Assembly: GCA_017553785.1 (NCBI GenBank)
Contig: JAFZKD010000044.1
Location: forward strand, 1 to 64,000
Source of the DNA: Muribaculaceae bacterium
Lineage (GTDB): Bacteria; Bacteroidota; Bacteroidia; Bacteroidales; Muribaculaceae
DNA: 64,000 nt
Direction: 5' to 3'
In this document: positions 1 to 64,000 of the stretch, one piece after another
Position numbering within the stretch: the first letter of the stretch is position 1
Layout: every line of letters begins with the position of its first letter
Notes under the pieces: model-generated
What the model was told of the DNA's origin: nothing
Seen by the model: the letters and a program-made list of their open reading frames with translations, nothing else
The model's database searches: none
Made by a program: the position numbers and the translations under genes

Positions 1-55
1 GTTCACACTCAACTCCACGAGAGTGCCACCTATCGGGCAAACCGACAAAAAATCG

Positions 56-85
56 CCGCCTGAGATATATCGCAATCTCAGGCGG
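56..85 (-). terminator. Intrinsic terminator of the SDR gene
   Basis: An 11-bp inverted repeat (56-66 with 75-85, 8-nt loop) lies just past the stop of the minus-strand SDR gene. Read on the minus strand the stem is followed by CGATTTTTTG, the T-tract of an intrinsic terminator. On the plus strand there is no T-tract, so I assign it to the minus strand. Confidence 0.7.
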
Positions 86-165
86 TTGATTTCCAAAGAG
101 GGTGAGCCATAACTTCATTTTGACACACCCTCATTGGTTATTTTTCTATTCTCAGTTAGAGGGCG

Positions 166-978
166 TTACAGGGCGTGGCCGCCAGAGACCTTGATGACTT
201 GGCCGGTGAGCATCCTGGCCTGATCGCTTGCCAAAAACAGGATGGTTTCGGCAATGTCTTCGGGTTGGATCAATTGGCCCATCGGAATGATCGGAACGAC
301 GGCTTTCTCCAGTTCATCATCAATCCATCCTGTTTGCGTGGGGCCGGGAGCAACACAATTCACGGTAATTCCATATTTCGCCACTTCGAGGGCGATGCTG
401 CGGGTGAGCGCTTCGAGCGTCGCTTTGCTCGCACCGTAGGTGATTTGACCCGCAAAGACCTGTGACGCATCGGTGGAAAGATTGATGATCCTGCCATAAT
501 CGCCATGGTGCTCCACGAATTCCCTCATCATCATTATGCTGCCCCGGACATTGACCGCGAATGTATCGTCAATCACACTTTGGGTAATCTTTTCGATGGT
601 GTCAAGACCATCCATATCCCCATCGGCGGCATTATTGACCAAGACATCAATTCTTCTGTATCGTTCAAGGACTGCCGAATAGATTTCCTTCACGGCAGCC
701 TCGTCAGCAATGTCGCTCTCGATGACGAGATAGTCAGCGCCCATCTCCTTAAGTTTGCCATCTACGGCATCGGCATTCCCGGCATTGGCCGCGAAATACC
801 TGTCCGCTCCGTTCCTGTCCGTCTTGTTCATGTCATACGGCCGAGGAATTTTCTTATACACCAAAACCACCTTTGCTCCCTCACGGGCAAAAGCCAATGC
901 TGTCGTCGCTCCGATTCCCTGCGGGTTGTTGGCGCCGGTAATCAGCGCTACCCTACCCTTCAATCCATAATCCACCAT
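166..978 (-). CDS. SDR-family NAD(P)-dependent oxidoreductase
   Basis: A 270-residue short-chain dehydrogenase/reductase. The N-terminal Rossmann motif TGANNPQGIG is at residues 14-23, the NNA motif near 115-117, and the catalytic set is Ser168, Tyr181 and Lys185 (YGASK) with the usual 13-residue Ser-Tyr spacing. The C-terminal region (VAPGPTQTG, then LASDQARMLTGQVIKVSGGHAL) is typical of FabG-like classical SDRs. An extended segment after beta-2 (about residues 42-80) is longer than in FabG and makes a specialised substrate likely. The family oxidises or reduces carbonyl/hydroxyl groups in the cytoplasm; the substrate cannot be told from sequence. It is the first gene of the window, followed by its own terminator, so it is probably monocistronic. 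Confidence 0.9.
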   Translation of the reverse strand: MVDYGLKGRVALITGANNPQGIGATTALAFAREGAKVVLVYKKIPRPYDMNKTDRNGADRYFAANAGNADAVDGKLKEMGADYLVIESDIADEAAVKEIYSAVLERYRRIDVLVNNAADGDMDGLDTIEKITQSVIDDTFAVNVRGSIMMMREFVEHHGDYGRIINLSTDASQVFAGQITYGASKATLEALTRSIALEVAKYGITVNCVAPGPTQTGWIDDELEKAVVPIIPMGQLIQPEDIAETILFLASDQARMLTGQVIKVSGGHAL

Positions 979-1063
979 AACTCATAAAAACCTATTTCCA
1001 ACGCATCAAAAGGGAGGTCTTATTCTCCTGCTTGTTCCTTCGGCAGGATGAAGCATCCGACCG

Positions 1064-1699
1064 TTAGAACCAGACGGTTTTCAGCCTGACGATATAATCA
1101 GTGATGAGGCGCAACGTGTTGAGCTGGCCTTTTAGTTTGAACCGATGGTATGACACCTCCACACCATAGTGTTCCTCGATCTCGGCCTTGAGTGCCTTTA
1201 ATTCATAATCATCCATTCCCAATTCGCTGGTGAGGTCACTGTCAACCGAGATGGGGATACCTCTGGCATCGGCATCAATCAATTCGGCACAAAACTCCAA
1301 GAGACCCAACTGAATCGTGTCTAAAGCCTCCTCGACACGCATCATTTTCAGCTCTTGAGCGTCTGGGGCTGGCATCGGATGCGGACGCTGCACACCATAA
1401 TGTGTTGACGGTTGAGTCGGTTTGCAAGGAGCGCCATACCTCGTAGCGGATTGTGGCTGTGCCAGGCTTGAAGGATCAAACATCCGCACATTGCTTGTCA
1501 GTTGCATGGCGAATAATTCGTCAAAACTATAGGTAAAGCCATGAATAGCGACCACCTCGGCAGCGGTGGCACCCACATTGGGGTCCTGCACAGGCGAACC
1601 TGCCGGACCTGCAGCTATGATACCTGGTGTTAGCCCTGCGGCAACAACGGCACCCACCGCAGTGAGTGCTTTTTTCCCTTTATTTCTCTTTTTCTTCAT
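1064..1699 (-). CDS. rSAM-neighbouring protein with a degenerate ACP-like domain
   Basis: A 211-residue protein whose first ~60 residues (basic start, then a hydrophobic Ala/Gly/Val stretch, then GATAAEVVAI and a SFDELFAMQ-type motif) are nearly the same as in the next upstream gene. A middle Pro-rich segment holds two 'YG' motifs (RYGAPC, HYGVQR). Residues ~115-211 resemble an acyl carrier protein: an acidic helix, then ELGMDDYELKALKAEIEEHY, then GVEV. At the place where ACPs have the DSL serine that carries phosphopantetheine this protein has DDY, so it should not be pantetheinylated there. The gene follows a radical SAM/SPASM gene and a TonB-like gene on the same strand. In Bacteroidota, rSAM/SPASM enzymes occur beside secreted or lipoprotein-like proteins with YG-type motifs, so this may be a substrate; that is inference. 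Confidence 0.7.
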   Translation of the reverse strand: MKKKRNKGKKALTAVGAVVAAGLTPGIIAAGPAGSPVQDPNVGATAAEVVAIHGFTYSFDELFAMQLTSNVRMFDPSSLAQPQSATRYGAPCKPTQPSTHYGVQRPHPMPAPDAQELKMMRVEEALDTIQLGLLEFCAELIDADARGIPISVDSDLTSELGMDDYELKALKAEIEEHYGVEVSYHRFKLKGQLNTLRLITDYIVRLKTVWF

Positions 1700-1761
1700 A
1701 TTCTTGTTCTTTTCTTTATATTTATTAGACTAAAATATTGCGTTTGCGTTTAATCATTGTT

Positions 1762-2379
1762 CTATTGTGGCAGCTTGAAAGTGATAGGCAAAGTGTACCA
1801 TACCGACACAGCCTGACCATTCTGGCGACCTGGAGTGAACTTGGGCAGTGACTTGACAAGGCGAACTGCTTCTGCATCAAGATCCTCTCGTATCGAGCGG
1901 ACAACTTTCACTTCTCCCACACACCCCAACGAGTCAATCACAAACTGAACGACAACTCGGCCTTGGATGTTATCCTCAGCGGCCTCAGATGGGTAATTGA
2001 TGCGAGACTGGACGCACTTCATAAGAGCTGCCTCTCCTCCCGGGAATTGAGGCATCTGTTCGACAGACCTGTAAGGTGGTCCATCATTTACTATTTTAAT
2101 TTGAATATTATCAGGCATTTCAACACCATATTTGAGCGTGCGTTGTGGCCATTGGGTCGTGTCCTTATGTCTCCTGTTAATTTGCTGCTTGGCATATAAT
2201 TCGTCAAAGCCATAGGTCTTGCCGTCAATGGCGACCACCTCGGCAGCGGTGGCACCCGCATTGGGGCTCTGAATCGACGAACCGGCGGCCGAAGCCGCAA
2301 TGAAGCCCGGCGTGAGCCCCGCAGCCACTACAGCCCCCACAGCAGTGAGTGCTTTTTTCCCTTTGTTTCTCTTTTTCAT
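1762..2379 (-). CDS. TonB C-terminal-domain protein with rSAM-associated leader
   Basis: A 205-residue protein. The N-terminus (MKKRNKGKKALTAVGAVVAA) is almost identical to that of the downstream neighbour and looks like a membrane-targeting or leader segment. A YG motif (LKYGVEMP) sits near residue 84. The C-terminal ~95 residues form a TonB C-terminal domain of the Bacteroidota type: MPQFPGGEAALMKCV, INYPSEA, GRVVVQFVIDSLG, then FTPGRQNGQAV and ITFKL. Such domains normally contact TonB-dependent outer-membrane receptors; here the usual Pro-rich periplasmic linker is short. The shared leader with an unrelated C-terminal domain next door points to modular precursors of one maturation or export system encoded with the upstream rSAM enzyme. 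Confidence 0.8.
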   Translation of the reverse strand: MKKRNKGKKALTAVGAVVAAGLTPGFIAASAAGSSIQSPNAGATAAEVVAIDGKTYGFDELYAKQQINRRHKDTTQWPQRTLKYGVEMPDNIQIKIVNDGPPYRSVEQMPQFPGGEAALMKCVQSRINYPSEAAEDNIQGRVVVQFVIDSLGCVGEVKVVRSIREDLDAEAVRLVKSLPKFTPGRQNGQAVSVWYTLPITFKLPQ

Positions 2380-2445
2380 TACTGAATTCTCATTTAAGTG
2401 TCAAAATTTCTCTAAACAAAAACTCTAGACTCTAAACTCTAAACC

Positions 2446-3543
2446 TCAAGTTTCTAAACATTTAGAATCTTGAATCTTTACATTTCTCAATTGATTGTAG
2501 TGGCAGGTCATCATCAGGTCACCATTCCCGTCGCGCAGGTGAAGACCGTCACCTTGACAATAGCGGAACATCTCGCAATCCTGGCAAGGACCACGTCTCA
2601 TCCATTCGCGGTTGCGGAAAGGCTCAAAGCGGTTCTCCCACACGTCCCAAAAACTGTCGCGGTAGATGTTGCCCTGGCTGTAATCGCTGCGGATGCTCAG
2701 ACAACCCGAAATGTCGCCATTGGCACGGACGCTTGCCACGCTGAGGCCGGCCTGGCAGTAGAAGAAATGATCGCGGATCAGCCCTTCGTAGGCGCCCATA
2801 AAACCGTCACAGGCATAGCTGAGGTCGATTTTTCCCTCGATGCGGGTGGTGACAATGAAGTTCAGCAGTTCGCGGAACTGTTCATCGGTGAGCAACAGGC
2901 TTCTGTCGTTGGCAGCGCGCCCCATCGGGTCGATGGTGAAGCAGCGCCAACGGGTGACGCCAGCCTCGATGAGCAGTTTCTTCACCTCATTCAGCCGCGG
3001 CAGGTTACGGCCGTTGACACAGGTAATGACATCCCATGTGAGGTCGGGGATGGTCTGCACAGCCTCGATGGCACGCATGGCGGCATCAAAGCTTTTTGTG
3101 GAGTTCCTCAGCCAATTATGCTCCTCGCGCATGCCGTCCACGTCAAGGGCTAAAGAGTTGATGCCGGCTTGAGCCAACTCGCGGGCCACAGAACGGTCCA
3201 GAAGCAGGCCGTTGGTGACAAAACCCCACATGAAGCCTCGTTCACGTATGATTCGGCCGCAGTCCATCAGGTCGGGGCGCACCAGCGGCTCCCCGCCCAC
3301 GGTATCCACCATCACCTGTGTGGGGTCGCAATGCGCCGCCACCTCGTCGAGGACAGGCAGGAAATCGGCGAAGGGCATATCGGGGACCGCCGATTCCTTG
3401 AGGCAGTCACTGCCGCAATGCCGGCACGCCATGTTACAGCGCAGGGTGCATTCCCAAAACAGTTCCCGCAGGGGGTGTTCCCGCCTGAGGCGCTCGACGT
3501 GGTCGCGAGTCAATTCCAGTTGCTGCTGTTGATGCACATTCAT
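2446..3543 (-). CDS. Radical SAM/SPASM protein
   Basis: A 365-residue radical SAM enzyme. The [4Fe-4S]-SAM motif is C36-x3-C40-x2-C43 (CNMACRHC), followed by the TVGGEPLVRPDL segment (GGEP motif) and TNGLLLD. The C-terminal SPASM region (about 262-360) has the expected cysteines: CQAG, GDISGCLS, GPCQDCEMFRYC and a last TCHYN. SPASM proteins usually modify peptides or proteins, making thioether, C-C or epimerised residues, using auxiliary Fe-S clusters. It is the first gene of a minus-strand set with the two YG-motif proteins, which are the obvious candidate substrates. It resembles, from memory, the Bacteroidota 'rSAM/lipoprotein' class. The shared leader of its neighbours supports a leader-guided modification, but no chemistry can be read from sequence. 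Confidence 0.88.
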   Translation of the reverse strand: MNVHQQQQLELTRDHVERLRREHPLRELFWECTLRCNMACRHCGSDCLKESAVPDMPFADFLPVLDEVAAHCDPTQVMVDTVGGEPLVRPDLMDCGRIIRERGFMWGFVTNGLLLDRSVARELAQAGINSLALDVDGMREEHNWLRNSTKSFDAAMRAIEAVQTIPDLTWDVITCVNGRNLPRLNEVKKLLIEAGVTRWRCFTIDPMGRAANDRSLLLTDEQFRELLNFIVTTRIEGKIDLSYACDGFMGAYEGLIRDHFFYCQAGLSVASVRANGDISGCLSIRSDYSQGNIYRDSFWDVWENRFEPFRNREWMRRGPCQDCEMFRYCQGDGLHLRDGNGDLMMTCHYNQLRNVKIQDSKCLET

Positions 3544-3692
3544 GATTGAATTACGTATTTTCTCTACCCGCTAGCGGGATTAAAAGTTAATAAATGTTCT
3601 GAATTTGCGCAAAATTCGTCATAATCCCTGAAATATGCAAGATATTTCCATGAATTCTTGTAAACGAACCAAGTTCAGCGCTTATGGCGGTT

Positions 3693-3744
3693 TTGCGAGC
3701 GAATGCTGGCAATTCTTATCCAAAACATAATGAATCGTGATTCG
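3693..3744 (+). repeat. Dispersed repeat, copy 1 (near-palindromic core)
   Basis: A ~52-bp sequence starting TTGCGAGCGAATGC and ending CTTATCC, then an A-rich stretch, then ATGAATCGTGATTCG. The end forms the imperfect palindrome GAATC-GT-GATTC. A copy in the opposite orientation lies at 22450-22502 and a shorter copy at 25755-25785. All three are intergenic. Confidence 0.75.
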
Positions 3745-3845
3745 AATACTTACCCAAAAAGCAGCAGATTTGTTAACAAATATTAAAATCTGTGTTAAAT
3801 TCAATATTTGCGAATGACAACTCCATTATTTCCAAAATAAATTAG

Positions 3846-3853
3846 TATTTTTG
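3846..3853 (+). promoter_or_regulatory. Candidate -7 element TATTTTTG
   Basis: Matches the Bacteroidota TAnnTTTG element, about 100 nt before the start codon of the large secreted protein. No clear TTTG lies at the -33 position, so the call rests on the -7 element only. Confidence 0.4.
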
Positions 3854-3952
3854 CAAATCAAACTTTAAAACATTATGGTTTAGACGACTTACAGAATAGA
3901 ACTTTTTATTTGTTTTAATCAATATTTTTATTAACATTAATTTATTCAGCTT

Positions 3953-6148
3953 ATGAAGAAATTATCAGTACTATTGGTTGCTGCCGTGGTTGCACTGAGT
4001 GCATCTGCCGGTGTAAACTTCAAGACGAATCATGCCGTCAAGAAGGGCAACAAGATCTCGACCGAATTGAAGATGAAGGTCAAAGATCTCAAGGCTAAGA
4101 ACGCCTTCCGTGTAATCACCCAACAGCCCGAGGGTGAGCTCAAGTCCTACAACCGCGCTGGTCAGTATGACTATGTATCCAGTGGCAGCCTCTACTGCGG
4201 ACAGCAGACCGGCAACCGCATGGATATCGTCTATGCCGAGGACGGTAAGGTTTATCTGAAGAACATCATCTGCGGTATTGGCAGCTACTTTGGCGACAGC
4301 TGGGTAGAGGGTACCATCGAGGACAATGTAATTACTGTTCCCCTGGGCCAGTCCATCTATTGGAGCGATACATATCAGGCCGATGTAGTTCTGTGCTGGG
4401 GCTCCACCCATGGTGGCGAGGCCGAGAACACCATCTATTTCGATATCGATGACCGCGTTGAAGAGGTGACCTACCTCATTGATGGCGAGACCATCACCAT
4501 GCAGGGTACCGAGGGTTCGACCGGTGGTGACTACTACAACATCGAGGACTATTTCGGCACCGGTCTGAGCGCATACTGGACCGATGACGACAGCTGGAGT
4601 GGCTTCATCGAGTGGAACACCGTTCTGACCGAGCGCGAGCCCGTCGTTACCCCCACCGTGATCACCGAGATCCCCGAGGACGCAAAGGTTTACACCTATG
4701 CTCGTCAGGGCTACTGCATCTACAACAGCTGGTTCTATGGCATCGGCATGACCGAGGTTGACGGCAAGCTCAAAGTCGCCTTTAGCGCTGACGGCAAGAA
4801 GGCCTACATCCAGAACCCCGTGTGGTGGCATGACAGCTATGGCAGCTGGGTAGAGGGTGACTATGACTGGTCAACTCTTCAGATTTCTGTTCCCGTGGGC
4901 CAGTACCTGAGCTGGAACGAGTCCTATGAGTATGGTATTCAGCTCTTCTGGGGTGACTCCTACGTTTATGAGGATGTTGACGAGGAAGGCGAGACCGGTT
5001 ATTACCTGGGTACCGAGGTTGATGATCGCACTGATTTCATCACCCTCCAAATCGATGACGACGTGATTGGTCTGATGGGTTCATATGGTGATCCCGATGC
5101 CGAGTTCCCCTACAATTTCGAGGCTAGCGGTCTGTACACCATCTGGAGTGACGACCTGGAATGGACCGGCGCTCTCGAATTCACCAGCGACGAACTTTGG
5201 GGCAAGCTGATTGATATCAAGCCTGCAGTTCCCGCAAATCCCACCGCCGACGAATGGTATGACTGTGGTGACGAGAGTGGTTACAGCCGCTTCTACTTCA
5301 CCCTGCCCACCACCGATGTTGACGGCAACCCTATCGATCAAGAGTACCTGAGCATCAGCATCTATGTTGACAATGGCGACGGTCCCGAGATCTTCACCTT
5401 CGACTATGACCACTACAACTATGACATCAGCGAGGACATGACCGAGATCCCCTATGAAATCTATAGCGGTGGTTATGACTTCAATTCCAGCTACTTCTGG
5501 TTCTATCGCACCAATGAGGGTGACAACCCCTTGTTCACCGAGAACATCGGTATCCAGGTATTCTACACTGTTGACGGTATCAAGAATGCCAGCGAGATCG
5601 CATGGTTGTATAATACTCCCGAGCCTCCCACGCCCGAGGATCCCCACATGACCGGCTACTGGTTGGTAATGGTACAGGCCGACGGCACCGAGGAGTATGT
5701 TGAACTGAACATGGCTCAGAACGGTGACTACGTGACCATCTATGACGTGATCTATCCCATGTACTACAACGTTGGTAACTTCTACTTCATGATCAACGGT
5801 GTAGCTTACGGTGCTGCTGAGGACTGCACTGACGCTACTCTTGGCAACTCCATGCTGAACCCCTTGACCGAGGGCACTAATAACACCTATCAGGTTGGCA
5901 ATGGTTACAGCTACGTTCTTGGTATCCACTTCGTGATCGATGAGACCACCGGTGAGATCGCTGGTTACACCGCATACGTTGCTGTGGGCGGTCCCGTTAG
6001 CGTTGACGAGCTCAATGCCGGCAAGACCGTTGCTAACGTACGCTACTTCAATGTAGCTGGTCAGGAGATGGCACAGCCCAGCGGCATGACCATCCAGGTT
6101 ACCACCTACACCGACGGCACCACCAGCGCCGCTAAGGTTATGAAGTAA
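3953..6148 (+). CDS. Large secreted repeat protein with T9SS-like C-terminus
   Basis: 731 residues with a clear signal peptide (MKKLSVLLVAAVVALSASAG). Two related ~190-residue repeats follow, each starting with ITQQPEG/ITEIPED and containing SWVEG, a VPLGQ/VPVGQ and an LCWGS/LFWGD motif and ending in a Trp-rich AYWTDDD/TIWSDD segment. A third module (DCGDESGYSRF ... FYRTNEGDNPLF) precedes a conserved EDPHMTGYW domain. The last ~35 residues (VANVRYFNVAGQEM...YTDGTTSAAKVMK) look like the Bacteroidota C-terminal sorting-type tail (YxxxG then a short basic end), suggesting export to the cell surface. A shorter paralogue at 40155-41750 has one repeat and an almost identical C-terminal ~165 residues. 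Function unknown; adhesin or surface binding protein is a guess. Confidence 0.8.
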   Translation: MKKLSVLLVAAVVALSASAGVNFKTNHAVKKGNKISTELKMKVKDLKAKNAFRVITQQPEGELKSYNRAGQYDYVSSGSLYCGQQTGNRMDIVYAEDGKVYLKNIICGIGSYFGDSWVEGTIEDNVITVPLGQSIYWSDTYQADVVLCWGSTHGGEAENTIYFDIDDRVEEVTYLIDGETITMQGTEGSTGGDYYNIEDYFGTGLSAYWTDDDSWSGFIEWNTVLTEREPVVTPTVITEIPEDAKVYTYARQGYCIYNSWFYGIGMTEVDGKLKVAFSADGKKAYIQNPVWWHDSYGSWVEGDYDWSTLQISVPVGQYLSWNESYEYGIQLFWGDSYVYEDVDEEGETGYYLGTEVDDRTDFITLQIDDDVIGLMGSYGDPDAEFPYNFEASGLYTIWSDDLEWTGALEFTSDELWGKLIDIKPAVPANPTADEWYDCGDESGYSRFYFTLPTTDVDGNPIDQEYLSISIYVDNGDGPEIFTFDYDHYNYDISEDMTEIPYEIYSGGYDFNSSYFWFYRTNEGDNPLFTENIGIQVFYTVDGIKNASEIAWLYNTPEPPTPEDPHMTGYWLVMVQADGTEEYVELNMAQNGDYVTIYDVIYPMYYNVGNFYFMINGVAYGAAEDCTDATLGNSMLNPLTEGTNNTYQVGNGYSYVLGIHFVIDETTGEIAGYTAYVAVGGPVSVDELNAGKTVANVRYFNVAGQEMAQPSGMTIQVTTYTDGTTSAAKVMK

Positions 6149-6197
6149 GCAATCAGCTTATAGAAGTTAGCTTTCAGCTAGCTTTGACGATACGAGT

Positions 6198-6221
6198 GGA
6201 GACGCAAAAATTTGCGTCTCC
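6198..6221 (+). terminator. Intrinsic terminator of the large secreted-protein gene
   Basis: A perfect 11-bp inverted repeat (GGAGACGCAAA with TTTGCGTCTCC, 2 spare bases in the loop) about 50 nt after the stop codon, followed by ATTTGTTTT. Because the stem is symmetrical it overlaps directly with the -33 box of the next promoter. Confidence 0.75.
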
Positions 6222-6222
6222 A

Positions 6223-6254
6223 TTTGTTTTATTGGTACAAATGCATTAATTTTG
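6223..6254 (+). promoter_or_regulatory. Consensus Bacteroidota promoter of msrC
   Basis: TTTG (6223-6226), 20-bp spacer, TAATTTTG (6247-6254): a full match to the TTTG-N19/20-TAnnTTTG consensus. The ATG of the next gene begins at 6259, four bases after the -7 element, so the transcript should start at or next to the start codon (leaderless or nearly so). Confidence 0.75.
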
Positions 6255-6258
6255 TGGT

Positions 6259-6738
6259 ATGGACAAAACATCGACTTACCAGATGCTCGCCAAGCAGGTC
6301 GATAGCCTGCTTGCCGGCGAGAGCAACCCCACCGGACAGTTGGCCAACGCCGCAGCGCTGTTGCACGAGGCCATGGGTTGGTGGTGGACAGGATTCTATC
6401 TCGTCAAGGACGGCGAGCTGCAGTTGGGTCCGTTCCAAGGCCCAATAGCCTGTTACCGCATCAAGCAGGGACGCGGCGTGTGCGGCACAGCATGGCAAGA
6501 AAACCGCACCGTTATCGTCCCCGACGTGGAGCAATTTCCCGGGCACATCGCCTGCAGCAGCATGTCACGCAGCGAGATTGTCGTACCCCTGCGCAATGAC
6601 AAGGGCGAAGTTGTCGGCGTATTGGATATCGACAGCAAGGAGCTGGCCACATTTGATGAGGAGGATGGACGATGGCTCGAGGAGATTGTCCACATCATCG
6701 AACGCCACACCGTCACCCCTCAAAACTGTAAACTTTAA
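6259..6738 (+). CDS. msrC: Free methionine-(R)-sulfoxide reductase (GAF domain)
   Basis: A 159-residue single GAF-domain protein. The motifs GPFQGPIACYRI, GRGVCGTAW and FPGHIACSS.SRSE are those of fRMsr (MsrC/YebR). The three redox cysteines are C65, C75 and C99; their spacing (10 and 24 residues) equals that of the E. coli enzyme, where they form the catalytic relay. It reduces free methionine-R-sulfoxide in the cytoplasm with thioredoxin as donor, part of oxidative-stress repair. It starts directly behind a consensus promoter and is followed after 20 nt by rarA, so the two are probably cotranscribed. Confidence 0.92.
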   Translation: MDKTSTYQMLAKQVDSLLAGESNPTGQLANAAALLHEAMGWWWTGFYLVKDGELQLGPFQGPIACYRIKQGRGVCGTAWQENRTVIVPDVEQFPGHIACSSMSRSEIVVPLRNDKGEVVGVLDIDSKELATFDEEDGRWLEEIVHIIERHTVTPQNCKL

Positions 6739-6758
6739 ACTTTTATCCCCCCAACCCA

Positions 6759-8057
6759 ATGAGCTACGAACCACTAGCCGAACGTCTGAGGCCACGTTCT
6801 CTCGATGACTACATCGGTCAGCGCCACCTGGTGGGCGAAGGCGCTGTCATCCGCCGCATGATCGAGAGCGGCAACATCTCTTCATTCATCCTGTGGGGAC
6901 CTCCGGGAGTGGGGAAAACCACACTGGCACGCATCATCGCCGAGCAGACCCAAGTGCCCTTCTACACTCTGTCGGCAGTGACATCAGGTGTCAAAGACGT
7001 GAGGGATGTCCTGGACCGCTGCAAGTCTGACGCCCGCAGCGTGTTTTCCAAAGGGCGCCCGATCCTGTTCATTGACGAGATCCACCGCTTCAACAAATCG
7101 CAGCAAGACTCCCTGTTGGGTGCCGTGGAACGTGGGACAGTCACCTTGATCGGTGCCACGACCGAGAATCCCTCGTTCGAGGTCATCCGCCCCCTACTCT
7201 CCCGCGCCCAAGTCTATGTGCTGAACCCGCTGGACCGTGACGACCTGTTGCATCTGCTGGATCACGCCATCAAGACCGACAAGATGTTTGAGGGTCATGA
7301 GGTGCGCATTGAGCAGACCGAGGCACTGCTGCGCTTCTCGGGCGGTGACGCCCGCAAACTGCTCAACATCCTGGACCTCATCATGCAATCGCTGGAAATC
7401 GGAGAGCCGTTCGTCATTAACGACGACATCGTCACTAGCAGGCTGCAACAGAACCCGTTAGCGTTTGACAAGGGCGGAGAAATGCACTACGACATCATTT
7501 CGGCCTTTATCAAGAGCATCCGTGGCAGCGACCCTGACGCTGCGGTGTATTGGCTCGCGAGGCTCATCGCGGGGGGTGAGGATCCCAAGTTCATCGCACG
7601 CCGACTGTGTATCCTGGCCGCCGAAGACATCGGCCTGGCCAATCCCAACGCCCTACTGCTCGCCAATGCCACCTTCGACATCATCAACAAGATCGGATGG
7701 CCCGAGGGACGCATCCCGTTGAGCGAATGCGCCATCTATCTGGCAACCAGCGCTAAAAGCAACAGCGCATACCTCGCCATTGACGACGCCTTGTCCCTTG
7801 TGAACGAGACCGGCAACGCTCCCGTGCCCCTGCACCTGCGCAACGCCCCAACCGGACTGATGAAGGAACTGGGCTACGGAAATGACTACATGTATGCCCA
7901 TGACTACCCCAACCATTTCGTGAGGCAGCAGTATATGCCCGCCGAGCTGAACCATCCACAAATCTGGCAACCTCAAGACAATCCTGCCGAGAATCAGATG
8001 GCTGCACGCCAGCAATCCCGATGGGGCGAGAATTCCGGCGGCAAGCCTGAGAAATAA
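6759..8057 (+). CDS. rarA: Replication-associated recombination protein A (AAA+ ATPase)
   Basis: 432 residues, the usual length of RarA/MgsA. Walker A is GPPGVGKT at residues 47-54; Walker B and sensor are FIDEIHRFN (D106, E107) and GATTENPSFE. The C-terminal part carries the family helical/tetramerisation domain (SIRGSDPDAAVYWLARLI, AAEDIGLANPNAL, YMYAHDYPNHFV). RarA acts at stalled replication forks with SSB and RecA. It lies 20 nt after msrC and 38 nt before yraN. Confidence 0.95.
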   Translation: MSYEPLAERLRPRSLDDYIGQRHLVGEGAVIRRMIESGNISSFILWGPPGVGKTTLARIIAEQTQVPFYTLSAVTSGVKDVRDVLDRCKSDARSVFSKGRPILFIDEIHRFNKSQQDSLLGAVERGTVTLIGATTENPSFEVIRPLLSRAQVYVLNPLDRDDLLHLLDHAIKTDKMFEGHEVRIEQTEALLRFSGGDARKLLNILDLIMQSLEIGEPFVINDDIVTSRLQQNPLAFDKGGEMHYDIISAFIKSIRGSDPDAAVYWLARLIAGGEDPKFIARRLCILAAEDIGLANPNALLLANATFDIINKIGWPEGRIPLSECAIYLATSAKSNSAYLAIDDALSLVNETGNAPVPLHLRNAPTGLMKELGYGNDYMYAHDYPNHFVRQQYMPAELNHPQIWQPQDNPAENQMAARQQSRWGENSGGKPEK

Positions 8058-8095
8058 TTTAAAGTATCACTTTAAACCACGCAACTCAAATAACT

Positions 8096-8476
8096 ATGGA
8101 ACAAAAGAAGAAGCTAGGAAAAGAAGGTGAACGCGCCGCCTGCGAATTCCTGATCAGCAAGGGATACACTATCCGCGAGACGAACTGGCGCATGGGGCAT
8201 CTGGAAATTGATATCGTGGCCCAGGAGCCCAATGCCAATATGATGCATATTGTCGAAGTCAAGACCCGCGCCAGCGATGACCATTACGACCCCATGGAAT
8301 CCATCACCAAGGCCAAAATCCGCAATCTGGTAAACGCCGCTAACGGCTATATCGAGTACTATAGCCTCCAGTTATCGGTACAATATGATGTAATGATTCT
8401 TGTCGGGACCGCCACAGACTTCAACATCCAGTTCATTCCTGACGCGTTTCAGCCGCCATTGAGCACGCGGCGTTAG
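8096..8476 (+). CDS. yraN: YraN-family (UPF0102) nuclease-like protein
   Basis: 126 residues covering the complete YraN domain: GKEGERAACEFL at the start, TNWRMGHLEIDIVA and VEVKTRAS carry the D/E-x-K restriction-endonuclease-like signature, followed by AKIRNLVNAA. The family is widespread and predicted to act on DNA; its biological task is not settled. Its stop codon overlaps the stop of the convergent kinase gene by 3 bases, so neither gene has room for a separate terminator. Confidence 0.9.
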   Translation: MEQKKKLGKEGERAACEFLISKGYTIRETNWRMGHLEIDIVAQEPNANMMHIVEVKTRASDDHYDPMESITKAKIRNLVNAANGYIEYYSLQLSVQYDVMILVGTATDFNIQFIPDAFQPPLSTRR

Positions 8477-11355
8477 GCCTTTCCTCCACGCTGGCGGGCC
8501 TGTGTCGGGGTCATCTTGTAGTACTGACGGAAGACGCGCGAGAAATAAGCCACATCCTGATAACCACACTGCTCGGCGATGTCACCGATAAGAGAGTCAC
8601 CATTCGCGGTCAACAGTTTCATCGCTCTTTCCATACGCAACTGTGCGACATAGGCGGCTACATTCTTGCCCGTTAATTCCTGTATCTTGCGTTTAAGCTG
8701 GCTCTCCCCTAACCTGAACGAGCGCGCCACCACGTCCATGTCCAGTTTCTTCCGTTGAGCATCCAGTTTCTCAATCATTCGGTTGAAATCATCCAAGAAC
8801 CTCTCCTGATCATCATTTTCTGGGGTAAGAGGCATCCTGTCGGGCACAAGGTCATCCTGCGGTTTCCCAAACTTGTGCTTCAGCGTCTTGCGGCCTTCAA
8901 TCAGGCTGTTCGCCCATGCCTGCAGCTCCTCCGAAACGAAGGGCTTGACCAGATAGGCATCGGCTCCCGCCTCAATACCGTTCACGCGGTCCTCTTCACT
9001 GTTGCGAGCCGTAAGCATAATCACGGGAATGTGGCAGAGCTGATCAGAGCCCTTGATGCGCCGACACAACTCATAGCCGTCCATGAGCGGCATCTTCACA
9101 TCAGTAACAATCAGCGCCGGTTCCTGTTCCATAGCTTTAGCCAGTCCCTGCTCTCCGTCAGACGCATAAATCACCGAAAACTTCTTGCCAAGCACCTGTC
9201 CCACCAAGCGTGCAACGTCCTTGTGATCCTCGATGACAAGCACAACAGGCCGATTGGGGTCACCGACATCATTGTCAGGCACCCTCACTTCCTTGTCACG
9301 ACGCATGCCCACACGGTTCTTGACCGGCTGAACCAGCATCCGTTCCAGTTCCTGAGTCACCCCTTGCTCATGGTGACATGGCAACTTCACAGTAAACACT
9401 GCGCCTTGATCCTTAACGCTTTCCACAGCCGCCGTTCCGCCCATCGCCATCGCCATGTCGCGCACCACCGTCAATCCGATGCCTATGCCATCGACAATGC
9501 GCTCGGCTGCCGCACCACGGTAGAATGGCTCGAACACATGGGGCAAGTCAGTCTCGCCGATCCCGATGCCGTTATCCGCCACTCTGATGATAAACATGTT
9601 ACTGTCAACTCTTGTCGTGACCGTGATTTTGCCAAAATCAGGACTGTAATTGATCGCGTTCTCGATGAGACTGCCGACAATCGTTCTCAAATAGCGAGGC
9701 ACAATGTCGATCGAGACACTGTTTTCACGTGGGACATAAACCAACTCGATGTGTCGCTGCACACAACGCTCGCGATAACTTTCAATGACCATGCGCACGA
9801 ATGACACGCCATCGGTGGATCGCCACTCAGGAGACTTGATGGCACTGCGAACACTACCGACCTCAAGGATACGGTCTACCAGCATGAGCAGGTTATTGCC
9901 TTGGCGTTCAATAGTTTCCAGATCCTCTTTTTGGACAGTTTTCTCCTCGGCGTCTTTCCCGCCACTTGACATGATGGCATCTATGGAACCCATGATCGCA
10001 GTGAGCGGGGTGCGCAACTGGTGGACGACATTGGTGAAGAACAGCGAGCGTGTCTCTTCAATCTGACGCAACAGCCGGTTGGTGCGGTTTCTCACCCGCA
10101 TGGCATAGACTAGAGAGGCAATAATAGCGGCTGCCATGAGCGACAACAATACAATGAGAATGATATGAATGACACGCAAGCGTTTCAAGTGGGTAATGTA
10201 CTTGTTGAGTTCACCTTTTTCTTCATCCACCCGATTGCGGTCATATTTGTAGCGCTGGTTCCGCAACTCGTCGTTCCGGTCCAATCCAATGATACTGTCC
10301 CGCATCAGATATCCTTCTTTATGGTAATCCAATGCCGATTGCATGTCACCCGTATACTTTGCCAGCTCAGATTTCAGCAAATAGATATTCGACAGTTGTC
10401 CCTTGCTGCCTATCCGACGGGCTTCTATCTCAGCTTCGTTAATGATGCGTTGCGCTTCTTGAATCTCACCGACCTTGAGGGCGACACGAGCATGAGCCAG
10501 GCACACCTCCAGCCAGTACCACGTGTCTCCAAGCTCCTCTAACTTTTCTCTAGCGGTTTCATACTCTTGATGCGCATGAAAATACTTGCCTTCCTGCTCG
10601 TGCAACTCTCCGAAGTGCAAATGACACAAAGCAATCCCTTTCTCGCTCTTGACCTTTTGGTTATATTCCATGGACATGCGATAATATACCCAAGCCGAAT
10701 CAATCTTCCCTTGAGCGAGATTAATCGACCCCAATCTGCCATAGTTAAAAGCCATGCCCTGTTCGTCGTGCAAAGCGAGTTCGGCCTCCAGTGCGACTCG
10801 ATAAATGCTATCAGCTTCGGTGTAGTCGTTGAGCGAGATTTCAATATTGCCGATATTATTTAACGATGCGATACGGCACTTGACCGCCTCACTGCCATTA
10901 TGGTCACTGTACCGGTCGCTCAAACTCATCGCTTTCAGGAAACATTCATTGGCGTTGCACAATTCTCCCACCCGGCGGTAGTTGTCCCCAATACTGTTCA
11001 ATGCCGAAATCATGCCAAGAGTGTCGACAAGCCCGGTTGCCAAGTTCAGTTGACGGGTGTGAATATCAATTGATGAATCAAACAGCGATTGACCGTTCAA
11101 CTGCAGGCCATAATACTTGCAAGCCAACATTTCTCCTACCACATCACCTTGGGAACGGAACTGTTTCACTTTGGCGGCGAGGGTGTCCAAATCCCTGATG
11201 CCGCTCAACATGCTATCGGTTTCGAGATAGTGCTTGTCTTCGTGAAGATTGTATGGCACATGCCGTTGACATGACGACATGCCAACGACAGCCATGACAG
11301 CGACAATCGCCGTCAACGACACAAACATTCCCCAATGGAATTTAAGTTTTTTCAT
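8473..11355 (-). CDS. Hybrid two-component sensor kinase / response regulator / AraC protein
   Basis: About 960 residues in one chain. In order: a membrane-anchoring N-terminus (MKKLKFHWGMF..., with SSC as a possible lipobox cysteine), a periplasmic TPR array of Sel1/TPR-type repeats (roughly 60-380), one transmembrane helix (IHIILIVLLSLMAAAIIASL), a HisKA box with phosphoacceptor His (FFTNVVHQLRTPL), an HATPase domain (ENAINYS, DNGIGIG, GIGIGLTVV), a receiver with phosphoacceptor Asp (IVTDVKMPLMDGYE) and an AraC-type HTH at the end. I start at the second Met (11355), which begins the signal/anchor. Unlike most HTCS proteins it has a TPR rather than a two-propeller sensor and no SusC/SusD genes beside it, so it may sense something other than a glycan. 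Confidence 0.93.
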   Translation of the reverse strand: MKKLKFHWGMFVSLTAIVAVMAVVGMSSCQRHVPYNLHEDKHYLETDSMLSGIRDLDTLAAKVKQFRSQGDVVGEMLACKYYGLQLNGQSLFDSSIDIHTRQLNLATGLVDTLGMISALNSIGDNYRRVGELCNANECFLKAMSLSDRYSDHNGSEAVKCRIASLNNIGNIEISLNDYTEADSIYRVALEAELALHDEQGMAFNYGRLGSINLAQGKIDSAWVYYRMSMEYNQKVKSEKGIALCHLHFGELHEQEGKYFHAHQEYETAREKLEELGDTWYWLEVCLAHARVALKVGEIQEAQRIINEAEIEARRIGSKGQLSNIYLLKSELAKYTGDMQSALDYHKEGYLMRDSIIGLDRNDELRNQRYKYDRNRVDEEKGELNKYITHLKRLRVIHIILIVLLSLMAAAIIASLVYAMRVRNRTNRLLRQIEETRSLFFTNVVHQLRTPLTAIMGSIDAIMSSGGKDAEEKTVQKEDLETIERQGNNLLMLVDRILEVGSVRSAIKSPEWRSTDGVSFVRMVIESYRERCVQRHIELVYVPRENSVSIDIVPRYLRTIVGSLIENAINYSPDFGKITVTTRVDSNMFIIRVADNGIGIGETDLPHVFEPFYRGAAAERIVDGIGIGLTVVRDMAMAMGGTAAVESVKDQGAVFTVKLPCHHEQGVTQELERMLVQPVKNRVGMRRDKEVRVPDNDVGDPNRPVVLVIEDHKDVARLVGQVLGKKFSVIYASDGEQGLAKAMEQEPALIVTDVKMPLMDGYELCRRIKGSDQLCHIPVIMLTARNSEEDRVNGIEAGADAYLVKPFVSEELQAWANSLIEGRKTLKHKFGKPQDDLVPDRMPLTPENDDQERFLDDFNRMIEKLDAQRKKLDMDVVARSFRLGESQLKRKIQELTGKNVAAYVAQLRMERAMKLLTANGDSLIGDIAEQCGYQDVAYFSRVFRQYYKMTPTQARQRGGKA

Positions 11356-11395
11356 TAAACACAAGCAATATCCCTTTTAAGCCCAAAAGAGTAGG

Positions 11396-11426
11396 CAAAA
11401 TTAAAACATTTTTTTGACTTTTCAAG
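11396..11426 (-). promoter_or_regulatory. Candidate promoter of the hybrid kinase gene
   Basis: On the minus strand: CTTG (11423-11426), 19-bp spacer, TAATTTTG (11396-11403), about 40 nt before the start codon. The -7 element fits the consensus, the -33 box partly. Confidence 0.5.
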
Positions 11427-11629
11427 GCTTCTCGCCATTTTTCTTGGATAAAATAAGATTATTCAAGCGATTTTTCCTCATTTTTCCTAGCCAAATATAT
11501 TCTTTCATTGAAAGACCATCGCATAACATTTATTCTTATTCCAATCAATAAATCTGTGGAATTTGTGGGCATCAAAACACCTAATAATAAAAAATAGGGC
11601 TGTTGATGCCTATTCTCAATTAATTTGCC

Positions 11630-11637
11630 TATCTTTG
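11630..11637 (+). promoter_or_regulatory. -7 element TATCTTTG just before the DUF4199 gene
   Basis: A consensus TAnnTTTG ends 8 bases before the tandem ATGATG at 11646. The expected transcript start is within a few bases of the start codon, so this mRNA should have almost no 5' leader. The element also shows that the upstream in-frame TTG at 11625 cannot be the real start. Confidence 0.6.
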
Positions 11638-11645
11638 CGGTTTGT

Positions 11646-12188
11646 ATGATGGGAGACAAGAAAAACATCTTTCAACGGGCAAGCGAATGGGGTATCCCCT
11701 TCGGCTTGTTTTTGGCATGTGGCGGAATCACCTACATCTTCGCCGATTACTTCATGCCCTTGGGAATCCTTTCCTTTATGATCTCATTGGCTACGCCCAT
11801 CGTGGTTTACAAGTTCCAACGGCGCAAATTCATTGAGGATGACGGTTTCTCCGAGTATTCGGCCATTTGGATGCTGGGCATCATGCTGTACATCCTGGGT
11901 ACCATTTTGGCCAGTTTCATCATTTTCCTGGTCCTGCAGTATTTCAGGCCGGATTTCATGTATGAGCAGGCCCAAACAGTGATTAACGCATATAGCCAGA
12001 TGCCCGACATGAAAGACAGCGAAATGCTCAAAGTCATCCAGTACATGGTTGACAACCGACTGATGCCCTCGCCCATCGAAACGGTGTTCAATGTCTTTTG
12101 GTTTGTCACGTTCATCGGCTCCTTGACCAGCGCCCTTACTGCCTGGCCGGCAAGACGTTCCATCAAAAAGTATCAACGGCGATCCTAA
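11646..12188 (+). CDS. DUF4199-like integral membrane protein
   Basis: About 180 residues with four hydrophobic segments: SEWGIPFGLFLACGGITYIF, YFMPLGILSFMISLATPIVV, IWMLGIMLYILGTILASFII and TVFNVFWFVTFIGSLTSALT. A charged loop (EQAQTVINAYSQM...) separates helices 3 and 4. The pattern and length fit the DUF4199 family of Bacteroidota inner-membrane proteins, which commonly stands directly before a GT2 glycosyltransferase as here. Function unknown. I chose the ATG at 11646 because the -7 promoter element lies immediately upstream. It is the first gene of an envelope operon. Confidence 0.8.
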   Translation: MMGDKKNIFQRASEWGIPFGLFLACGGITYIFADYFMPLGILSFMISLATPIVVYKFQRRKFIEDDGFSEYSAIWMLGIMLYILGTILASFIIFLVLQYFRPDFMYEQAQTVINAYSQMPDMKDSEMLKVIQYMVDNRLMPSPIETVFNVFWFVTFIGSLTSALTAWPARRSIKKYQRRS

Positions 12189-12222
12189 CCAGTAAAAAAT
12201 AAAAAGCAGATTATTATCAGAT

Positions 12223-13263
12223 ATGGATATTTCAGTTATAGTTCCGCTTTATAATGAAGCCGAGTCGCTACCCGAATTGGCACAATGGATTGAGCGTGTC
12301 ATGGACGAAAACGGCTTTTCCTATGAAGTGCTGTTCATCAATGACGGAAGCACCGATGACTCATGGAATGTCATCAAGGAACTCCATGACAGGAATCCGC
12401 GTTTGAAAGGCGTGGCCTTCAGGCGCAACTACGGCAAATCTCCTGCACTGAACACGGGATTTGAGAAAGCCCAGGGCAACGTGGTCATCACCATGGATGC
12501 CGACCTCCAGGACAGTCCCGATGAGATTCCCGAGCTCTACCGCATGATCACCCAGGACGGGTATGACCTGGTGAGCGGATGGAAGAAAAAACGCTATGAC
12601 CCCCTCAGCAAGACCATTCCCACCAAGCTCTTCAACGCCACGGCAAGACGCGTGAGCGGCATTCACAACCTTCATGACTTCAATTGCGGGCTCAAAGCCT
12701 ATCGCAAAGATGTGGTGAAGCACATCGAGGTGTATGGCGACATGCACCGCTATGTCCCCTACCTGGCCAAGAACGCAGGTTTTACCCGCATCGGAGAGAA
12801 AGAGGTGAAACATCGCGCGCGCAAATATGGAACGACCAAGTTTGGTCTTGACCGTTTCGTCAACGGATATCTGGACCTGCTCACCTTGTGGTTCCAGGCC
12901 AAATTCGGCGTCAAGCCCATGCACTTCTTCGGTCTGCTCGGCAGCCTGATGTTCCTGCTGGGTTTCATCGCCGTGATACTCGTCGGCGCTTTGAAGCTGT
13001 ATAACATGTACAGCGGACACAGCTACAGGCTAGTCACCGACTCTCCCTACTTCTATCTGGCACTCACATCGATGCTGCTGGGCACCCAGCTGTTCATGAC
13101 GGGTTTCCTGGGCGAACTGATCATCAGGCACAGCAACGACCGCAACCATTACGAGATCGGAGAAGAAATCACCGACGACGCCACGGCTATCCCCGCCCGC
13201 ACTGGTCTTGAGGAAGTGCCTGTAAAAGAGCCTAAACAGCAGGAAGTCCTTATCGACAAATAA
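12223..13263 (+). CDS. GT2 glycosyltransferase of the dolichol-phosphate-sugar synthase type
   Basis: 346 residues. The GT-A domain starts at once (ISVIVPLYNEAESLPELAQW) and holds NDGSTDDSW, RRNYGKSPALNTGF and the metal-binding TMDADLQDSPDEIP, with DFNCGLKAYRK later. Two C-terminal helices (HFFGLLGSLMFLLGFIAVI and FYLALTSMLLGTQLFMTGFL) anchor it in the inner membrane. These are marks of polyprenyl-phosphate mannose/glucose synthases (GtrB/ArnC/DPM1 group). It would transfer a sugar from a nucleotide donor to undecaprenyl phosphate. The stop overlaps the start of the next gene (TAATG), so translation is coupled. Confidence 0.92.
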   Translation: MDISVIVPLYNEAESLPELAQWIERVMDENGFSYEVLFINDGSTDDSWNVIKELHDRNPRLKGVAFRRNYGKSPALNTGFEKAQGNVVITMDADLQDSPDEIPELYRMITQDGYDLVSGWKKKRYDPLSKTIPTKLFNATARRVSGIHNLHDFNCGLKAYRKDVVKHIEVYGDMHRYVPYLAKNAGFTRIGEKEVKHRARKYGTTKFGLDRFVNGYLDLLTLWFQAKFGVKPMHFFGLLGSLMFLLGFIAVILVGALKLYNMYSGHSYRLVTDSPYFYLALTSMLLGTQLFMTGFLGELIIRHSNDRNHYEIGEEITDDATAIPARTGLEEVPVKEPKQQEVLIDK

Positions 13264-13757
13264 TGAAGTGCCTCTTGCACATATTGCCTGTGGCCATGGC
13301 CCTGATTTTGGGGTTGGCAGCCTGCGGTGACAGCAGTTGCTATGACAACGGCAGCAGCCTGCCGCTGGCGACCATCCATTTGGGCGAGCAGCAACAGACG
13401 GTTAGCGGCATCACCATCAAGGGAATTGGTGTCCCGGGTGACGAATTGCTGGTGGACTCCGCATCAATCAGCGAGGTGTATCTGCCCCTGCGTGCCAGTG
13501 TGTCAACGACCAGCTTTGAGTTTTCGAGGGTGGTCTATCAAGGCGCCGAGCCCACGCTCTATCACGACACCATCACGTTCAACTATACGCCTGTGGAGTT
13601 CTTCCATTCGGCTGAATGTGGCGCGATGTACAATTTCGATATCAAGCAGGTGACATCCACCTGCCATGCCATCGACTCGGTGGTAATACTCACCACCCAT
13701 GTCACCAATTCGCGCACTCCAGCCATGCGCATTTATCTCACTGAGTTCACGCTATGA
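13263..13757 (+). CDS. DUF6452-like lipoprotein
   Basis: A 164-residue protein with a lipoprotein signal (MKCLLHILPVAMALILGLAAC, lipid-carrying Cys21). The rest is beta-rich with conserved-looking cysteines and a YLPLRASVSTTSFEF segment, which I recognise as the DUF6452 family. These lipoproteins usually stand just before a DUF6048 gene, as here. No function is known; an outer-membrane role is likely. It overlaps both neighbours by a few bases, which indicates one translation-coupled operon. Confidence 0.8.
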   Translation: MKCLLHILPVAMALILGLAACGDSSCYDNGSSLPLATIHLGEQQQTVSGITIKGIGVPGDELLVDSASISEVYLPLRASVSTTSFEFSRVVYQGAEPTLYHDTITFNYTPVEFFHSAECGAMYNFDIKQVTSTCHAIDSVVILTTHVTNSRTPAMRIYLTEFTL

Positions 13758-14620
13758 GGAGAGCCGCGTTTGCCATATTGAGCTTGACGTTTGTGCTGCT
13801 GGCTTTCAACGCTGGTGCACAGGATAATAGCAAGCGCCATGTGACACCTGTCAAGCCCGAGACCAACAAGGTGCTTCCGCCCCCCAAGGGAACTGACGAG
13901 AAAATTATCCAGCAATACATCAGTGGTGACAGTGCTGAAGCTATCGCCGAGGCCCGTAAAGACTCGCTTCGCCGTGTCTATAAGCATTACCCTAGACTCA
14001 CCGATGTGTCGTTCGGCATCAATTTCATCGAGCCGGTTTTCATGCTATTCGGTCAGACATACGCCAGTGCCGACGTGAACGCGACGCTCAACATGTGGAA
14101 CCGTCTGCAGCCTTGTGTGGAACTGGGATTGGGATGGGCCAAGTCAACACCCGACGACATGAACTTTACCTACAAGGGCAAACCGTCGCCCTATGTCAAA
14201 GTTGGCGCCAACTACAATTTCATGTTCAAGAATTCGCCTGATTACCAGGCGATTCTAGGGGTAAGGCTTGGTTACAGCACGTTTTCCTATGACGTGAACG
14301 ATGTGCATTATGCCAATAGCTATTGGCAAGAGGACATGACCTTTGACATCACAGGCGAACGCTCCCACGCGTTGTGGGGCGAAGCGGGAGTCGGCCTCAA
14401 GGTAAAACTGTGGGACCGGCTGCACATGGGGTGGATGATCCGTTATCACGGCATCTTCAACTACGGGAAAAACACCAATTCAAGTCCTTGGTTCATTCCT
14501 GGTTACGGTCCACGAAGCAGTTCATTGGGTTTCTCGCTTGGCATCAGCTACACGCTGCCCATCGGTCCCAAGGGAAAGGCACCTGAAAGAGACGAAAAGA
14601 CAAATCATCAAACCGAATAA
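13754..14620 (+). CDS. DUF6048-like outer-membrane beta-barrel protein
   Basis: 288 residues with a signal peptide (MRRAAFAILSLTFVLLAFNAGAQD). After a short charged linker the chain has alternating beta-strand patterns rich in Gly and aromatics (LTDVSFGINFIEPVF, QPCVELGLGWAKS, YVKVGANYNFMF, LGVRLGYSTFSYD, LWGEAGVGLKVKLWDRLHMGWMIRYH) and ends SSLGFSLGISYTLPIG, as expected for a barrel of the outer membrane. It overlaps the DUF6452 gene by 4 bases (ATGA). The pair is common in Bacteroidota and is presumably one functional unit. Confidence 0.8.
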   Translation: MRRAAFAILSLTFVLLAFNAGAQDNSKRHVTPVKPETNKVLPPPKGTDEKIIQQYISGDSAEAIAEARKDSLRRVYKHYPRLTDVSFGINFIEPVFMLFGQTYASADVNATLNMWNRLQPCVELGLGWAKSTPDDMNFTYKGKPSPYVKVGANYNFMFKNSPDYQAILGVRLGYSTFSYDVNDVHYANSYWQEDMTFDITGERSHALWGEAGVGLKVKLWDRLHMGWMIRYHGIFNYGKNTNSSPWFIPGYGPRSSSLGFSLGISYTLPIGPKGKAPERDEKTNHQTE

Positions 14621-14634
14621 ACACATTAAGCACT

Positions 14635-14772
14635 ATGATCCGCAAACCATTAGGCACCCCGCGTCCAACCATGCGCATTCCCAAGCTGAGGCCCGCCGCC
14701 CGGCCAGGATGGTACAAGCAGTTCAAGCAGCTGGCGTCTATCGCCGGCAAGCAGTTCAAGGTTAAGCCATGA
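14635..14772 (+). CDS. 45-residue basic protein, translationally coupled
   Basis: A short gene starting 14 nt after the DUF6048 stop. Its TGA overlaps the next ATG as ATGATG. The 45-residue product starts MIRKPLGTPRPTMRIPKL, is rich in Lys, Arg, Pro and Gln (net strongly positive) and ends KQFKQLASIAGKQFKVKP. I recognise no family. Support for a real gene is its perfect fit between the two operon genes with no unused sequence; otherwise the 149-nt gap would be unexplained. Confidence 0.6.
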   Translation: MIRKPLGTPRPTMRIPKLRPAARPGWYKQFKQLASIAGKQFKVKP

Positions 14773-15557
14773 TGGGTAGTTCCAGACACTTCCCGCTTTA
14801 CTTCCTGCTCGTTATGATGCTCATGGCGTGCGCCACCTCATGCGGCAGTGATGAGCCATACCATCACATGCCCGGCAGGGAAAACGGACATGACACACCT
14901 GCCGACACGACCCACGGCACCCACACGCCAGCTGACACCACCGCAGGGGACACTACCGCAAGAGACACCACTGCAAGGGATACATCAGCTTCCTTCTCTA
15001 TCAAGTTGAGCTCACCTCGCGACTATGCCTACATGGGGCAGACCTTGCGACTTACCGCAACGACAAGCACCCCCACAACGGTGAAATGGAAATCCACAGC
15101 CACGCGCATCGCAACGGTGGACAGCTCTGGATTGGTCACGTTCAATAACCTGCACGAGAACGGGGAAACGGCAATTATCGCCACGGCATGCGACATGAGC
15201 GATACACTGTGGCTGCATGCGCGCTGGTGGACCATTGCCGAACGCAGTGCGACAGCTTGGATCACTCCGGCCACCCACACCTTTCATCCCGGTGACACAA
15301 TTGCCTTGACGATTGTGGACAGCAACACGCAACCCGTTAATGATAACGGGTTTAACGCCGGATCTTGCCAGTGGACAATCTACTGTTATGCTCCCGATGT
15401 GGCTCAAGTGATCAACATGACACAGCCTCCAAGCAACGAGAACGGATGGCAAGCCGTTTATGCGATTGGAAACAGCGCGCCAATTGGCACCACATTCACA
15501 ATCATGGCCCAGTTCAACGAGGCCGCATCGTCCATTACATGCACCATCTTGCCATAG
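14769..15557 (+). CDS. Lipoprotein with Thr-rich linker and Ig-like (BIG2) domain
   Basis: 262 residues. The N-terminus has a hydrophobic segment and a lipobox (ACATSC, Cys near 25). A repeat-rich linker follows with five short DTT/ADTT/RDTT units (about residues 40-75), likely extended and surface exposed. The part after it starts SFSIKLSSPRDYAYMGQTLRLTAT and continues TVKWKSTATRIATVDSSGLVTF, the signature of a bacterial Ig-like group 2 domain. A second beta domain ends the chain. It is the last gene of the envelope operon. Such proteins are usually outer-membrane or surface lipoproteins; no specific role can be given. Confidence 0.8.
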   Translation: MMGSSRHFPLYFLLVMMLMACATSCGSDEPYHHMPGRENGHDTPADTTHGTHTPADTTAGDTTARDTTARDTSASFSIKLSSPRDYAYMGQTLRLTATTSTPTTVKWKSTATRIATVDSSGLVTFNNLHENGETAIIATACDMSDTLWLHARWWTIAERSATAWITPATHTFHPGDTIALTIVDSNTQPVNDNGFNAGSCQWTIYCYAPDVAQVINMTQPPSNENGWQAVYAIGNSAPIGTTFTIMAQFNEAASSITCTILP

Positions 15558-15834
15558 GGCGAAAGACGAATTTACAAAATGAATTTACAATTGTTAATTT
15601 TTGCCGATTTTTCAAAAAAATTTTGTCAGTTCAAAAAAAGTTTGTAATATTGTACTCTGAAAAGCGGGAAAACGTTGCTTCATGTTGCGTATTTCTCTTA
15701 TATTCACGTTATTACGGGTCACCGAATAACAACTGATTTGAACGGAAAATATAGGATTTTCCAAGCTGACAAAGACAACAAAAAACAAAACAATATTAAT
15801 TAACATTATTACAAACAATTTAATTCATTTGACT

Positions 15835-16803
15835 ATGAAGATTAAAAATTTACTTCTTATTGCTGCTGCAGCATCGCTGAGCCTTTCAGCTTTTGCCGAT
15901 GATCTCGCAACTGGTGATTATGCTTGGCTGTCGAATGGCGACCCCGCTAAGGTTGGCCAGGCAACTAAGGACCACATCTTCGTTCGTGGCAACTATGATG
16001 ACATGGGCGAGATGAAGACCTATGACAACACCATCAGCTTCAAGAGTGGCTCCCTGCAGAAGGTTTGGTTCTTCCTCGATGATGATGAGATCTATCTGAA
16101 TGAGGCTGTTCAGAATCTGACTCCCATTCCCTACAACGCAGCTGGCGACCTCTACAACGAGATTACCTACAACTCATTCCAGTGCGACGTTTATATGCCC
16201 CAGGGTCTCGCATTCGTGACCACCGAGGACGATGAGGGTGAGGAAGTATCATTTGAGCGTGGCGACCGTATGCCGACCACCACTAGCCTCACTTGGGGTA
16301 AGAAAGACGAGACCAAGGTGATTGACGGCAAGACCTATGACATCTACACTGTTGTATGCTACAACTCCAACGCTTACGGCAGCCACCTGTCAGCAAGGAA
16401 CGCCACCAGGTACAAAAACAATGGCGCCCTGAAGAAAGACGCTACCCTGTTCGCTATCATGCTCGAGAACCAGAGCAACACCGAGGGTCGTTTCGATGAC
16501 ATGATCATTGGCTACACCATCATGAACTTCCGTGAGTCAGCTATCGCTGAGTGGGACAGCAACCAGAGCACCTTCTTCTATGGTGAGGGTGGCAACAACA
16601 CTGAGCAGCGCTACATGTACTACAACCGCGTGAACGTGTTTGGCAGCGCTAATGTTGTTGAGAACCTGGCCGAGAAGACCATCAACAATGTGAAGTATTA
16701 CAACATCGCTGGTATGCAGAGCAACGAGCCCTTTGATGGCGTGAACATCAAGGTCGTTACCTATAACGATGGTACCACCAGCACCTGCAAGGTGATGAAA
16801 TAA
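15835..16803 (+). CDS. Secreted protein with T9SS-like C-terminal tail
   Basis: About 322 residues. A signal peptide (MKIKNLLLIAAAASLSLSAFAD) comes first; I start at the ATG at 15835 rather than the upstream TTG. The mature part begins DLATGDYAWLSNGDPAKVG and has no family I know. The C-terminal ~40 residues (NNVKYYNIAGMQSNEPFDG, then TTSTCKVMK) match the tails of the proteins at 3953-6148 and 40155-41750, so the three probably use the same export or anchoring path. The gene stands alone between ~280 nt of AT-rich upstream sequence and a strong terminator. Confidence 0.75.
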   Translation: MKIKNLLLIAAAASLSLSAFADDLATGDYAWLSNGDPAKVGQATKDHIFVRGNYDDMGEMKTYDNTISFKSGSLQKVWFFLDDDEIYLNEAVQNLTPIPYNAAGDLYNEITYNSFQCDVYMPQGLAFVTTEDDEGEEVSFERGDRMPTTTSLTWGKKDETKVIDGKTYDIYTVVCYNSNAYGSHLSARNATRYKNNGALKKDATLFAIMLENQSNTEGRFDDMIIGYTIMNFRESAIAEWDSNQSTFFYGEGGNNTEQRYMYYNRVNVFGSANVVENLAEKTINNVKYYNIAGMQSNEPFDGVNIKVVTYNDGTTSTCKVMK

Positions 16804-16830
16804 GCCATTAAGCTATATTTCAAGCTAATA

Positions 16831-16866
16831 AAAACAAGCGACTCATGCGGGTCGCTTGTTTTTATT
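16831..16866 (+). terminator. Bidirectional intrinsic terminator
   Basis: AAAACAAGCGAC (16831-16842) pairs with GTCGCTTGTTTT (16851-16862), followed by a T-run. The A-run at the other side makes it work on the minus strand too. It sits between the convergent secreted-protein and terminase genes. Confidence 0.8.
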
Positions 16867-16884
16867 GTCCTGATTCAAATCAGT

Positions 16885-18759
16885 CTATCCAGTCCTCACC
16901 GTCATCCAGTTGTCATTGGCCAGCGACGGATCAGGCGGCGGTTGATTCACAGTTGTCTCAGACATGATGAGCAACCCAATGGCGCGAGTCATCAGGATGT
17001 CGTCATGTTTTCCTGGCCGGGCCGCGTAACGGCCATTGTGTTCCTCATAGTCGCGCATCTCGTTAACGGCATCGAGGTCCCGCTCCAGATAGGAGCCGTC
17101 CCTCACCGCCTCGATCAACTGGGCAATCGCTTTATTCTTGGTCTTGACATTAGTGTGAAAACCCAACTTGTGGGGGGCGCGCTGGTACAACATGCTGTAA
17201 ACACCATACAGTTTCTGCATGATGAACTCGCTCTCCCCTGCCCTCGCCGCCTCATTGACCAGGGTATTGCTCTCGATGGCCAGCAAGGCATTATTATAAT
17301 ACTTGGCAAGCTGCATCGACTTCCAAGCCAGCCTGTCGTGATCGATGTGGCCGCGCCACTGGGCGACAATCTCAGATTTGGAATTCAGCCAACGCCTTTT
17401 CCATACCGCAATCACCGAATAGTCACTGCTGTCGGAACGCCCACCCACGTCAACAACCACCAGATAGTTCGCGGCAACGGGACCGCGGGGATGAGGATAC
17501 TTCCACACCTTGAGCAGACCGTTAGACGCGCTCACCAGCCTGATGTTGACCTTGGCGCTCTCGCCGCTCATGCCATCAGCCTGGATATCCCCCACGAGGA
17601 CAGGGTCAACAGTGCAGCTTTTCTCCAGATTATCCAGATGCTCGCGGGCAAACGGGTTGTTGCCGCTTGTGGCGAAAGCCTCGCTCGCCGTTCCGGGATA
17701 CTCCGCCATCATGAGTTCATGGGCGCGGTATTCCATGCGCTTGTGATGGTACCAGTTGATCTGTTCAAGCGTGCGCCCGTCTTCCCACATCTCGCGCTCG
17801 TACTTGTCCATATCTTCCCACAACGCCACCGGGTCATCGACAGCCAGCGAATAAATCCCGATTTCATGCCACGGCACAAACACCGCTTCCTTGTCACTGC
17901 GGCCCGCCGTGGCCCGCAGCCACTCGTCATGGAAAAAGTCCCCCACGCCGTTGGCAGTGGATTCCAGCACGACTACCGTCTCGGGGTTAAGCACAATGCT
18001 GCCGCAAACACTGCGTACCACATCATCAGGGTCGTGCATCACACTGGATTTCCAAAACGCCACCTCGCTCAAGTGGGCCATGGCGATGTCGTAGCCGCGC
18101 ACGGCATCTTCGCTGCGTGAGCTGCCCATGAGCACCAGACACTCACGGGAATCCAACTGCTGCACATTGTTCTGGCCTTCGAGCTTGGTGAACCGCAACG
18201 GCTCGGCATCGTCGTCAAGCAACTCTTTGGGATAATGGCGCAATAACAGGTTATACATGCGCTTGATGGCCTTACTGGTGGCATGCAAGTGTCCGCAAAT
18301 CAAGCTGTTCCATCCCTTGTGCCTGACCAGTTGCATCCATGCCAGATACATCTGTACAAGGGTCGACCCGCCCCATTGACGGGCCTTGAGCAGAATCACA
18401 CGCACCGGCTTTCCAGACACGCGTTGTTCCTCCATCACTGCCAGCAGGCGCCGTTGGGGGCGATTCAGGACAAACGGCACATTCCTGCCACTCTGTTTGT
18501 CCTTGATGGTCACGCAGCGGGCACACCAGAATTCAAAATCGTCGAACAGGCGATGACGCTCCCGTTCGGTTGGGCTTAACGAGGGATAGTCAGGGTGTGA
18601 GTCGATGACTGCCCTGGGCACAAAACAGCCATCGGCTTCCACCCTGTCGCCCCAACAGCCGACACCCGCCAACGGATCGTAACGGTCACACTCGACTAGC
18701 GCCCTGCGCCGGGCGTTCTCTTTCATGATATCCTCTATATGAAATAATGTGTCTTTCAT
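16885..18759 (-). CDS. Phage-type terminase large subunit, isolated
   Basis: 624 residues. The ATPase half has a terminase-style Walker A (KARQWGGST, residues 125-133) and Walker B with catalytic Glu (MAHLSEVAFW, E232), then VLESTANGVGDFFHDEW. The nuclease half has the RNase-H-like acidic triad: VVDVGGRSDSSDYS (~448-460), AIESNTL (~503) and GKHDDILM (~596). So both activities look intact. Terminases package phage DNA into proheads. Here no portal, capsid or tail gene is nearby; only one partner gene (18780-20780) shares the operon. It is either the last piece of a decayed prophage or a retained, repurposed pair. The reading frame is open over its whole length, which argues against simple decay. 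Confidence 0.85.
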   Translation of the reverse strand: MKDTLFHIEDIMKENARRRALVECDRYDPLAGVGCWGDRVEADGCFVPRAVIDSHPDYPSLSPTERERHRLFDDFEFWCARCVTIKDKQSGRNVPFVLNRPQRRLLAVMEEQRVSGKPVRVILLKARQWGGSTLVQMYLAWMQLVRHKGWNSLICGHLHATSKAIKRMYNLLLRHYPKELLDDDAEPLRFTKLEGQNNVQQLDSRECLVLMGSSRSEDAVRGYDIAMAHLSEVAFWKSSVMHDPDDVVRSVCGSIVLNPETVVVLESTANGVGDFFHDEWLRATAGRSDKEAVFVPWHEIGIYSLAVDDPVALWEDMDKYEREMWEDGRTLEQINWYHHKRMEYRAHELMMAEYPGTASEAFATSGNNPFAREHLDNLEKSCTVDPVLVGDIQADGMSGESAKVNIRLVSASNGLLKVWKYPHPRGPVAANYLVVVDVGGRSDSSDYSVIAVWKRRWLNSKSEIVAQWRGHIDHDRLAWKSMQLAKYYNNALLAIESNTLVNEAARAGESEFIMQKLYGVYSMLYQRAPHKLGFHTNVKTKNKAIAQLIEAVRDGSYLERDLDAVNEMRDYEEHNGRYAARPGKHDDILMTRAIGLLIMSETTVNQPPPDPSLANDNWMTVRTG

Positions 18760-18779
18760 CGATCATCTTTCCGCTTTAT

Positions 18780-20780
18780 TCATATCCAGTAAACCAGTGC
18801 GGGCAGGAACAGTGTACCCGCTTGTGCCACACCGTCTATAGACAGCCGCAGCGTTCGCGCCCTCAACGACATCGTGGGAGCCGCAAGCGGCTGATCCACT
18901 TGTCCCGTCACAGTAGTGACACTGACATCAGATTCCTGCGAGAGGATGCCACGCTGGCCTTTCACCTTGAGAATGAGCGACGCTGTCGTGCCCATCACAT
19001 GCCACACCACCCGCTTGATGGAACAAGCCATCAAGGGATCAACAGCGACAGGATGCGAAAGCCAGCGCACGGGCACGGCCGCTGCAGTCTCCTGCTCAAG
19101 ATCCAGCAAGCCGCCGGAAAGGGTCACGGCCAGCGCATGGCGCGGATCACTGTAGAACTGTGCCACACCGACCGTCCGCTCACTCATTGCCCCACTGGCC
19201 ATTCTCACCACCGGATAACCGTTGGCACGCTGTATCCACAATTCTTCATGGGCATTGCACCAGGCCATGGCGACACATTCCACGTCACGCACGAGAACGT
19301 CGAGCCGCGAAGCGCTCAAACGGCACAGATGCCGATGGCGGGATACCAGCCAAATGTCCCGACCCGCCTCGACGGGAGCGACATCACGCGCAATCACAGT
19401 CCTGTCCACTAAACGGGCATCGCCCAACGACCCTGCCAGGCTCTGCGGAATGGCGAAAATGCCGTCATCGGTAAACACATAAACCGGATAACGCCCAAAG
19501 CCGCCCGAATACAACGGACGCGTCACAACTGACATCGCCATGGGTGAGGCCCCCAATACCCGTCCGCGGTGAGCCTCGACCAAAGGGTTTCCGGGAACAC
19601 TGACAATAACATCGCCACTCGCCGTGCAGCAATATAACCTGCCACTTGCGCTCGTAGAGCACATGATTTCACCTGCCCGCACCAGCGCCCCGACATAGTC
19701 GCACTGGGCATTGGTGAGTACTGAAGGGTGCGAAGCGGCAGCAAAATCCCCGCTGGTGATGTGGGAAGCGGCAGATGCGCTGGCAATGAGACGCCATGGC
19801 GAGGTGCCCAACTCCATGGAAATGGCAGCAGTTGTCCGGCGGGGCAATCCCATTTCCAGAATATAATCATGCTGCGGTGCCGTGCGTGTCACACAACGGT
19901 AATCAAGTGAGCCGCTGTCATTCACCAGATGAGCCTCGGTAGTGGCCAGCACATCGACACTTTTCACCATGGGCAACCATTCGGCCGCGATATCACGGGT
20001 GACATCAATACTCAGGTTGTAGTGCACCAGCTGCAGACTAGCCGCAAGAGTACCTGAAAACGCCGAGCCGTTGTCTTCGACAGGGACTTGTACGAATTCG
20101 GCATTGGCCAGCGTCTCATCACCCACCCGCACGGGTGCGCTCATCCACAGGTAGCTGTCATCAATCAACCTTACGGCCCATCGCACCAGCATGGGACCGG
20201 TGTGCCGACCCTCGGCGGCAAGATCAGCATGCAGGTTTTCCCAAGCTTTGCGCAACATCTTGGTCAAGACGGCTACATCGGCATCGGCAAGCGGAGCCTG
20301 CCAACGGCTATAAGGGGCGGCAAAGCTATAGGCGTCCAAGTCGGCATGACTGACCGATGTGCTGACCCGAAAAGCCAAGTCAGGGACGGCAGCAGCAGGA
20401 TCGAGCTTCACCCACTCTCCCCCGTGTTGCCCAAGATACACCAAGCCGCCATTGGTAACAATGACGATAAGTTGTCCAATGTGATGGGCGCCCACAACGT
20501 TGTCATCAACGGTGCACACTGTTACACCATCAATCTTCACGGCGCTATCTTGGCATGTCACTTGATGGTCGTCGGCTATGAGCAACAATCGCTCACCCAC
20601 TCCCACAGCGCCTATTGTCGCCGGCACGCCCACCACCTGAAGTGATTGTTCGCGCTCCCTGACGTTTTGGGCAATAGACGCTGTTCCACACAGAGCCGCC
20701 TCACCATTGGCAAGCGGCACGACTCCACGGGGCTGAACCCGGGTCTCTTTCATTTGTTTGTGCTTTTTCATGGTTTTCAT
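18780..20780 (-). CDS. Unknown 666-residue beta-rich protein paired with terminase
   Basis: No signal peptide and no membrane segment; the start is Lys-rich (MKTMKKHKQMKETRVQPRG). The body shows many short repeated beta patterns of the kind seen in beta-propellers (LLLIADDHQVTCQD, QLIVIVTNGGLVYLGQ, PVYVFTDDGIFAIPQSLAG, DIWLVSRHRHLCRLSAS, ELWIQRANGYPVVRM). The last ~90 residues (VSVTTVTGQVDQPLAAPTM, ARTLRLSIDGVAQ) look like a phage structural domain. It ends 20 nt before the terminase start, so the two form an operon. I do not recognise the family. A phage head/tail structural or DNA-stabilisation protein is the likeliest origin, by analogy only. Confidence 0.7.
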   Translation of the reverse strand: MKTMKKHKQMKETRVQPRGVVPLANGEAALCGTASIAQNVREREQSLQVVGVPATIGAVGVGERLLLIADDHQVTCQDSAVKIDGVTVCTVDDNVVGAHHIGQLIVIVTNGGLVYLGQHGGEWVKLDPAAAVPDLAFRVSTSVSHADLDAYSFAAPYSRWQAPLADADVAVLTKMLRKAWENLHADLAAEGRHTGPMLVRWAVRLIDDSYLWMSAPVRVGDETLANAEFVQVPVEDNGSAFSGTLAASLQLVHYNLSIDVTRDIAAEWLPMVKSVDVLATTEAHLVNDSGSLDYRCVTRTAPQHDYILEMGLPRRTTAAISMELGTSPWRLIASASAASHITSGDFAAASHPSVLTNAQCDYVGALVRAGEIMCSTSASGRLYCCTASGDVIVSVPGNPLVEAHRGRVLGASPMAMSVVTRPLYSGGFGRYPVYVFTDDGIFAIPQSLAGSLGDARLVDRTVIARDVAPVEAGRDIWLVSRHRHLCRLSASRLDVLVRDVECVAMAWCNAHEELWIQRANGYPVVRMASGAMSERTVGVAQFYSDPRHALAVTLSGGLLDLEQETAAAVPVRWLSHPVAVDPLMACSIKRVVWHVMGTTASLILKVKGQRGILSQESDVSVTTVTGQVDQPLAAPTMSLRARTLRLSIDGVAQAGTLFLPALVYWI

Positions 20781-20851
20781 TAGTTATGGGACTTCTCATT
20801 TCAAACGATTAATCAAAGTCCATGTTAATCTTCAATGTTTTTGTTTGCCCG

Positions 20852-20884
20852 CAAAGATAGCACACCCTTGCATGATACCGCAAG
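20852..20884 (-). promoter_or_regulatory. Promoter of the terminase-pair operon
   Basis: On the minus strand TATCTTTG (20852-20859) fits the -7 consensus, with CTTG (20881-20884) 21 bp further up as a weak -33. It is about 70 nt before the 666-residue gene, so this pair has a host-type promoter. Confidence 0.5.
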
Positions 20885-20989
20885 GACAAAATGCAGGAAG
20901 CCAATTTCACGAAAATTATTCAATTAAAATTTGCTTCCCGCCCGACAGCCCGATAAAAAAGCACCCGCACTCACTTCGAGCGCGGATGC

Positions 20990-21100
20990 TAACTATTATC
21001 TATTATCTCTTATCTCTTATCTTTTATCTATTATCTTTTATCTATTATCTTTTATCTATTATCTCTTATCTATTATCTTTTATCTCTAATCTTTAAACTC
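20990..21100. repeat. Degenerate TTATCT tandem repeat
   Basis: About 110 bp made of 10-11-bp units of the form TATTATCTYT, alternating CTATTATCT, CTCTTATCT and TTTTATCT, ending ATCTCTAATCTTTAAACTC. It lies just beyond the 3' end of the minus-strand dockerin-like gene. There are no spacers, so it is not a CRISPR. It is probably a slippage-prone simple repeat; similar short CTAAACT and AACTAAA tracts occur near 2410 and 22885. Confidence 0.85.
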
Positions 21101-21122
21101 TAATCTGCGAGCAACGCGAGCA

Positions 21123-22325
21123 TCAAGGCCACTGGCCGCTGAGCAGGTAGTCGATGAGGGCTGTCACGTCGGCAATCGAGATATCGCCATCAATGTTGGT
21201 GTCAGCACCACCAACGCTAAACTCGTCACCCTCAGCCAAGTCACCACTCAGCAGGTGGTCGATCAAGGTGGTAACATCGGCAATAGTCACATCTCCATCC
21301 TTGTTCACATCACCGCGCAGGAAATCGTCGGGAGAAACGATGAACTTGCTTCCGTCGGTGTAATAAAGCCTGTTATTCAAGAAACCATAGGGGAAGTAAT
21401 ATCCGTTGCTCGGCATTGTATAATCCCATGTCAACTCATTGGGAGTTGCGATGCCGTCAAAGCCCCAGGTATAACCGTTCACATGGCCCGTTGCATCGGT
21501 TGTGTAACTGCCGATGGGATAAAACATTCCTTCGCCTTCATTCACCCAGGTATCCTTCACGTCCCATATCGGGTTGAACATATTACCGCCTTCGGAGCAA
21601 GGATAATTCAACGTTCCTTCAGAGCTCAGTACCATAAAAGCGCCAGGCATGCCATAATTCCACATGTTGCCCACATACACGGTGTCGTTGCTTTGACGAA
21701 TCAACACGTTACAAGAAGCGACACTGTTATCCGACTCATTGACATACTCTAATTTGCCATTGGCCACCAAGAATTCGCTGCCACGGTACACGGTCTCAAA
21801 ATAGGTGGTGTCGCGAGCAACCTCAACGCCCTTGCGGTACCAAATCAATACCTGATAACCGGTATAGACGTATCCCTTGTTTTTGTCAAAAACAATCGAA
21901 CCGTCGTTGGCAAGAGTACCCGTTACCGCATTCTCCTGATCATGAAGAATGTAATCTTCGGATACAAGAGCCGAATAACGGACCGTGTCCACCCTGTTGC
22001 TGCCGCTACCCGTGATTGAGGTGTCCTCCAACAGATTAAACCAATTCAACGACACAACACCAGTATTGTAGTTCACATTAACGGGAACATAGCTGGTGTG
22101 GCCAACAGCGTCACGGTAAAGTCCCGCACAACACAACTGGCCGTCTATCATCTGCCATTCCACGCCACCGCCAGCATAGTAGGGATCGGCTTGAGTCACA
22201 TGACCTGCGTTGTCAGTGTACTGGTAGGCATAGAGGAATGCCACATAATCATTTGCGACAATGTTCACTTGGGCAAACGCTGTCAAACTTGCACAAACAA
22301 ATAACAGTGCTAAAATCTTCTTCAT
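21123..22325 (-). CDS. Secreted protein with C-terminal dockerin-like repeats (1)
   Basis: About 400 residues starting MKKILALLFVCASLTAFAQ (signal peptide; I take the Met at 22325, not the upstream one at 22391). The body is beta-rich with FLYAYQYTD, YYAGGGVEWQMIDGQLCCAGLY and repeated DTVxY segments, and no known family. The last ~65 residues hold two EF-hand-like dockerin repeats: GDVNKDGDVTIADVTTLIDHLL and NIDGDISIADVTALIDYLL (quoted in part). In cellulosomes these bind cohesins; in Bacteroidales they occur widely without cohesins and may act as calcium-stabilised ends. The gene has a close relative next door at 23155-24645 (same GGVEWQ/EGLYWQ.. SNGQLYCAG layout), so the two are tandem paralogues. 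Confidence 0.8.
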   Translation of the reverse strand: MKKILALLFVCASLTAFAQVNIVANDYVAFLYAYQYTDNAGHVTQADPYYAGGGVEWQMIDGQLCCAGLYRDAVGHTSYVPVNVNYNTGVVSLNWFNLLEDTSITGSGSNRVDTVRYSALVSEDYILHDQENAVTGTLANDGSIVFDKNKGYVYTGYQVLIWYRKGVEVARDTTYFETVYRGSEFLVANGKLEYVNESDNSVASCNVLIRQSNDTVYVGNMWNYGMPGAFMVLSSEGTLNYPCSEGGNMFNPIWDVKDTWVNEGEGMFYPIGSYTTDATGHVNGYTWGFDGIATPNELTWDYTMPSNGYYFPYGFLNNRLYYTDGSKFIVSPDDFLRGDVNKDGDVTIADVTTLIDHLLSGDLAEGDEFSVGGADTNIDGDISIADVTALIDYLLSGQWP

Positions 22326-22361
22326 ATCTATGTATTTAATAATGTGTCGGTTTAAAGGATA

Positions 22362-22392
22362 CAAAATTACTGTTTTATTTTGTACCAACAAC
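22362..22392 (-). promoter_or_regulatory. Promoter of dockerin-like gene 1
   Basis: Minus-strand GTTG (22389-22392), 19-bp spacer, TAATTTTG (22362-22369), ending ~37 nt before the start codon at 22325. Confidence 0.6.
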
Positions 22393-22449
22393 CAATTTAA
22401 CGTCTTTTTTCACTTTTTCATCAATCGTAAGTTCATGGTAACTGATCAA

Positions 22450-22502
22450 CGAATCACGATTCATCATGTTTTTGGATAAGGTTTGCTCGCATTCGCTCGC
22501 AA
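22450..22502 (-). repeat. Dispersed repeat, copy 2 (inverted)
   Basis: Reverse complement of the 3693-3744 repeat: read on the minus strand it runs TTGCGAGCGAATGC, CTTATCC, then ATGATGAATCGTGATTCG. Most of the ~52 positions agree. It lies in the long gap before the dockerin-like genes. Confidence 0.75.
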
Positions 22503-23084
22503 GAAATCAATATAATCATGAGGGCGTGTCACAATTGTTAAAGAATATCACTAGTGTCCGGAAAAACATCAGCAAAATACTCAAATACCTGAATCTGAGC
22601 CGTATAAGCATCATTTTGGGATTGGGGCTTACTTTTTCCTCGAAGAGGAAGGTCGGGTCGAAGGCCCGACTTTACCGGGAAACACCATGCAAGCCCATCG
22701 AGGATGGGCGCAGCTTGGTGCGTGCCACAGGGAGGTGCGCAGTGCGTCGAAGACGAACTTCCACAACTGTCAAATGCTTGTCGTTCATGCGATAGCACGA
22801 TCATTCTTTCCAGGCGACGCGTGCGCCGATTCCAAGTTCTCATTCTTAGCGTGGGGCCAAAAGAGCGCGGATGCCCACTAACAACTAAAAACTAAAAACT
22901 AACAACTAAAAATAAAATTTGTTCAATTTCCCGCCCGCCAGGGCGGTTAATACTTCTGTTGGGCCAACATCTATATCATTGCTAAAAATATATTTGATTT
23001 CTCGTGCGACAGCACGATCCTCATATAGGGTCACTACGATTTCGCTGAAGCAATCATTAACAAACCACATGCCACACCAAAAAA
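22503..23084. other. Gene-poor region, possible mobile-element debris
   Basis: Several short overlapping open frames occur in both strands, none with a recognisable product or start context. The stretch contains GTGTCCGG near 22555, the short hairpin GTCGGG-TCGAAG-GCCCGAC near 22650-22670, a run of AACTAAA-type simple repeats near 22880-22915 and CGCCCGCCAGGGCGG near 22930. The frame on the minus strand ending near 22538 reminds me of insertion-sequence margins in this group, but I cannot support a named element. Confidence 0.4.
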
Positions 23085-23085
23085 A

Positions 23086-23120
23086 GACAGACACCCCATC
23101 AGGGATGTCTGGCTTTTTCA
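23086..23120 (-). terminator. Terminator of dockerin-like gene 2
   Basis: CAGACA (23088-23093) pairs with TGTCTG (23106-23111), extended by CCC/GGG with one bulged base. T-runs follow on the minus strand and also on the plus strand. It lies ~45 nt after the stop of the minus-strand gene at 23155. Confidence 0.65.
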
Positions 23121-23154
23121 GTTTGCTATAGAGTTTTTGCTCTTTCTAAGAGAA

Positions 23155-24645
23155 TTACTCGGCCCAATTGCCAGTCAGCAGGTAGTCAATCAAGGCGGTC
23201 ACGTCACCGATGGTGATTTCGCCACTCAGATCACAGTCAGCATTGTCGCCGCTGAAGCCTTCGGCGTCATCAAAGTCGCCACTCAGCAAGTGGTCGATCA
23301 ATACGGTAACGTCAGCGATACCAACCTCACCGTCATTGTTCACGTCACCACGAAGGCCAATGGGCTCAGTTTCGAATACGAACTCGCTGCCATCGGTAAA
23401 GGACAGCACGTTGTTGGTGAAGGGATAGGAACCCAACTGCATGTTGGCACCATCGCTAACGCGTACGATACCCGGCAGGACATAAGCAGCGCGATCCCAC
23501 TTGATAGCGGTGGGCTCTACAGTACCAATGATAACGGTATCCTCGGTTGCCTCACCTTCCTCATCGACGTTATACAGCCAGTACCAGCGGGTGTTGTCCC
23601 AGTTGTAGGCACTGCCATAGTAGTCGGCATAGTAGTCCCTAGCGAGCTTACTCATCTCACTTACGGGCCAATCCAGAGGCATAACCATAGTACCATCCTT
23701 GTAGATGTTCATCTCGAAGCCGGGCATACCCATGCCGTAGAGATTGAACACAACTGCGGTGGTGTCATCATACTGGTACATGTAAACGTTCTCAGTGTTG
23801 TGCGAAGTGGTGGTAGCTTCCAAATCATAGTCATGGGTTGCGTTGGGCACGATGAATTGGGTGCCTACATAATACTCCTCAAAGTAGGTGGTATCACTCG
23901 ACTCAACAGTATAGGTATAACCGGTCCAAGAGCTACCTGAGCGCTTGTAGGTTACCAATGCCTGATAGCCGGCGAATACATAGGGCAGCTCACTGCTGAA
24001 CTCGATGCTTCCATCCTCATACAGGGTACCGGGAATGTCGGTGAATTCCTCGCTCTGGCCGGTATAGCGGTTTGCATCAACAAGGATCGAGTAGTTAACG
24101 GTGTCGGTACGCCTCCAGCTGCTACCGCTACCAGTGGATGTACCCTGAACAGTGTCATCGTCAAGCAGGATACCGCTGGGAATGGTAACCTCGTTGGTGG
24201 TGTAGTCGATGGTCACGGGCAGATAATAGGTGCTGCCGGTGTACTGGCTCCAGTAGATACCAGCGCAATACAACTGACCATTGGAAACCTGCCAGTAGAG
24301 ACCCTCGGCGCCGCGGAAGTGGTAAGCATCCCAGTCGAGGCCTTCGTCACCCATCGCATAGACATAGCGGAAGTCTATATAGTCGGTTGCTGCGATGTCT
24401 TCATCAGACAGACGGCGGGGAGCCTTGTTAGCAAGATTCTGGCCGGGATTAACGTTGTAGGTCTTGAAGTATTCCCTGGGGGTTAAAACACCCTGGCCAG
24501 GAGTAATGCTCTTGTCAAAACCTTGGGTCATGGTCATCATCTTCGGGGCATTCACCTTGGTCAGGTTAGCCTTGTTTAATTGGGGCATACCTGCCATAGC
24601 GGTCAGGCCTGCGCATACGAATAAAAGTGCTAAAAATTTTTTCAT
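23155..24645 (-). CDS. Secreted protein with C-terminal dockerin-like repeats (2)
   Basis: 496 residues. Signal peptide MKKFLALLFVCAGLTAMAG, then a ~60-residue Lys/Pro-rich propeptide-like part, then the domain shared with the neighbour at 21123-22325 (DYIDFRYVYAM, GLYWQVSNGQLYCAGIYWSQ, LPVTIDYTTNEV, repeats with SDTTYFEEYYVGTQFIVPN). Two dockerin-like calcium motifs finish the chain: DVNNDGEVGIADVTVLIDHL and DLSGEITIGDVTALIDYL. Cohesin partners are not visible in the window. The pair looks like a tandem duplication followed by divergence. Function unknown. Confidence 0.8.
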   Translation of the reverse strand: MKKFLALLFVCAGLTAMAGMPQLNKANLTKVNAPKMMTMTQGFDKSITPGQGVLTPREYFKTYNVNPGQNLANKAPRRLSDEDIAATDYIDFRYVYAMGDEGLDWDAYHFRGAEGLYWQVSNGQLYCAGIYWSQYTGSTYYLPVTIDYTTNEVTIPSGILLDDDTVQGTSTGSGSSWRRTDTVNYSILVDANRYTGQSEEFTDIPGTLYEDGSIEFSSELPYVFAGYQALVTYKRSGSSWTGYTYTVESSDTTYFEEYYVGTQFIVPNATHDYDLEATTTSHNTENVYMYQYDDTTAVVFNLYGMGMPGFEMNIYKDGTMVMPLDWPVSEMSKLARDYYADYYGSAYNWDNTRWYWLYNVDEEGEATEDTVIIGTVEPTAIKWDRAAYVLPGIVRVSDGANMQLGSYPFTNNVLSFTDGSEFVFETEPIGLRGDVNNDGEVGIADVTVLIDHLLSGDFDDAEGFSGDNADCDLSGEITIGDVTALIDYLLTGNWAE

Positions 24646-24769
24646 AAATCTGTAGATCTAGAAATTTGTTAATAATATAAAGTGAATAAAAAAATGGTTC
24701 TCATTTATAATATTATAGGTTTCTTGTGAATCAACTGTCCTTGCATGACATGGTTTTCATAAGATGTCA

Positions 24770-24800
24770 CAAAAGTACAGAGAATTTTTGAATACCACAA
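24770..24800 (-). promoter_or_regulatory. Promoter of dockerin-like gene 2
   Basis: Minus-strand TACTTTTG (24770-24777) with TTGT (24797-24800) 19 bp further up. It predicts a 5' leader of ~120 nt before the start at 24645, longer than for the neighbouring genes. Confidence 0.55.
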
Positions 24801-24898
24801 CTTTTTTAGACAAAAACTTCACATTCTTAAACAAATTCTACCTAAAACGTAACCGTTGAGCGATTCATCCCACGCCATTTAATAGGTCTTAGGAAGCA

Positions 24899-25453
24899 CT
24901 ACCATGTGAACAACATGCCACGGGCTACGTCTTGGGCTACGTCTTGGCCCATACTCTGCTCAACAATGGTCAAGGCAAATGCCGATGCCGCCGCGGGGCC
25001 GTTACCGGTCACCACATGGCCATCAACAGCCACTGGCGACTGTTCCCAGACCACGCCCTCGACAGTATTCTCCATGCCGGGATAGCACACAGCGCGACGG
25101 CCGTTAATGATGCCTAAAGGACCAAAAACCACAGCCGGCGAAGCGCAGATCGCCGCCAGTTTGCCTCCAGCCTTGTCATGAGCGACAAGTGCCTCACACA
25201 GCGCTTCATGGGCCCCCAGATTGGGGGCGCCGGGAATACCACCTGGAAGCACCAGCCACTCGGCGCCGCTGTAGTCATTATCCCCGTACAGGGTGTCGGC
25301 CATCACCGTCACACCATGCGCCCCAGTGACTTCTAGGCCTGGGTTAATCGACACCGTCACCACAGGCATTCCTGCGCGACGCAACACATCCACACATGTC
25401 AGGGCCTCGACTTCCTCAAAGCCATCGGCCAGAAACACATAACTCTCTTTCAT
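24899..25453 (-). CDS. DJ-1/PfpI family protein
   Basis: 184 residues from the Met at 25453 (MKESYVFLADGFEEVEALT), the standard start of DJ-1/YajL/ThiJ-type proteins. The nucleophile elbow is AAICASPAVVFG (catalytic Cys), the conserved acidic residue lies in FLADGFEEVEA, and GNGPAAASAFALTIVE is the C-terminal helix start. Family members act as glyoxalase III-like or protein-repair enzymes and as redox-sensitive chaperones in the cytoplasm; which activity applies is not decided by sequence. A TAATTTCG element about 45 nt upstream may be its -7 box. Confidence 0.9.
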   Translation of the reverse strand: MKESYVFLADGFEEVEALTCVDVLRRAGMPVVTVSINPGLEVTGAHGVTVMADTLYGDNDYSGAEWLVLPGGIPGAPNLGAHEALCEALVAHDKAGGKLAAICASPAVVFGPLGIINGRRAVCYPGMENTVEGVVWEQSPVAVDGHVVTGNGPAAASAFALTIVEQSMGQDVAQDVARGMLFTW

Positions 25454-25635
25454 CTCAATTGCCTGTTTAATCAATAATCTGTTTGTTTTGAGGAGCGAAA
25501 TTAATGATTTTCGGGATTAAAACCATGCTTAACGCCCTTTTTCTTGAAAAAAAATGATGTTTTTTGAAAAAAATGTGCGATTTTTTTTGGTGGTTCCAAA
25601 AATAGCAGTACCTTTGCATCGCTTTTGACAGCAAC

Positions 25636-25713
25636 GGGCAGTTAGCGCAGTTGGTTCAGAGCATCTGCCTTACAAGCAGAGGGTCGGGGGTTCGAATCCC
25701 TCACTGCCCACCA
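25636..25713 (+). tRNA. tRNA-Val (UAC)
   Basis: The cloverleaf can be drawn directly: acceptor GGGCAGT with ACTGCCC, anticodon stem TCTGC/GCAGA with loop CTTACAA (anticodon TAC), T-arm GGGGGTTCGAATCCC region, and an encoded CCA at 25711-25713. The TAC anticodon decodes valine. A terminator follows at once, so it is a single-tRNA transcript. Confidence 0.95.
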
Positions 25714-25720
25714 ACACAGG

Positions 25721-25750
25721 GTCCAGCACATTTCATGCTGGACTTTTTTT
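25721..25750 (+). terminator. tRNA-Val terminator
   Basis: GTCCAGCA (25721-25728) pairs with TGCTGGAC (25736-25743), followed by seven Ts. Confidence 0.85.
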
Positions 25751-25754
25751 ATTC

Positions 25755-25785
25755 CTTATCCTGAAACATGATGAATCGTGATTCG
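25755..25785 (+). repeat. Dispersed repeat, copy 3 (short)
   Basis: Starts CCTTATCC and ends ATGATGAATCGTGATTCG. It shares the 3' ~30 bp with copies 1 and 2 but lacks their TTGCGAGCGAATGC part. It follows the tRNA terminator. Confidence 0.7.
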
Positions 25786-25864
25786 CTGAATAGACTCAGG
25801 CTTCTATTTGGCACAAAAAATCATAAAAACCCTTAAACCTGGGGCAAGATTGAAGAATAATATG

Positions 25865-25872
25865 TAGCTTTG
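25865..25872 (+). promoter_or_regulatory. -7 element TAGCTTTG of the barrel/apbE operon
   Basis: Fits TAnnTTTG, 27 nt before the ATG at 25900. No clear -33 box. Confidence 0.45.
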
Positions 25873-25899
25873 GGGGTTGAAATCTTTATCCGTCATACG

Positions 25900-26487
25900 A
25901 TGAACAAGGTCATCTATATCGTTATCATACTGGTTACCACGGCGTTAACCGCATCATCCCAAGTGCGCTTCGGGTTGCGTGGCGGCATCACCGTTGGTGA
26001 GTTGCGATTTGACCGCGATGTCATTGACAGCGATAACCGTATCGGATACACTGGCGGACTTCTCCTGGACGCGAACATCCCAGTGGTGGGACTCGGCATT
26101 GAGGCCAGCGCGATGTATACCCACCGCGACAACCGCCTTACCGATCACGACCACGTGTTCAAGCGCCACTACTTCGAGTTTCCTGTTTACGCCCGATACC
26201 GCTTGAGCATCCCGGCGCTCGACAGGCTCTTGACACCATACCTTTTCACTGGGCCCAGCTTTTCAGTATTGTTCGATGAGAACCAACACACGAGTGACGC
26301 GAGCAACAAGACCTACCTGTCGTGGGACGTGGGTGGCGGTGTTGACCTGTTCAGGCACCTGAGGGTCTCGGCGGCCTACGGCATCGGCATCACCAAGGCC
26401 TTGGAGTATGTGGACAAGGAATACGATGGCAGACAGGTCAACGGCAAGGACCGCTACTGGACCCTGAACGCCGCATGGATATTTTAG
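25900..26487 (+). CDS. Outer-membrane beta-barrel protein (porin family) 1
   Basis: 195 residues from the ATG at 25900 (MNKVIYIVIILVTTALTASSQ, signal peptide). The mature part has eight or so amphipathic strands (VRFGLRGGITVGELRF, YTGGLLLDANIPV, LGIEASAMYTH, YFEFPVYARYRLSI, LTPYLFTGPSFSVLF, YLSWDVGGGVDLFRHLRVSAAYGIG) and ends in an aromatic residue (YWTLNAAWIF), as outer-membrane barrels do. It is of the OmpX/'porin family' type. The next gene is a paralogue, 62 nt on. Confidence 0.85.
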   Translation: MNKVIYIVIILVTTALTASSQVRFGLRGGITVGELRFDRDVIDSDNRIGYTGGLLLDANIPVVGLGIEASAMYTHRDNRLTDHDHVFKRHYFEFPVYARYRLSIPALDRLLTPYLFTGPSFSVLFDENQHTSDASNKTYLSWDVGGGVDLFRHLRVSAAYGIGITKALEYVDKEYDGRQVNGKDRYWTLNAAWIF

Positions 26488-26549
26488 AATATAACTTCAT
26501 CAGGGTGACCTACTGGATTTGACTGTGAGTCCCCCAGCAACACAAGAGA

Positions 26550-27173
26550 ATGAAAAAGATATTTTTACTGATCGCCGCGACTATTGTCGCATCAACAGCC
26601 TTGATGGCTCAAACCACTTCGCGCTGGGGCATCTCAGCCGGCGCAAACTTCAACGAGGTACATTTCAAGCAGACTGATATCGTGCCCAGCAAGCGCGCAT
26701 GGGGCCCCCAAGTGGGTCTCACCGGAGAAATGAACTTTAGCGGCATCGGGTTCGGAGTCGAGGGTTCTCTGCTCTACTCCCTCAAACAGGGCAAGGTGAA
26801 CTATGGCGAACGCACCATGTGGAACAGCCTGGGATTCGGCAACGAAACAGTATCCATGCATTACATTGACGTGCCTTTGCATCTCAAGTTCAAGTTCAAC
26901 CGCCTGAACGGTGCCGAAACCACCATCATGCCTATGGCATATGTGGGCCCGCAGTTCTCATTCCTCGTGGGCGCCAACCACAAGGACCTGAACTCCTATC
27001 CTCCAGTCAACGTCTATCTTGACATGGGTCTAGGATTTGAGCTGATGGAACGCGTGCAGCTGCGTGCCGGCTACAACTTCTCCATCGGCCAGTCGTTCCA
27101 CACCAAGCTGCTTGACGACAATGTCGCCAAGAACCGCACTTGGTACTTCGGCCTCACATGGTTCATGAAGTAA
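26550..27173 (+). CDS. Outer-membrane beta-barrel protein (porin family) 2
   Basis: 207 residues with signal peptide MKKIFLLIAATIVASTALMAQ. Same strand pattern as the preceding gene: WGISAGANFNEVHF, AWGPQVGLTGEMNFSGIGFGVEGSLLYS, HYIDVPLHLKFKFN, IMPMAYVGPQFSFLVGANH, VYLDMGLGFELMERVQLRAGYNFSIG, ending TWYFGLTWFMK. It is a small (eight-strand) barrel. It stands 3 nt before apbE, so it is transcribed and probably translated together with it. Confidence 0.85.
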   Translation: MKKIFLLIAATIVASTALMAQTTSRWGISAGANFNEVHFKQTDIVPSKRAWGPQVGLTGEMNFSGIGFGVEGSLLYSLKQGKVNYGERTMWNSLGFGNETVSMHYIDVPLHLKFKFNRLNGAETTIMPMAYVGPQFSFLVGANHKDLNSYPPVNVYLDMGLGFELMERVQLRAGYNFSIGQSFHTKLLDDNVAKNRTWYFGLTWFMK

Positions 27174-27176
27174 ACA

Positions 27177-28220
27177 ATGAATAAACGATACATCATGGTG
27201 CTTGCCGCACTCGTGGCCATGGCTGTTGCCATGTTTTGCTCACGGGAACGCAAGGCCTTTTTTTCGCCCTATGGCGACTCCTGGATCACCGAATCTGGTG
27301 TGGTGTGGACCACTGAGTACCATATCACTTACCACTCCCACGACAACAACCTGGGTGACAGCATCCAGCTCATCCTGAGCAATCTTGATAAGAGCGTCTC
27401 ACCTTACAACAAGGCTTCGCTCATTTCGGCCCTGAACAACAACACCTCGACACGTGTGGATGCATATCTCAAGAGGCTCTTTGCCGCTTCGGCCATCATC
27501 AACCGTGAGAGCGGCGGCGCATTTGACCCCACAGTAATGCCGCTAGTCAACGCTTGGGGCTTCGGTTACAAGGATGGAGCCCTACCCTCCCGCACCCAGA
27601 TTGACAGCATCCTGCAGTTTGTCGGGATGGGCAAAGTGAGCATCCATGGCGACTCGCTCATGAAAAAAGACCCTCGCGTGATGCTTGATTTCTCTTCCAT
27701 CGCCAAGGGTCTGGCATGCGACGAAATCGGGCGCATGTTCACTCGCAACGGAATCAGCGACTGGCTGGTCGAGATCGGTGGCGAGGTGGCCGCTAGCGGC
27801 GTCAACAAGAACGGCACACCCTGGCAAGTGTCGGTTGACATGCCAAACGAGGAACTGGACGGAAAAGTCTCGCACGAGAGCGCGTTGACGCTTTCGCTCA
27901 ACAACGCCACTGTCGCCACCAGCGGCAACTACCGCAAGTGGCGGGCCGAGGAAGGAAACAAACTGTCACACATTATCGACCCGCACACGGGCAACAGCAC
28001 CATCGGTACCCTGCTGAGTGTGACGGTCATTGCCGACGAGTGCATGCACGCCGACGCATGGGCAACGGCATGCATGGTCTTGGGAGACAGCGCCACACGC
28101 GCCATGATGCAGCACCGCGACGACTTGGGCGTGATGACCATCACCGCCGACACCATCAGCGGCAGTCTCATCGTTTGGAGCAACCGCACCTTTGCCAATC
28201 AAATCACCACCTCGCGCTAA
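27177..28220 (+). CDS. apbE: FAD:protein FMN transferase
   Basis: 347 residues with a lipoprotein-type N-terminus (hydrophobic segment ending VAMFC). ApbE family signatures: TEYHITYHS near the start, SVSPYNKASLISALN, GGAFDPTVMPLVNAWGFG, the metal/flavin loop DFSSIAKGLACDEIGR, VEIGGEVAASG, and SHIIDPHTG with VIADECMHADAWATACMVLG. The enzyme covalently attaches FMN to Thr of periplasmic-side flavoproteins such as NqrB/NqrC and RnfG. Its target genes are not in this window. It follows two barrel genes in one operon. Confidence 0.93.
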   Translation: MNKRYIMVLAALVAMAVAMFCSRERKAFFSPYGDSWITESGVVWTTEYHITYHSHDNNLGDSIQLILSNLDKSVSPYNKASLISALNNNTSTRVDAYLKRLFAASAIINRESGGAFDPTVMPLVNAWGFGYKDGALPSRTQIDSILQFVGMGKVSIHGDSLMKKDPRVMLDFSSIAKGLACDEIGRMFTRNGISDWLVEIGGEVAASGVNKNGTPWQVSVDMPNEELDGKVSHESALTLSLNNATVATSGNYRKWRAEEGNKLSHIIDPHTGNSTIGTLLSVTVIADECMHADAWATACMVLGDSATRAMMQHRDDLGVMTITADTISGSLIVWSNRTFANQITTSR

Positions 28221-28255
28221 TCACAGCACAACCCTAGAATCGTCTTTTTAGACGG

Positions 28256-29017
28256 CTATTGGGCGATGATGAGGTCAATGCCTAGGTCTTCAATCTTTTT
28301 CACAGTCTTGGGAGAGATACCGGCGTCGGTGATAATCAGGTCAACAGCGTCTATATCGGCAATCTTGGCGAATCCGCGACGGCCAAACTTGGTGCTGTCG
28401 GCCAACACAATGGTCTTTTGGGCTGCAGCCATCATTTTTTGGTTAAGCGCCGCCTCACGCATCTCGGTAGTCGTGATGCCGAATTCCAAGTCGATGCCGT
28501 CAACACCCAGATACAGTTTGCTAAAGGAACACTGGTCAAGAATGCGTGACGCATACTCTCCGACGACCGACAGGCTGCTGTGCCTGAGCAGTCCGCCTAA
28601 CTGAACGATGTCGATGTTCTCGTGCTCCGACAGTATGTTGCTCACAGGCAATGATGCCGAAACCACCGTCAATTTGTGGATGGGCACGATATTACGCGCA
28701 AGGGCGTGCACCGTCGTTCCCGAGGCAATGCAAATGCTGTCATTGCGGGTGATGAGCCGAGCCGCCTCGCGCCCGATGGCGTGTTTTTCGTCGGTCGAGA
28801 GCTTTTCCTTCTCGTTCACCGACCTGTTATTGATATAAGGATTAATCAGCACCGCCTTGCCGTGGCTGCGATACAGTTTGTCACTCTTTTCCAGTTCGGT
28901 AAGGTCTTTGCGGATGGTTACCGCCGACACATCAAGCAACTTCACGAGGTCAGAGACGAGCACCGACCCGTGCTTGATGAGCTCTTCCATGATGATTTCG
29001 TGTCGTTTCTCTTTCAT
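28256..29017 (-). CDS. DeoR/GlpR-family transcriptional repressor
   Basis: 253 residues. The N-terminal winged HTH reads RHEIIMEELIKHGSVLVSDLV, then LLDVSAVTIRKDLTELEKSD and the wing LYRSHGKAVL. The C-terminal sugar-phosphate-binding domain has the DeoR landmarks SICIASGTTVHALARNI, VSASLPVSNIL, QLGGLLRHSSLSVVG, LGVDGID, TTTEMREAALNQKMM, ADSTKFGRRGFAKI. It is transcribed divergently from glpA across a 364-bp region rich in AAACGAAA elements, so it very likely controls the glp operon in response to glycerol-3-phosphate. A gene name glpR would be reasonable by context, but DeoR paralogues are many, so I leave it blank. Confidence 0.9.
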   Translation of the reverse strand: MKEKRHEIIMEELIKHGSVLVSDLVKLLDVSAVTIRKDLTELEKSDKLYRSHGKAVLINPYINNRSVNEKEKLSTDEKHAIGREAARLITRNDSICIASGTTVHALARNIVPIHKLTVVSASLPVSNILSEHENIDIVQLGGLLRHSSLSVVGEYASRILDQCSFSKLYLGVDGIDLEFGITTTEMREAALNQKMMAAAQKTIVLADSTKFGRRGFAKIADIDAVDLIITDAGISPKTVKKIEDLGIDLIIAQ

Positions 29018-29049
29018 TTTGATGGTAGATAGTTATCGTTGCGATGCGG

Positions 29050-29080
29050 CAAAAGTAGAAAAAAGATATCAATCAACCAA
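29050..29080 (-). promoter_or_regulatory. Promoter of the DeoR-type regulator gene
   Basis: Minus-strand TTGG (29077-29080), 19 bp, TACTTTTG (29050-29057), about 32 nt before the start codon. Confidence 0.6.
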
Positions 29081-29120
29081 AAAAATCATCGGAAATCTTA
29101 TATTTTTTATCAAAATGGTA

Positions 29121-29298
29121 TTTCGTTTGTTTTCTACAAGTAATTATTTTACGAATAACTTATTTCAAAACGAAAGCATATAAACAATAAAACGAAATAT
29201 TGTTTTTGGTAAAAATCTAGATTATATGATTGATTAATTATCTGATTTTTAATAATTTATAATAAAACATGGAAAATTTTATAAAAATAAATACGAAA
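29121..29298. promoter_or_regulatory. Candidate operator cluster (AAACGAAA boxes) between regulator and glpA
   Basis: AAACGAAA occurs at 29168-29175 and 29190-29197 (22 bp apart, about two helical turns), in inverted form (TTTCGTTT) at 29121-29128, and as a weaker ACGAAA at 29293-29298 just before the glpA -33 box. DeoR-type repressors bind such repeated boxes in divergent regions. The wider region (29018-29381) is otherwise AT-rich and without genes. Confidence 0.5.
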
Positions 29299-29302
29299 AT
29301 AT

Positions 29303-29333
29303 TTTGTCAATCCAAAATTAAATTATAACTTTG
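29303..29333 (+). promoter_or_regulatory. Consensus promoter of the glp operon
   Basis: TTTG (29303-29306), 19-bp spacer, TAACTTTG (29326-29333): a full match to the Bacteroidota consensus. Expected start of transcription ~29340, giving a leader of ~40 nt before glpA. Confidence 0.75.
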
Positions 29334-29381
29334 CAGCGAAACTAAACAAAAACATGTTATGCTACCTTAAAAACCCTGTTT

Positions 29382-31025
29382 ATGGTAACAAGCGACATTT
29401 ATAAAAAAGAATATGACGTGATCATCATTGGCGGTGGCGCGACAGGCGCCGGCACCGCCAGGGATTGCGCCTTGCGTGGATTAAGCGTTTTGCTTGTCGA
29501 ACGCAACGACTACAGCACGGGAGCCACGGGCCGAAACCACGGACTCATGCACAGCGGTGCGAGATATGCCGTGACCGACAGCGAGAGCGCCAGCGAGTGC
29601 ATCAGCGAGAACATGATTCTTAGACACATCGCAAGGCATTGCGTGGAAGAGACCGACGGCCTCTTCATCACCCTACCCGAGGACGACCTGGAATATCAGA
29701 AGACCTTCGTGGAAGCCTGCCACAAAGCCGGCATCCGCGCCGATGTCATCGACCCTCAGGAGGCCCGGCACATCGAGCCTGCAGTGAACCCCGACCTCAT
29801 CGGCGCAGTCCGTGTGCCCGACGCATCCATCGACCCGTTCCGCCTCACCGTCGCCAACCTGCTTGACGCACGCATCCACGGCGCCGAGACGCTCAACTAC
29901 CATGAAGTGGAGGGCTTGGTCATCAACCAGAACCGTGCCGAGGGCGTAAAACTGCTCAACAAGCTCAACGGTGAGCACGTGGAGGTGCGCGGACGCGTTG
30001 TCGTCAACGCCGCGGGCATCTGGGGACAGAAAATCGCGAAGACTGCAGGCGTGAACATCTCGATGTTCCCCGCCAGGGGCGCTCTGCTCATCTTCGGGCA
30101 CCGCGTGAATCACATGGTCATCAACCGCTGCCGCAAGCCCGCCAACGCCGACATCCTGGTGCCCGACGACACCGTCTGCGTCATCGGCACCACCAGCGAC
30201 CGCATCCCCATCGAGACCGTGGACGACATGCGCGTGACACGCGAGGAGGTGGACGTCCTGCTCAAGGAGGGCATGAAAATCGCCCCGTCGCTTGCTACGA
30301 CACGCATCATCCGCGCCTACGCTGGAGTCCGCCCGTTGGTAGCCAGCGATGACGACCCCAGCGGCCGCAGCATCAGCCGCGGCATCGTATGTCTGGATCA
30401 CGCCAAGCGCGACGGCATTGAGGGCCTGATAACTATCACTGGAGGCAAGATGATGACCTACCGCCTGATGGGCGAGGTGGCCACCAATGCGGTATGCGCC
30501 AAGTTGGGCAACACGGCACCTTGCATCACAGCCACCGAGCCTCTGCCCGGATCAGAGCCTGACGGCCCCAGGCAAGGCGACGCGACCAAACGCTACAGCT
30601 TCGGTGAACGTGCAGCGATCGGCCGTCACGGCTCACTGGCCGCACGCATCGAAAAAGACAACGACATCGACAACGCCCTGGTGTGCGAGTGCGAAGGCGT
30701 CACCGTGGGCGAAATCAAATTTGCCGTGCACCAGCTTCATGTACACAACTTAGTGAACTTGCGCAGGCGCACCCGCGTGGGGATGGGCACCTGTCAGGGC
30801 AAACTATGCTCCTGCAGGGCAGCATCGCTCATGGGCGAGTTCAAACAAGACGTGAAAGCCGCCCAGGAAGACCTCGCCGCATTCCTCGATGAGCGATGGA
30901 AAGGCATGAGGCCCGTGGCATGGGGCGACACACTGCGTGAAGCGCAGCTGACAGCCGCCATCTACGAAGGCCTGTGCGGACTGGACTCAGCCGTTAATAC
31001 CGAAGGAAAGGAGGACGTACAATGA
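29382..31025 (+). CDS. glpA: Anaerobic glycerol-3-phosphate dehydrogenase subunit A
   Basis: 547 residues, as in E. coli GlpA. FAD-binding GGGATGAG at residues 17-24 is followed by ATGRNHGLMHSGARYAV, the substrate-site region of G3P dehydrogenases. The C-terminal third carries a BFD-like [2Fe-2S] domain with cysteines in VCECEGVT and GTCQGKLCSC. With GlpB and GlpC it oxidises sn-glycerol-3-phosphate to dihydroxyacetone phosphate and passes electrons to the quinone pool. Its stop overlaps the glpB start by 4 bases (ATGA). Confidence 0.95.
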   Translation: MVTSDIYKKEYDVIIIGGGATGAGTARDCALRGLSVLLVERNDYSTGATGRNHGLMHSGARYAVTDSESASECISENMILRHIARHCVEETDGLFITLPEDDLEYQKTFVEACHKAGIRADVIDPQEARHIEPAVNPDLIGAVRVPDASIDPFRLTVANLLDARIHGAETLNYHEVEGLVINQNRAEGVKLLNKLNGEHVEVRGRVVVNAAGIWGQKIAKTAGVNISMFPARGALLIFGHRVNHMVINRCRKPANADILVPDDTVCVIGTTSDRIPIETVDDMRVTREEVDVLLKEGMKIAPSLATTRIIRAYAGVRPLVASDDDPSGRSISRGIVCLDHAKRDGIEGLITITGGKMMTYRLMGEVATNAVCAKLGNTAPCITATEPLPGSEPDGPRQGDATKRYSFGERAAIGRHGSLAARIEKDNDIDNALVCECEGVTVGEIKFAVHQLHVHNLVNLRRRTRVGMGTCQGKLCSCRAASLMGEFKQDVKAAQEDLAAFLDERWKGMRPVAWGDTLREAQLTAAIYEGLCGLDSAVNTEGKEDVQ

Positions 31026-32269
31026 GAATGGACACCGTTATCATGGGAGGAGGCCTGAGCGGCTTAGCCTGTGGCATCGCACTCGCCAAGCGTGGCCAAC
31101 GCGTAGCCATCGTATCAAGCGGACAAAGCACCATGTTGTTCAATGGCGGCTCGATGGAGCTGCTGGGCAATATCGACGGCGACACGGTCACCACTCCGTT
31201 AGAGGCCATTAAGACCCTACCCCAAGACCACCCTTACAGCAAGATCGGGGCCGACCGCATCGCAGGACTGACCGACAGGGCAAAACTATTGCTCAACGAC
31301 GCCGGCATCAGCATGCAAGGCTCAGCTACCGCCAACCACTGGCGCATCACCCCGATGGGCGTCGCCAAACCCGCATGGCTCACTTTGAGTGACCACCTCA
31401 GGATTAACGACCTCAGCAAGTTACCAGCCAAACGTTTAGCCCTGATGAGTATTCGCGGATACCTGGACCAACCCAACGCTATGCTGGCACAAGGCCTGCG
31501 CGACCTGGGTTTCGAGGTCGATGTCATTGATTTCACCACCGACGACATCTCCGCCCTGCGCCGCAGCCCCAGCGAGATGCGCGCCACAAGTTTGGCCAAG
31601 CGTCTGGTGAGCACATCTGCCCTGCAGCGCGTGGCCGACCAGATCAACAGCCTCGCCGCCGATGCCGATATCGTTTTGATGCCCAGCGTGTTAGGACAGA
31701 ACGAGGAGAGCGATTTCCAAACGCTTCAGTCCATGACCAAGAAGCCTCTGCGCCTTGTCGCTACCCTACCTCCCGCCGTGGCAGGCATGAGGATGATGAC
31801 GCAGCTGCGTCACTACTTCAGGATGCTGGGTGGCAACTACCTCATGGGCGACAGTGCCGTGAAAGGCACTTTTGAGGGCGACCGTCTGACCGCCATCACC
31901 ACAGCCAAGCTCGCCGAAATGCCGCTCAAGGCCGACCAATTCGTGCTGGCCACAGGCTCGTTCATCAGCCGAGGACTGATTTCGGACTATGAGCGCGTTT
32001 ATGAACCCGTGCTGGGCGTGGATGTGGATGCCGACACCAATCCCGACAACTGGACCCGCTTTGGCGTGCTGCAACCCCAAGCCTATTCCCGCTTTGGCGT
32101 TGCCACCGATGATCAGTTGCGCTGCCTCAAGCAAGGCAAACCAATCACTAACCTCCATGCCATCGGCTCGATCCTGAGTGGACATGATGCCGTGAAGATG
32201 GGCGACGGCACCGGCGTATCGCTGATTTCGGCGCTCGCGGTGGTGGACCACATCATGGAGAACAAATAA
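31022..32269 (+). CDS. glpB: Anaerobic glycerol-3-phosphate dehydrogenase subunit B
   Basis: 415 residues, close to the usual ~420. The start MRMDTVIMGGGLSGLACGIA has the flavin-binding GGGLSG loop and reads like the E. coli protein. Further family segments are TMLFNGGSMELLG, MPSVLGQNEE and the end GHDAVKMGDGTGVSLISAL. GlpB is the FMN-containing subunit that links GlpA to the membrane subunit GlpC. It is translationally coupled to glpA; glpC follows after about 100 nt. Confidence 0.94.
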   Translation: MRMDTVIMGGGLSGLACGIALAKRGQRVAIVSSGQSTMLFNGGSMELLGNIDGDTVTTPLEAIKTLPQDHPYSKIGADRIAGLTDRAKLLLNDAGISMQGSATANHWRITPMGVAKPAWLTLSDHLRINDLSKLPAKRLALMSIRGYLDQPNAMLAQGLRDLGFEVDVIDFTTDDISALRRSPSEMRATSLAKRLVSTSALQRVADQINSLAADADIVLMPSVLGQNEESDFQTLQSMTKKPLRLVATLPPAVAGMRMMTQLRHYFRMLGGNYLMGDSAVKGTFEGDRLTAITTAKLAEMPLKADQFVLATGSFISRGLISDYERVYEPVLGVDVDADTNPDNWTRFGVLQPQAYSRFGVATDDQLRCLKQGKPITNLHAIGSILSGHDAVKMGDGTGVSLISALAVVDHIMENK

Positions 32270-32370
32270 CCGCGATTTCAACCATACGGAACTCAGGTCA
32301 TCACGACCTCGACTAATGGTTTAAATATAGATAGATAACGATTTGATTGATGATTTTTTAATGGGATATT

Positions 32371-33633
32371 ATGGCTGAACGAATGCAAATATGCAACCTC
32401 AGCGAGAACAACTTCGAGCAATGCACCAAGTGCAGCATCTGCACCACGGTCTGCCCCGTTGCCGCTGTGACCACCGACTATCCCGGCCCCAAGCAGGCCG
32501 GCCCCGACGGTGAGCGCTACCGCTTGAAGGACCCCGCCTATTTTGACAAGGCGTTGAAGCTATGCCTCAATTGCAAGCGTTGTGAAGTGGCTTGCCCGAG
32601 CGGAGTCCACATCGCTGACATTATCCAGCACGCCCGCATGCGTGCCACCGAAGGCAAAAAAGCGAACCTGCGCGACACCATGCTCGCCAACACCGACCTG
32701 CTGGGCACCATGGCCAACCTGGTGGCGCCTGTCGCCAATGCCACGCTGGGCCTGAAACCCACTAAACTGGTGATGGACAGCGTCATGGCTATCGATAAGC
32801 ACCGCACGTTCCCTGCCTATAGCCGTCAAAAGTTTACGACCTGGTACAAGCGCTATGCCGCCAAGCAACAGGATTCTTATGCCAACCACGTGAGCTACTT
32901 CCACGGCTGCTACGTCAATTACAATTTTCCCAAGCTAGGCCAAGACCTGGTCAAGCTGATGAATGCCGTGGGCTATGGCGTACACCTGCTGGACAAGGAG
33001 CAGTGCTGCGGTGTCGCTCTGATCGCTAACGGCCTGTACAAGCAAGCAAGGCGCCAAGCAAGCACCAACATCACCAGCATCCGCAAATCGGTGAACGAAG
33101 ACCATCGCACCGTGATCACCACCAGCTCGAGCTGCACCTTCAATATGCGGGATGAGTATCCCTCGATGCTCAGTATCGACAACGCCGATGTTCGCGACAA
33201 TATCAACTTGGCTACACGTTTCATCTACAACCTTGTAGATGAAGGAGAAATCAAGCTTGTTTTCAAGGAAAACTATAAGCGCAGACTAGCCTACCATACC
33301 GCTTGCCACATGCAGCGCATGGGATGGCAACTGTTCAGCATCGAACTGCTTCGAATGATTCCCGGCCTTGAACTTGAAGTGCTGGAACAGGAGTGCTGTG
33401 GCATCTCGGGCACCTATGGCTTCAAGAAAGAGAATTACGAGCGTTCCCAAGCTATCGGATCGGTACTGTTCAAGAGCATCGAAGCGGCCAAGGTCGAGGC
33501 TGTCACCACCGACTGCGAGACCTGCAAGTGGCAGATCGAAATGTCCACCGGCCTGCCCGTCGAGAACCCGATCAGTGTCCTCGCCGATGCCCTTGACGTG
33601 GAAGCTACTCGTGCTGCCAACGGAATCAAATAA
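32371..33633 (+). CDS. glpC: Anaerobic glycerol-3-phosphate dehydrogenase subunit C
   Basis: 420 residues. Two [4Fe-4S] motifs stand at the start: CTKCSICTTVCPV and CLNCKRCEVACPSG. Two CCG domains follow, with cysteines in FHGCYVNYN, EQCCGVALIANG, HTACHMQRMG, EQECCGISGTYG and TDCETCKWQIEM. GlpC anchors the GlpAB dimer at the cytoplasmic membrane and relays electrons to menaquinone, as expected for an anaerobic gut bacterium ending in fumarate reduction. It is followed by glpT after 54 nt. Confidence 0.94.
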   Translation: MAERMQICNLSENNFEQCTKCSICTTVCPVAAVTTDYPGPKQAGPDGERYRLKDPAYFDKALKLCLNCKRCEVACPSGVHIADIIQHARMRATEGKKANLRDTMLANTDLLGTMANLVAPVANATLGLKPTKLVMDSVMAIDKHRTFPAYSRQKFTTWYKRYAAKQQDSYANHVSYFHGCYVNYNFPKLGQDLVKLMNAVGYGVHLLDKEQCCGVALIANGLYKQARRQASTNITSIRKSVNEDHRTVITTSSSCTFNMRDEYPSMLSIDNADVRDNINLATRFIYNLVDEGEIKLVFKENYKRRLAYHTACHMQRMGWQLFSIELLRMIPGLELEVLEQECCGISGTYGFKKENYERSQAIGSVLFKSIEAAKVEAVTTDCETCKWQIEMSTGLPVENPISVLADALDVEATRAANGIK

Positions 33634-33687
33634 ATTTAAATAAACACTTTAAATATTAAACTATAAACTTTAAAACTTCAAAGAATT

Positions 33688-35115
33688 ATGGCAAGTTTTT
33701 TAGCTCCACCGGCCTATAAGCCGGAACAGACTGGCCCCGAGGCCGATGCCAAGTACAAAAGGCTGCGTTGGCAAGTCTTTATCGGCATCTTCATCGGCTA
33801 TGCCGGTTTCTACCTGGTGAGAAAGAATTTCTCCATGGCGATTCCCATGCTCGAGCCCTTTGGCTTTACCAAGGGTATGCTGGGTACAGCCTTGGCGATG
33901 AACGCCGTGGCATACGGCTTCTCCAAGTTCGTCATGGCCAGCATCAGCGACCGCAGCAATGCACGCCGCTTCCTGCCGCTGGGTCTGATCCTGTCGGCCA
34001 TCGCCATGCTGTTCATGATGGTTCCCATCGTAGCGCTGGACCCCATCGGTCATCCCGAGCGCAAGGGTCTCGCCGTATTCCTGATGGGGGCTTTCAACTT
34101 CCTCGTGGGTTGGTTCCAGGGAATGGGCTGGCCTCCGTGCGGACGCGTAATGACGCGCTGGTTCTCCATTAAGGAACGCGGTACATGGATGAGCGTGTGG
34201 AATACCGCCCACAACGTGGGTGGCGCTCTCGTAGGTCCCATGGCTGCTTATGGTGCGATGTGGTTTGGCTCATGGTTCTACGGCAACGATGAGAAAATGT
34301 ACTTCCTCATCGGTACTTACGCCTTCCCCGCTGCAGTAGCTATCCTGATCGCCATTATCGCCTATGTGCTCATCCGCGACACCCCTCAGTCCTGTGGATT
34401 GCCCTCTATCGAGAAGTGGAGCGGCTCTGCCTCCAAGAACTATGACGAGAAGAAGAGCGAACAGTCACTGAGTATCGGTCAAATCTTCAAGACCGTCCTC
34501 TCGAACAAGTTCTTGTGGTACATCGCTCTTGCCAACTCATTTATCTATATGGTGCGCTATGGTTGCCTGGACTGGGCTCCCACCATCCTGAGCGAGCAGG
34601 GCGTGGACATCAAGAATGCCGGTTGGGCCTACTTCGCCTATGAGATCGCTGCCATCCCCGGAACCATCTTCTGCGGCTGGTTGAGCGACAAGGTGTTTAA
34701 CGGCCGTCGCGCGCTGCCCACCATGATTTTCATGGCCCTCATCATCGTGGCTATCGTCATTTACTGGCAAAACATGACCAACCTGAGCGTCGTCATCGGC
34801 TGTCTGATTGCCATCGGCTTCCTTATCTACGGTCCTGTGATGCTAATCGGCGTACAGGCACTTGACCTGGCTCCGAAGAATGCTGCTGGCACCGCCGCTG
34901 GCCTCACCGGCTTCATGGGCTACGTACTGGGTACTGCTATCCTGGCCAACACCGTGCTGGGTTACGTTGCCGAGAGCACCGGCGGCTGGGATATGCCGTT
35001 TATCCTGCTCATTGTGGGTTGCATCGGCGCCATCATCTTCATGGCGATGACCTACAAGGAGGAGCAGTATCTCGTTGCCGACCGCAAGGGCGAGCACATC
35101 GAAAAGAAAGAATAA
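33688..35115 (+). CDS. glpT: Glycerol-3-phosphate transporter (MFS, OPA family)
   Basis: 475 residues with the 12-helix pattern of the organophosphate:phosphate antiporter family. YAGFYLVRKNFSMAIPML in helix 1 has the arginine/lysine region used for phosphate binding; WFQGMGWPPCGRVMTRWFS and GTWMSVWNTAHNVGGALVGP are OPA signatures, and MVRYGCLDWAPTIL lies in the second half with the second conserved arginine. It exchanges external G3P for internal phosphate at the inner membrane. Its place between glpC and glpQ gives the substrate. Confidence 0.93.
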   Translation: MASFLAPPAYKPEQTGPEADAKYKRLRWQVFIGIFIGYAGFYLVRKNFSMAIPMLEPFGFTKGMLGTALAMNAVAYGFSKFVMASISDRSNARRFLPLGLILSAIAMLFMMVPIVALDPIGHPERKGLAVFLMGAFNFLVGWFQGMGWPPCGRVMTRWFSIKERGTWMSVWNTAHNVGGALVGPMAAYGAMWFGSWFYGNDEKMYFLIGTYAFPAAVAILIAIIAYVLIRDTPQSCGLPSIEKWSGSASKNYDEKKSEQSLSIGQIFKTVLSNKFLWYIALANSFIYMVRYGCLDWAPTILSEQGVDIKNAGWAYFAYEIAAIPGTIFCGWLSDKVFNGRRALPTMIFMALIIVAIVIYWQNMTNLSVVIGCLIAIGFLIYGPVMLIGVQALDLAPKNAAGTAAGLTGFMGYVLGTAILANTVLGYVAESTGGWDMPFILLIVGCIGAIIFMAMTYKEEQYLVADRKGEHIEKKE

Positions 35116-35156
35116 TCAATTATCACAATATTTTATTCATTAAAACCATTTAACTT

Positions 35157-36839
35157 ATGTTTAAGAATCTCGTTAGAGTAGGTTTGTTGAGCGCCGTTGT
35201 GCTCGCGACCTTCACCTCATGTGAGGACGAACAGCAGTTCACCAATGAGAACACCGATGCCCGCAGGATTGAGGTTTCTGTCCTGCCCGACAACCTGGCA
35301 AAGGTGCGTGACTATGTGCCCTTGTATGCCGTGGCAGCCCACCGTGGCTCCATCTTCTGGACTCCCGAGGAGACCGAGGCATCATGGCGTTGGGCCCGCG
35401 AAATGGGCGCCGACTACCTGGAGAGCGATATGCAGGCTACCAAGGACGGTATCGTGCTTGCTAACCACGATGAGAACCTGAAGCGTACCACCAACATCCA
35501 GTACGTGTTCAGCGACTATGTTCCCACCACGCGTAAAGATTTTTACCGCAGTTTCAAGGATGCCAACGGCAACCAGATCTTCTCGGAGGCCGACATTGAG
35601 GCTCAGTACCAGCGTGACGTGAACGACTTCCGCACGTTCTACACCATGTCCTACTACTATGCCGAGCTACTCATGCTTGATGCAGGTACCTGGTTCAACA
35701 ACAGCAGCCTCGAGGAGGCACGTCCCGGTTTCGCCGCCAGCCACAACGGTTACTACCAAGGCGGCCAAATCGTGTACAGCGATGGTCTCTACGTTTCGGC
35801 CATCCAGGACCAGATTGCCTTTGCCGAGGGTAAGAAGCTGAAACGCAACGCCAACGGCGAGCGTATCCTGCCCTACCGCATCAAGGACAAATACAAAGGC
35901 ATGACCCTGGAGCAGATCTACAACAGCGAGCACAAGACCGTGAAATGTGACGATCCCAACATTAGCTACAGCTATGCTGCCAAGTACATGGACTTCGTGG
36001 AGTATGACTTCGCCAACGCCTATGTTGCTGACGAGGAGGACACCGGCAACCGCCCCGGCATATACATCGAGTTCAAGGAGAGCTGGCTGAACCCCAAAGA
36101 TATGGAGGTTCGCGTTTATAACGTGCTGGCCGAGTGCGGCTGGAACATCATCACCAAGCCTGCCAGCGATACCCGTTTCTACACCAACGGCAAGGTCAAC
36201 GTTGGTAACACCAACGGTAAGGTCATCCTGCAAACCTTCTCGTTTGACGCATTGCACCGCGCTTATGACGTGTTCAAGGGTGAGGTTCCCATGTGCTTCC
36301 TGCTGTGGATCAGCGATCCCCCCTATGCAACCGACATCGCTTATGACACCCCCACCGGTTATGCTGACTTCATCCGCTACGGACAGGAGTGGGGCGCCCA
36401 CATCATGGGTCCGGCTATCTCGGGTGCTCCCAACAACTATCCTGAGATGAACCAGCCCTGGCAGGCCTACATGATCCGCAAGAGCCAGATGCTGAACCAC
36501 CCCTACTCGTTTGACAGCTATGCTCAGATGTCGAAGTACATGGGCTACTACGTGGACTACTACGGACAGGGCAACACCACCATGTTTGATGATCTGTTGC
36601 GTCTGACCATCCCCGCTACGCCCTACACCAACTTCACCGGCACGAACAGCGTTCCCGTATATCTGGACGGTTACTTCACCAACCGCAGCGAGATCTCGTT
36701 GCAGTACATGATCGAGAACGGTTTCCGTTGCAACCCCGCGTTGCCCGATCCCTTCCACCCCGGCAAGACCTTCGACAACTCGCAGGCCCCCAACAAGGTG
36801 CCCGATCCCAAAGCTCTGCTCGACCGTCTGGGTTACTAA
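35157..36839 (+). CDS. glpQ: Glycerophosphodiester phosphodiesterase, lipoprotein
   Basis: 560 residues, clearly longer than the ~350 of E. coli GlpQ. Signal with lipobox (ATFTSC, Cys22). The GDPD catalytic set is visible: H62-R63-G64 (AHRGS), E89 and D91 (YLESDMQ), H104 (ANHDE), and later YIEFKES. An inserted domain of ~180 residues lies between these catalytic motifs and the second half of the barrel (about 120-300). It hydrolyses glycerophosphodiesters such as glycerophosphocholine to G3P and alcohol in the periplasm or at the surface, feeding GlpT. The next gene is a porin. Confidence 0.9.
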   Translation: MFKNLVRVGLLSAVVLATFTSCEDEQQFTNENTDARRIEVSVLPDNLAKVRDYVPLYAVAAHRGSIFWTPEETEASWRWAREMGADYLESDMQATKDGIVLANHDENLKRTTNIQYVFSDYVPTTRKDFYRSFKDANGNQIFSEADIEAQYQRDVNDFRTFYTMSYYYAELLMLDAGTWFNNSSLEEARPGFAASHNGYYQGGQIVYSDGLYVSAIQDQIAFAEGKKLKRNANGERILPYRIKDKYKGMTLEQIYNSEHKTVKCDDPNISYSYAAKYMDFVEYDFANAYVADEEDTGNRPGIYIEFKESWLNPKDMEVRVYNVLAECGWNIITKPASDTRFYTNGKVNVGNTNGKVILQTFSFDALHRAYDVFKGEVPMCFLLWISDPPYATDIAYDTPTGYADFIRYGQEWGAHIMGPAISGAPNNYPEMNQPWQAYMIRKSQMLNHPYSFDSYAQMSKYMGYYVDYYGQGNTTMFDDLLRLTIPATPYTNFTGTNSVPVYLDGYFTNRSEISLQYMIENGFRCNPALPDPFHPGKTFDNSQAPNKVPDPKALLDRLGY

Positions 36840-36893
36840 TCCGCCACCGGTGTAATGAAAACATTAACAACATTAAATCGACATAATTTAAGT

Positions 36894-38234
36894 ATGAAAA
36901 AATATATTTTGATGCCTCTTTTGGCAATCTTCGCGCTGACAGCCGCAGCCCAGGATTTCGACACCGATCCCACCCTGGAGCTCGAGAACGCTGAGAAGGA
37001 AGTGAAGTTCACCGTGGGTGCCCGCATGATGGCCGACGCAGCTTACTACAACTCTGACTTCACGCCCCTGCAGAGCGGCGCTTCGATCACCGACGCACGC
37101 ATCCGCACTTCTATGACCTATAAGGATTGGTACTTCTATGCCGACTTCGGTTTCGGCGGCGGCAAGTTCGCACAGAAGAACATCTTCCTGCAGTACAGCC
37201 ATCTCGACAACAATGACAACACCCATGCCATCAAGGTGGGTTACTATAACGACCCTGCCGGTTCAATGGCACGCAACACCTCGTTGGGCAGCTATCACTT
37301 CATCAGCCGTCCCGGTTCGTCCAACGCACTGGGCGAGGGCCGTGAGCTGGGTATCTCCTATAAGTTCAACAGCACCCGCTTCATGGCTTATCAGGGTATT
37401 TTCACCGAGAACGCCTACAATAAGATTGAGGCTGGTTTCAACGGCACTACCCTGGCTGGCCGCTACCTGTTCCGTCCCATCGTTGACGAAACCCAGACCC
37501 TGCACGTGGGTGCTAACGTCCGTTTCGCCCACATCGGCGGCGGTGTTGCCACCAATAACGTACTGAAGAAGACCCTGCACTTAGGTCAGGCCCTGGAGAC
37601 CTACGTTGACGAGGATGACCAGTTCGTATCCTGCGATCTGGACTGGATCAACAACACGTTTGATGCCGGTGCCGAGTTCCTGTATCACAACGACCGCGTG
37701 TTCGTCCGTGGTGAGTACCTGTACAAGCACACCACCAAGAAGCGCGACAGCAACACCCTGTGGGAGGCCAGCAACAACAACATCGACACCTGGGGTTCCT
37801 ACGACTGGTGGTTGGCTGCCAACCCCCTGCGCAGCGACAACTTCCACGGTGGATATGTAGAGGCCGGTTTCATGATATTCGGCAACCCCTACCACTACAA
37901 CATGCAGGAAGGTCTGCTTGGTGGTCTTGACGGCAAGGCGCTCGAAGTTGTGGCACGCTACAACTACACCAGCCTTAACGATGTCAATGACGGTGAATAC
38001 TACGCCGTAGGCCGCAATCAGTACTATCCCGGCGCTTACATGGAAGACTGGCCTTACGCTTCATCAAGCGTTGGCGGCGGTAAAGCCAACAGCTACACCA
38101 TCGGTCTGAACTACAGCTTCAACCGTTACGTGCAGTGCATGTTTGACTACACCTACCACCGTCTGCAGAAGGACTTCCTTCCCTATGACCGCAACGTGCA
38201 TGTGGCTCAGGCCCGCGTTCAGTTCACATTCTAA
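36894..38234 (+). CDS. Phosphate-selective-type porin of the glp operon
   Basis: 446 residues from the ATG at 36894 (MKKYILMPLLAIFALTAAAQ, signal peptide); an in-frame ATG at 36855 would add a stretch ahead of the signal peptide and is less likely. The chain is a large barrel with OprO/OprP-type motifs: GARMMADAAYYNS, DARIRTSMTYKDWYFYADFGFGGG, FLQYSHLD, VKVGYYNDPAGS, LGISYKFN, AEFLYHNDRVFVRGEYLY, and it ends HVAQARVQFTF. It most likely lets glycerophosphodiesters or G3P pass the outer membrane. It is the last gene of the operon before a terminator. Confidence 0.88.
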   Translation: MKKYILMPLLAIFALTAAAQDFDTDPTLELENAEKEVKFTVGARMMADAAYYNSDFTPLQSGASITDARIRTSMTYKDWYFYADFGFGGGKFAQKNIFLQYSHLDNNDNTHAIKVGYYNDPAGSMARNTSLGSYHFISRPGSSNALGEGRELGISYKFNSTRFMAYQGIFTENAYNKIEAGFNGTTLAGRYLFRPIVDETQTLHVGANVRFAHIGGGVATNNVLKKTLHLGQALETYVDEDDQFVSCDLDWINNTFDAGAEFLYHNDRVFVRGEYLYKHTTKKRDSNTLWEASNNNIDTWGSYDWWLAANPLRSDNFHGGYVEAGFMIFGNPYHYNMQEGLLGGLDGKALEVVARYNYTSLNDVNDGEYYAVGRNQYYPGAYMEDWPYASSSVGGGKANSYTIGLNYSFNRYVQCMFDYTYHRLQKDFLPYDRNVHVAQARVQFTF

Positions 38235-38293
38235 GATGTAATCTCTGACTACCATTCAGCATAAAAACTTTTAGAATCTGTTTTTTCCTATCT

Positions 38294-38331
38294 ATCCCGC
38301 CTCACCCGCGATTGGGCCAGGCGGGATTTTT
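38294..38331 (+). terminator. Terminator of the glp operon
   Basis: ATCCCGCCT (38294-38302) pairs with AGGCGGGAT (38319-38327), followed by TTTTTAT. Confidence 0.85.
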
Positions 38332-38362
38332 ATCGTGATGTCGGCCTTATTGGCAAAAAGAA

Positions 38363-38398
38363 TCGAGGCCCAAACGCAAGTACAGCGTTTGAGCCTCG
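38363..38398 (-). terminator. Terminator of dockerin-like gene 3
   Basis: TCGAGGC/GCCTCGA and CAAACGC/GCGTTTG form a long stem with one mismatch; on the minus strand it is followed by TTCTTTTTGCC. It lies just after the stop of the minus-strand gene at 38415. Confidence 0.75.
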
Positions 38399-38414
38399 AG
38401 CTATTCCAGTTAAA

Positions 38415-39905
38415 TCAATTACTGCTGTTACCCAACAGCATATCAATCAGGCTGGTGACATCCTTGATGGAAACATCGCCATCGCCGCTGACATCAGCAC
38501 AGATGAGGCACACGCCCGAATCATTGCCCAACAGATAGTCAATCAAGCTGGTCACGTCCTTGATGGTCACAAAGCCATCGTGGTTCACGTCACCAATATC
38601 ATATCCATGCTCTGGTTCGCTTAATCTACCGATAATGACGTAATTACGCTCCAAGCTGACGGTAATCTCGTAGTCGCCGGCGACGAGCACATGAACATCA
38701 GTGCAGTTGTCCAAACCCCAGCCCAGAGGCAGTTGTTTGCCGAGTTGATCTTCGGTCAAATCAAAGGGACCTTCTCCATCAATCTCGGGGCCGAAACGGT
38801 AGAGATTAACGTAATTCCAGCCACCCAGTTCGTCGTTTGGATCAATCTGGGTAGTGAAACCGAAGGTCTTGTCTGCTCCTACATGCACTGTAGCCGTGTA
38901 GGTCTCGGTAGCGGGATTATACTCCATCTTGGTTCCTGCATCGGATGCCCACACCTGGTCGTCAACCTCACCCAAGATGTGAACATCCTCGATGATGGGC
39001 TCTTCTTCAAGCGTAGTGAAGACATCCGACCTGGTCCAATCGCTCAAGGTGCCATTAGCGCCGATAGCCTGTACCTGCACCTCATACTCGGTCGCCATCT
39101 CAAGGTCAGTGATGGTGTAACTCTTCTTGATCAAGTTGTTCGCATAGGTCCATTCGTTTGCCTTCTTCATATCGGTAGCATCACCGGTATAAACCTCAAT
39201 TAGCGCGATATCAGGCGAATAATTAGCATCGGACGTCGTGATCGTGATCTTCTGGCCTGTGCTTGCCGTCACCACCCAAGCAAAGGTCTCATTGATGCTG
39301 AAAGTGTGGTTCACAGCAGCGGTCTGAGGCGTAGCTACGGCAAGATTACCTGAGCCATCATTGGTAGTGGCGGTGGTGATCTTCATCGTGAAGGTCGCAT
39401 CCTCGTATCCGTCGGGAATGGTGTAGGTGATGTTACCTGAGGTACCGGTACCGTTGTAATTGTTCCTGAAGTAGATGATCTTGTTGAGACCGCCACGCAC
39501 ATTAGTACCACCCCAAGGAGCGGGTAACGTGATATCATAATAGCCGGTTGAGCTGCCCGAGAAGTCGGTGCCTGCAATCGAACCGATGAGTTCAACTTCA
39601 GGTTCCTCGGAATACAGTCTATAGCGCAGATTCCATGCGCTATTCTCGTCATCATCCCACCTCACATCACATGAATACATACCTGGATCAACGTACAAGT
39701 TGTAAGGGACGGAAACATCGCGATTAGCTCTTAGCATGGCAGTAGCCTGAGTAATTCGATAGGGAGCAATGACAGCTGATTTAATCTTCTCGCCGTTACC
39801 CTGGGGTAATGGAGCATTCGGTTTAAAAACCTCTAATGCATTGATGCCTGCTGCGGCGGTGAAAGCGACAGCGGCACCTAATAAAAAGGTAATAAATTTC
39901 TTCAT
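38415..39905 (-). CDS. Secreted protein with fibronectin-III-like and dockerin-like domains (3)
   Basis: 496 residues. Signal peptide MKKFITFLLGAAVAFTAAAG. The middle has a beta-sandwich carbohydrate-binding-like part (GYYDITLPAPWGGTN, NKIIYFRNNYNG) and an FnIII-like segment (IKKSYTITDLEMATEYEVQVQAIG). A further domain resembles starch-binding outer-membrane folds (YTATVHVGADKTFGFTTQ). Two dockerin-like motifs close it: GDVNHDGFVTIKDVTSLIDYL and DVSGDGDVSIKDVTSLIDML (quoted in part). It shares only the C-terminal design with the two genes at 21-24 kb. A surface glycan-binding role is plausible but not shown. Confidence 0.8.
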   Translation of the reverse strand: MKKFITFLLGAAVAFTAAAGINALEVFKPNAPLPQGNGEKIKSAVIAPYRITQATAMLRANRDVSVPYNLYVDPGMYSCDVRWDDDENSAWNLRYRLYSEEPEVELIGSIAGTDFSGSSTGYYDITLPAPWGGTNVRGGLNKIIYFRNNYNGTGTSGNITYTIPDGYEDATFTMKITTATTNDGSGNLAVATPQTAAVNHTFSINETFAWVVTASTGQKITITTSDANYSPDIALIEVYTGDATDMKKANEWTYANNLIKKSYTITDLEMATEYEVQVQAIGANGTLSDWTRSDVFTTLEEEPIIEDVHILGEVDDQVWASDAGTKMEYNPATETYTATVHVGADKTFGFTTQIDPNDELGGWNYVNLYRFGPEIDGEGPFDLTEDQLGKQLPLGWGLDNCTDVHVLVAGDYEITVSLERNYVIIGRLSEPEHGYDIGDVNHDGFVTIKDVTSLIDYLLGNDSGVCLICADVSGDGDVSIKDVTSLIDMLLGNSSN

Positions 39906-39969
39906 ATGTCTGAAGTTAAAAATTAATAATTATTAATGGTTTTCAGTATAAAATAGATATTCCTGGCCG

Positions 39970-40000
39970 CAAATTTACTCTATAAATATCAAATCAGCAA
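39970..40000 (-). promoter_or_regulatory. Promoter of dockerin-like gene 3
   Basis: Minus-strand TAAATTTG (39970-39977) with a TTG at the -33 position (near 39998-40000), ~65 nt before the start codon. Confidence 0.55.
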
Positions 40001-40154
40001 GTTTCAAAAGATATTTGCTAAGATAACGAATCGGGAAGTGATTGTAAAGAGGCGCGGTCATGCTCACATAACCGCGCCTCCTATACCTGATGGTCAATAG
40101 ATTACATGATTCCACCGATAGTTATTCCATCTACTTCAATCATGAAGCCACCCA

Positions 40155-41750
40155 TCAAAATATGATTTTTGAAGCATTGGTGGTGCCATCGGTGTAGGTG
40201 GTAACCTGGATGGTCATGCCCTGGGGCTGTGCCATCTCCTGACCAGCTACATTGAAGTAGCGTACGTTTGCAACGGTCTTGCCGGCATTGAGCTCGTCAA
40301 CGCTAACGGGACCACCCACAGCAACGTATGCGGTGTAACCAGCGACCTCACCGGTGGTCTCATCGATCACGAAGTGGATACCAAGAACGTAGCTGTAACC
40401 ATTGCCAACCTGATAGGTGTTGTTGGTGTCAGCGGTCAAGGGGTTCAGCATGGAGTTGCCAAGAACAGCGTCAGTGCAGTCCTCAGCAGCACCGTAAGCT
40501 ACACCGTTGATCAAGAAGTAGAAGTTACCAACGTTGTAGTACATGGGATAGATCACGTCATAGATGGTCACGTAGTCACCGTTCTGAGCCTGGTTCAGTT
40601 CAACATACTCCTCGGTGCCGTCGGCCTGTACCATTACCAACCAGTAGCCGGTCATGTGGGGATCCTCGGGCTCGGGAACATCATAGAGCCATACGATGTC
40701 GCTGGCGTTCCTCACACCATCAACGGTGTAGTAAACCTGGATACCGATATTCTGGTTGAACAAGGGGTTATCACCCTCATTGGTGCGATAGAAGTAAACT
40801 CGGCGCAGGTAGAAATCATAACCACTGAAACCATAGGGAATCTCGGTCATATCGGTCTCAAAGCCGTTGCTGGGGCCATAAGTCTCATAATCAAAGGTGA
40901 ACAGCTGATTATCATCAGTGAAGATGCTGTAAGTCAAGTAGTCAGGATTCAACGGATTGCCGTCAACGTCAAACAGGTTGATGTTGAAGTCAAAGCGCGT
41001 AAATCCGCTCTCATCACCGCAGTCAAAGAACTCAAGAGCCTCGGGATTTACGGGAACAGCAGGAACAGCAACCTCAGCCAACTTGGTCCAGGTAGATTTC
41101 CACTCGATGGTAGCCACCGAACCGTCATCGCTCCACAAGCCAGCAAGACCTGTTGCCACGCAGTTGTAGGGATAAGGGTTGTCAACACTGCCCTCGCTGT
41201 TCTCCATCGTGATGGTGCCATTCTCAGGGTCGATGCTGTACACAACCTCCTCGGCACGCTCATCTGCCACGAAGTCGAGCCAGTAGAAGTCATCACCCAA
41301 ATCAATCACTTCGGTCGAGCCCCATGCCAGAACCACGCCATAGCCGTAAGTCTCGTTATAGGCAATGTACTGTCCCAGGGGCACGATGATGTTCAAGCCA
41401 TCTTCACTCAACTCACCAACAACCCATACTCCGGAGCCCTCGCCATAGCACAGGATGTCCTGGATGTAAACGGTGGTGCCGTCGTCGGCATAGACGACTT
41501 TGACGCGACCACTCTGCATACTGGTTTCATAACCGTAGAGACTGGAGAGCAGATACTCACCGCCGCGCAGATAGTTCACCACAGTGCCTTCAGGCTGCTC
41601 GGTAATGATGTCAACACGCGAGGGTGCATTCATCTTTGCGACTTTCGCTGCCTTGTCCATGGGGCGATAGGCATTACCCTGCGACTTCACAACAGCCGAC
41701 GCAGTGACTGCAATGGTAAAACACATCAAAAGTAATGATAATTTCTTCAT
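40155..41750 (-). CDS. Secreted repeat protein, paralogue of the 731-residue protein
   Basis: 531 residues with signal peptide MKKLSLLLMCFTIAVTASAV. It has one copy of the ~190-residue repeat that occurs twice in the protein at 3953-6148 (ITEQPEGTVVNYLRGGEYLL ... WVVGELSEDGLNIIVPLGQYI), then the FDCGDESGFTRF module and the EDPHMTGYW domain. From EDPHMTG to the end about 155 of ~165 residues agree with the paralogue and the DNA is almost identical over ~490 bp, which indicates recent duplication or gene conversion. The C-terminal tail is of the same sorting type but ends ASKIIF instead of AAKVMK. It is the last host gene before the prophage. Confidence 0.8.
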   Translation of the reverse strand: MKKLSLLLMCFTIAVTASAVVKSQGNAYRPMDKAAKVAKMNAPSRVDIITEQPEGTVVNYLRGGEYLLSSLYGYETSMQSGRVKVVYADDGTTVYIQDILCYGEGSGVWVVGELSEDGLNIIVPLGQYIAYNETYGYGVVLAWGSTEVIDLGDDFYWLDFVADERAEEVVYSIDPENGTITMENSEGSVDNPYPYNCVATGLAGLWSDDGSVATIEWKSTWTKLAEVAVPAVPVNPEALEFFDCGDESGFTRFDFNINLFDVDGNPLNPDYLTYSIFTDDNQLFTFDYETYGPSNGFETDMTEIPYGFSGYDFYLRRVYFYRTNEGDNPLFNQNIGIQVYYTVDGVRNASDIVWLYDVPEPEDPHMTGYWLVMVQADGTEEYVELNQAQNGDYVTIYDVIYPMYYNVGNFYFLINGVAYGAAEDCTDAVLGNSMLNPLTADTNNTYQVGNGYSYVLGIHFVIDETTGEVAGYTAYVAVGGPVSVDELNAGKTVANVRYFNVAGQEMAQPQGMTIQVTTYTDGTTNASKIIF

Positions 41751-42014
41751 ACGATAAAACTTTAATTGATGAATAAAAATATGATTATAGAATATGTGTC
41801 AATAACTCACAACGCTACAAATTTAATCAAATAAATTGAAATCTGAAAACTTTTAACTAAGTTAGTAGGTGTTTTCACAATAAATCGCACAAATGCCGAA
41901 CAATTCGGGAGTTTAGAGGTAATAATAATCGAGAAACCGTCCAGCGGTGGACCGCTGCGAATGTCAAAAAACAATCGATTAACTCATTTTATTACCAATT
42001 TATTGTCGGAAATT
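41751..42014. other. Host-prophage boundary region
   Basis: Holds a minus-strand -7 element TAAATTTG (41818-41825) for the secreted-protein gene and, just before the integrase, the small hairpin CAGCGG-TGGA-CCGCTG (41942-41957). The left attachment site should lie here or close by, but its core cannot be recognised without the other end of the prophage. Confidence 0.45.
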
Positions 42015-43190
42015 ATGGCAACTTTAAGAACAGTAATCGTGCCTACAAAGGCACTAAAAGGCGGGCGCCACAAAGTCCGCATCTCCATCGCCCACAACGG
42101 CCAGACTCGTTACATCCCCACCTCTATAATTATAGACAACGCACGCGAGTTCAAAAACGGACTCGTCGTCAACAGGGGCGACGCGGCTTTCCTCAACACA
42201 AAACTACGCAAGATGGTGCAGCACTACCAGGACGCAATAGACGAGGTGGGCTACATCGACGGCCTCACATGTCCCGAACTGGTGTACTCAATCACCCACT
42301 CGGACATGAACAGGCACAAGACCGTCAAGGAAATCTATGAGAAGTATATGGAGGTGGCCAACATCGCGGACACCACACGCAGGAACTACCGCTCGACCTA
42401 CAAGTGCCTGACTGCGTTTCTCGACGAGAACACGCTATTTGAACGCATAAGCCACCTCACCCTCGCAGGTTTCAACAAGTTCATGCTGGAGAGGGGCTAC
42501 AAGACCAATACCCGTAGAGACAAGCTCGTTTTCGTCCTCGTGCTGCTCAATTTCGCCGAGCGGTGCCACTACGCAGTACCGGCCTATAACCCGTTCATCG
42601 GCTACGAACTTCCACCCCAGGAAGTCAGACAGTCGTGGCTCACCGTTGACCAAATTAGGCACATACGGGACACCGAGAGCGAAAAGAAGGGCGTAAGGAT
42701 CTGCAGGGACATGATAATGCTATCATACTACCTCGGTGGCATCAACATCGCCGACCTGCTGGACGTGGACTTCAACGAGTGCCGCAACGTACTCCATTAC
42801 GTCAGACAAAAGACAAAGGACAAACCGAAGATGAACAAGTTCGTGGAGTTCCTCATCCCGGACGAGGCACAGCCCATCATCGAACGCTACAAAGGGAAAA
42901 GCGGCAAACTGCATTTCAGCAAGAGCGACAACTATAGATATCTGCACTATGTGTTCTCGGATTTCATGCATGAGCTGGCAGATCCAATCGGGGTAAAGTC
43001 ACTGGTGTACTATGCCGCACGCAAGTCATTCGCGCAGCACGCCTTCCAGTTGGGCGTCTCCGAGAGCGTCGTGGACTACATACTCGGGCATAGAGTTGAC
43101 AAAGTGAGTACCAGCCTTTACAGCTACATCTCAGTGACTCCACAGCAGGCGACAGACGCTGTGAGGCTCGTTCTGGATAACCTGAAGTGA
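42015..43190 (+). CDS. Tyrosine recombinase (prophage integrase)
   Basis: About 391 residues from the ATG at 42015 (MATLRTVIVPTKALKGG, the usual start of Bacteroidota integrases; an upstream ATG at 41961 is possible). Order: arm-binding N-terminal domain, SAM-like core-binding domain (KTVKEIYEKYMEVANIADTTRRNYRS), catalytic domain. In the catalytic domain the second arginine region (YYAARKSFAQHA), the GH motif (ILGHRVDK) and the nucleophile region (STSLYSYIS) are present. At box I, where the first catalytic Arg is expected, the sequence is SYYLGGINIADLL, so this Arg is absent or displaced. It is the only plus-strand phage gene seen and marks the left end of the prophage. Confidence 0.9.
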   Translation: MATLRTVIVPTKALKGGRHKVRISIAHNGQTRYIPTSIIIDNAREFKNGLVVNRGDAAFLNTKLRKMVQHYQDAIDEVGYIDGLTCPELVYSITHSDMNRHKTVKEIYEKYMEVANIADTTRRNYRSTYKCLTAFLDENTLFERISHLTLAGFNKFMLERGYKTNTRRDKLVFVLVLLNFAERCHYAVPAYNPFIGYELPPQEVRQSWLTVDQIRHIRDTESEKKGVRICRDMIMLSYYLGGINIADLLDVDFNECRNVLHYVRQKTKDKPKMNKFVEFLIPDEAQPIIERYKGKSGKLHFSKSDNYRYLHYVFSDFMHELADPIGVKSLVYYAARKSFAQHAFQLGVSESVVDYILGHRVDKVSTSLYSYISVTPQQATDAVRLVLDNLK

Positions 43191-43206
43191 TTTTTCGCCT
43201 CAAGCT

Positions 43207-43237
43207 ATTGCGCATTTGAAAAATATGCCTACCTTTG
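43207..43237 (+). promoter_or_regulatory. Promoter of the predicted small RNA
   Basis: ATTG (43207-43210), 19-bp spacer, TACCTTTG (43230-43237). The -7 element is a full match; the -33 box has one difference from TTTG. No start codon with a useful frame follows. Confidence 0.55.
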
Positions 43238-43242
43238 CGGTA

Positions 43243-43325
43243 TCAATATAGCTGCACTTTCATAGTTCAGTTTATATTGGTTTGACTTACGGCGCCGGGG
43301 TGGTTCCCGGTGCCACTTTTTTATA
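43243..43325 (+). ncRNA. Predicted ~80-nt phage small RNA
   Basis: Between a consensus-like promoter and a strong terminator (GGCGCCGGG 43291-43299 with CCCGGTGCC 43306-43314, then ACTTTTTTA) lies a short segment without coding potential. It contains ATTGGTTTGACTTA (43276-43289), which also occurs on the plus strand at 61413-61425 (last base differs), 61789-61802 and 62512-62525, inside the 5' leaders of three minus-strand phage genes. The RNA would therefore be antisense to those leaders, with 21 pairs and one bulge for the gene starting at 62496. The ends are estimates from promoter and terminator. It could instead be a cis element or the 3' end of the integrase transcript. Confidence 0.45.
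43291..43322 (+). terminator. Terminator after the integrase / small RNA
   Basis: A 9-bp stem (8 Watson-Crick pairs and one G-U) with 6-nt loop followed by TTTTTT. It ends the predicted small RNA and possibly also integrase transcripts. Confidence 0.8.
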
Positions 43326-43359
43326 CAATGGGCGCATCCTCTCGGACACGCCCAAAGGA

Positions 43360-43399
43360 AGCGTCCCTCATCATCACAATCACATCATCACGGGACGCT
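43360..43399. repeat. Inverted repeat at the end of the late operon
   Basis: AGCGTCCC (43360-43367) and GGGACGCT (43392-43399) around a 24-nt loop made of ATCATCAC-like units. It lies ~125 nt after the stop of the last minus-strand gene. Without a T-tract I cannot call it a terminator. The remaining sequence to 43523 holds nothing else I can name. Confidence 0.5.
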
Positions 43400-43523
43400 C
43401 GCTCTTATTACTCATAACCCGCCGATAAGTTCAAAAAATCGCACCGTTTCACAACGGCACGATCCAATGTAAATCTCAAAAATTATTACCATTTTGACGT
43501 AGAGAATACGCCTTGCAACTGTA

Positions 43524-44126
43524 TCAGAATATCCTTACCTTGACCTTGCCGCCTACTATCGGCTCGGCCTTGTTATCAACTTTGATAACTCCGCCCTGGA
43601 TGCCTACCTGCAGGCGGTTGGGTTTATATAGCAGTTCACCGAGGGCGTAGGGCGTGTAGTCTTTCGACGCGGTGTTGTAGTCTATTCCTCCAACGAAATC
43701 CAGCTCCCACTTATTGGGAGGCTTGCTTATCGTCACCCGTTCAGTGATGAGCTGCGTCTCATTATATACAAAGATGCTGTCGAGGCTGGGCTCAAATCCG
43801 CTCACATAGGCATCATAATTCTTACCCCCGTAGTGCTTCGAGGTGATGGGCACCTCAACGGCAACAGTGTCATGCAGCGCGTAATATTCCACGCTGGTGA
43901 CGGTGTCACTCCTGAACAAAGGCAGCCACTTGGTGACGGTCTTGGTCAAGGAGCTGTCCTTCGGCGCGGGTAGGTACTCGGGCACCGTGTCATGAAGCGT
44001 TACGGTGTCCCTCTTGACCGTCTTATCCAGGGGACGGTCATACATACCCTTGCCGACAAAAAAGCCGCAGAGAAGGCACAGGAGGGCCACAGCGGCTAAA
44101 ATAATGAGATGTTTCCTGCTTACCAT
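43524..44126 (-). CDS. Membrane-anchored phage protein, possible spanin-like role
   Basis: 200 residues. One N-terminal transmembrane helix (HLIILAAVALLCLLCGFFVG), then a periplasmic region with repeated TVTLHDTVPEYLPAP / DSSLTKTVTKWLPLF / YYALHDTVAVEVP patterns, and a C-terminal beta part (ELDFVGGIDYNTASKDYTPYALGELLYKPNRLQVGIQGG). I recall similar proteins at the lysis end of Bacteroidales prophages (DUF6808-like). An inner-membrane anchor with an extended periplasmic part next to amidase would suit a spanin-like lysis factor, but this is inference. It is the last gene of the minus-strand late block. Confidence 0.65.
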   Translation of the reverse strand: MVSRKHLIILAAVALLCLLCGFFVGKGMYDRPLDKTVKRDTVTLHDTVPEYLPAPKDSSLTKTVTKWLPLFRSDTVTSVEYYALHDTVAVEVPITSKHYGGKNYDAYVSGFEPSLDSIFVYNETQLITERVTISKPPNKWELDFVGGIDYNTASKDYTPYALGELLYKPNRLQVGIQGGVIKVDNKAEPIVGGKVKVRIF

Positions 44127-44139
44127 AACATTGACAGTA

Positions 44140-44310
44140 TTAAAATGAATTGTATTGCGACGTTAAAAGATGATGCACAATCAATGTGGCAATGGCCAGA
44201 ATAGCAATGCCCGCACACACGATGAAGATGATTAGACCCGCGTTCACCCTCGCACGATCTCTGCGCATCTGCCTGTTCATCTTCTCGTCGATGCTCAACT
44301 TCCTGCTCAT
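44140..44310 (-). CDS. 56-residue single-span membrane protein in the lysis cassette
   Basis: Starts MSRKLSIDEKMNRQMRRDR, has one helix (AGLIIFIVCAGIAILAIATLIV) and ends HHLLTSQYNSF. Its ATG overlaps the TGA of the amidase gene (ATGA), and its stop lies 13 nt before the next gene, so it fills the gap exactly and is very likely translated by coupling. A short basic cytoplasmic head, one span and a tiny tail fit a small holin, antiholin or inner spanin. No family recognised. Confidence 0.7.
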   Translation of the reverse strand: MSRKLSIDEKMNRQMRRDRARVNAGLIIFIVCAGIAILAIATLIVHHLLTSQYNSF

Positions 44311-44945
44311 AACCCTGCGTATTCTTTTTTAGCGTCAAAGCAGGGACAATCTTTTTTTGCAAATTCCCGGTGGCCGTGGATGGTGGCCTTGGGGTACATG
44401 CGCTTCAGATCCCTCAGTAACTTCAGCAGGCCGTCCTTTTGCGCCTGCGTGCGCGTGTCCTTTGGTGGCAGCTTGCTATACGGCACGTTAGGGATATTCT
44501 TCAGACCTCCGACATAGCAGACTCCAATGCTGTGCGGATTGTGGTTTTTGCAGTGGGCACCACTTACGTTGATGTTGCGTCCAGCGTGAACAGAGCCGTC
44601 AAGATAGATAACGAAATGATATCCGATGTCGCTGAAACCCCTCTCCTTGATGTGCATTTTCCTGATTTGCTCAACTGTCATCGGGACACCCTCAGGCGAT
44701 GCGGTACAATGTACGATAATCTCCGTGATGGTGCGTTTTGACTTTAGGTTGAGTTGCCCACCAAGTCCAAGGGCATCCCAAGTCTTACTGCCCACGATGC
44801 CGTCGGCAACAAGTCCGTACTTCTTTTGGAACTGCTTAACGGCCTCCTCGGTCAATGGACCGAAAATGCCGTCCTCGTACAGATGCAAAGCACGCTGGAG
44901 CTGCTTGACATCTTCGCCCTTACTTCCCTTTCTCAAAGTCCTCAT
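44307..44945 (-). CDS. Phage endolysin: N-acetylmuramoyl-L-alanine amidase
   Basis: 212 residues. The N-terminal ~60 residues are a peptidoglycan-binding domain (KGSKGEDVKQLQRALHL, DGIFGPLTEEAVKQFQKKYG, VADGIVGSKTWDALG). The rest is a type-2 amidase of the T7 lysozyme group: EIIVHCTASPEG with the first zinc His, YHFVIYLDGSVHAGR, SIGVCYVGG, then IHGHREFAKKDCPCFD with the second His and the zinc Cys. It cuts the bond between MurNAc and the peptide stem to release progeny. No signal peptide, so it needs a holin; several membrane proteins flank it. Confidence 0.93.
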   Translation of the reverse strand: MRTLRKGSKGEDVKQLQRALHLYEDGIFGPLTEEAVKQFQKKYGLVADGIVGSKTWDALGLGGQLNLKSKRTITEIIVHCTASPEGVPMTVEQIRKMHIKERGFSDIGYHFVIYLDGSVHAGRNINVSGAHCKNHNPHSIGVCYVGGLKNIPNVPYSKLPPKDTRTQAQKDGLLKLLRDLKRMYPKATIHGHREFAKKDCPCFDAKKEYAGL

Positions 44946-45459
44946 AGTTGTTCTCCTTTCTTATCCTCTTTACTGGTTTCTTTTTGAAGTCGTGCAGGTT
45001 GACATCGAAATGCCTCTCGGTCTTATCGACCATGATTTTTTGCAGCACCTTGTAAAAGTGGCCGTCCTCCTCACTGCGGCAACTGCTCTCGTTTTCGAGG
45101 ATAGACCAAAGCTGCTCAAAGCAGATAACACCAGTGGCCACATAGGACAGCGGGATTGCCACATGGATGAACACCCAATGTTCGAGCAGGTAAGCCAGGA
45201 AGATGAGCGTCAAACGCTTCGGGATGGTGTGACGTATCACCTTACCGAAAGCGAATGAGGTAAACTTCGCCTCGTGCCTCTTCGTCTCATCAGGATATTT
45301 GACGTGCACGCGCTTATCGAGTTGGTAAGCGGTGAATGCGTCGTACAAAATGAACACGATAGCAACGATGACCAGCGGGAATGCTGGCTGAAACTCTTCG
45401 ACCAACCAACCAACCGCACCACCTATTAAGGCAAATATCAACTTCGGAATATTACACAT
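44920..45459 (-). CDS. Phage holin-like membrane protein
   Basis: 179 residues from the ATG at 45459 (MCNIPKLIFALIGGAVGWLV). I choose this start over the one at 45492 because AGGAGGG stands at the right distance and overlap with the upstream gene is avoided. Hydrophobic segments: IPKLIFALIGGAVGWLVEE, FPLVIVAIVFILYDAFTAY, RLTLIFLAYLLEHWVFIHV and AIPLSYVATGVICFEQLWSI. A long charged cytoplasmic tail follows (KIMVDKTERHFDVNLHDF, KKPVKRIRKENNYEDF). This fits the Bacteroidota phage holin family encoded directly before amidase. It overlaps the amidase start by 26 nt. Confidence 0.8.
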   Translation of the reverse strand: MCNIPKLIFALIGGAVGWLVEEFQPAFPLVIVAIVFILYDAFTAYQLDKRVHVKYPDETKRHEAKFTSFAFGKVIRHTIPKRLTLIFLAYLLEHWVFIHVAIPLSYVATGVICFEQLWSILENESSCRSEEDGHFYKVLQKIMVDKTERHFDVNLHDFKKKPVKRIRKENNYEDFEKGK

Positions 45460-45470
45460 GGCAAACCCTC

Positions 45471-45725
45471 CTATAACAGCCATAGCAGGCAACCGACGGC
45501 AACACCAACGGAAACGCCTATCTCATTGTCGCGGATGTCACCCCAGTCCCAACGATTGCCGGGCTCGCGGCTATCATCCCACTCTTTCACAAAGCCCATC
45601 AGTGACGGGACCAATAAACACACCGTGACAGAAAACCAAAGCGGCTGATGGAATATGCGGTAGGTCACCATGAGCACGAAACCCATAGCGCAACAACATC
45701 CCATGTGCAAATATCTGTCAACCAT
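45471..45725 (-). CDS. Small membrane protein of the lysis region
   Basis: 84 residues with three short hydrophobic segments (HMGCCCAMGFVLMVTYRIF, FSVTVCLLVPSLMGFVKE, IGVSVGVAVGCLLWLL) and an acidic loop (WDDSREPGNRWDWGDIRDNE) between the last two. The VKEWDDSREPGNRWDWGDIRDNEIG stretch (quoted as seen at residues ~45-69) is like short phage membrane proteins in which a KE.D motif precedes a D.xDx.ANxxG segment. It may be an antiholin or accessory holin. It ends 12 nt before the holin-like gene. Confidence 0.65.
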   Translation of the reverse strand: MVDRYLHMGCCCAMGFVLMVTYRIFHQPLWFSVTVCLLVPSLMGFVKEWDDSREPGNRWDWGDIRDNEIGVSVGVAVGCLLWLL

Positions 45726-45835
45726 ACCCCAAAATTAGGGACGGTCTTACCCACGGCAAGCGATTTCCTGAAATCTCAAAATCGGAAATCGCGTAAAATA
45801 GTAAGTAATAAGGATTTGCGGATTTTGCTTTTTTT

Positions 45836-46288
45836 CTAAAGCAAAGCTATGATGACATTGACGAAAATTCCTACCTCCACCCACCACATCCAGCGCTTGT
45901 GGTTGATGGCGGCAATCAGGAAAGAGGCGGCCAACGGCAGTAGCTGGGCGCCGTTGAAGATGAGCCATGCCACCGATGCAGCACCCATGACGATGGCGGC
46001 TCCGTAATGGATGCGGCTCACCCATGAGTCTCGGAACTGCGGCGACGCGGCAACGAAAAGCACGGAGGCACAAGCAAGGAAGGCACAGAACTCCAGCTGG
46101 CCGGCACTCACCCACGGCACAAACAGCAAGATGCCCACGGCGGCAAGGGTGGCACTGAACGTCCACCGCCTGCCGACGTGGTAATAGGTCTCGCTGATGC
46201 TCTCGGGGACACCGTGCCTAACAATATACATGGCAAGGTAGAGAACCAGCACGACAGCCGCCGCTATGACGCTACAACTCGACAACAT
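45836..46288 (-). CDS. Five-span membrane protein of unknown function
   Basis: 150 residues with about five hydrophobic segments: VIAAAVVLVLYLAMYIV, WTFSATLAAVGILLFVPWV, LEFCAFLACASVLFVAASP, IHYGAAIVMGAASVAWLIF and WWVEVGIFVNVIIALL, joined by short loops. The motif SETYYHVG-RRWTFS near residue 33 recalls phage membrane proteins in which a related YY motif is conserved. Its start overlaps the stop of the upstream gene by 17 nt. Function unknown; it may serve lysis or superinfection control. Confidence 0.65.
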   Translation of the reverse strand: MLSSCSVIAAAVVLVLYLAMYIVRHGVPESISETYYHVGRRWTFSATLAAVGILLFVPWVSAGQLEFCAFLACASVLFVAASPQFRDSWVSRIHYGAAIVMGAASVAWLIFNGAQLLPLAASFLIAAINHKRWMWWVEVGIFVNVIIALL

Positions 46289-46760
46289 GCTCGTAGTCGC
46301 TCCAGTTGATGCCGTCCTTCTCTGCCCAGCCGCGCTGGTAGGTGGACTGGATGAACTGAATAGCCTGGAAGTAGAAGCCCTGCAGCTCCTCCAGCGTCGT
46401 GAATGTGTAGTACTGGGGTTCCTCGGTCGTGCCGAACTTGAAGGTCACGGGCAACGTGGCACCGTTGGTCTGCACGGCGAGGTCAAAGGCGGACTTGTAG
46501 TTGAACTGGTTCTCGGTGGACAGCCATACGTTGTAGCGGATCCTGTCGCCGTTCTCCCACACGAAATCGCTGAGGATGGCCTTGTCAACGCGGCGGTTGA
46601 TGGCGTTGAGGATGATTTCCTTGATCTCCGCCAGCGTGGGCTTGTACTCCACCACCTCGTTTACCTTGCTGATGCCCTCCTCGTCGAGGCCGTAGAAAAT
46701 CTGATATCGGTTGCGGCCTATCTTCTGGATGCAGTTAAATTCTTCGTTATTCTGTGACAT
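46272..46760 (-). CDS. Phage protein downstream of the DGR, possible tail-fibre accessory
   Basis: 162 residues, soluble, acidic. The order of segments (CIQKIGRNRYQIFYGLDEE, KPTLAEIKEIILNAINRRVDKAIL, FVWENGDRIRYNVWLSTENQFNYK, TLPVTFKFGTTEEPQYYTF, LEELQGFYFQAIQFIQSTYQRGW) matches the DUF4376-like pattern of short proteins encoded after phage tail fibres, where they act as chaperones or caps. I cannot tell whether it serves the receptor-binding protein here. It begins ~80 nt after the reverse transcriptase stop, in the same direction. Confidence 0.7.
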   Translation of the reverse strand: MSQNNEEFNCIQKIGRNRYQIFYGLDEEGISKVNEVVEYKPTLAEIKEIILNAINRRVDKAILSDFVWENGDRIRYNVWLSTENQFNYKSAFDLAVQTNGATLPVTFKFGTTEEPQYYTFTTLEELQGFYFQAIQFIQSTYQRGWAEKDGINWSDYEHVVEL

Positions 46761-46839
46761 GTCAACTTAAATTTAAGAGTTTGCCACAAAGTTACAAAGA
46801 AAAACCGCCCGACAATCAAAAAGCTGAAATCTCGAAACG

Positions 46840-48183
46840 CTACGAGAACTTGTATTTTATCTTGTTGCCGTCGAAAACCTCACTGATGATGGTGGTTTCA
46901 AAGGGGAAGCCGTCCTCGATGTCGCTGATCTGGTCGAGGATGTTTTTCATCTCCTCGCTTGCTGTGAAGAACTTGCCCCACTCATTCGTTGCCGGGTCGA
47001 GGAAACTCACGATGTAGCGATCTTCGCCCTGGCTCGTCTTGATGCCGCTCTCGTAGGCGTGCACCTGGATGGCTTTGTTGACAATGGCACCGAGTCGCAC
47101 CGTCTTGCCGGGGAAACGCTTCTTCCCGTCGGCGGGCGTGTAGGTAACGCCCATTTCGCTGAACTTTTTCATCTTGTATCCTGTTAATGTTTCATATAGG
47201 TGTTTGCAGTCTGCGTGGCACGCCATCCCCTTGAACGAGCCGATAATCTCCTGGCGCCGTTTCCTCGACTTCACCCTCGCCAGCTTGCGTGCGGCGTTCT
47301 GCTTGATGCGTTTGCGCAGCAGGGAGTGTGTGCCGTAGTGGATATAGCCGAGGAAGTCCAGACCCTCAGACAAAGGGCGCACGGCCTCATTGGGTTTCAC
47401 CTCAAGCCCGAGCCGCTCAATGGCTCTGACATAGCGGTCACGCAGTTTCCACAGCGACTTCTTGTCGGGTGCGAGTATGACTACATCATCGCAATAGCGG
47501 TAGTACAGGTAGCGGCACTCGCCGTCGAGGTCGTAGGAGTAGGCATTTTCCAGCATCTCCTTGTCTATCGGCGACAGGAACAGGTTGGCGAAACACTGCG
47601 ATGAGCGCAGCCCCTTCGACAGGCCGTGCGGCATGAGTTCCACGAAGTTGTCGAGCATGGGCAGCAGCATAGGGTCGCTGAAGAACTGGCGCAGCAAGGC
47701 CTTCATCTCGCCCTGGTCGATGCTGTCGTAATACTTGTTGATGTCTGACTTGTAGAAGTAGATGTCCTTCCACCGGACGTTGCGCAGGTCATCCTCGACG
47801 ATGTGGTGCAGCCAGTGCATACCTTTGCCCTTGATGCTGGCGGCGGTGTTCTTGATGAGTGTGGGATAGGTGTATTTCTCAATGATGACCATGATGGCAT
47901 GGAGTCCGATGCGCTTCGGCACTCTCGGCGCCTGAACGTCCCTCAGTTTGGGTCCGTCCTTGACGGTCACGTCGCGCACCTCGTCACGTTTGAGGAAGAA
48001 TTTGCCCGTAGAGATGTCATGCTTCAGCTCGGATATGATGGCATCACGCCACGGCTTGTAGATGGCACGCTGGCGTGGGTATTCAAGGTGACTAATGACA
48101 TAGTCGAAACTCTCCTGCAAGTTCTGGTCGCTGACAATCTCTCCGATGAGGTCGCCCAGCGGGAATGTTACTGACGTCTCCAT
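46840..48183 (-). CDS. DGR-type reverse transcriptase
   Basis: 447 residues from the Met at 48183; the frame is open to an earlier ATG at 48324, but that extra part is low-complexity translation of the template-RNA spacer. RT motifs: KRIGLHAIMVIIEKYTYP, catalytic Asp147 in FYKSDINKYYDSID, G191-LRS-S195-Q196 (KGLRSSQ), YRYCDDVVIL with D232/D233, KPNEAVRPLSEGLDFLGY. GxxxSQ in place of the QGxxxSP of group II intron and retroviral RTs is the mark of diversity-generating retroelements. It copies the adjacent template RNA with errors at adenines, and the cDNA replaces the variable repeat. The gene is transcribed in line with the target gene, TR between them. Confidence 0.93.
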   Translation of the reverse strand: METSVTFPLGDLIGEIVSDQNLQESFDYVISHLEYPRQRAIYKPWRDAIISELKHDISTGKFFLKRDEVRDVTVKDGPKLRDVQAPRVPKRIGLHAIMVIIEKYTYPTLIKNTAASIKGKGMHWLHHIVEDDLRNVRWKDIYFYKSDINKYYDSIDQGEMKALLRQFFSDPMLLPMLDNFVELMPHGLSKGLRSSQCFANLFLSPIDKEMLENAYSYDLDGECRYLYYRYCDDVVILAPDKKSLWKLRDRYVRAIERLGLEVKPNEAVRPLSEGLDFLGYIHYGTHSLLRKRIKQNAARKLARVKSRKRRQEIIGSFKGMACHADCKHLYETLTGYKMKKFSEMGVTYTPADGKKRFPGKTVRLGAIVNKAIQVHAYESGIKTSQGEDRYIVSFLDPATNEWGKFFTASEEMKNILDQISDIEDGFPFETTIISEVFDGNKIKYKFS

Positions 48184-48333
48184 TGCCTTCAGGTCTCTCG
48201 TGATGTTCCGGCTTTCTGCATGAGCAGGGTTGCCGAGGCTCGGACCCCTCGCCCTTACCGATGGCGACACGTCGCCGTGGCAGCGGGACGATTGACACCC
48301 CCACGCTGAGACATGGCGGGTCAACTTGAAATT
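48184..48333 (-). other. DGR spacer between TR and RT
   Basis: 150 bp between the template repeat and the reverse transcriptase start. In studied DGRs this spacer is part of the template RNA and is needed for priming and RT binding. Here it contains the short hairpin GGCGAC/GTCGCC around 48263-48276 and GC-rich folds near 48230-48250. No gene of its own is credible in it. Confidence 0.55.
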
Positions 48334-48446
48334 AAGCCGAGAGCCGTTGTTGCCATTCGAGCGCGAACCAGCGTTGGACGTGTTGACGTAAACGATGCCA
48401 CTGTTCCCGTTCGTCGCATTGTTGCCAGAGCGGTTGACGCAACGAC
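48334..48446 (-). repeat. DGR template repeat (TR)
   Basis: 113 bp that matches the variable repeat at 48625-48737 (offset 291 bp) at 99 positions. Of the 14 differences, 13 fall at adenines of the TR coding strand. Read in the frame of the target it holds many AAC/AAT codons (CVN, GNN, TNGN, VN, TSN, NGNN), the design that gives the widest amino-acid choice under adenine mutagenesis. Confidence 0.95.
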
Positions 48447-48544
48447 TTCAAGGGTCCTCTACCTTTCGCGGGCAAAGTTACACATTCTCCACAAAAAAGC
48501 AAGCGGAAAACCCCGAAAAGTTCTCCGCCCGCTATCCAGTCGGG

Positions 48545-48575
48545 AGAGTGAGCAGCCGCAAGCGGCTCTCACTCT
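48545..48575 (-). repeat. Hairpin downstream of the variable repeat
   Basis: AGAGTGAG plus AGCCGC pair with GCGGCT plus CTCACTCT: 14 bp with one bulged base and a loop of 2-4 nt. It starts 49 bp past the end of the variable repeat and 16 bp past the stop codon of the tail gene. DNA hairpins near the 3' end of the VR assist target recognition in studied DGRs. It has no T-tract on the minus strand, so it is a poor terminator. Confidence 0.65.
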
Positions 48576-48591
48576 GCGCTTTTTCGCTTTG

Positions 48592-51500
48592 CTACTCAAC
48601 GATCTCGAACGCGCCCCTGAAGGCAAGCCGAGAGCCGTAGACGCCATTCGAGCCCGAACCAGCGACGGACGTGACGACGCAAACGATGCCACTGACCCCG
48701 TTCGTCGCAAAGTTGCCAGAGCGGTAGACGCAACGACCCGTTTCTGCTGCATAGTAGTTACCGTCGCAGTAGTAGGTGTTGTAGCTGTTCAAATTGGCAA
48801 TCGTCACAACGCGGCTGGGCACCACATCGGCATAACGGCCGTTGCGGAAACGGCAAATTTCTATGCTGTCGCCGCCACTCGTCACGCCACGCACGGCACG
48901 CTCGGTACCGTCCGGCATACGGATGTGCCATACACCGTCGGCAACACTGCCAGCTGGAGCGACGCGGTCGGTGACTCCTGAGCCGTGGGTCTTGTAGTAC
49001 CCGTCATAGCTGGCCACGTTGACGGCCACATTGTCCATCCACTCGCTGTAGTTGCACCACCAGTCCTCGAAACCGAGGGTGCGCACGCGCAGCTGGTTCG
49101 TGCCGTTGGCGACGGTCTCACGGAACGGAGACTTGTTGGTCGTGCTGTTCGAGCCGCCAGTGACGATGGAGGCACTGCCGCTATTGTTGTTGTTCGATGT
49201 ACCCTGACCGTTGACGGCCTGCGCATTCCTGCGGCCCTTGATGGCCATCCACAGGTTAGCCACGTTCTTGTGCATCTCGTAGTCAATAATCTGGTAGCCT
49301 GCACCCCTGGCTTTGCCGAGGTTCTGGAAGTCGGTGCAGGTGTACTTCATGTTGTTGATGACGGTGGAGTCATCAGGCAGGCCTACAGTCAAATCACCGT
49401 TGGCATCATAACGCCAGTGCGTTGAACTTACAGAGTCACCGCTGCCTTTGCCGTAGCGGACAGAAGCGCCACTGATGGAGCGCAGGCGCATCTGCGAGTC
49501 GATGCTCGCCTTGTACACGCCGATGAACTCCATGCCGTGCTCTACCCAGTCGGGCTCGATGGCCTCAATCTCCGAGCTGTCAACGGCGATGCACTCCATG
49601 TCGTCACAGCCTGTCGGCGAGGTGAACACGAAGGAAGCAGCCCCGGCGGGAACGGCGATGAACAAGTATTCCTCACCGACAACGAAGTCACTGTTGGCGT
49701 GCGTGATGTTGGTGGTAACCTTGCTCAAGACCTTGCCGTCCTTGTCGAGGAAGATAGCACCTATGGACAGGCTGCTGACACCTGGCCAGCGCACCTGCTT
49801 CATGCCTTCCACGTTGCGGCGGTACACGTTGTAACTGGTGTTGGTTGAAAGGTTCGCCACATCGAACACGTCGCCCACCTCGAAGCTGGCGAGGGCGACA
49901 GTCCTCTGCGTGCCAATCTTGATGTCACCGATGCGGCCACGGATGATGTTCTGTGCCGTCGAGTGAGGCTCGGTCGCCTCGGTGGAGAAGGCGATGTACT
50001 TCTTCTGGTTGCGGTGGTCGTTGATGCCCTTGTACCAGTAGTGGGGCAGACCCACGAACAAGTCCATGCCAGAGCCGCTGAGGTCGGTGATGTCGATACT
50101 CTCGCCGTTGGCAAGGTAGTTGATATCGGTGTCGCTCACCTGCTGGAACATCATCTTGTTGTGTGCGCTGTCGTACTGACCAGCATAGACGTGCATGGCG
50201 TTCTTGATCTTCGTGATGTGGCCGCTCGGCTCGTAGCCGTTGAGCACACCGTCCTTCGTGCCGTTCTCCAGGTTGGTGATGTTGCCGTCGTAGCTCACGG
50301 TCTCGTCAAATTCGATCATCGTATACTGGAGGTTGTACACCGTTAACTCGGGGAAGTAGTTCTGGATGCTCGTCAGCGTGGAGGCGTCCACCATGTCGGT
50401 CATTGACCATGTGCCCACCATACCGGAGCACTGGCCACTCTCGCTGTAGGCGGTGCCGTCGGCAGCGATACCCGTCACGCCCATCTCGATGAGGGCAAGC
50501 AGCGTGGAACTCGGTCCAGTGGCATTGAGACCTGCCATCCTCAGCCTTGAGATGTTAGCATTGGCTGCAGCAAGGTTGCCGAGCAGCTGTGCGCCGTCAA
50601 TCAACGGACAACCCGATACAACCAGCTTGGTGACGGCATTCAGCCCTTCAAAGGTCAGTCCGCCGGAAGAGTCGCCCGGATAGGCGAGGTTGGGCAGGTT
50701 GACCATCGTGAGGCTCGTAATCGTTGAGGGCAACGCGAGCACAGACACGGGGGAAGTCTCGGCCAGCGACACGGTCGTCAACTGGCTACCCTCGGCAAGG
50801 AACGTCTCCAGTCGCGGGCAGCGGCTGGCATCCACGTTGGTGATGACGGTGTCGGTGATGTCGAGGTATCTCAGGAACGGCAGCTCGCCGAGGTTGAGGT
50901 TCCTCAACGCGCCATAGGAGCCGATACCCATAGTGACATGGCCATCACCGCCGATCTCTATCTTCTCGGCCAGCGTGAACACGTTGAAGTTCGCAACGTC
51001 GCTCAGGCTGATTTCGTTGAAGTTGATTTCGGCAATGCGGTCGCACTGGTAGATGTAGAGCAATGCGCCCTCGATGCTCGTGCCGTCTCCACGGTTGAAC
51101 TGCGTGAAGGTGTGGCTCTCGCCAGCCTCCAGGTAAACGCTCTCTTTCAAGTCGCCGGCAGAGTCGATGCCGACACCGAAGTAACCCGTCTTGGCGGCCT
51201 TGATGGTGATGCCTGCACCCGAAGCGCAGTTGATACGCGCACTGAACACGCCAGTGAAGAACAGTCCCGTGCGGTAGTAGCCGTCGCGGATGCGGAAGCG
51301 CGTGTTGATGAAGGCAGGGATGGCCGTCAGCCTCAAGCCGTGCAAAGCATAGAAGTAGATGGCGTCAGCGGTGGCCGTGAAGTTGATGAACTTGCGCTCA
51401 CCGTCATAGCTGCTGACAACCTTCTGCCACTTGTAGGCGATGTTCTCCATGAAGAAGTGCATCGCACCCTCGGGACTGAACGGGGCAAGCGTGATGCCGT

Positions 51501-54500
51501 CCACCGTGGCCTGAGAGGAACGCATGGCGGCGACTACGGTCTGCATGGAAATCTCCGCACCCGCATCGTCAAGGACGGTCGGCTGCTGGTAGATGTTGTT
51601 CCACAGGATCGAGCCGTAACCCGCATAGGGATTGTTGTAGCCCGTGGCCACGTCGCTGGGCTTGTTGGGGTCCACCTCGGGGTCAACGGTGGCGCCACCG
51701 TCATTGTCCTTGCCCAGCAGACCGTCGGCATCATACACCTTGTTGGGGTACATGATAAGCGCAGGCTGGTAGCCGCTGAAGGTCTGGCTGCACCAGGAAT
51801 TGTGGTAAACGCCGTTGATGACGCTCTGCCCCTCGTCGAGGAAGAACATGGGCTGCATGTTCTTTGCCTGCTGGTCGATGGCGGCAAGGTAGTCGGTGAA
51901 GCCGTTATAGGCCATCAGCGCACGCGGGTTGGCGAAGTAGCGCAGGTGGTTGTACCAAATGGACTTGAAGCCCGATACACTGGTATAGTCGCACGAGTTG
52001 CAGAAACGCAGCAGAGCATAGAGGTTGTAGGGCACCTTCTTGCCCAAGGCAAGGTCAATCTGCAACTGGTCGTTGTCAATCATGCACTCAAAGAACTGGG
52101 TCCATGCGGGGTAAGGTCCCGTGACATCGCCCTTGTCCTGGAGTTTCTGAACCCACGAGGAACTGGTGGCCACAGGTGCCATCATGTCGGCAATGCTCGT
52201 CACTCCCATGAACCAGTCCATGCCGGTGTAGGCAAGCAGCTCGTAGCCGTCCACGGGGTTGAGGACGTCACCAGTAATCTGCCAACGGCCGTTCACCATC
52301 TGCATCGTGCCGGTGGTGTCCACCCATTCGTTGTTCTGCCAACGCATGAACTTGTAGCTGCTGCCGCAGTACATCGACAGCAGTACGGGGTGCATCTGGT
52401 CGAAGTCGAGCGGGTCTTGGCTGAGGAAGCGGGTCACCACCTTTTCGATGGTGTCGTCCTCGGGCAGGCCGAAATACTCGGTGAAACTCTCGTCCTGGTA
52501 GTTCAGACAGCCCATGTTGTAGCCGGGGGTGTCCTTGAAACCGAGGGCCACCTGCTCGCCCTTGTCCTCTTTCCAGTTGCCCTTGGCATAGAAGTAGGTG
52601 CTCGCACCTGTGCCGTCGGGGTCGCGGAACATGGCAATGGGATGGTTTGCCGTCGAGTGGTTGAGGTTCAGTCCGGTCAGGTTCACCTGCTCGGCTCCGC
52701 TGCCGATGCTGTAGGTGCCGTCATAGTAACGCTGGGCAGGCGTCAGGAACTTGCCGCTGAGCGCACGGTAGGTGGCGTTCATGATGTTGCAGGCACCGCA
52801 GTCGTTTACATTGGTGCTGTCCGAATAGTCCACCTTGACGGTAATCACATCCACGGGGATGGTGTTCTCGCCGACGCGGATCTTGTTCCTCGCCATCAGT
52901 GCGGCGGCCTCGTCCCACAACGCGCCGTCATACCCCATGGAGACAATCTCCTCACGGGTGTGCAGGGGCTTGATGACACATACCTTTCCGTAGGTCTGAC
53001 CGTCAACGATATAGTCGCTGTTGTTGTTCTTGCTCTTGCGGGCAAGGTTGTAGCGGGCGTTCTTGATGGGACGCTTCGCCGAGGTGGTACCCTGGTTGCG
53101 CCTGCGCACGTTGTAGGCGATGAAGTCACGCCACGGACGGCTCGGGTCGCGGTAGGTAAGGTTGATGAATATCTGGTCGCTCGTCGAGGTGGTGTTGTCC
53201 AGTCCCTCGACGTTGCTGCCCTGGAATGGCGACTCGATGAGGTACGGCATGCCGCGCTCGGCCATCCTGCTCATGCTCGGGCCGTTGACGGTGCTGCCGT
53301 CATACACATCCTCGAAGTCGTACTCGTTGATCATCGCCTCGGCATCGCTCAGCTTGACAAGGTAGTTGTAGAACTGCTGCTGCCACTCGATGTAGTTGTA
53401 CCAGCCGATGAGGTAGTACAGGTAGAAGTCGCCCATCGTGCCGTTGAACTTGATGTTGTTGGGCTGGATGAGGTTGGAGCCTGACGGCACATAACCCAGA
53501 CATGCAGCCTCCTCACCGTTGAGGTACAGCTTCATCAGCGAGTAGCGCGTGCCGTTGCGCTCGATATACTTCGTGCCGGGTTCCACCACGATGCCGACGG
53601 TGATCTTCTCGCCGTTCGGGTAACGGCGCTCCTCGACCTCGTGGTTGCCCGTCTTGCAGTAGATGCCGACATGCTTGCCCGTGACGTAGAAGCCCGCACC
53701 GCTGGCAGGGTCGTAGCACTCCATGAGGTGGGCATCGTTGTCCTTGATGTTGTTCGCGGCGAACTGGAACAGGATGGAGTAGCCGCTGCTCTCGATGCTC
53801 GCTGAACTGAACGGGGCATCGTTCAGCTCTGCGGTGACGTTCTCCTTGATGGCAAGGGCGTTTGCACCGAGGAAGTTGTTGAAGCCGTTGGACGACCAGT
53901 TGGCACCATCGACGGAAATCTCGAACTGGTTGTTCTGACCGCTCACGATGCTGTGGTCCACCTCGCTGTTGCTGCGGGCGGAGAAGTCGAAATTATAGGA
54001 CGCTCCGTCCGTCAGGGCGGCGTCGATGGCACTGCCACGGATGACAAGCGTCACGGGGTTGGACTGGCCATAGGCACCGCAGTAGGCGCGGAACGTCAGC
54101 ACATCGTTGTCGTTGCCGCTCGTCACCTGCTTGGTCAATGTCTGCACGGTGTTGCGCACGACAATCATGCTGGCGATGGTCTCGCCGTTCTCCTTCACTG
54201 TGACGGCGGCATTGTAGTGGAGCTTGTCATAGGCTGCGACCTCAAGCACCACATTGTCATAGCGGCGGATGTAGCCGTCTGACCTGTCGTTGTAGCGCAA
54301 AGCCACAAGCGGAGTGGTTTCCGAGGTGTTGACGACCATGATGCAGGAGTAGATGATGTTGCCCTTCACGCCGCTGGCCACGTCGGTGCCCTGTATCTTG
54401 ATGGGGTAACTGCCGTGGTACAGCACCTCGTTGTTGCCGAAGGCGTTGTTCGGGTTGACACTGATGTTGTGGGCATAGGTGTCGGTGATGACGGCCTGCC

Positions 54501-57225
54501 CAAGCGTGTGCCATGCTCTCTGGTAGTACATCTCCACTTTTGCGAGGATACCCTGACCGCCCTGGTTGTTCGGGAACTTGTACATCGGCAGGGACTTCAC
54601 GTTGTCGGTACGGAACACAACGCTTGCTTCGGTGTAGTTGAGCGTCTGAACGCTCTCCACCGTCACGTCAACGGCAACCACGTTGATGGCTCGCTGTGCG
54701 GTAGCGCCCGACGTGTCGTAGGCGATGAGCTGCAGGCGTCTCGTGGTCGCTGCGGTGAAGTAGCTCGACAGGTCGAACACGAAGTCATAGGTGCTGCTCG
54801 TCGCCGAGGATGCCTGGTTGAGGCTCCTGTTGGAGTACAGCACGGCAGCCGTGTCGCGGTCGATGATGTCAACACGCTCGATGGTGTCGGAAATCTCGTT
54901 GTTGCCGTCCATCGTGATGCTGCGGATGGCAGCGCGGATGACGAACGAGCCGCCAGCAGCGGCATAGAACGGCGAGGTCTGGAAGTTGATGGCGAAGGTC
55001 TTTGTCGTGCCGCCACCGCCGCCACCGCCCTTGGGAATGGCGAATGGGGTGAAGCCTGGAACACGGGTGCCGTCAACATTCACCAGCACGAAATAGTTGT
55101 AGTTCTCGGTGTCTGCTCCGTCCACAAGGTCCTCGGCCTCGCTCGCCTCAAGCATCTCCGCACCCTTGGGGATGTGGTTGTATGCGCCACCGGTGCTGAA
55201 GGCGTCCTCGCCTCCGTCCTCGGGATCATCCTCTGCCTCCAGCGTCTCAACGTCACCGCCACTGCCGAAATCTTTCCAAAGTCCCGCCTCTCCGAAGTCG
55301 GACACGTTGCCGTTGAACTGCTTAGTCTCCCACTGGTTGTCACCGACAGGATATGTGATCACCAGTCCGCTTTTCTTGTAGGTGATGCCGGTAGCCGACT
55401 CCTTAGCGGTGATGGCGGCAATGGCATACTGCAAAGTGTAGTATTGAGCCTGCGTGCAGGCACCACACAAGTCAAGGATGTTGATTAAGGCCTCGTCGCC
55501 AGCGGCAAGTCCAGCCATATCTACCCAGTTATCCTGATTGGTGAAGTTCACCTCAGTGGTGTCACTTCCGATATACTGGAACGTCTTCCATGTACTCTCG
55601 CCGACCTGGAACGTAATCTGCATACCTGCGGCGGCAAGTCCCTTGGCATAGGTGGCAGCAATGGCCGTTCCGAGGTTGTAGTAACCCTGCGTGGGCACCT
55701 CGTTGGTGACGTTGTAGCAGTTACCCACGGCGGCACTGCCTCCGAACTCTTTCCAGTCGTCGGCGTTGCTCCAGGTAGTACCCTTCCACTGGTAGGACTT
55801 CAAGCCGCCTGCGGTGCTCAGAGTGATGACCACGCCCTTTTGACGGACGTAGGCAAATGCACTGCCCGTGGTCAATGCCACGAACTGCGACAACGAGAGG
55901 CTGTTGGCTTCGTTGCCAGTCAGCACGTTGCCGTTAAAGAACAGACGAGCGGCAAGTCCAGGGTCGGAAATCGCCGTCAGGGACGACACCTCGTCGTTCC
56001 AGTAATAGGACACGTCATTTGATGTGCAGATATAGAGCTTGTTCGCATACGGCACGAACACGCCGTTCACATTCTCACTGAACAGGTCACGGTCGCCCCA
56101 ATCGAGGTAGAAGGTGAAGTAATCGACAATGACCTGCTCACGCAAAAGGTCGGCGATAACAAGGTCACTGAAATGGACGTAAGGCGAAACCGTGACAGCC
56201 CTTTGAACGGCGTTCAATGCCATCAGGTGCACGGGCTGCACGTTTGCCGATGGCCAGTTGGCAGGCACCAGCGAGTTGCGCACACCGAGCACGAACTGGT
56301 TGAGGCTTGTGACGTAGAACACCTGGCAGTCGTTGTCGGTACTCTTCTTGTTGGATGATGCCTGGGCAACGGTCGCCGTGGGCAGGACGGCCGAGAACTC
56401 ACGCACGGCATCAGTGCCGAGTGAACCGATCTGCACGAACTCGCCGAGATTGCTGTCTGCACTCTGGTCCCAGCGGTAGGTGTTTCCAGTCTCCAAGTGG
56501 CAGTAGATGGTGCCACCTTGTGGCTTGCCGAGGTCAACGATGCCGATTTGCTCGATGTTGGTCTTTTTGAATAACTTGCGGTAGGGCGTGTTATTTATTA
56601 GGCCGTCTTCGAGATAGATGCTGCCAACGGGAATAGCACTCCAGTCGTAGTTTTCAATGTCAAGAGGAGATATGGGTACGACGTTGTAAAGCATAACCTC
56701 TGGCCACTCGCCCGGGGTTAGCCTCGATGGCATGGCCTTGCCGTTCAAAAGGTTCGCTTTCGTCGGCAGGGCATTTTCGACATTCGTTGCCTTTGACATG
56801 GCAGAGGCGGCAGCGGTGGCGGCTGCCTCTGCATTGGTGTATGCCAAATTGATTTTCGTCATGGTGGCGGCAGTGATGATACCGGCCTTCGTAGTCGTCG
56901 CGATAGGCAACGTGCCAGAGACTGAATTGCCTCCAGCGTTGGTTATGGTCAGAGTTACAGTAGCCCCATCATCGTCTGCAGTAACAGAGGCCGACTGCAA
57001 CTCCTTGGCATTGATGAGGCTGGTAAGTCCCTGGGTGTCGGCGGAACCCATCGCCTCGATGAGCGTCTTCAACACGCCGAAGGTCACACGGCGCCCGCCA
57101 TCAATCTCGAAGCTGTCAGTGTCCTGCAGCGCGGTGACGGCCGTGAGCTGCGCAATGGTCTTGCTGTTCGTCTGCAACGCAGACAACACGGCAGAGACGA
57201 TAGTTGTTATTTCTTCTGTTGTCAT
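48592..57225 (-). CDS. Giant phage receptor-binding (tail) protein, DGR target
   Basis: 2877 residues, the largest gene of the window. The start (MTTEEITTIVSAVLSALQTN, ITAATMTKINLAYTNAEAAATAA) is tail-fibre-like helical sequence. Around 430-660 three related modules end in WKEFG, WVDMA and WKDFG. After a Gly-rich hinge (~735-750) come beta-sandwich domains (Ig-like and a concanavalin/LamG-like part with NIKFNGTMGDFYLYYL, ~1250-1300), a long central region unique to phages, a leucine-rich-repeat-like stretch (LRNLNLGELPFLRYLDIT, ~2110-2250), and a C-terminal C-type-lectin-like domain (GFEDWWCNYSEWMDN, GDSIEICRFRNGRY) with the VR and the end GSRLAFRGAFEIVE. The lectin fold displays the variable residues for host-receptor binding. 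It follows the upstream gene after 5 nt. Confidence 0.92.
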   Translation of the reverse strand: MTTEEITTIVSAVLSALQTNSKTIAQLTAVTALQDTDSFEIDGGRRVTFGVLKTLIEAMGSADTQGLTSLINAKELQSASVTADDDGATVTLTITNAGGNSVSGTLPIATTTKAGIITAATMTKINLAYTNAEAAATAAASAMSKATNVENALPTKANLLNGKAMPSRLTPGEWPEVMLYNVVPISPLDIENYDWSAIPVGSIYLEDGLINNTPYRKLFKKTNIEQIGIVDLGKPQGGTIYCHLETGNTYRWDQSADSNLGEFVQIGSLGTDAVREFSAVLPTATVAQASSNKKSTDNDCQVFYVTSLNQFVLGVRNSLVPANWPSANVQPVHLMALNAVQRAVTVSPYVHFSDLVIADLLREQVIVDYFTFYLDWGDRDLFSENVNGVFVPYANKLYICTSNDVSYYWNDEVSSLTAISDPGLAARLFFNGNVLTGNEANSLSLSQFVALTTGSAFAYVRQKGVVITLSTAGGLKSYQWKGTTWSNADDWKEFGGSAAVGNCYNVTNEVPTQGYYNLGTAIAATYAKGLAAAGMQITFQVGESTWKTFQYIGSDTTEVNFTNQDNWVDMAGLAAGDEALINILDLCGACTQAQYYTLQYAIAAITAKESATGITYKKSGLVITYPVGDNQWETKQFNGNVSDFGEAGLWKDFGSGGDVETLEAEDDPEDGGEDAFSTGGAYNHIPKGAEMLEASEAEDLVDGADTENYNYFVLVNVDGTRVPGFTPFAIPKGGGGGGGTTKTFAINFQTSPFYAAAGGSFVIRAAIRSITMDGNNEISDTIERVDIIDRDTAAVLYSNRSLNQASSATSSTYDFVFDLSSYFTAATTRRLQLIAYDTSGATAQRAINVVAVDVTVESVQTLNYTEASVVFRTDNVKSLPMYKFPNNQGGQGILAKVEMYYQRAWHTLGQAVITDTYAHNISVNPNNAFGNNEVLYHGSYPIKIQGTDVASGVKGNIIYSCIMVVNTSETTPLVALRYNDRSDGYIRRYDNVVLEVAAYDKLHYNAAVTVKENGETIASMIVVRNTVQTLTKQVTSGNDNDVLTFRAYCGAYGQSNPVTLVIRGSAIDAALTDGASYNFDFSARSNSEVDHSIVSGQNNQFEISVDGANWSSNGFNNFLGANALAIKENVTAELNDAPFSSASIESSGYSILFQFAANNIKDNDAHLMECYDPASGAGFYVTGKHVGIYCKTGNHEVEERRYPNGEKITVGIVVEPGTKYIERNGTRYSLMKLYLNGEEAACLGYVPSGSNLIQPNNIKFNGTMGDFYLYYLIGWYNYIEWQQQFYNYLVKLSDAEAMINEYDFEDVYDGSTVNGPSMSRMAERGMPYLIESPFQGSNVEGLDNTTSTSDQIFINLTYRDPSRPWRDFIAYNVRRRNQGTTSAKRPIKNARYNLARKSKNNNSDYIVDGQTYGKVCVIKPLHTREEIVSMGYDGALWDEAAALMARNKIRVGENTIPVDVITVKVDYSDSTNVNDCGACNIMNATYRALSGKFLTPAQRYYDGTYSIGSGAEQVNLTGLNLNHSTANHPIAMFRDPDGTGASTYFYAKGNWKEDKGEQVALGFKDTPGYNMGCLNYQDESFTEYFGLPEDDTIEKVVTRFLSQDPLDFDQMHPVLLSMYCGSSYKFMRWQNNEWVDTTGTMQMVNGRWQITGDVLNPVDGYELLAYTGMDWFMGVTSIADMMAPVATSSSWVQKLQDKGDVTGPYPAWTQFFECMIDNDQLQIDLALGKKVPYNLYALLRFCNSCDYTSVSGFKSIWYNHLRYFANPRALMAYNGFTDYLAAIDQQAKNMQPMFFLDEGQSVINGVYHNSWCSQTFSGYQPALIMYPNKVYDADGLLGKDNDGGATVDPEVDPNKPSDVATGYNNPYAGYGSILWNNIYQQPTVLDDAGAEISMQTVVAAMRSSQATVDGITLAPFSPEGAMHFFMENIAYKWQKVVSSYDGERKFINFTATADAIYFYALHGLRLTAIPAFINTRFRIRDGYYRTGLFFTGVFSARINCASGAGITIKAAKTGYFGVGIDSAGDLKESVYLEAGESHTFTQFNRGDGTSIEGALLYIYQCDRIAEINFNEISLSDVANFNVFTLAEKIEIGGDGHVTMGIGSYGALRNLNLGELPFLRYLDITDTVITNVDASRCPRLETFLAEGSQLTTVSLAETSPVSVLALPSTITSLTMVNLPNLAYPGDSSGGLTFEGLNAVTKLVVSGCPLIDGAQLLGNLAAANANISRLRMAGLNATGPSSTLLALIEMGVTGIAADGTAYSESGQCSGMVGTWSMTDMVDASTLTSIQNYFPELTVYNLQYTMIEFDETVSYDGNITNLENGTKDGVLNGYEPSGHITKIKNAMHVYAGQYDSAHNKMMFQQVSDTDINYLANGESIDITDLSGSGMDLFVGLPHYWYKGINDHRNQKKYIAFSTEATEPHSTAQNIIRGRIGDIKIGTQRTVALASFEVGDVFDVANLSTNTSYNVYRRNVEGMKQVRWPGVSSLSIGAIFLDKDGKVLSKVTTNITHANSDFVVGEEYLFIAVPAGAASFVFTSPTGCDDMECIAVDSSEIEAIEPDWVEHGMEFIGVYKASIDSQMRLRSISGASVRYGKGSGDSVSSTHWRYDANGDLTVGLPDDSTVINNMKYTCTDFQNLGKARGAGYQIIDYEMHKNVANLWMAIKGRRNAQAVNGQGTSNNNNSGSASIVTGGSNSTTNKSPFRETVANGTNQLRVRTLGFEDWWCNYSEWMDNVAVNVASYDGYYKTHGSGVTDRVAPAGSVADGVWHIRMPDGTERAVRGVTSGGDSIEICRFRNGRYADVVPSRVVTIANLNSYNTYYCDGNYYAAETGRCVYRSGNFATNGVSGIVCVVTSVAGSGSNGVYGSRLAFRGAFEIVE
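48625..48737 (-). repeat. DGR variable repeat (VR)
   Basis: The 113-bp 3' part of the tail gene, codons ~2831-2867. Relative to TR the residues changed by adenine substitutions are N-Y, N-F, N-V, Y-C, N-V, N-V, N-V and N-Y, plus one R-G change from a non-adenine difference (C to G; TR position 48363). The constant end GGCTCTCGGCTT before the unmatched sequence is the candidate initiation-of-mutagenic-homology region. Confidence 0.95.
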
Positions 57226-57230
57226 ATCTT

Positions 57231-58073
57231 TTAGATTTTACGTTGAATATTCTCGTTGTTGATTTCCATATCTCTGTAGTAGGTAGCATCCACACGGCGC
57301 AGGGCGATGTGGTTTGCCTGCTCGATGGCAGGATCCAGCAGCGTGACTTTCTGCACGGTCTGGTTGATGATGAATGAGTTCAGCAACTCGTCACTTGCAG
57401 TTACCTCGGGGACGTTGCCCTCTTTTCGTGCATAGCGCACACCGTCGAAATAGACGTAGTTGCAAGTGAGTAACCTATTGAGCAACTCGCCGAACCATAT
57501 CGGGACACCGTCACCCTCGCCCATTGTGAACGACTTGGCGGTGCTCTCCATGCCGTACAGCTCTACGATATTGGCGTCGTCGGTGACGAATTGCTCATTC
57601 TCCACACCGAAGGACCAGCCGCCGTCCTTGAAGCCGCCAGGGACGCGGAAATCAAAGAAATACTGCATGTAGTTGATCAGGAAAACCGCGTCGTCTCGCT
57701 GACGGTTGTCTTTCATCGCATACTGTATGAGCGTGGTCTGGTTGAGCTCCAGTTCATAGTCAGTGACCTTGAACGGCTCACTATACACGCCGTCCATGAC
57801 AATGCGATAGATGCCGTTGCTCAGTCCACGGATGACGGCAAAATACAGCGCGTCATTCGCGTTCATCTCCCAACAGCTCCACTCTATCGTGTACAGGTCG
57901 GACTCTTCGCAAACGTCATATACCTTAGTGACGGGCGGTGTCTCTCCTGTTGTGCCGATGAGTTGCAACAGTATCTGGTCGGTAGGTGCCCACGTCTGAA
58001 TGTAGTGGCTGGGCACTCCGTTGCTGCCTTTTCGCGGCTGGAAAAATATCGGGCTGAATGGCGATAGTATCAT
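57231..58073 (-). CDS. Phage tail protein of unknown fold (280 aa)
   Basis: 280 residues, no signal and no membrane segment. The sequence is beta-rich and polar (MILSPFSPIFFQPRKGSNGV, WAPTDQILLQLIG, CWEMNANDALYFAVIRGLSNGIYRI, DYELELNQTTLIQYAMKD, DFRVPGGFKDGGWSFGVENEQF). I recognise no family. It overlaps the next upstream gene (58070-60172) by 4 bases and precedes the giant receptor-binding gene by 5, so the three are coupled in a tail operon. A baseplate or distal-tail adaptor that carries the receptor-binding protein is likely from position alone. Confidence 0.75.
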   Translation of the reverse strand: MILSPFSPIFFQPRKGSNGVPSHYIQTWAPTDQILLQLIGTTGETPPVTKVYDVCEESDLYTIEWSCWEMNANDALYFAVIRGLSNGIYRIVMDGVYSEPFKVTDYELELNQTTLIQYAMKDNRQRDDAVFLINYMQYFFDFRVPGGFKDGGWSFGVENEQFVTDDANIVELYGMESTAKSFTMGEGDGVPIWFGELLNRLLTCNYVYFDGVRYARKEGNVPEVTASDELLNSFIINQTVQKVTLLDPAIEQANHIALRRVDATYYRDMEINNENIQRKI

Positions 58074-60172
58074 ATCTCTGTGATGTCTTTGATGATGAGT
58101 TCGTAATCAATGCCGTTCTGCCTCCCATAGCGGGCATTGGCCTTGCTGATAAATCCACGGAGGCGGTAGCCGCCATGTTCAATGCTGATTAACCCGTTCC
58201 AATCTTCGGGGATGGTCATGTCATCAGTAGTGAATTCCAGCTTGCCGGCCGTGAACAATGCCGTATTAGCCGCGATGGTGATATCTGCAAGTGCATTGTT
58301 CCCGTCGCTGGAGGTCATGGTGAGCGTCACGGCATTTCCGTTTCCCAATGCGGCGATGAACGTTTTGTTGCTGTCAATGCACACGGCAGGGGAATATGCA
58401 GCGTTTTTCGCGGCCGAATAGACGGTATTTCCATTGCTTTCCTCAGCGCAAAGCACGAAAACGTCCTCGTCATTCTTGTCGTCTGTGGTCTCGCTCTGCT
58501 TTTCGCCTTTGCGCAGGGTAAACTCAATGCCGTAACTGTCTGCACGGTACTTACTGATGAGCGACAGCTTTTTATCTGTCACACCGTAACCAGTGGCATA
58601 GTAATTCGTGAAGTTGGTCTCCAGACGTCCATTGATTTCGCCGTACTCCTTTTTTGAGTAGCCCGCATCGACTTCGGAATAAATAAGGCCTGTATCTACG
58701 CTGTATTTCACGTTGCGGACATGCTCTATTGACTTGACCGAGGCATCAGAGAAAACCGCCGAACGGTGGACGAATTGCACTTCCTGGCCGTTGACGCGGT
58801 AAGTGTAGCCGAATACAGCCTGCATCCAGTCGGCGAACTGCTGGAACGTTGAATAAACTTTCGCGCCGCTCATTCTGCGTAACGCCTCGGCGGGCAATAT
58901 GTAGGTTTTTGCGAGCAAACCCGCTGCATCCTCGGCGATGCTGGCGGTGGCCGTCGGAGAGATGCTTGTTACGATAGACCTCAGCAACTGAAGCGGTGTT
59001 ATGGCTCCAGCGGAGAATGTCATACGGGCGGGATCCGTCCACGTCATGGTCATCGTAGCGTCGGTGTACTGCATGGAGTAATCAAGCCTCAACATCAGAT
59101 ATTGGTCGGTGCCGAGGTTGTTGATGGATGCCGTGCCGCTCTGCAACCTGTCCTGATAGTAGAAAGCAGGCGCGCCCCTATTCACCCATGTACCGTTGAC
59201 GCTATATTCATAGATGGCGTTGTCGGTCCAATATGATTGGTTAGGATATGTCGCGGAACCCACAACACCGAACATGCCGGGGTAGAGGCCATAGACATGA
59301 GACGCAGCGGCGGACTTCAGCGCGTCGAGTGTAGCGTAGTTCGTGTGGTTGGTTTTCCCAATCCACATCTCACGGTTGATGCCATAGATGCGCTTATGCG
59401 TGATGTCGTTGTCAAAGAGAGGTGAAACAAGCTGATATATAGATGACCCCTCAGTGCCATAATACACTCCCATGCTTGCCACTTCTGGATCGTTGACCAA
59501 AGCGTAGTTTGGGTTAAGGTAACACTTGACTTTCGCCTGGACGAAAATCTGAATGAGTGGCGACGGAGCGGTATTGATTTTCGCAAAATAACGCAAGACG
59601 GAAGTACCGTCATATCCGCTACTTGCATCGGCTGGCTCAACATATTCGGTTGAGATGACAGTGGACGCGCTCTCATCAACACGGGCGTCAACAATGCCCG
59701 CTGCGTTGTTCGTGTTGGGTAGGATGAATTTCGCTGAATTGGCGAATGCCATGCGCTGGACTGTTATATAGTTGAGTGTGAACTGACTCATCGGGAACTC
59801 GTACTTTTGTCCCTTCTTGCTTTTTAACAGTCCGGCAATGGTGTTGTCGATGGCGTTGATTGTCAGCGTCCCGTTCTCAATCTCCACGGTGGAAAAGTCC
59901 AGCGGGCAACGGAACTGCTCAGTATAGGTCCAGTCGTTGTTTTTCGTTGATACGGCTACCTCTGCAGACGCAAGGAAACCGTCGGCAAGGTACAGGTTTC
60001 GCAGGAACACGAAAGTGGCACCGACAAACTTGAATTCGGACGAAAAAGAGCGCATCACACCGCTATAGTCTTTGCGTTCCAGGGTGAACTCTATCTCGTC
60101 CCAGTTCATGATGTCAGTGGTGGGAACCTCGCGGCTAACGCCTCCGGTGATAATGTGGTATTTCGTCTTCAT
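58070..60172 (-). CDS. Large phage tail/baseplate protein (700 aa)
   Basis: 700 residues. The start (MKTKYHIITGGVSREVPTTD, then WDEIEFTLERKDYSGVMRSFSSEFKFVG) and the following region with ADGFLASAEVAVSTKN resemble Bacteroidota phage tail proteins in which an N-terminal hub-like beta domain precedes a longer body. The middle holds LLRSIVTSISPTATASIAEDAAGLLAKTYIL and a TEYVQRMS-like FQQFADWMQAVFGYTYRVNGQEVQFVHRS segment that looks like a tail-hub/lysin-free gp27-type domain; this is a weak analogy. Position before the 280-residue and receptor-binding genes fits a tail-tip or baseplate hub. Confidence 0.75.
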   Translation of the reverse strand: MKTKYHIITGGVSREVPTTDIMNWDEIEFTLERKDYSGVMRSFSSEFKFVGATFVFLRNLYLADGFLASAEVAVSTKNNDWTYTEQFRCPLDFSTVEIENGTLTINAIDNTIAGLLKSKKGQKYEFPMSQFTLNYITVQRMAFANSAKFILPNTNNAAGIVDARVDESASTVISTEYVEPADASSGYDGTSVLRYFAKINTAPSPLIQIFVQAKVKCYLNPNYALVNDPEVASMGVYYGTEGSSIYQLVSPLFDNDITHKRIYGINREMWIGKTNHTNYATLDALKSAAASHVYGLYPGMFGVVGSATYPNQSYWTDNAIYEYSVNGTWVNRGAPAFYYQDRLQSGTASINNLGTDQYLMLRLDYSMQYTDATMTMTWTDPARMTFSAGAITPLQLLRSIVTSISPTATASIAEDAAGLLAKTYILPAEALRRMSGAKVYSTFQQFADWMQAVFGYTYRVNGQEVQFVHRSAVFSDASVKSIEHVRNVKYSVDTGLIYSEVDAGYSKKEYGEINGRLETNFTNYYATGYGVTDKKLSLISKYRADSYGIEFTLRKGEKQSETTDDKNDEDVFVLCAEESNGNTVYSAAKNAAYSPAVCIDSNKTFIAALGNGNAVTLTMTSSDGNNALADITIAANTALFTAGKLEFTTDDMTIPEDWNGLISIEHGGYRLRGFISKANARYGRQNGIDYELIIKDITEI

Positions 60173-60325
60173 GCCCTTGCCGTTGGTGGTTTGGGCAAAT
60201 GTAAAAAGAAAAGCAAACCGCAGTGCGATTTGCCTGAAATCTCAAATTTTGGCAAGGTGCCGAAAACCGAGTTAATCGTTTGATTTTCTTAATACTATTT
60301 CACTATGACGAGCCGAAAGGATTTT

Positions 60326-60619
60326 TTACTCGTTGGGCGCGGCGTCTATCTCATCGGCGGCCTTGTTGAGTTGATTTGCTATGTCGCGGAAAGCGGCGGC
60401 GATGGCTGCAAACTGTTCATCGGTGAACTCATCGCCGTGATGGCGGTAGAGGCAAGCGTCATAGCGCCGCTTGAACTCTTTGCCAGTCATGCCGACGAAT
60501 TGCCTTGCAAACTTGGTGACATCGACAAGTCCTTTGAGTTCCGCGAATGCGATGGCCGTCGCTCCCATCTTGGTGTCAACGGCGATTTTTCTTGTGTCAA
60601 TTTTTTGCTGTTCAGTCAT
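60326..60619 (-). CDS. Small phage protein (97 aa), unknown
   Basis: 97 residues, mostly helical, with net slight acidity. It starts MTEQQKIDTRKIAVDTKMGA and has a middle basic part (ARQFVGMTGKEFKRRYDACLYRH) and a C-terminal helix (FTDEQFAAIAAAFRDIANQLNKAADEIDAA). I considered a DGR accessory (Avd-like) protein, but it lies 12 kb from the reverse transcriptase and lacks the basic four-helix pattern. Function unknown. Confidence 0.6.
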   Translation of the reverse strand: MTEQQKIDTRKIAVDTKMGATAIAFAELKGLVDVTKFARQFVGMTGKEFKRRYDACLYRHHGDEFTDEQFAAIAAAFRDIANQLNKAADEIDAAPNE

Positions 60620-60676
60620 AATTTCTTAATTTTGCCCCCTAAACCCCCTTGCGGGGGTCAGGGAGCGGGTTAGTAA

Positions 60677-60859
60677 TCAGTCTAATTCTCTCTCGATGAG
60701 GTCAAGTGCGTTGCGTAAGATGTTCTGCACTTCTGTGACCTTTCCTTGATTGCGGTGGTTTTTGAGAGTTTCAAGTATCTCGATTGCCGCCGCAATCAAT
60801 CTTTTTACCTCTCGTTTCACATATTCACACCTCCTTTCTTTTTTTTTGTCGTTCAACAT
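60677..60859 (-). CDS. Small phage helical protein (60 aa)
   Basis: 60 residues starting MLNDKKKERRCEYVKREVKR, strongly charged and helical throughout (LIAAAIEILETLKNHRNQGK, VTEVQNILRNALDLIERELD). It has a dedicated phage promoter (60880-60910) ~20 nt upstream, which supports it as a real gene. It could be a small coiled-coil regulator; no family recognised. Confidence 0.6.
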   Translation of the reverse strand: MLNDKKKERRCEYVKREVKRLIAAAIEILETLKNHRNQGKVTEVQNILRNALDLIERELD

Positions 60860-60879
60860 GTTAACTAACTCTTACACTG

Positions 60880-60910
60880 CAAATTTCGGGCAACTTTTTC
60901 ACCCGCCAAA
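60880..60910 (-). promoter_or_regulatory. Phage promoter P1 (TTTG-N19-GAAATTTG)
   Basis: Minus-strand TTTG (60907-60910), 19 bp, GAAATTTG (60880-60887), followed by CAGTGTAA. A near copy with the same spacing and the same CCCGAAATTTGCAGTGTAA core stands at 61814-61844. Confidence 0.65.
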
Positions 60911-61002
60911 CTTTTTTGCAACTTTTTTTCATCTTTTTTTCAAAAAAAATTGCGCCCCCTGATTTTGGCTTACAGAGGGCGCGTTTTGATGTCGTTTTTA
61001 CA

Positions 61003-61398
61003 TCATTTGCAGAGTGATGATAAAATGAACTCATTGTCGTAGCCAGTGAGCCTGAGATTAGACTCAAGTTTGCGGCGGATTACTTCCTTGTGGCCAACCA
61101 TTTCAACGGCCTTCTTCTCAAGTGCAATGCCGGGGAAATTGTCCTCTGCCAGTTGCAGTAGGAAATCCACGATCCCGCTGCGTTCCTTCTTCATCTGGTT
61201 GATGGACTTCTGGGCCTCGTAATACCTCTCGTTCACTTCATGGGCGACGCTGGAGTTTAACAGGTCGTGTTTCTTGAAGTCTTCGCAAAACGGCTGCTTG
61301 TCCATGTCCGTTGCCATGTAGAGAGGGTCAATGAACTGGTTGTAAACATCTGCATCTACATTGATGCCTGTCAGTTGTTCAAATTCATGCTGTAACAT
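61003..61398 (-). CDS. Phage protein (131 aa) with repeated leader
   Basis: 131 residues, soluble, mixed charge: MLQHEFEQLTGINVDADVYN, LYMATDMDKQPFCEDFKKHD, NERYYEAQKSINQMKKERSG, LLQLAEDNFPGIALEKKAVEMVGHKEVI. No family recognised. What stands out is its leader: the ~30 nt before the ATG (AAGTCAAACCAATTAAA then CCAAAGAATT) are almost the same as before the gene at 61468-61773, and share AAGTCAAACCAATTAAA with the gene at 62164-62496. This suggests one shared post-transcriptional signal. Confidence 0.65.
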   Translation of the reverse strand: MLQHEFEQLTGINVDADVYNQFIDPLYMATDMDKQPFCEDFKKHDLLNSSVAHEVNERYYEAQKSINQMKKERSGIVDFLLQLAEDNFPGIALEKKAVEMVGHKEVIRRKLESNLRLTGYDNEFILSSLCK

Positions 61399-61411
61399 AA
61401 TTCTTTGGTTT

Positions 61412-61426
61412 AATTGGTTTGACTTT
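61412..61426 (-). promoter_or_regulatory. Repeated leader box 1
   Basis: AAAGTCAAACCAATT on the minus strand, 14-28 nt before the ATG at 61398. Complementary over 13 nt to the predicted small RNA at 43276-43288. Confidence 0.6.
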
Positions 61427-61467
61427 GTTTTTGGTTTGCCCGTCGAGCCGATAGCGCAGCTTGTTAT

Positions 61468-61773
61468 TTACTTACCTTCGCCGATTTTGATGAAATAGTT
61501 ATAACCGCTCTTACGGCCTTCAAGGATGGCCATGGTTTTGCAGAGGCTTGCAATCTCAAAAGGAGTTGCGAAGTTCACGGCAAACTTGATTTCTTTGATT
61601 CGCTTGTTGATTTTCCTTACTTCCCTTTTCATTGCAAAGGTGTCAGGCAGCAAGCCCTTACGGATGCCATCAAATACCATGTCCATGAGGCTCTGGCGTG
61701 AAGCGTTCATCACTGCATCGGTATCGATGTTGTTTAATACGTCTAATTCGTCGTTGATAGCTGTAGCGTTCAT
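61468..61773 (-). CDS. Phage protein (101 aa) with repeated leader
   Basis: 101 residues starting MNATAINDELDVLNNIDTDA. A helix-rich, basic protein with MNASRQSLMDMVFDGIRKGL, KREVRKINKRIKEIKFAVNF and SLCKTMAILEGRKSGYNYFI. No family recognised. It has its own consensus phage promoter (61814-61844) and a ~35-nt leader that begins with the repeated box TAAGTCAAACCAATT and ends CCAAAGAATT before the ATG. Confidence 0.65.
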   Translation of the reverse strand: MNATAINDELDVLNNIDTDAVMNASRQSLMDMVFDGIRKGLLPDTFAMKREVRKINKRIKEIKFAVNFATPFEIASLCKTMAILEGRKSGYNYFIKIGEGK

Positions 61774-61787
61774 AATTCTTTGGTTTT

Positions 61788-61802
61788 AATTGGTTTGACT
61801 TA
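61788..61802 (-). promoter_or_regulatory. Repeated leader box 2
   Basis: TAAGTCAAACCAATT on the minus strand, at the 5' end of the predicted transcript of the gene at 61773. Complementary over 14 nt to the predicted small RNA. Confidence 0.6.
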
Positions 61803-61813
61803 TGTTTACACTG

Positions 61814-61844
61814 CAAATTTCGGGACGATTTTCCACCTACCAAA
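61814..61844 (-). promoter_or_regulatory. Phage promoter P2 (TTTG-N19-GAAATTTG)
   Basis: Minus-strand TTTG (61841-61844), 19 bp, GAAATTTG (61814-61821), then CAGTGTAA. Sister copy of P1 over ~50 bp. Confidence 0.65.
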
Positions 61845-61882
61845 TTTTTTGACGACTTTTTTCAAAAAAAATGAACTTTTTT

Positions 61883-62167
61883 TTATTTCACCATCACATT
61901 GGGGCACATTACCACGTCACCGCAGATGTAATCACCCGGGAAAAGTGCGCCCTGGCGTTTGGCCATGACGGTGGCCATAGCGTTGAACGGCAGCACGTTC
62001 TTGCCCTCCTCATTAACAACCATAATCACGTCCTTTGTCAGATAGACAATCTCGATGAGGCCGCCGACATAGCCTTGCAGCTCCTCCAGTTTGAAGTCCG
62101 TGCCGTTGGCGGGGAAAATCCCCGCCGTGGCACCATCGGACTTAATCAGTATCGCTCCCTGTCTCAT
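61883..62167 (-). CDS. DUF3846-like phage protein
   Basis: 94 residues: MRQGAILIKSDGATAGIFPA, then EELQGYVGGLIEIVYLTKDV, IMVVNEEGKNVLPFNAMATV, and GDYICGDVVMCPN. The order 'hydrophobic strand, L..ALQ.YVGG.IE.V, VVNEEGK..PFN, GD.I.GD..' is that of the DUF3846 family common in phages and mobile elements. Role unknown. Its ATG overlaps the stop of the upstream gene by 4 bases. Confidence 0.75.
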   Translation of the reverse strand: MRQGAILIKSDGATAGIFPANGTDFKLEELQGYVGGLIEIVYLTKDVIMVVNEEGKNVLPFNAMATVMAKRQGALFPGDYICGDVVMCPNVMVK

Positions 62168-62496
62168 ACGGCAATGGCGATGAAGTTGGCAACCCTAAAG
62201 GAACGGAATGCCTGTTTCTTGGTGTCCCAGTAGCACATAGTCGAAAAATTAGGCGCTTTCCTGCCGCCCTTGCTGGTGATGCCCGCAGGGAGGTTGCAAA
62301 GCGTGCCGTAGGCAATTCTCGCACTGCCGTCCACCTTTTCAAACACGAACTTCACAACGCCCTTGCGCATGGCCTTGGCGAGTTTGTACAACTGCCACGC
62401 CTTTCTCATCGCGTCGCTCCAGGTAATGGCACTTGAATTGAAAATCACATGAGCATAGCTCATCACTCTAACACGGAAATTTGAATTGGTCTGCAT
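62164..62496 (-). CDS. SH3-like phage protein (110 aa) with repeated leader
   Basis: 110 residues, basic. Middle part MRKAWQLYKLAKAMRKGVVK, FVFEKVDGSARIAYGTLCNL, NFSTMCYWDTKKQAFRSFRV fits the short 'DUF2693/SH3 beta-barrel fold' proteins of Bacteroidota phages, where a .VKF.F.K.DG..R.A.GT..L motif is typical and a final W/Y-D...AFRSF.V segment is conserved. Function unknown. A promoter at 62554-62585 gives a ~50-nt leader that holds the repeated box and a further CAGTTTA match to the predicted small RNA. Confidence 0.7.
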   Translation of the reverse strand: MQTNSNFRVRVMSYAHVIFNSSAITWSDAMRKAWQLYKLAKAMRKGVVKFVFEKVDGSARIAYGTLCNLPAGITSKGGRKAPNFSTMCYWDTKKQAFRSFRVANFIAIAV

Positions 62497-62510
62497 AACT
62501 TTAACAGTTT

Positions 62511-62525
62511 AATTGGTTTGACTTA
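62511..62525 (-). promoter_or_regulatory. Repeated leader box 3
   Basis: TAAGTCAAACCAATT on the minus strand, 15-29 nt before the ATG at 62496. With the next bases (TAAACTG) it is complementary to the predicted small RNA over 21 pairs with one bulge. Confidence 0.6.
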
Positions 62526-62553
62526 GCTGTAATTCTTATTGAATTATCTACTG

Positions 62554-62585
62554 TAAAGTTAGCGTATTTTTACGATAGACGCAAA
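62554..62585 (-). promoter_or_regulatory. Phage promoter P3
   Basis: Minus-strand TTTG (62582-62585), 20 bp, TAACTTTA (62554-62561), one base off the TAnnTTTG consensus. It lies between the sigma gene and the SH3-like gene. Confidence 0.5.
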
Positions 62586-62609
62586 CAGAATGGCCGCCAT
62601 TTTTACACC

Positions 62610-63089
62610 TTAACATTTACTGACGTTTGCCATCGCCCTTAGCCGCTTGCGGGCGTAATGTATGCGGCTTTTCACCGTCCCTGACTTTACGCCGGTCATG
62701 GCAGCTATCTCGCTGTAGTCGTAGCCCTCGGCATAGAGCCATAGCGAGCGCATTGACTCGTCGGTTTCAGCCATGCCCCTGATGAGCGACACGAGCGAGC
62801 GGGACGAGGCCACATCGAGCGGATCGTGCGGAGCGCATACAGCAAAACCGTCAAGCAGTGGACAGAAATGGACGCATGAGCGGTGGCGCTCAACGCTCTT
62901 CCATGTGTTCACCATAATGGCCAATAACCACGGCTTTATGTCGCGGGAACGGTCATAGCGTCCAGCGTTCAGCAACGCCTTGACGATGGTGTCGTGTGCA
63001 AGGTCCTCACCGTCGGCGCCGGCCATGCGGCACGCAACGCCCCTTATCCATGAATAAAGGGCGGCAATATCTCGCTCAACCTCGCTCAT
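62610..63089 (-). CDS. Phage-encoded ECF-like sigma factor
   Basis: 159 residues with the two sigma-70 domains. Region 2: LYSWIRGVACRMAG, GEDLAHDTIVKALLNAGRYD, IKPWLLAIMVNTWKSVERHR. Region 4: DESMRSLWLYAEGYDYSEIA, then AMTGVKSGTVKSRIHYARKR. It is shorter at the N-terminus than host ECF factors and has no anti-sigma gene beside it. Its place upstream of the tail genes suggests it may switch on a phage regulon. Its ATG overlaps the stop of the upstream 60-residue gene (ATGA). It could also be a DNA-binding regulator that no longer binds core polymerase. Confidence 0.82.
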   Translation of the reverse strand: MSEVERDIAALYSWIRGVACRMAGADGEDLAHDTIVKALLNAGRYDRSRDIKPWLLAIMVNTWKSVERHRSCVHFCPLLDGFAVCAPHDPLDVASSRSLVSLIRGMAETDESMRSLWLYAEGYDYSEIAAMTGVKSGTVKSRIHYARKRLRAMANVSKC

Positions 63090-63268
63090 CGTCGCAGCTT
63101 GACGTCTTCACGCATCGCCCGCGCCTGGCGGTGCATCCGGTCAATCAGTTCGTCAAGTCCGTTGCAGGCACGCAACGTCGATATTTGCGCCAGTATCAGG
63201 TCGCATTTCTGCTCAATCACGGCCACCCTCACGGCAAGGCGGCGCAGTTCTCTTTTGTTGTGCTTCAT
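63086..63268 (-). CDS. 60-residue basic phage protein
   Basis: 60 residues, starting MKHNKRELRRLAVRVAVIEQ and ending DRMHRQARAMREDVKLRR; Arg-rich and helical, with a single Cys pair (C18, C35). It is translationally coupled to the sigma-like gene by a 4-base overlap. Small size and position suggest a partner or inhibitor of the sigma-like protein, which is only a guess. Confidence 0.6.
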   Translation of the reverse strand: MKHNKRELRRLAVRVAVIEQKCDLILAQISTLRACNGLDELIDRMHRQARAMREDVKLRR

Positions 63269-63383
63269 AATAATCTCATTGTTTTACTCGATTATTACTC
63301 GCAACATAAACCAAAAGTTCAAAATAACGGAAAGAGCCCCACGGCATCACTGCCATGCGGCCCCTTCAAAATGTGGAATACGA

Positions 63384-63974
63384 TTACTTTTTGTTGACTT
63401 TCTTCGTCTTTGCGGCCAACGCCTTTGCGATTTCATTGGCCTTGTGTATCATAGATGCGAAAACGCTGGCGCGGATGGTGTCGATGTCGATGCTCATCTT
63501 GTTTGCAATCATCAAGTCGGCTACCATACCCTCGTAGCATTTGCGAACCTCATCGGGAGTAGTCACGGACTCGTCCTTGCCATCAATGCCCATCCTCTTC
63601 AGGTCAAAAGTGGCGGCGTTCAGTTGCTGGTTAACCTCCGCCGTAAGCCTGGCATCATCAAATCCCGAGCAGTCAATGCCGTAGGCCGTCAATAGACTCC
63701 TTACATCGTCAAGGGCCGACATCTCGACCAACGCCTTAAGAGCGGAGAAAAACATTACCTTGACACGCAGCTTTGTCTTTTTACCTCGCCCGATGACCAT
63801 AGACTTGAATGATGACGGACTGGCGATGTACTGGAACTCGTTTGAAATATCGTAGCGTGCCTTGACGAGGCGCTCTCTCGGCACGACCTCGTGCCGTCCT
63901 TTAAGAACTTCAAGGTTGCCGCACTCCATTTCAATGAAGTCGGCAAGCGTCAATTCACTGAGTCTCGTTTTCAT
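63384..63974 (-). CDS. Phage protein of unknown function (196 aa)
   Basis: 196 residues, soluble and helical: MKTRLSELTLADFIEMECGN, LEVLKGRHEVVPRERLVKARY, FKSMVIGRGKKTKLRVKVMF, SLLTAYGIDCSGFDDARLTAE, FDLKRMGIDGKDESVTTPDE, and a Lys-rich end (IAKALAAKTKKVNKK). The E-x-G-N...E/VLKG opening is like short proteins seen in Bacteroidota mobile elements, but I cannot name a family. It is the most upstream phage gene in the window; the next gene lies beyond the right edge. Confidence 0.6.
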   Translation of the reverse strand: MKTRLSELTLADFIEMECGNLEVLKGRHEVVPRERLVKARYDISNEFQYIASPSSFKSMVIGRGKKTKLRVKVMFFSALKALVEMSALDDVRSLLTAYGIDCSGFDDARLTAEVNQQLNAATFDLKRMGIDGKDESVTTPDEVRKCYEGMVADLMIANKMSIDIDTIRASVFASMIHKANEIAKALAAKTKKVNKK

Positions 63975-64000
63975 AACCTCGATGCCCTATAGTTGTCATA

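Follow-up and report, generated by a model that had tools for sequence, protein, structure and literature searches.

A hankyphage-lineage diversity-generating retroelement with an RT-3 spacer RNA in a prophage of a Muribaculaceae bacterium

Introduction

The stretch of DNA analyzed here (64,000 nucleotides from a Muribaculaceae bacterium, termed the window) contains a reverse transcriptase (RT) gene and two similar repeats, one of which lies within a giant phage gene. Does this arrangement represent a functional diversity-generating retroelement (DGR), and by which RNA and protein parts would it operate? An initial annotation proposed a complete DGR directed at a prophage tail protein. The element is indeed a DGR in a prophage, as supported by the adenine-focused variation among relatives and by the position of its RT in a phylogenetic tree, and belongs to the hankyphage lineage.

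Results and discussion

Prophage setting and target gene

The prophage seems to start near a phage-type tyrosine integrase gene (41961..43190, plus strand), located towards its host side, and is cut by the end of the contig (64047 bases). All parts of the cassette are encoded on the minus strand. The target gene (48592..57225) comprises 2877 codons, and its product matched a single protein family, PHROG 14959 (unknown function). For the C-terminus of the target, neither a Pfam match (up to E = 10) nor a credible match in a sequence search of the PDB was obtained. The variable domain of DGR targets usually, though not universally, adopts a C-type lectin fold. Since only a family of unknown function was matched and the C-terminus matched nothing in Pfam or PDB, the designations "receptor-binding" and "tail protein" of the initial annotation rest on gene position and on the hankyphage analogue. 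By this analogy a receptor-binding role is plausible, and the target may form the host-binding tip.

The template repeat (TR, 48334..48446) and the variable repeat (VR, 48625..48737) are each 113 nt long, spaced 291 nt, and mismatched at 14 of the 113 positions. Thirteen mismatches correspond to T on the plus strand of the TR, i.e., to A on the coding strand; the remaining one is a coding-strand change from C (TR) to G (VR). At the latter site, L002, the closest relative in which both repeats occur, carries the TR letter in both copies, indicating that the VR rather than the TR has changed. Repeat coordinates and mismatch counts agree with those proposed initially. The VR occupies the last 48 codons of the target ORF, i.e., the 3' end, as expected of a DGR. 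Nine codons differ between TR and VR, seven of them being AAY (Asn) in the TR, and the first changed residue is the 44th from the C-terminus, consistent with the earlier assignment of mainly AAY-directed changes to the last 46 residues. The 25 adenines on the coding strand of the TR occupy codon positions 1 (14 adenines) and 2 (11) but never position 3, and adenine changes can turn none of the TR codons into a stop codon. At its 3' end, the VR shares 14 nt (48625..48638) with the TR (48334-48347), representing, by position, a candidate IMH. A hairpin is present 50–80 nt past the VR in the window; a conserved downstream stem-loop was not supported in 106 relatives, their stems being no longer than those in a control stretch.

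Reverse transcriptase and spacer RNA

The RT gene (46840..48183) has an open frame and encodes the motifs GLRSSQ and YCDD, in accordance with the GxxxSQ and YCDD motifs reported before. While the listed ORF begins with TTG (48324), the alignment of relatives favours ATG at 48183, yielding a protein of 447 residues. A second GxxxSQ string (GIKTSQ) in the C-terminal domain is a chance motif match. The best match in the PDB was the reverse transcriptase of 8ub7 (3e-20), with group II at 7e-4. Phylogenetic analysis places the RT on the DGR side, away from group II introns, as had been demanded as a check: support is 100/100 for the clade of the window RT and 98/94 for the branch separating this clade, together with nine reference RTs of phages, from four group II introns, in a tree without named retron or Abi RTs and with the root as a drawing choice. 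The C-terminal 110 residues (46840..47172; PHROG 19665) form a conserved domain which, among the places examined, was found on these RTs only and had no credible match in a sequence search of the PDB.

The spacer between TR and RT (48173..48293) matches the whole model of the Rfam family RT-3 RNA (RF03068, model positions 1-148) with 64.1 bits (gathering cut-off 40.5). RT-3 was detected in 36 of 39 scanned RT loci, including that of hankyphage p00, and conversely an RT motif adjoins in 31 of 33 loci found by RT-3 alone. Covariation amounts to 0.607 compared to 0.195 in shuffled and at most 0.167 in slid alignments. Folded by itself, the window spacer is unremarkable (z -1.22); the evidence for a structured RNA lies in this covariation. 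RT-3 is very probably the DGR spacer RNA. A literature search of limited reach retrieved no published account of its function; the family listed in Rfam under the bare name "RT-3 RNA" gains a place and a testable role as DGR spacer, likely in RT recruitment and cDNA priming. Separately, Rfam RT-15 was observed to sit against the TR of another DGR.

Comparison with known systems

DGRs as such are ordinary for phages of gut Bacteroidales, and the present cassette is of a known kind. The hankyphage (Bacteroides phage p00, BK010646) shares the order target-VR-TR-RT-DUF4376, with the VR ending a giant ORF and RT-3 located between the annotated TR and the RT; the two RTs are 45 % identical over 442 columns, C-terminal domain included. 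However, hankyphages are described as Mu-like and transposable (PMC6199706, PMC12135933), whereas a tyrosine integrase is encoded by the prophage of the window. Hankyphages of B. thetaiotaomicron are reported to show DGR activity (PMC12135933). In Bacteroides phages BS-TP4 and BKO1-TP3 (~64–65 kb), RTs 51–53 % identical to that of the window (over 90 % of the query) are likewise accompanied by RT-3, preceded by a giant ORF and followed by a DUF4376 gene. BS-TP4 also has an adenine-only TR/VR pair but differs in that its two repeats are separated by genes for a Gp49/RelE-like toxin and an HTH protein, while the stretch searched in BKO1-TP3 yielded no such pair of repeats. Bordetella phage BPP-1 shares the order target-VR-TR-spacer-RT, adenine-only TR/VR changes (17/17) and a structured spacer RNA, albeit of another family (Rfam RF03022). 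It differs by an Avd gene between VR and TR and by a shorter RT (328 aa) devoid of the C-terminal domain.

Accessory protein

The DGR of BPP-1 requires Avd (PMC12875486). While TR, VR and RT are present as claimed, the designation "complete" does not extend to this helper: the ORFs examined around the window RT gave no match to the Avd family (PF22296, bAvd), so that the accessory gene of an Avd-type, BPP-1-like DGR was not found among them. PF22296 also had no match in contig C49, nor among the tested ORFs near the RTs of p00 and BS-TP4. In this large DGR lineage, to which the reportedly active hankyphages belong, no recognisable copy of the helper needed by BPP-1 seems to be present. The RT C-terminal domain may replace Avd, and one may tentatively consider, with somewhat less than even confidence, a distinct and widespread Avd-less class of DGRs in Bacteroidales phages, in which the fused domain would act as helper and the RT-3 spacer would recruit and prime the RT. 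If so, the Rfam RT-n families would in part represent DGR template RNAs. The place of RT-3 together with the missing helper makes priming and licensing of DGR cDNA synthesis testable in a second RNA/protein architecture.

Alternatively, the Avd function could be supplied by the DUF4376 protein encoded next downstream of the RT (46272..46760; PF14301, PHROG 19239) or by an Avd-like four-helix protein elsewhere in the host, which we regard as rather unlikely. In its favour, of the 157 loci in which 600 nt or more are available past the RT, 154 have a DUF4376-like ORF within the first 1.5 kb downstream. The size and isoelectric point of a small ORF close to the RT of the hankyphage have been compared with those of Avd (PMC6199706), and Avd is named among the hankyphage DGR parts in a figure legend (PMC12135933). 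However, the DUF4376 proteins of p00, BS-TP4 and the window had no bAvd match, while Avd of BPP-1 scored 123 bits in the same search as the p00 and BS-TP4 proteins. A 64-aa ORF of p00 was rejected as Avd, having neither a Pfam nor a bAvd match. Three bAvd matches below cut-off do occur on other contigs of the host, but these contigs lack an RT of the window type. In addition, of the 11 copies of DUF4376 encountered in the genus, 2 are located away from any RT found in the RT search, and the window copy has a weak tail-fibre match (E = 0.004). The DUF4376 gene is probably a tail-module gene.

Proposed mechanism and variation among relatives

As a whole, the data are very likely best explained by a hankyphage-lineage DGR, in which adenine-mutagenic copying of the TR into the VR would be primed with the help of the RT-3 spacer. 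A minus-strand transcript would comprise, in this order, the TR, the RT-3 spacer RNA and the RT message. The RT, composed of its core and its own C-terminal domain, would bind the covarying, structured RT-3 spacer, prime cDNA synthesis beside the TR and misincorporate opposite TR adenines; the mutated cDNA would then take the place of the VR, which ends the gene of the 2877-residue phage protein and now differs from the TR in nine codons. RNA binding, priming and retrohoming are modelled here on the DGR of BPP-1.

TR-to-VR changes fall on adenines in the relatives as they do in the window (13/14). A TR/VR pair was found nearby in 118 of 159 loci with related RTs. Among 109 distinct pairs, 1526 of 3138 TR adenines were changed compared to 49 of 9487 other sites, a ratio which is inflated because the repeat finder penalises non-adenine mismatches. 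Where two loci share an identical TR (18 disjoint pairs), VR differences occupy 264 of 511 TR-adenine sites and 11 of 1579 sites elsewhere; the 5' flanks differ at 292 of 4851 positions. The predicted concentration of variation on TR adenines thus holds at the level of the lineage. Near-identical relatives diverge in the VR only, e.g., L063 and L064 (15/28 adenine sites vs 0/88 others; flank 0/300, downstream 0/900). Exceptions in the same-TR comparison are L124, which departs from its sisters at 6 VR sites other than adenines, and L100/L174, with 3 such differences. Given these same-TR differences (264/511 vs 11/1579), the DGR lineage is, judged from sequence, active, the evidence stemming from the relatives and not from the window copy.

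A cassette that formerly diversified its target and is now inactive in the window appears improbable. It would accommodate the one VR change outside adenines, the truncation of the prophage by the contig end, and the failure to find a second VR state of the window TR, either in 101 genomes of the genus (up to 3 mismatches allowed) or, as an exact match, in viral contigs. However, the RT frame is open with both motifs, the RT-3 RNA scores above its curated cut-off, 12 of the 25 TR adenines are still unchanged in the VR, and close relatives such as L063/L064 differ nearly only at VR adenine sites within otherwise identical loci. An ordinary duplication diverged by normal mutation, for which the mere presence of two similar repeats is the sole argument, is refuted by the location of 13 of the 14 mismatches at the 25 adenines among 113 positions (hypergeometric P for 13 or more, 1.7e-9) and by the same adenine bias in the relatives.

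Loci without a detected repeat pair

The first search yielded no TR/VR pair in 41 of the 159 RT-relative loci. In L085, TR, RT-3 and RT are present with no VR within 3 kb, and the TR pattern matches only once in the viral contig that corresponds to this locus. L015 and L016 have distant RTs outside the clade (34 % identity, YADD); their best repeat shows 10 adenine and 18 other mismatches, and both were excluded from the pooled mismatch count. A search for inverted targets in the pairless loci gave one partial match, in L173. A gapped search, leaving out L087 and L207 (contig edge), retrieved nothing comparable in the others but revealed adenine-only pieces in three loci, direct in L147 and L172 and inverted in L173.

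Repeat pair and its variation among relatives

The diversity-generating retroelement (DGR) under study is genuine and belongs to a known lineage, that of the hankyphages. Re-examination of the sequence leaves the TR (48334–48446) and VR (48625–48737, both minus strand) where the initial annotation had placed them; each repeat is 113 nt long, at a separation of 291 nt. The reported 14 differences, 13 of them at TR adenines of the coding (minus) strand, are likewise reproduced in the alignment (25 coding-strand adenines in the TR; hypergeometric P = 1.7e-9). Nine codons differ between TR and VR in the frame of the target, seven of them AAY, in agreement with the claim that mostly Asn codons are changed. 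The TR adenines occupy codon positions 1 and 2 exclusively, and adenine changes alone cannot generate a stop codon from any TR codon. The single non-adenine difference is a C in the TR and a G in the VR; since L002, the closest relative in which both repeats are present, has C at this site in TR and VR alike, it is the VR that was altered here. A sibling VR for this TR was found neither in 101 genus genomes (up to three mismatches) nor among viral contigs (exact match). The DGR is very probably functional.

Two scans confirmed 113 and 189 relatives; the best 80 of each were taken (some contigs in both), of which 159 loci were used after omission of one truncated locus. A TR/VR pair is present at 118 of these 159 loci, amounting to 109 distinct pairs. 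In the latter, 1526 of 3138 TR adenines are altered versus 49 of 9487 other sites (13 of the 49 from locus L116 alone, six from L124), a comparison biased by the finder's own penalty on non-adenine mismatches. Comparison of VRs between loci with identical TR (29 pairs, 18 of them disjoint) is less affected by this bias, the loci still being finder-derived and pairs with equal VRs skipped. In the 18 disjoint pairs, 264 of 511 adenine versus 11 of 1579 other positions differ, in line with the confinement to TR adenines for which the initial annotation proposed to check. Seven disjoint pairs (L063/L064, L067/L178, L117/L118, L123/L128, L125/L127, L143/L145 and L170/L171) have an identical 300-nt flank and at most one difference within 900 nt downstream, and their VRs differ at 7 to 18 adenine sites and at no other site. 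Counter-cases are L124, with an equally identical flank and yet six non-adenine VR differences from its sisters, and L100/L174 with three such differences.

At locus L085 (2664–2785), TR, RT-3 RNA and RT are present, and no VR was found within 3 kb; the situation is similar for other pairless loci among the 159. The VR-bearing target in such loci is remote or lost. Among the pairless loci searched, the sole sign of an inverted TR/VR arrangement is in L173, where adenine-only inverted repeat pieces (2778–2862 and 4387–4470) flank the RT. In LoVEphage-like phages (L030, 7671–9214), matches to the RT region fall into three separate segments spread over several annotated ORFs; L030 nevertheless has an adenine-biased TR/VR pair (16/17).

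Reverse transcriptase

The RT (46840–48183, minus strand) comprises 447 residues from the ATG at 48183, a start set by alignment of relatives. It matches PHROG 1423 (reverse transcriptase, 7e-85), and its last 110 residues match PHROG 19665. Closest in a PDB sequence search are the reverse transcriptase of 8ub7, which we take to be the BPP-1 DGR enzyme, and sister entries (3e-20), with a group II intron RT ranking behind (7e-4). A tree built from 36 RTs, its root a drawing choice and 13 of its 33 inner branches unresolved, groups the 17 clade members together with 100/100 support. The assignment of the RT to the DGR side holds in this tree: a 98/94 branch unites the clade with all nine phage references as well as four additional RTs, leaving outside the four group II introns together with the two remaining RTs. 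The nine phage references do not form a single group; adenine-biased TR/VR pairs are found in seven of their loci, and none in the stretches fetched for cr50_1 and LBR48.

The same genome harbours a second RT on contig C5 (L235; 408 aa, motifs GNLTSQ and YVDD), which clusters with the RT of L234, a locus with DGR repeats. No TR/VR pair was found in the 2.2 kb covered at this locus.

RT-3 spacer RNA

The sole Rfam match above gathering within 41000–64000 is the RT-3 RNA (RF03068; 48173–48293, minus strand, full model length), which starts 41 nt past the TR and stops 10 nt into the RT gene. RT-3 directly precedes the RT in 13 of 15, 19 of 20 and a further three of three scanned relatives (36 of 39 including the present locus); it is missing at L009 and L071, also on rescan, and at L030, where relaxing the limit to E = 0.01 did not reveal it either. 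The distance from TR end to RT-3 start ranges from 6 to 135 nt (the 15 loci with both RT-3 and a TR/VR pair in the scan of 20). In hankyphage p00, RT-3 (146.6 bits) is located between the annotated TR and RT. In BPP-1, RF03022 ('Phage_DGR') occupies this spacer place. A search of Rfam with an E-value limit of 0.01 gave nothing at seven other loci with DGR repeats.

Searching the 101 genus genomes for the RNA first retrieved RT-3 at nine places, every one beside an RT of the RT search, the tenth place of which is a contig-edge fragment; none of 14 control genomes contains RT-3. With samples of the order (393 genomes) and family (397 genomes), 33 RT-3 loci were pooled (L255 slightly below gathering; four family-sample places without locus excluded). 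The RT motif G[LM]RSSQ is present in 31 of these, L256 (with TR/VR pair) and L247 (short contig end) being the exceptions, and a TR/VR pair in 25, including the longer and less clean pair of L254 (430 nt, with changes at 19 adenines and 10 other positions). No pair was found in flanks of about 1.5 kb at L239–L244 (six loci with RT) and L047 (contig end).

The RT-3 spacer structure is under selection. RNAalifold predicts 16 pairs, 13 of them changed on both sides, for 31 spacers selected for scoring as RT-3 and aligned by sequence only. Pairing is maintained in 91.1% of cells, and the covariation score is 0.607, versus 0.195 after shuffling and no more than 0.167 with slid partners, the structure being derived from, and thus favoured by, the same alignment. 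The original description of RT-3 is reportedly that of Weinberg 2017. No link between RT-3 and DGRs was found in the literature searched, the original description lying outside that search, and an earlier published link may exist. The CaCoFold paper and Rfam 15 cite RT-3 for a refolded helix with eight covarying pairs, and give no function at these mentions (PMC7657543, PMC11701678). RT-3 as the very probable DGR spacer is a lineage-wide feature deserving follow-up.

In L234, an RT-15 RNA (RF03018, 177.9 bits; 2589–2780, plus strand) adjoins the 5' side of the DGR TR (2778–2881), which has two adenine-only VRs (9 and 15 changes). RT-15 is a second Rfam RT-n family resembling part of a DGR RNA.

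Helper function

For BPP-1, passages of PMC12875486 report that the accessory protein Avd is required and that the spacer serves both to recruit the RT-Avd complex and, through an internal adenine, to prime cDNA synthesis. The VR-TR gap is shorter than 330 nt in 90 of 107 distinct pairs and therefore too short for an avd-like gene (387 nt in BPP-1). The Pfam model bAvd scores 123 bits on BPP-1 Avd and matches none of seven other ORFs tested alongside, nor the scanned ORFs of the window; a figure legend in PMC12135933 names an Avd for the hankyphage DGR.

A DUF4376-like ORF is located downstream of the RT in 154 of 157 loci. Because two of 11 DUF4376 copies in the genus lie away from any RT, a tail-module gene is a better fit than a dedicated helper. 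By our inference, the fused C-terminal domain of the RT (46840–47172) may perform the role of Avd. Its invariant positions are kept in all 35 rows of one alignment, and its ten places in the genus are all RTs of hankyphage-lineage type. Among 31 phage records with a match, 22 have it over an annotated RT, three are unannotated and six are LoVEphage-like phages with the RT region split among several ORFs. The fused domain, combined with no Avd detected in the ORFs scanned, is a lineage-wide feature deserving follow-up.

In Bacteroides phage BS-TP4 (L026, 10977–11637), the interval between VR and TR holds two genes, one for a Gp49/RelE-like toxin and the other of HTH type. Other loci with VR-TR gaps of 817–896 nt may resemble this arrangement.

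Target protein and prophage setting

The 2877-residue target (48592–57225, minus strand) matches PHROG 14959 (2306 bits), a PHROG of unknown function; its variable end has no Pfam and no credible PDB sequence match, and no second copy besides the TR in the assembly. Diversification of the hankyphage tail fibre in culture is reported in a passage of PMC12135933, and by this analogy and its position the target is naturally read as a putative host-binding protein.

The window represents nearly the entire 64,047-base contig of a draft assembly (2.5 Mb, 122 contigs, 80% complete). From an integrase (41961–43190, plus strand), the order is amidase, small genes, DUF4376, RT, repeats, giant target and more phage genes up to the contig end, the prophage therefore being cut. 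Several scanned ORFs of the left 41 kb are host-chromosome-like (short-chain dehydrogenase, ApbE, FAD-binding protein). Two proteins therein (23155–24645 and 38415–39905, both minus strand) carry dockerin type I domains at their ends. Within this stretch otherwise read as host chromosome, a 624-aa protein (16885–18759, minus strand) matches a terminase-large-subunit PHROG (1.4e-20), perhaps a sign of a second mobile element.
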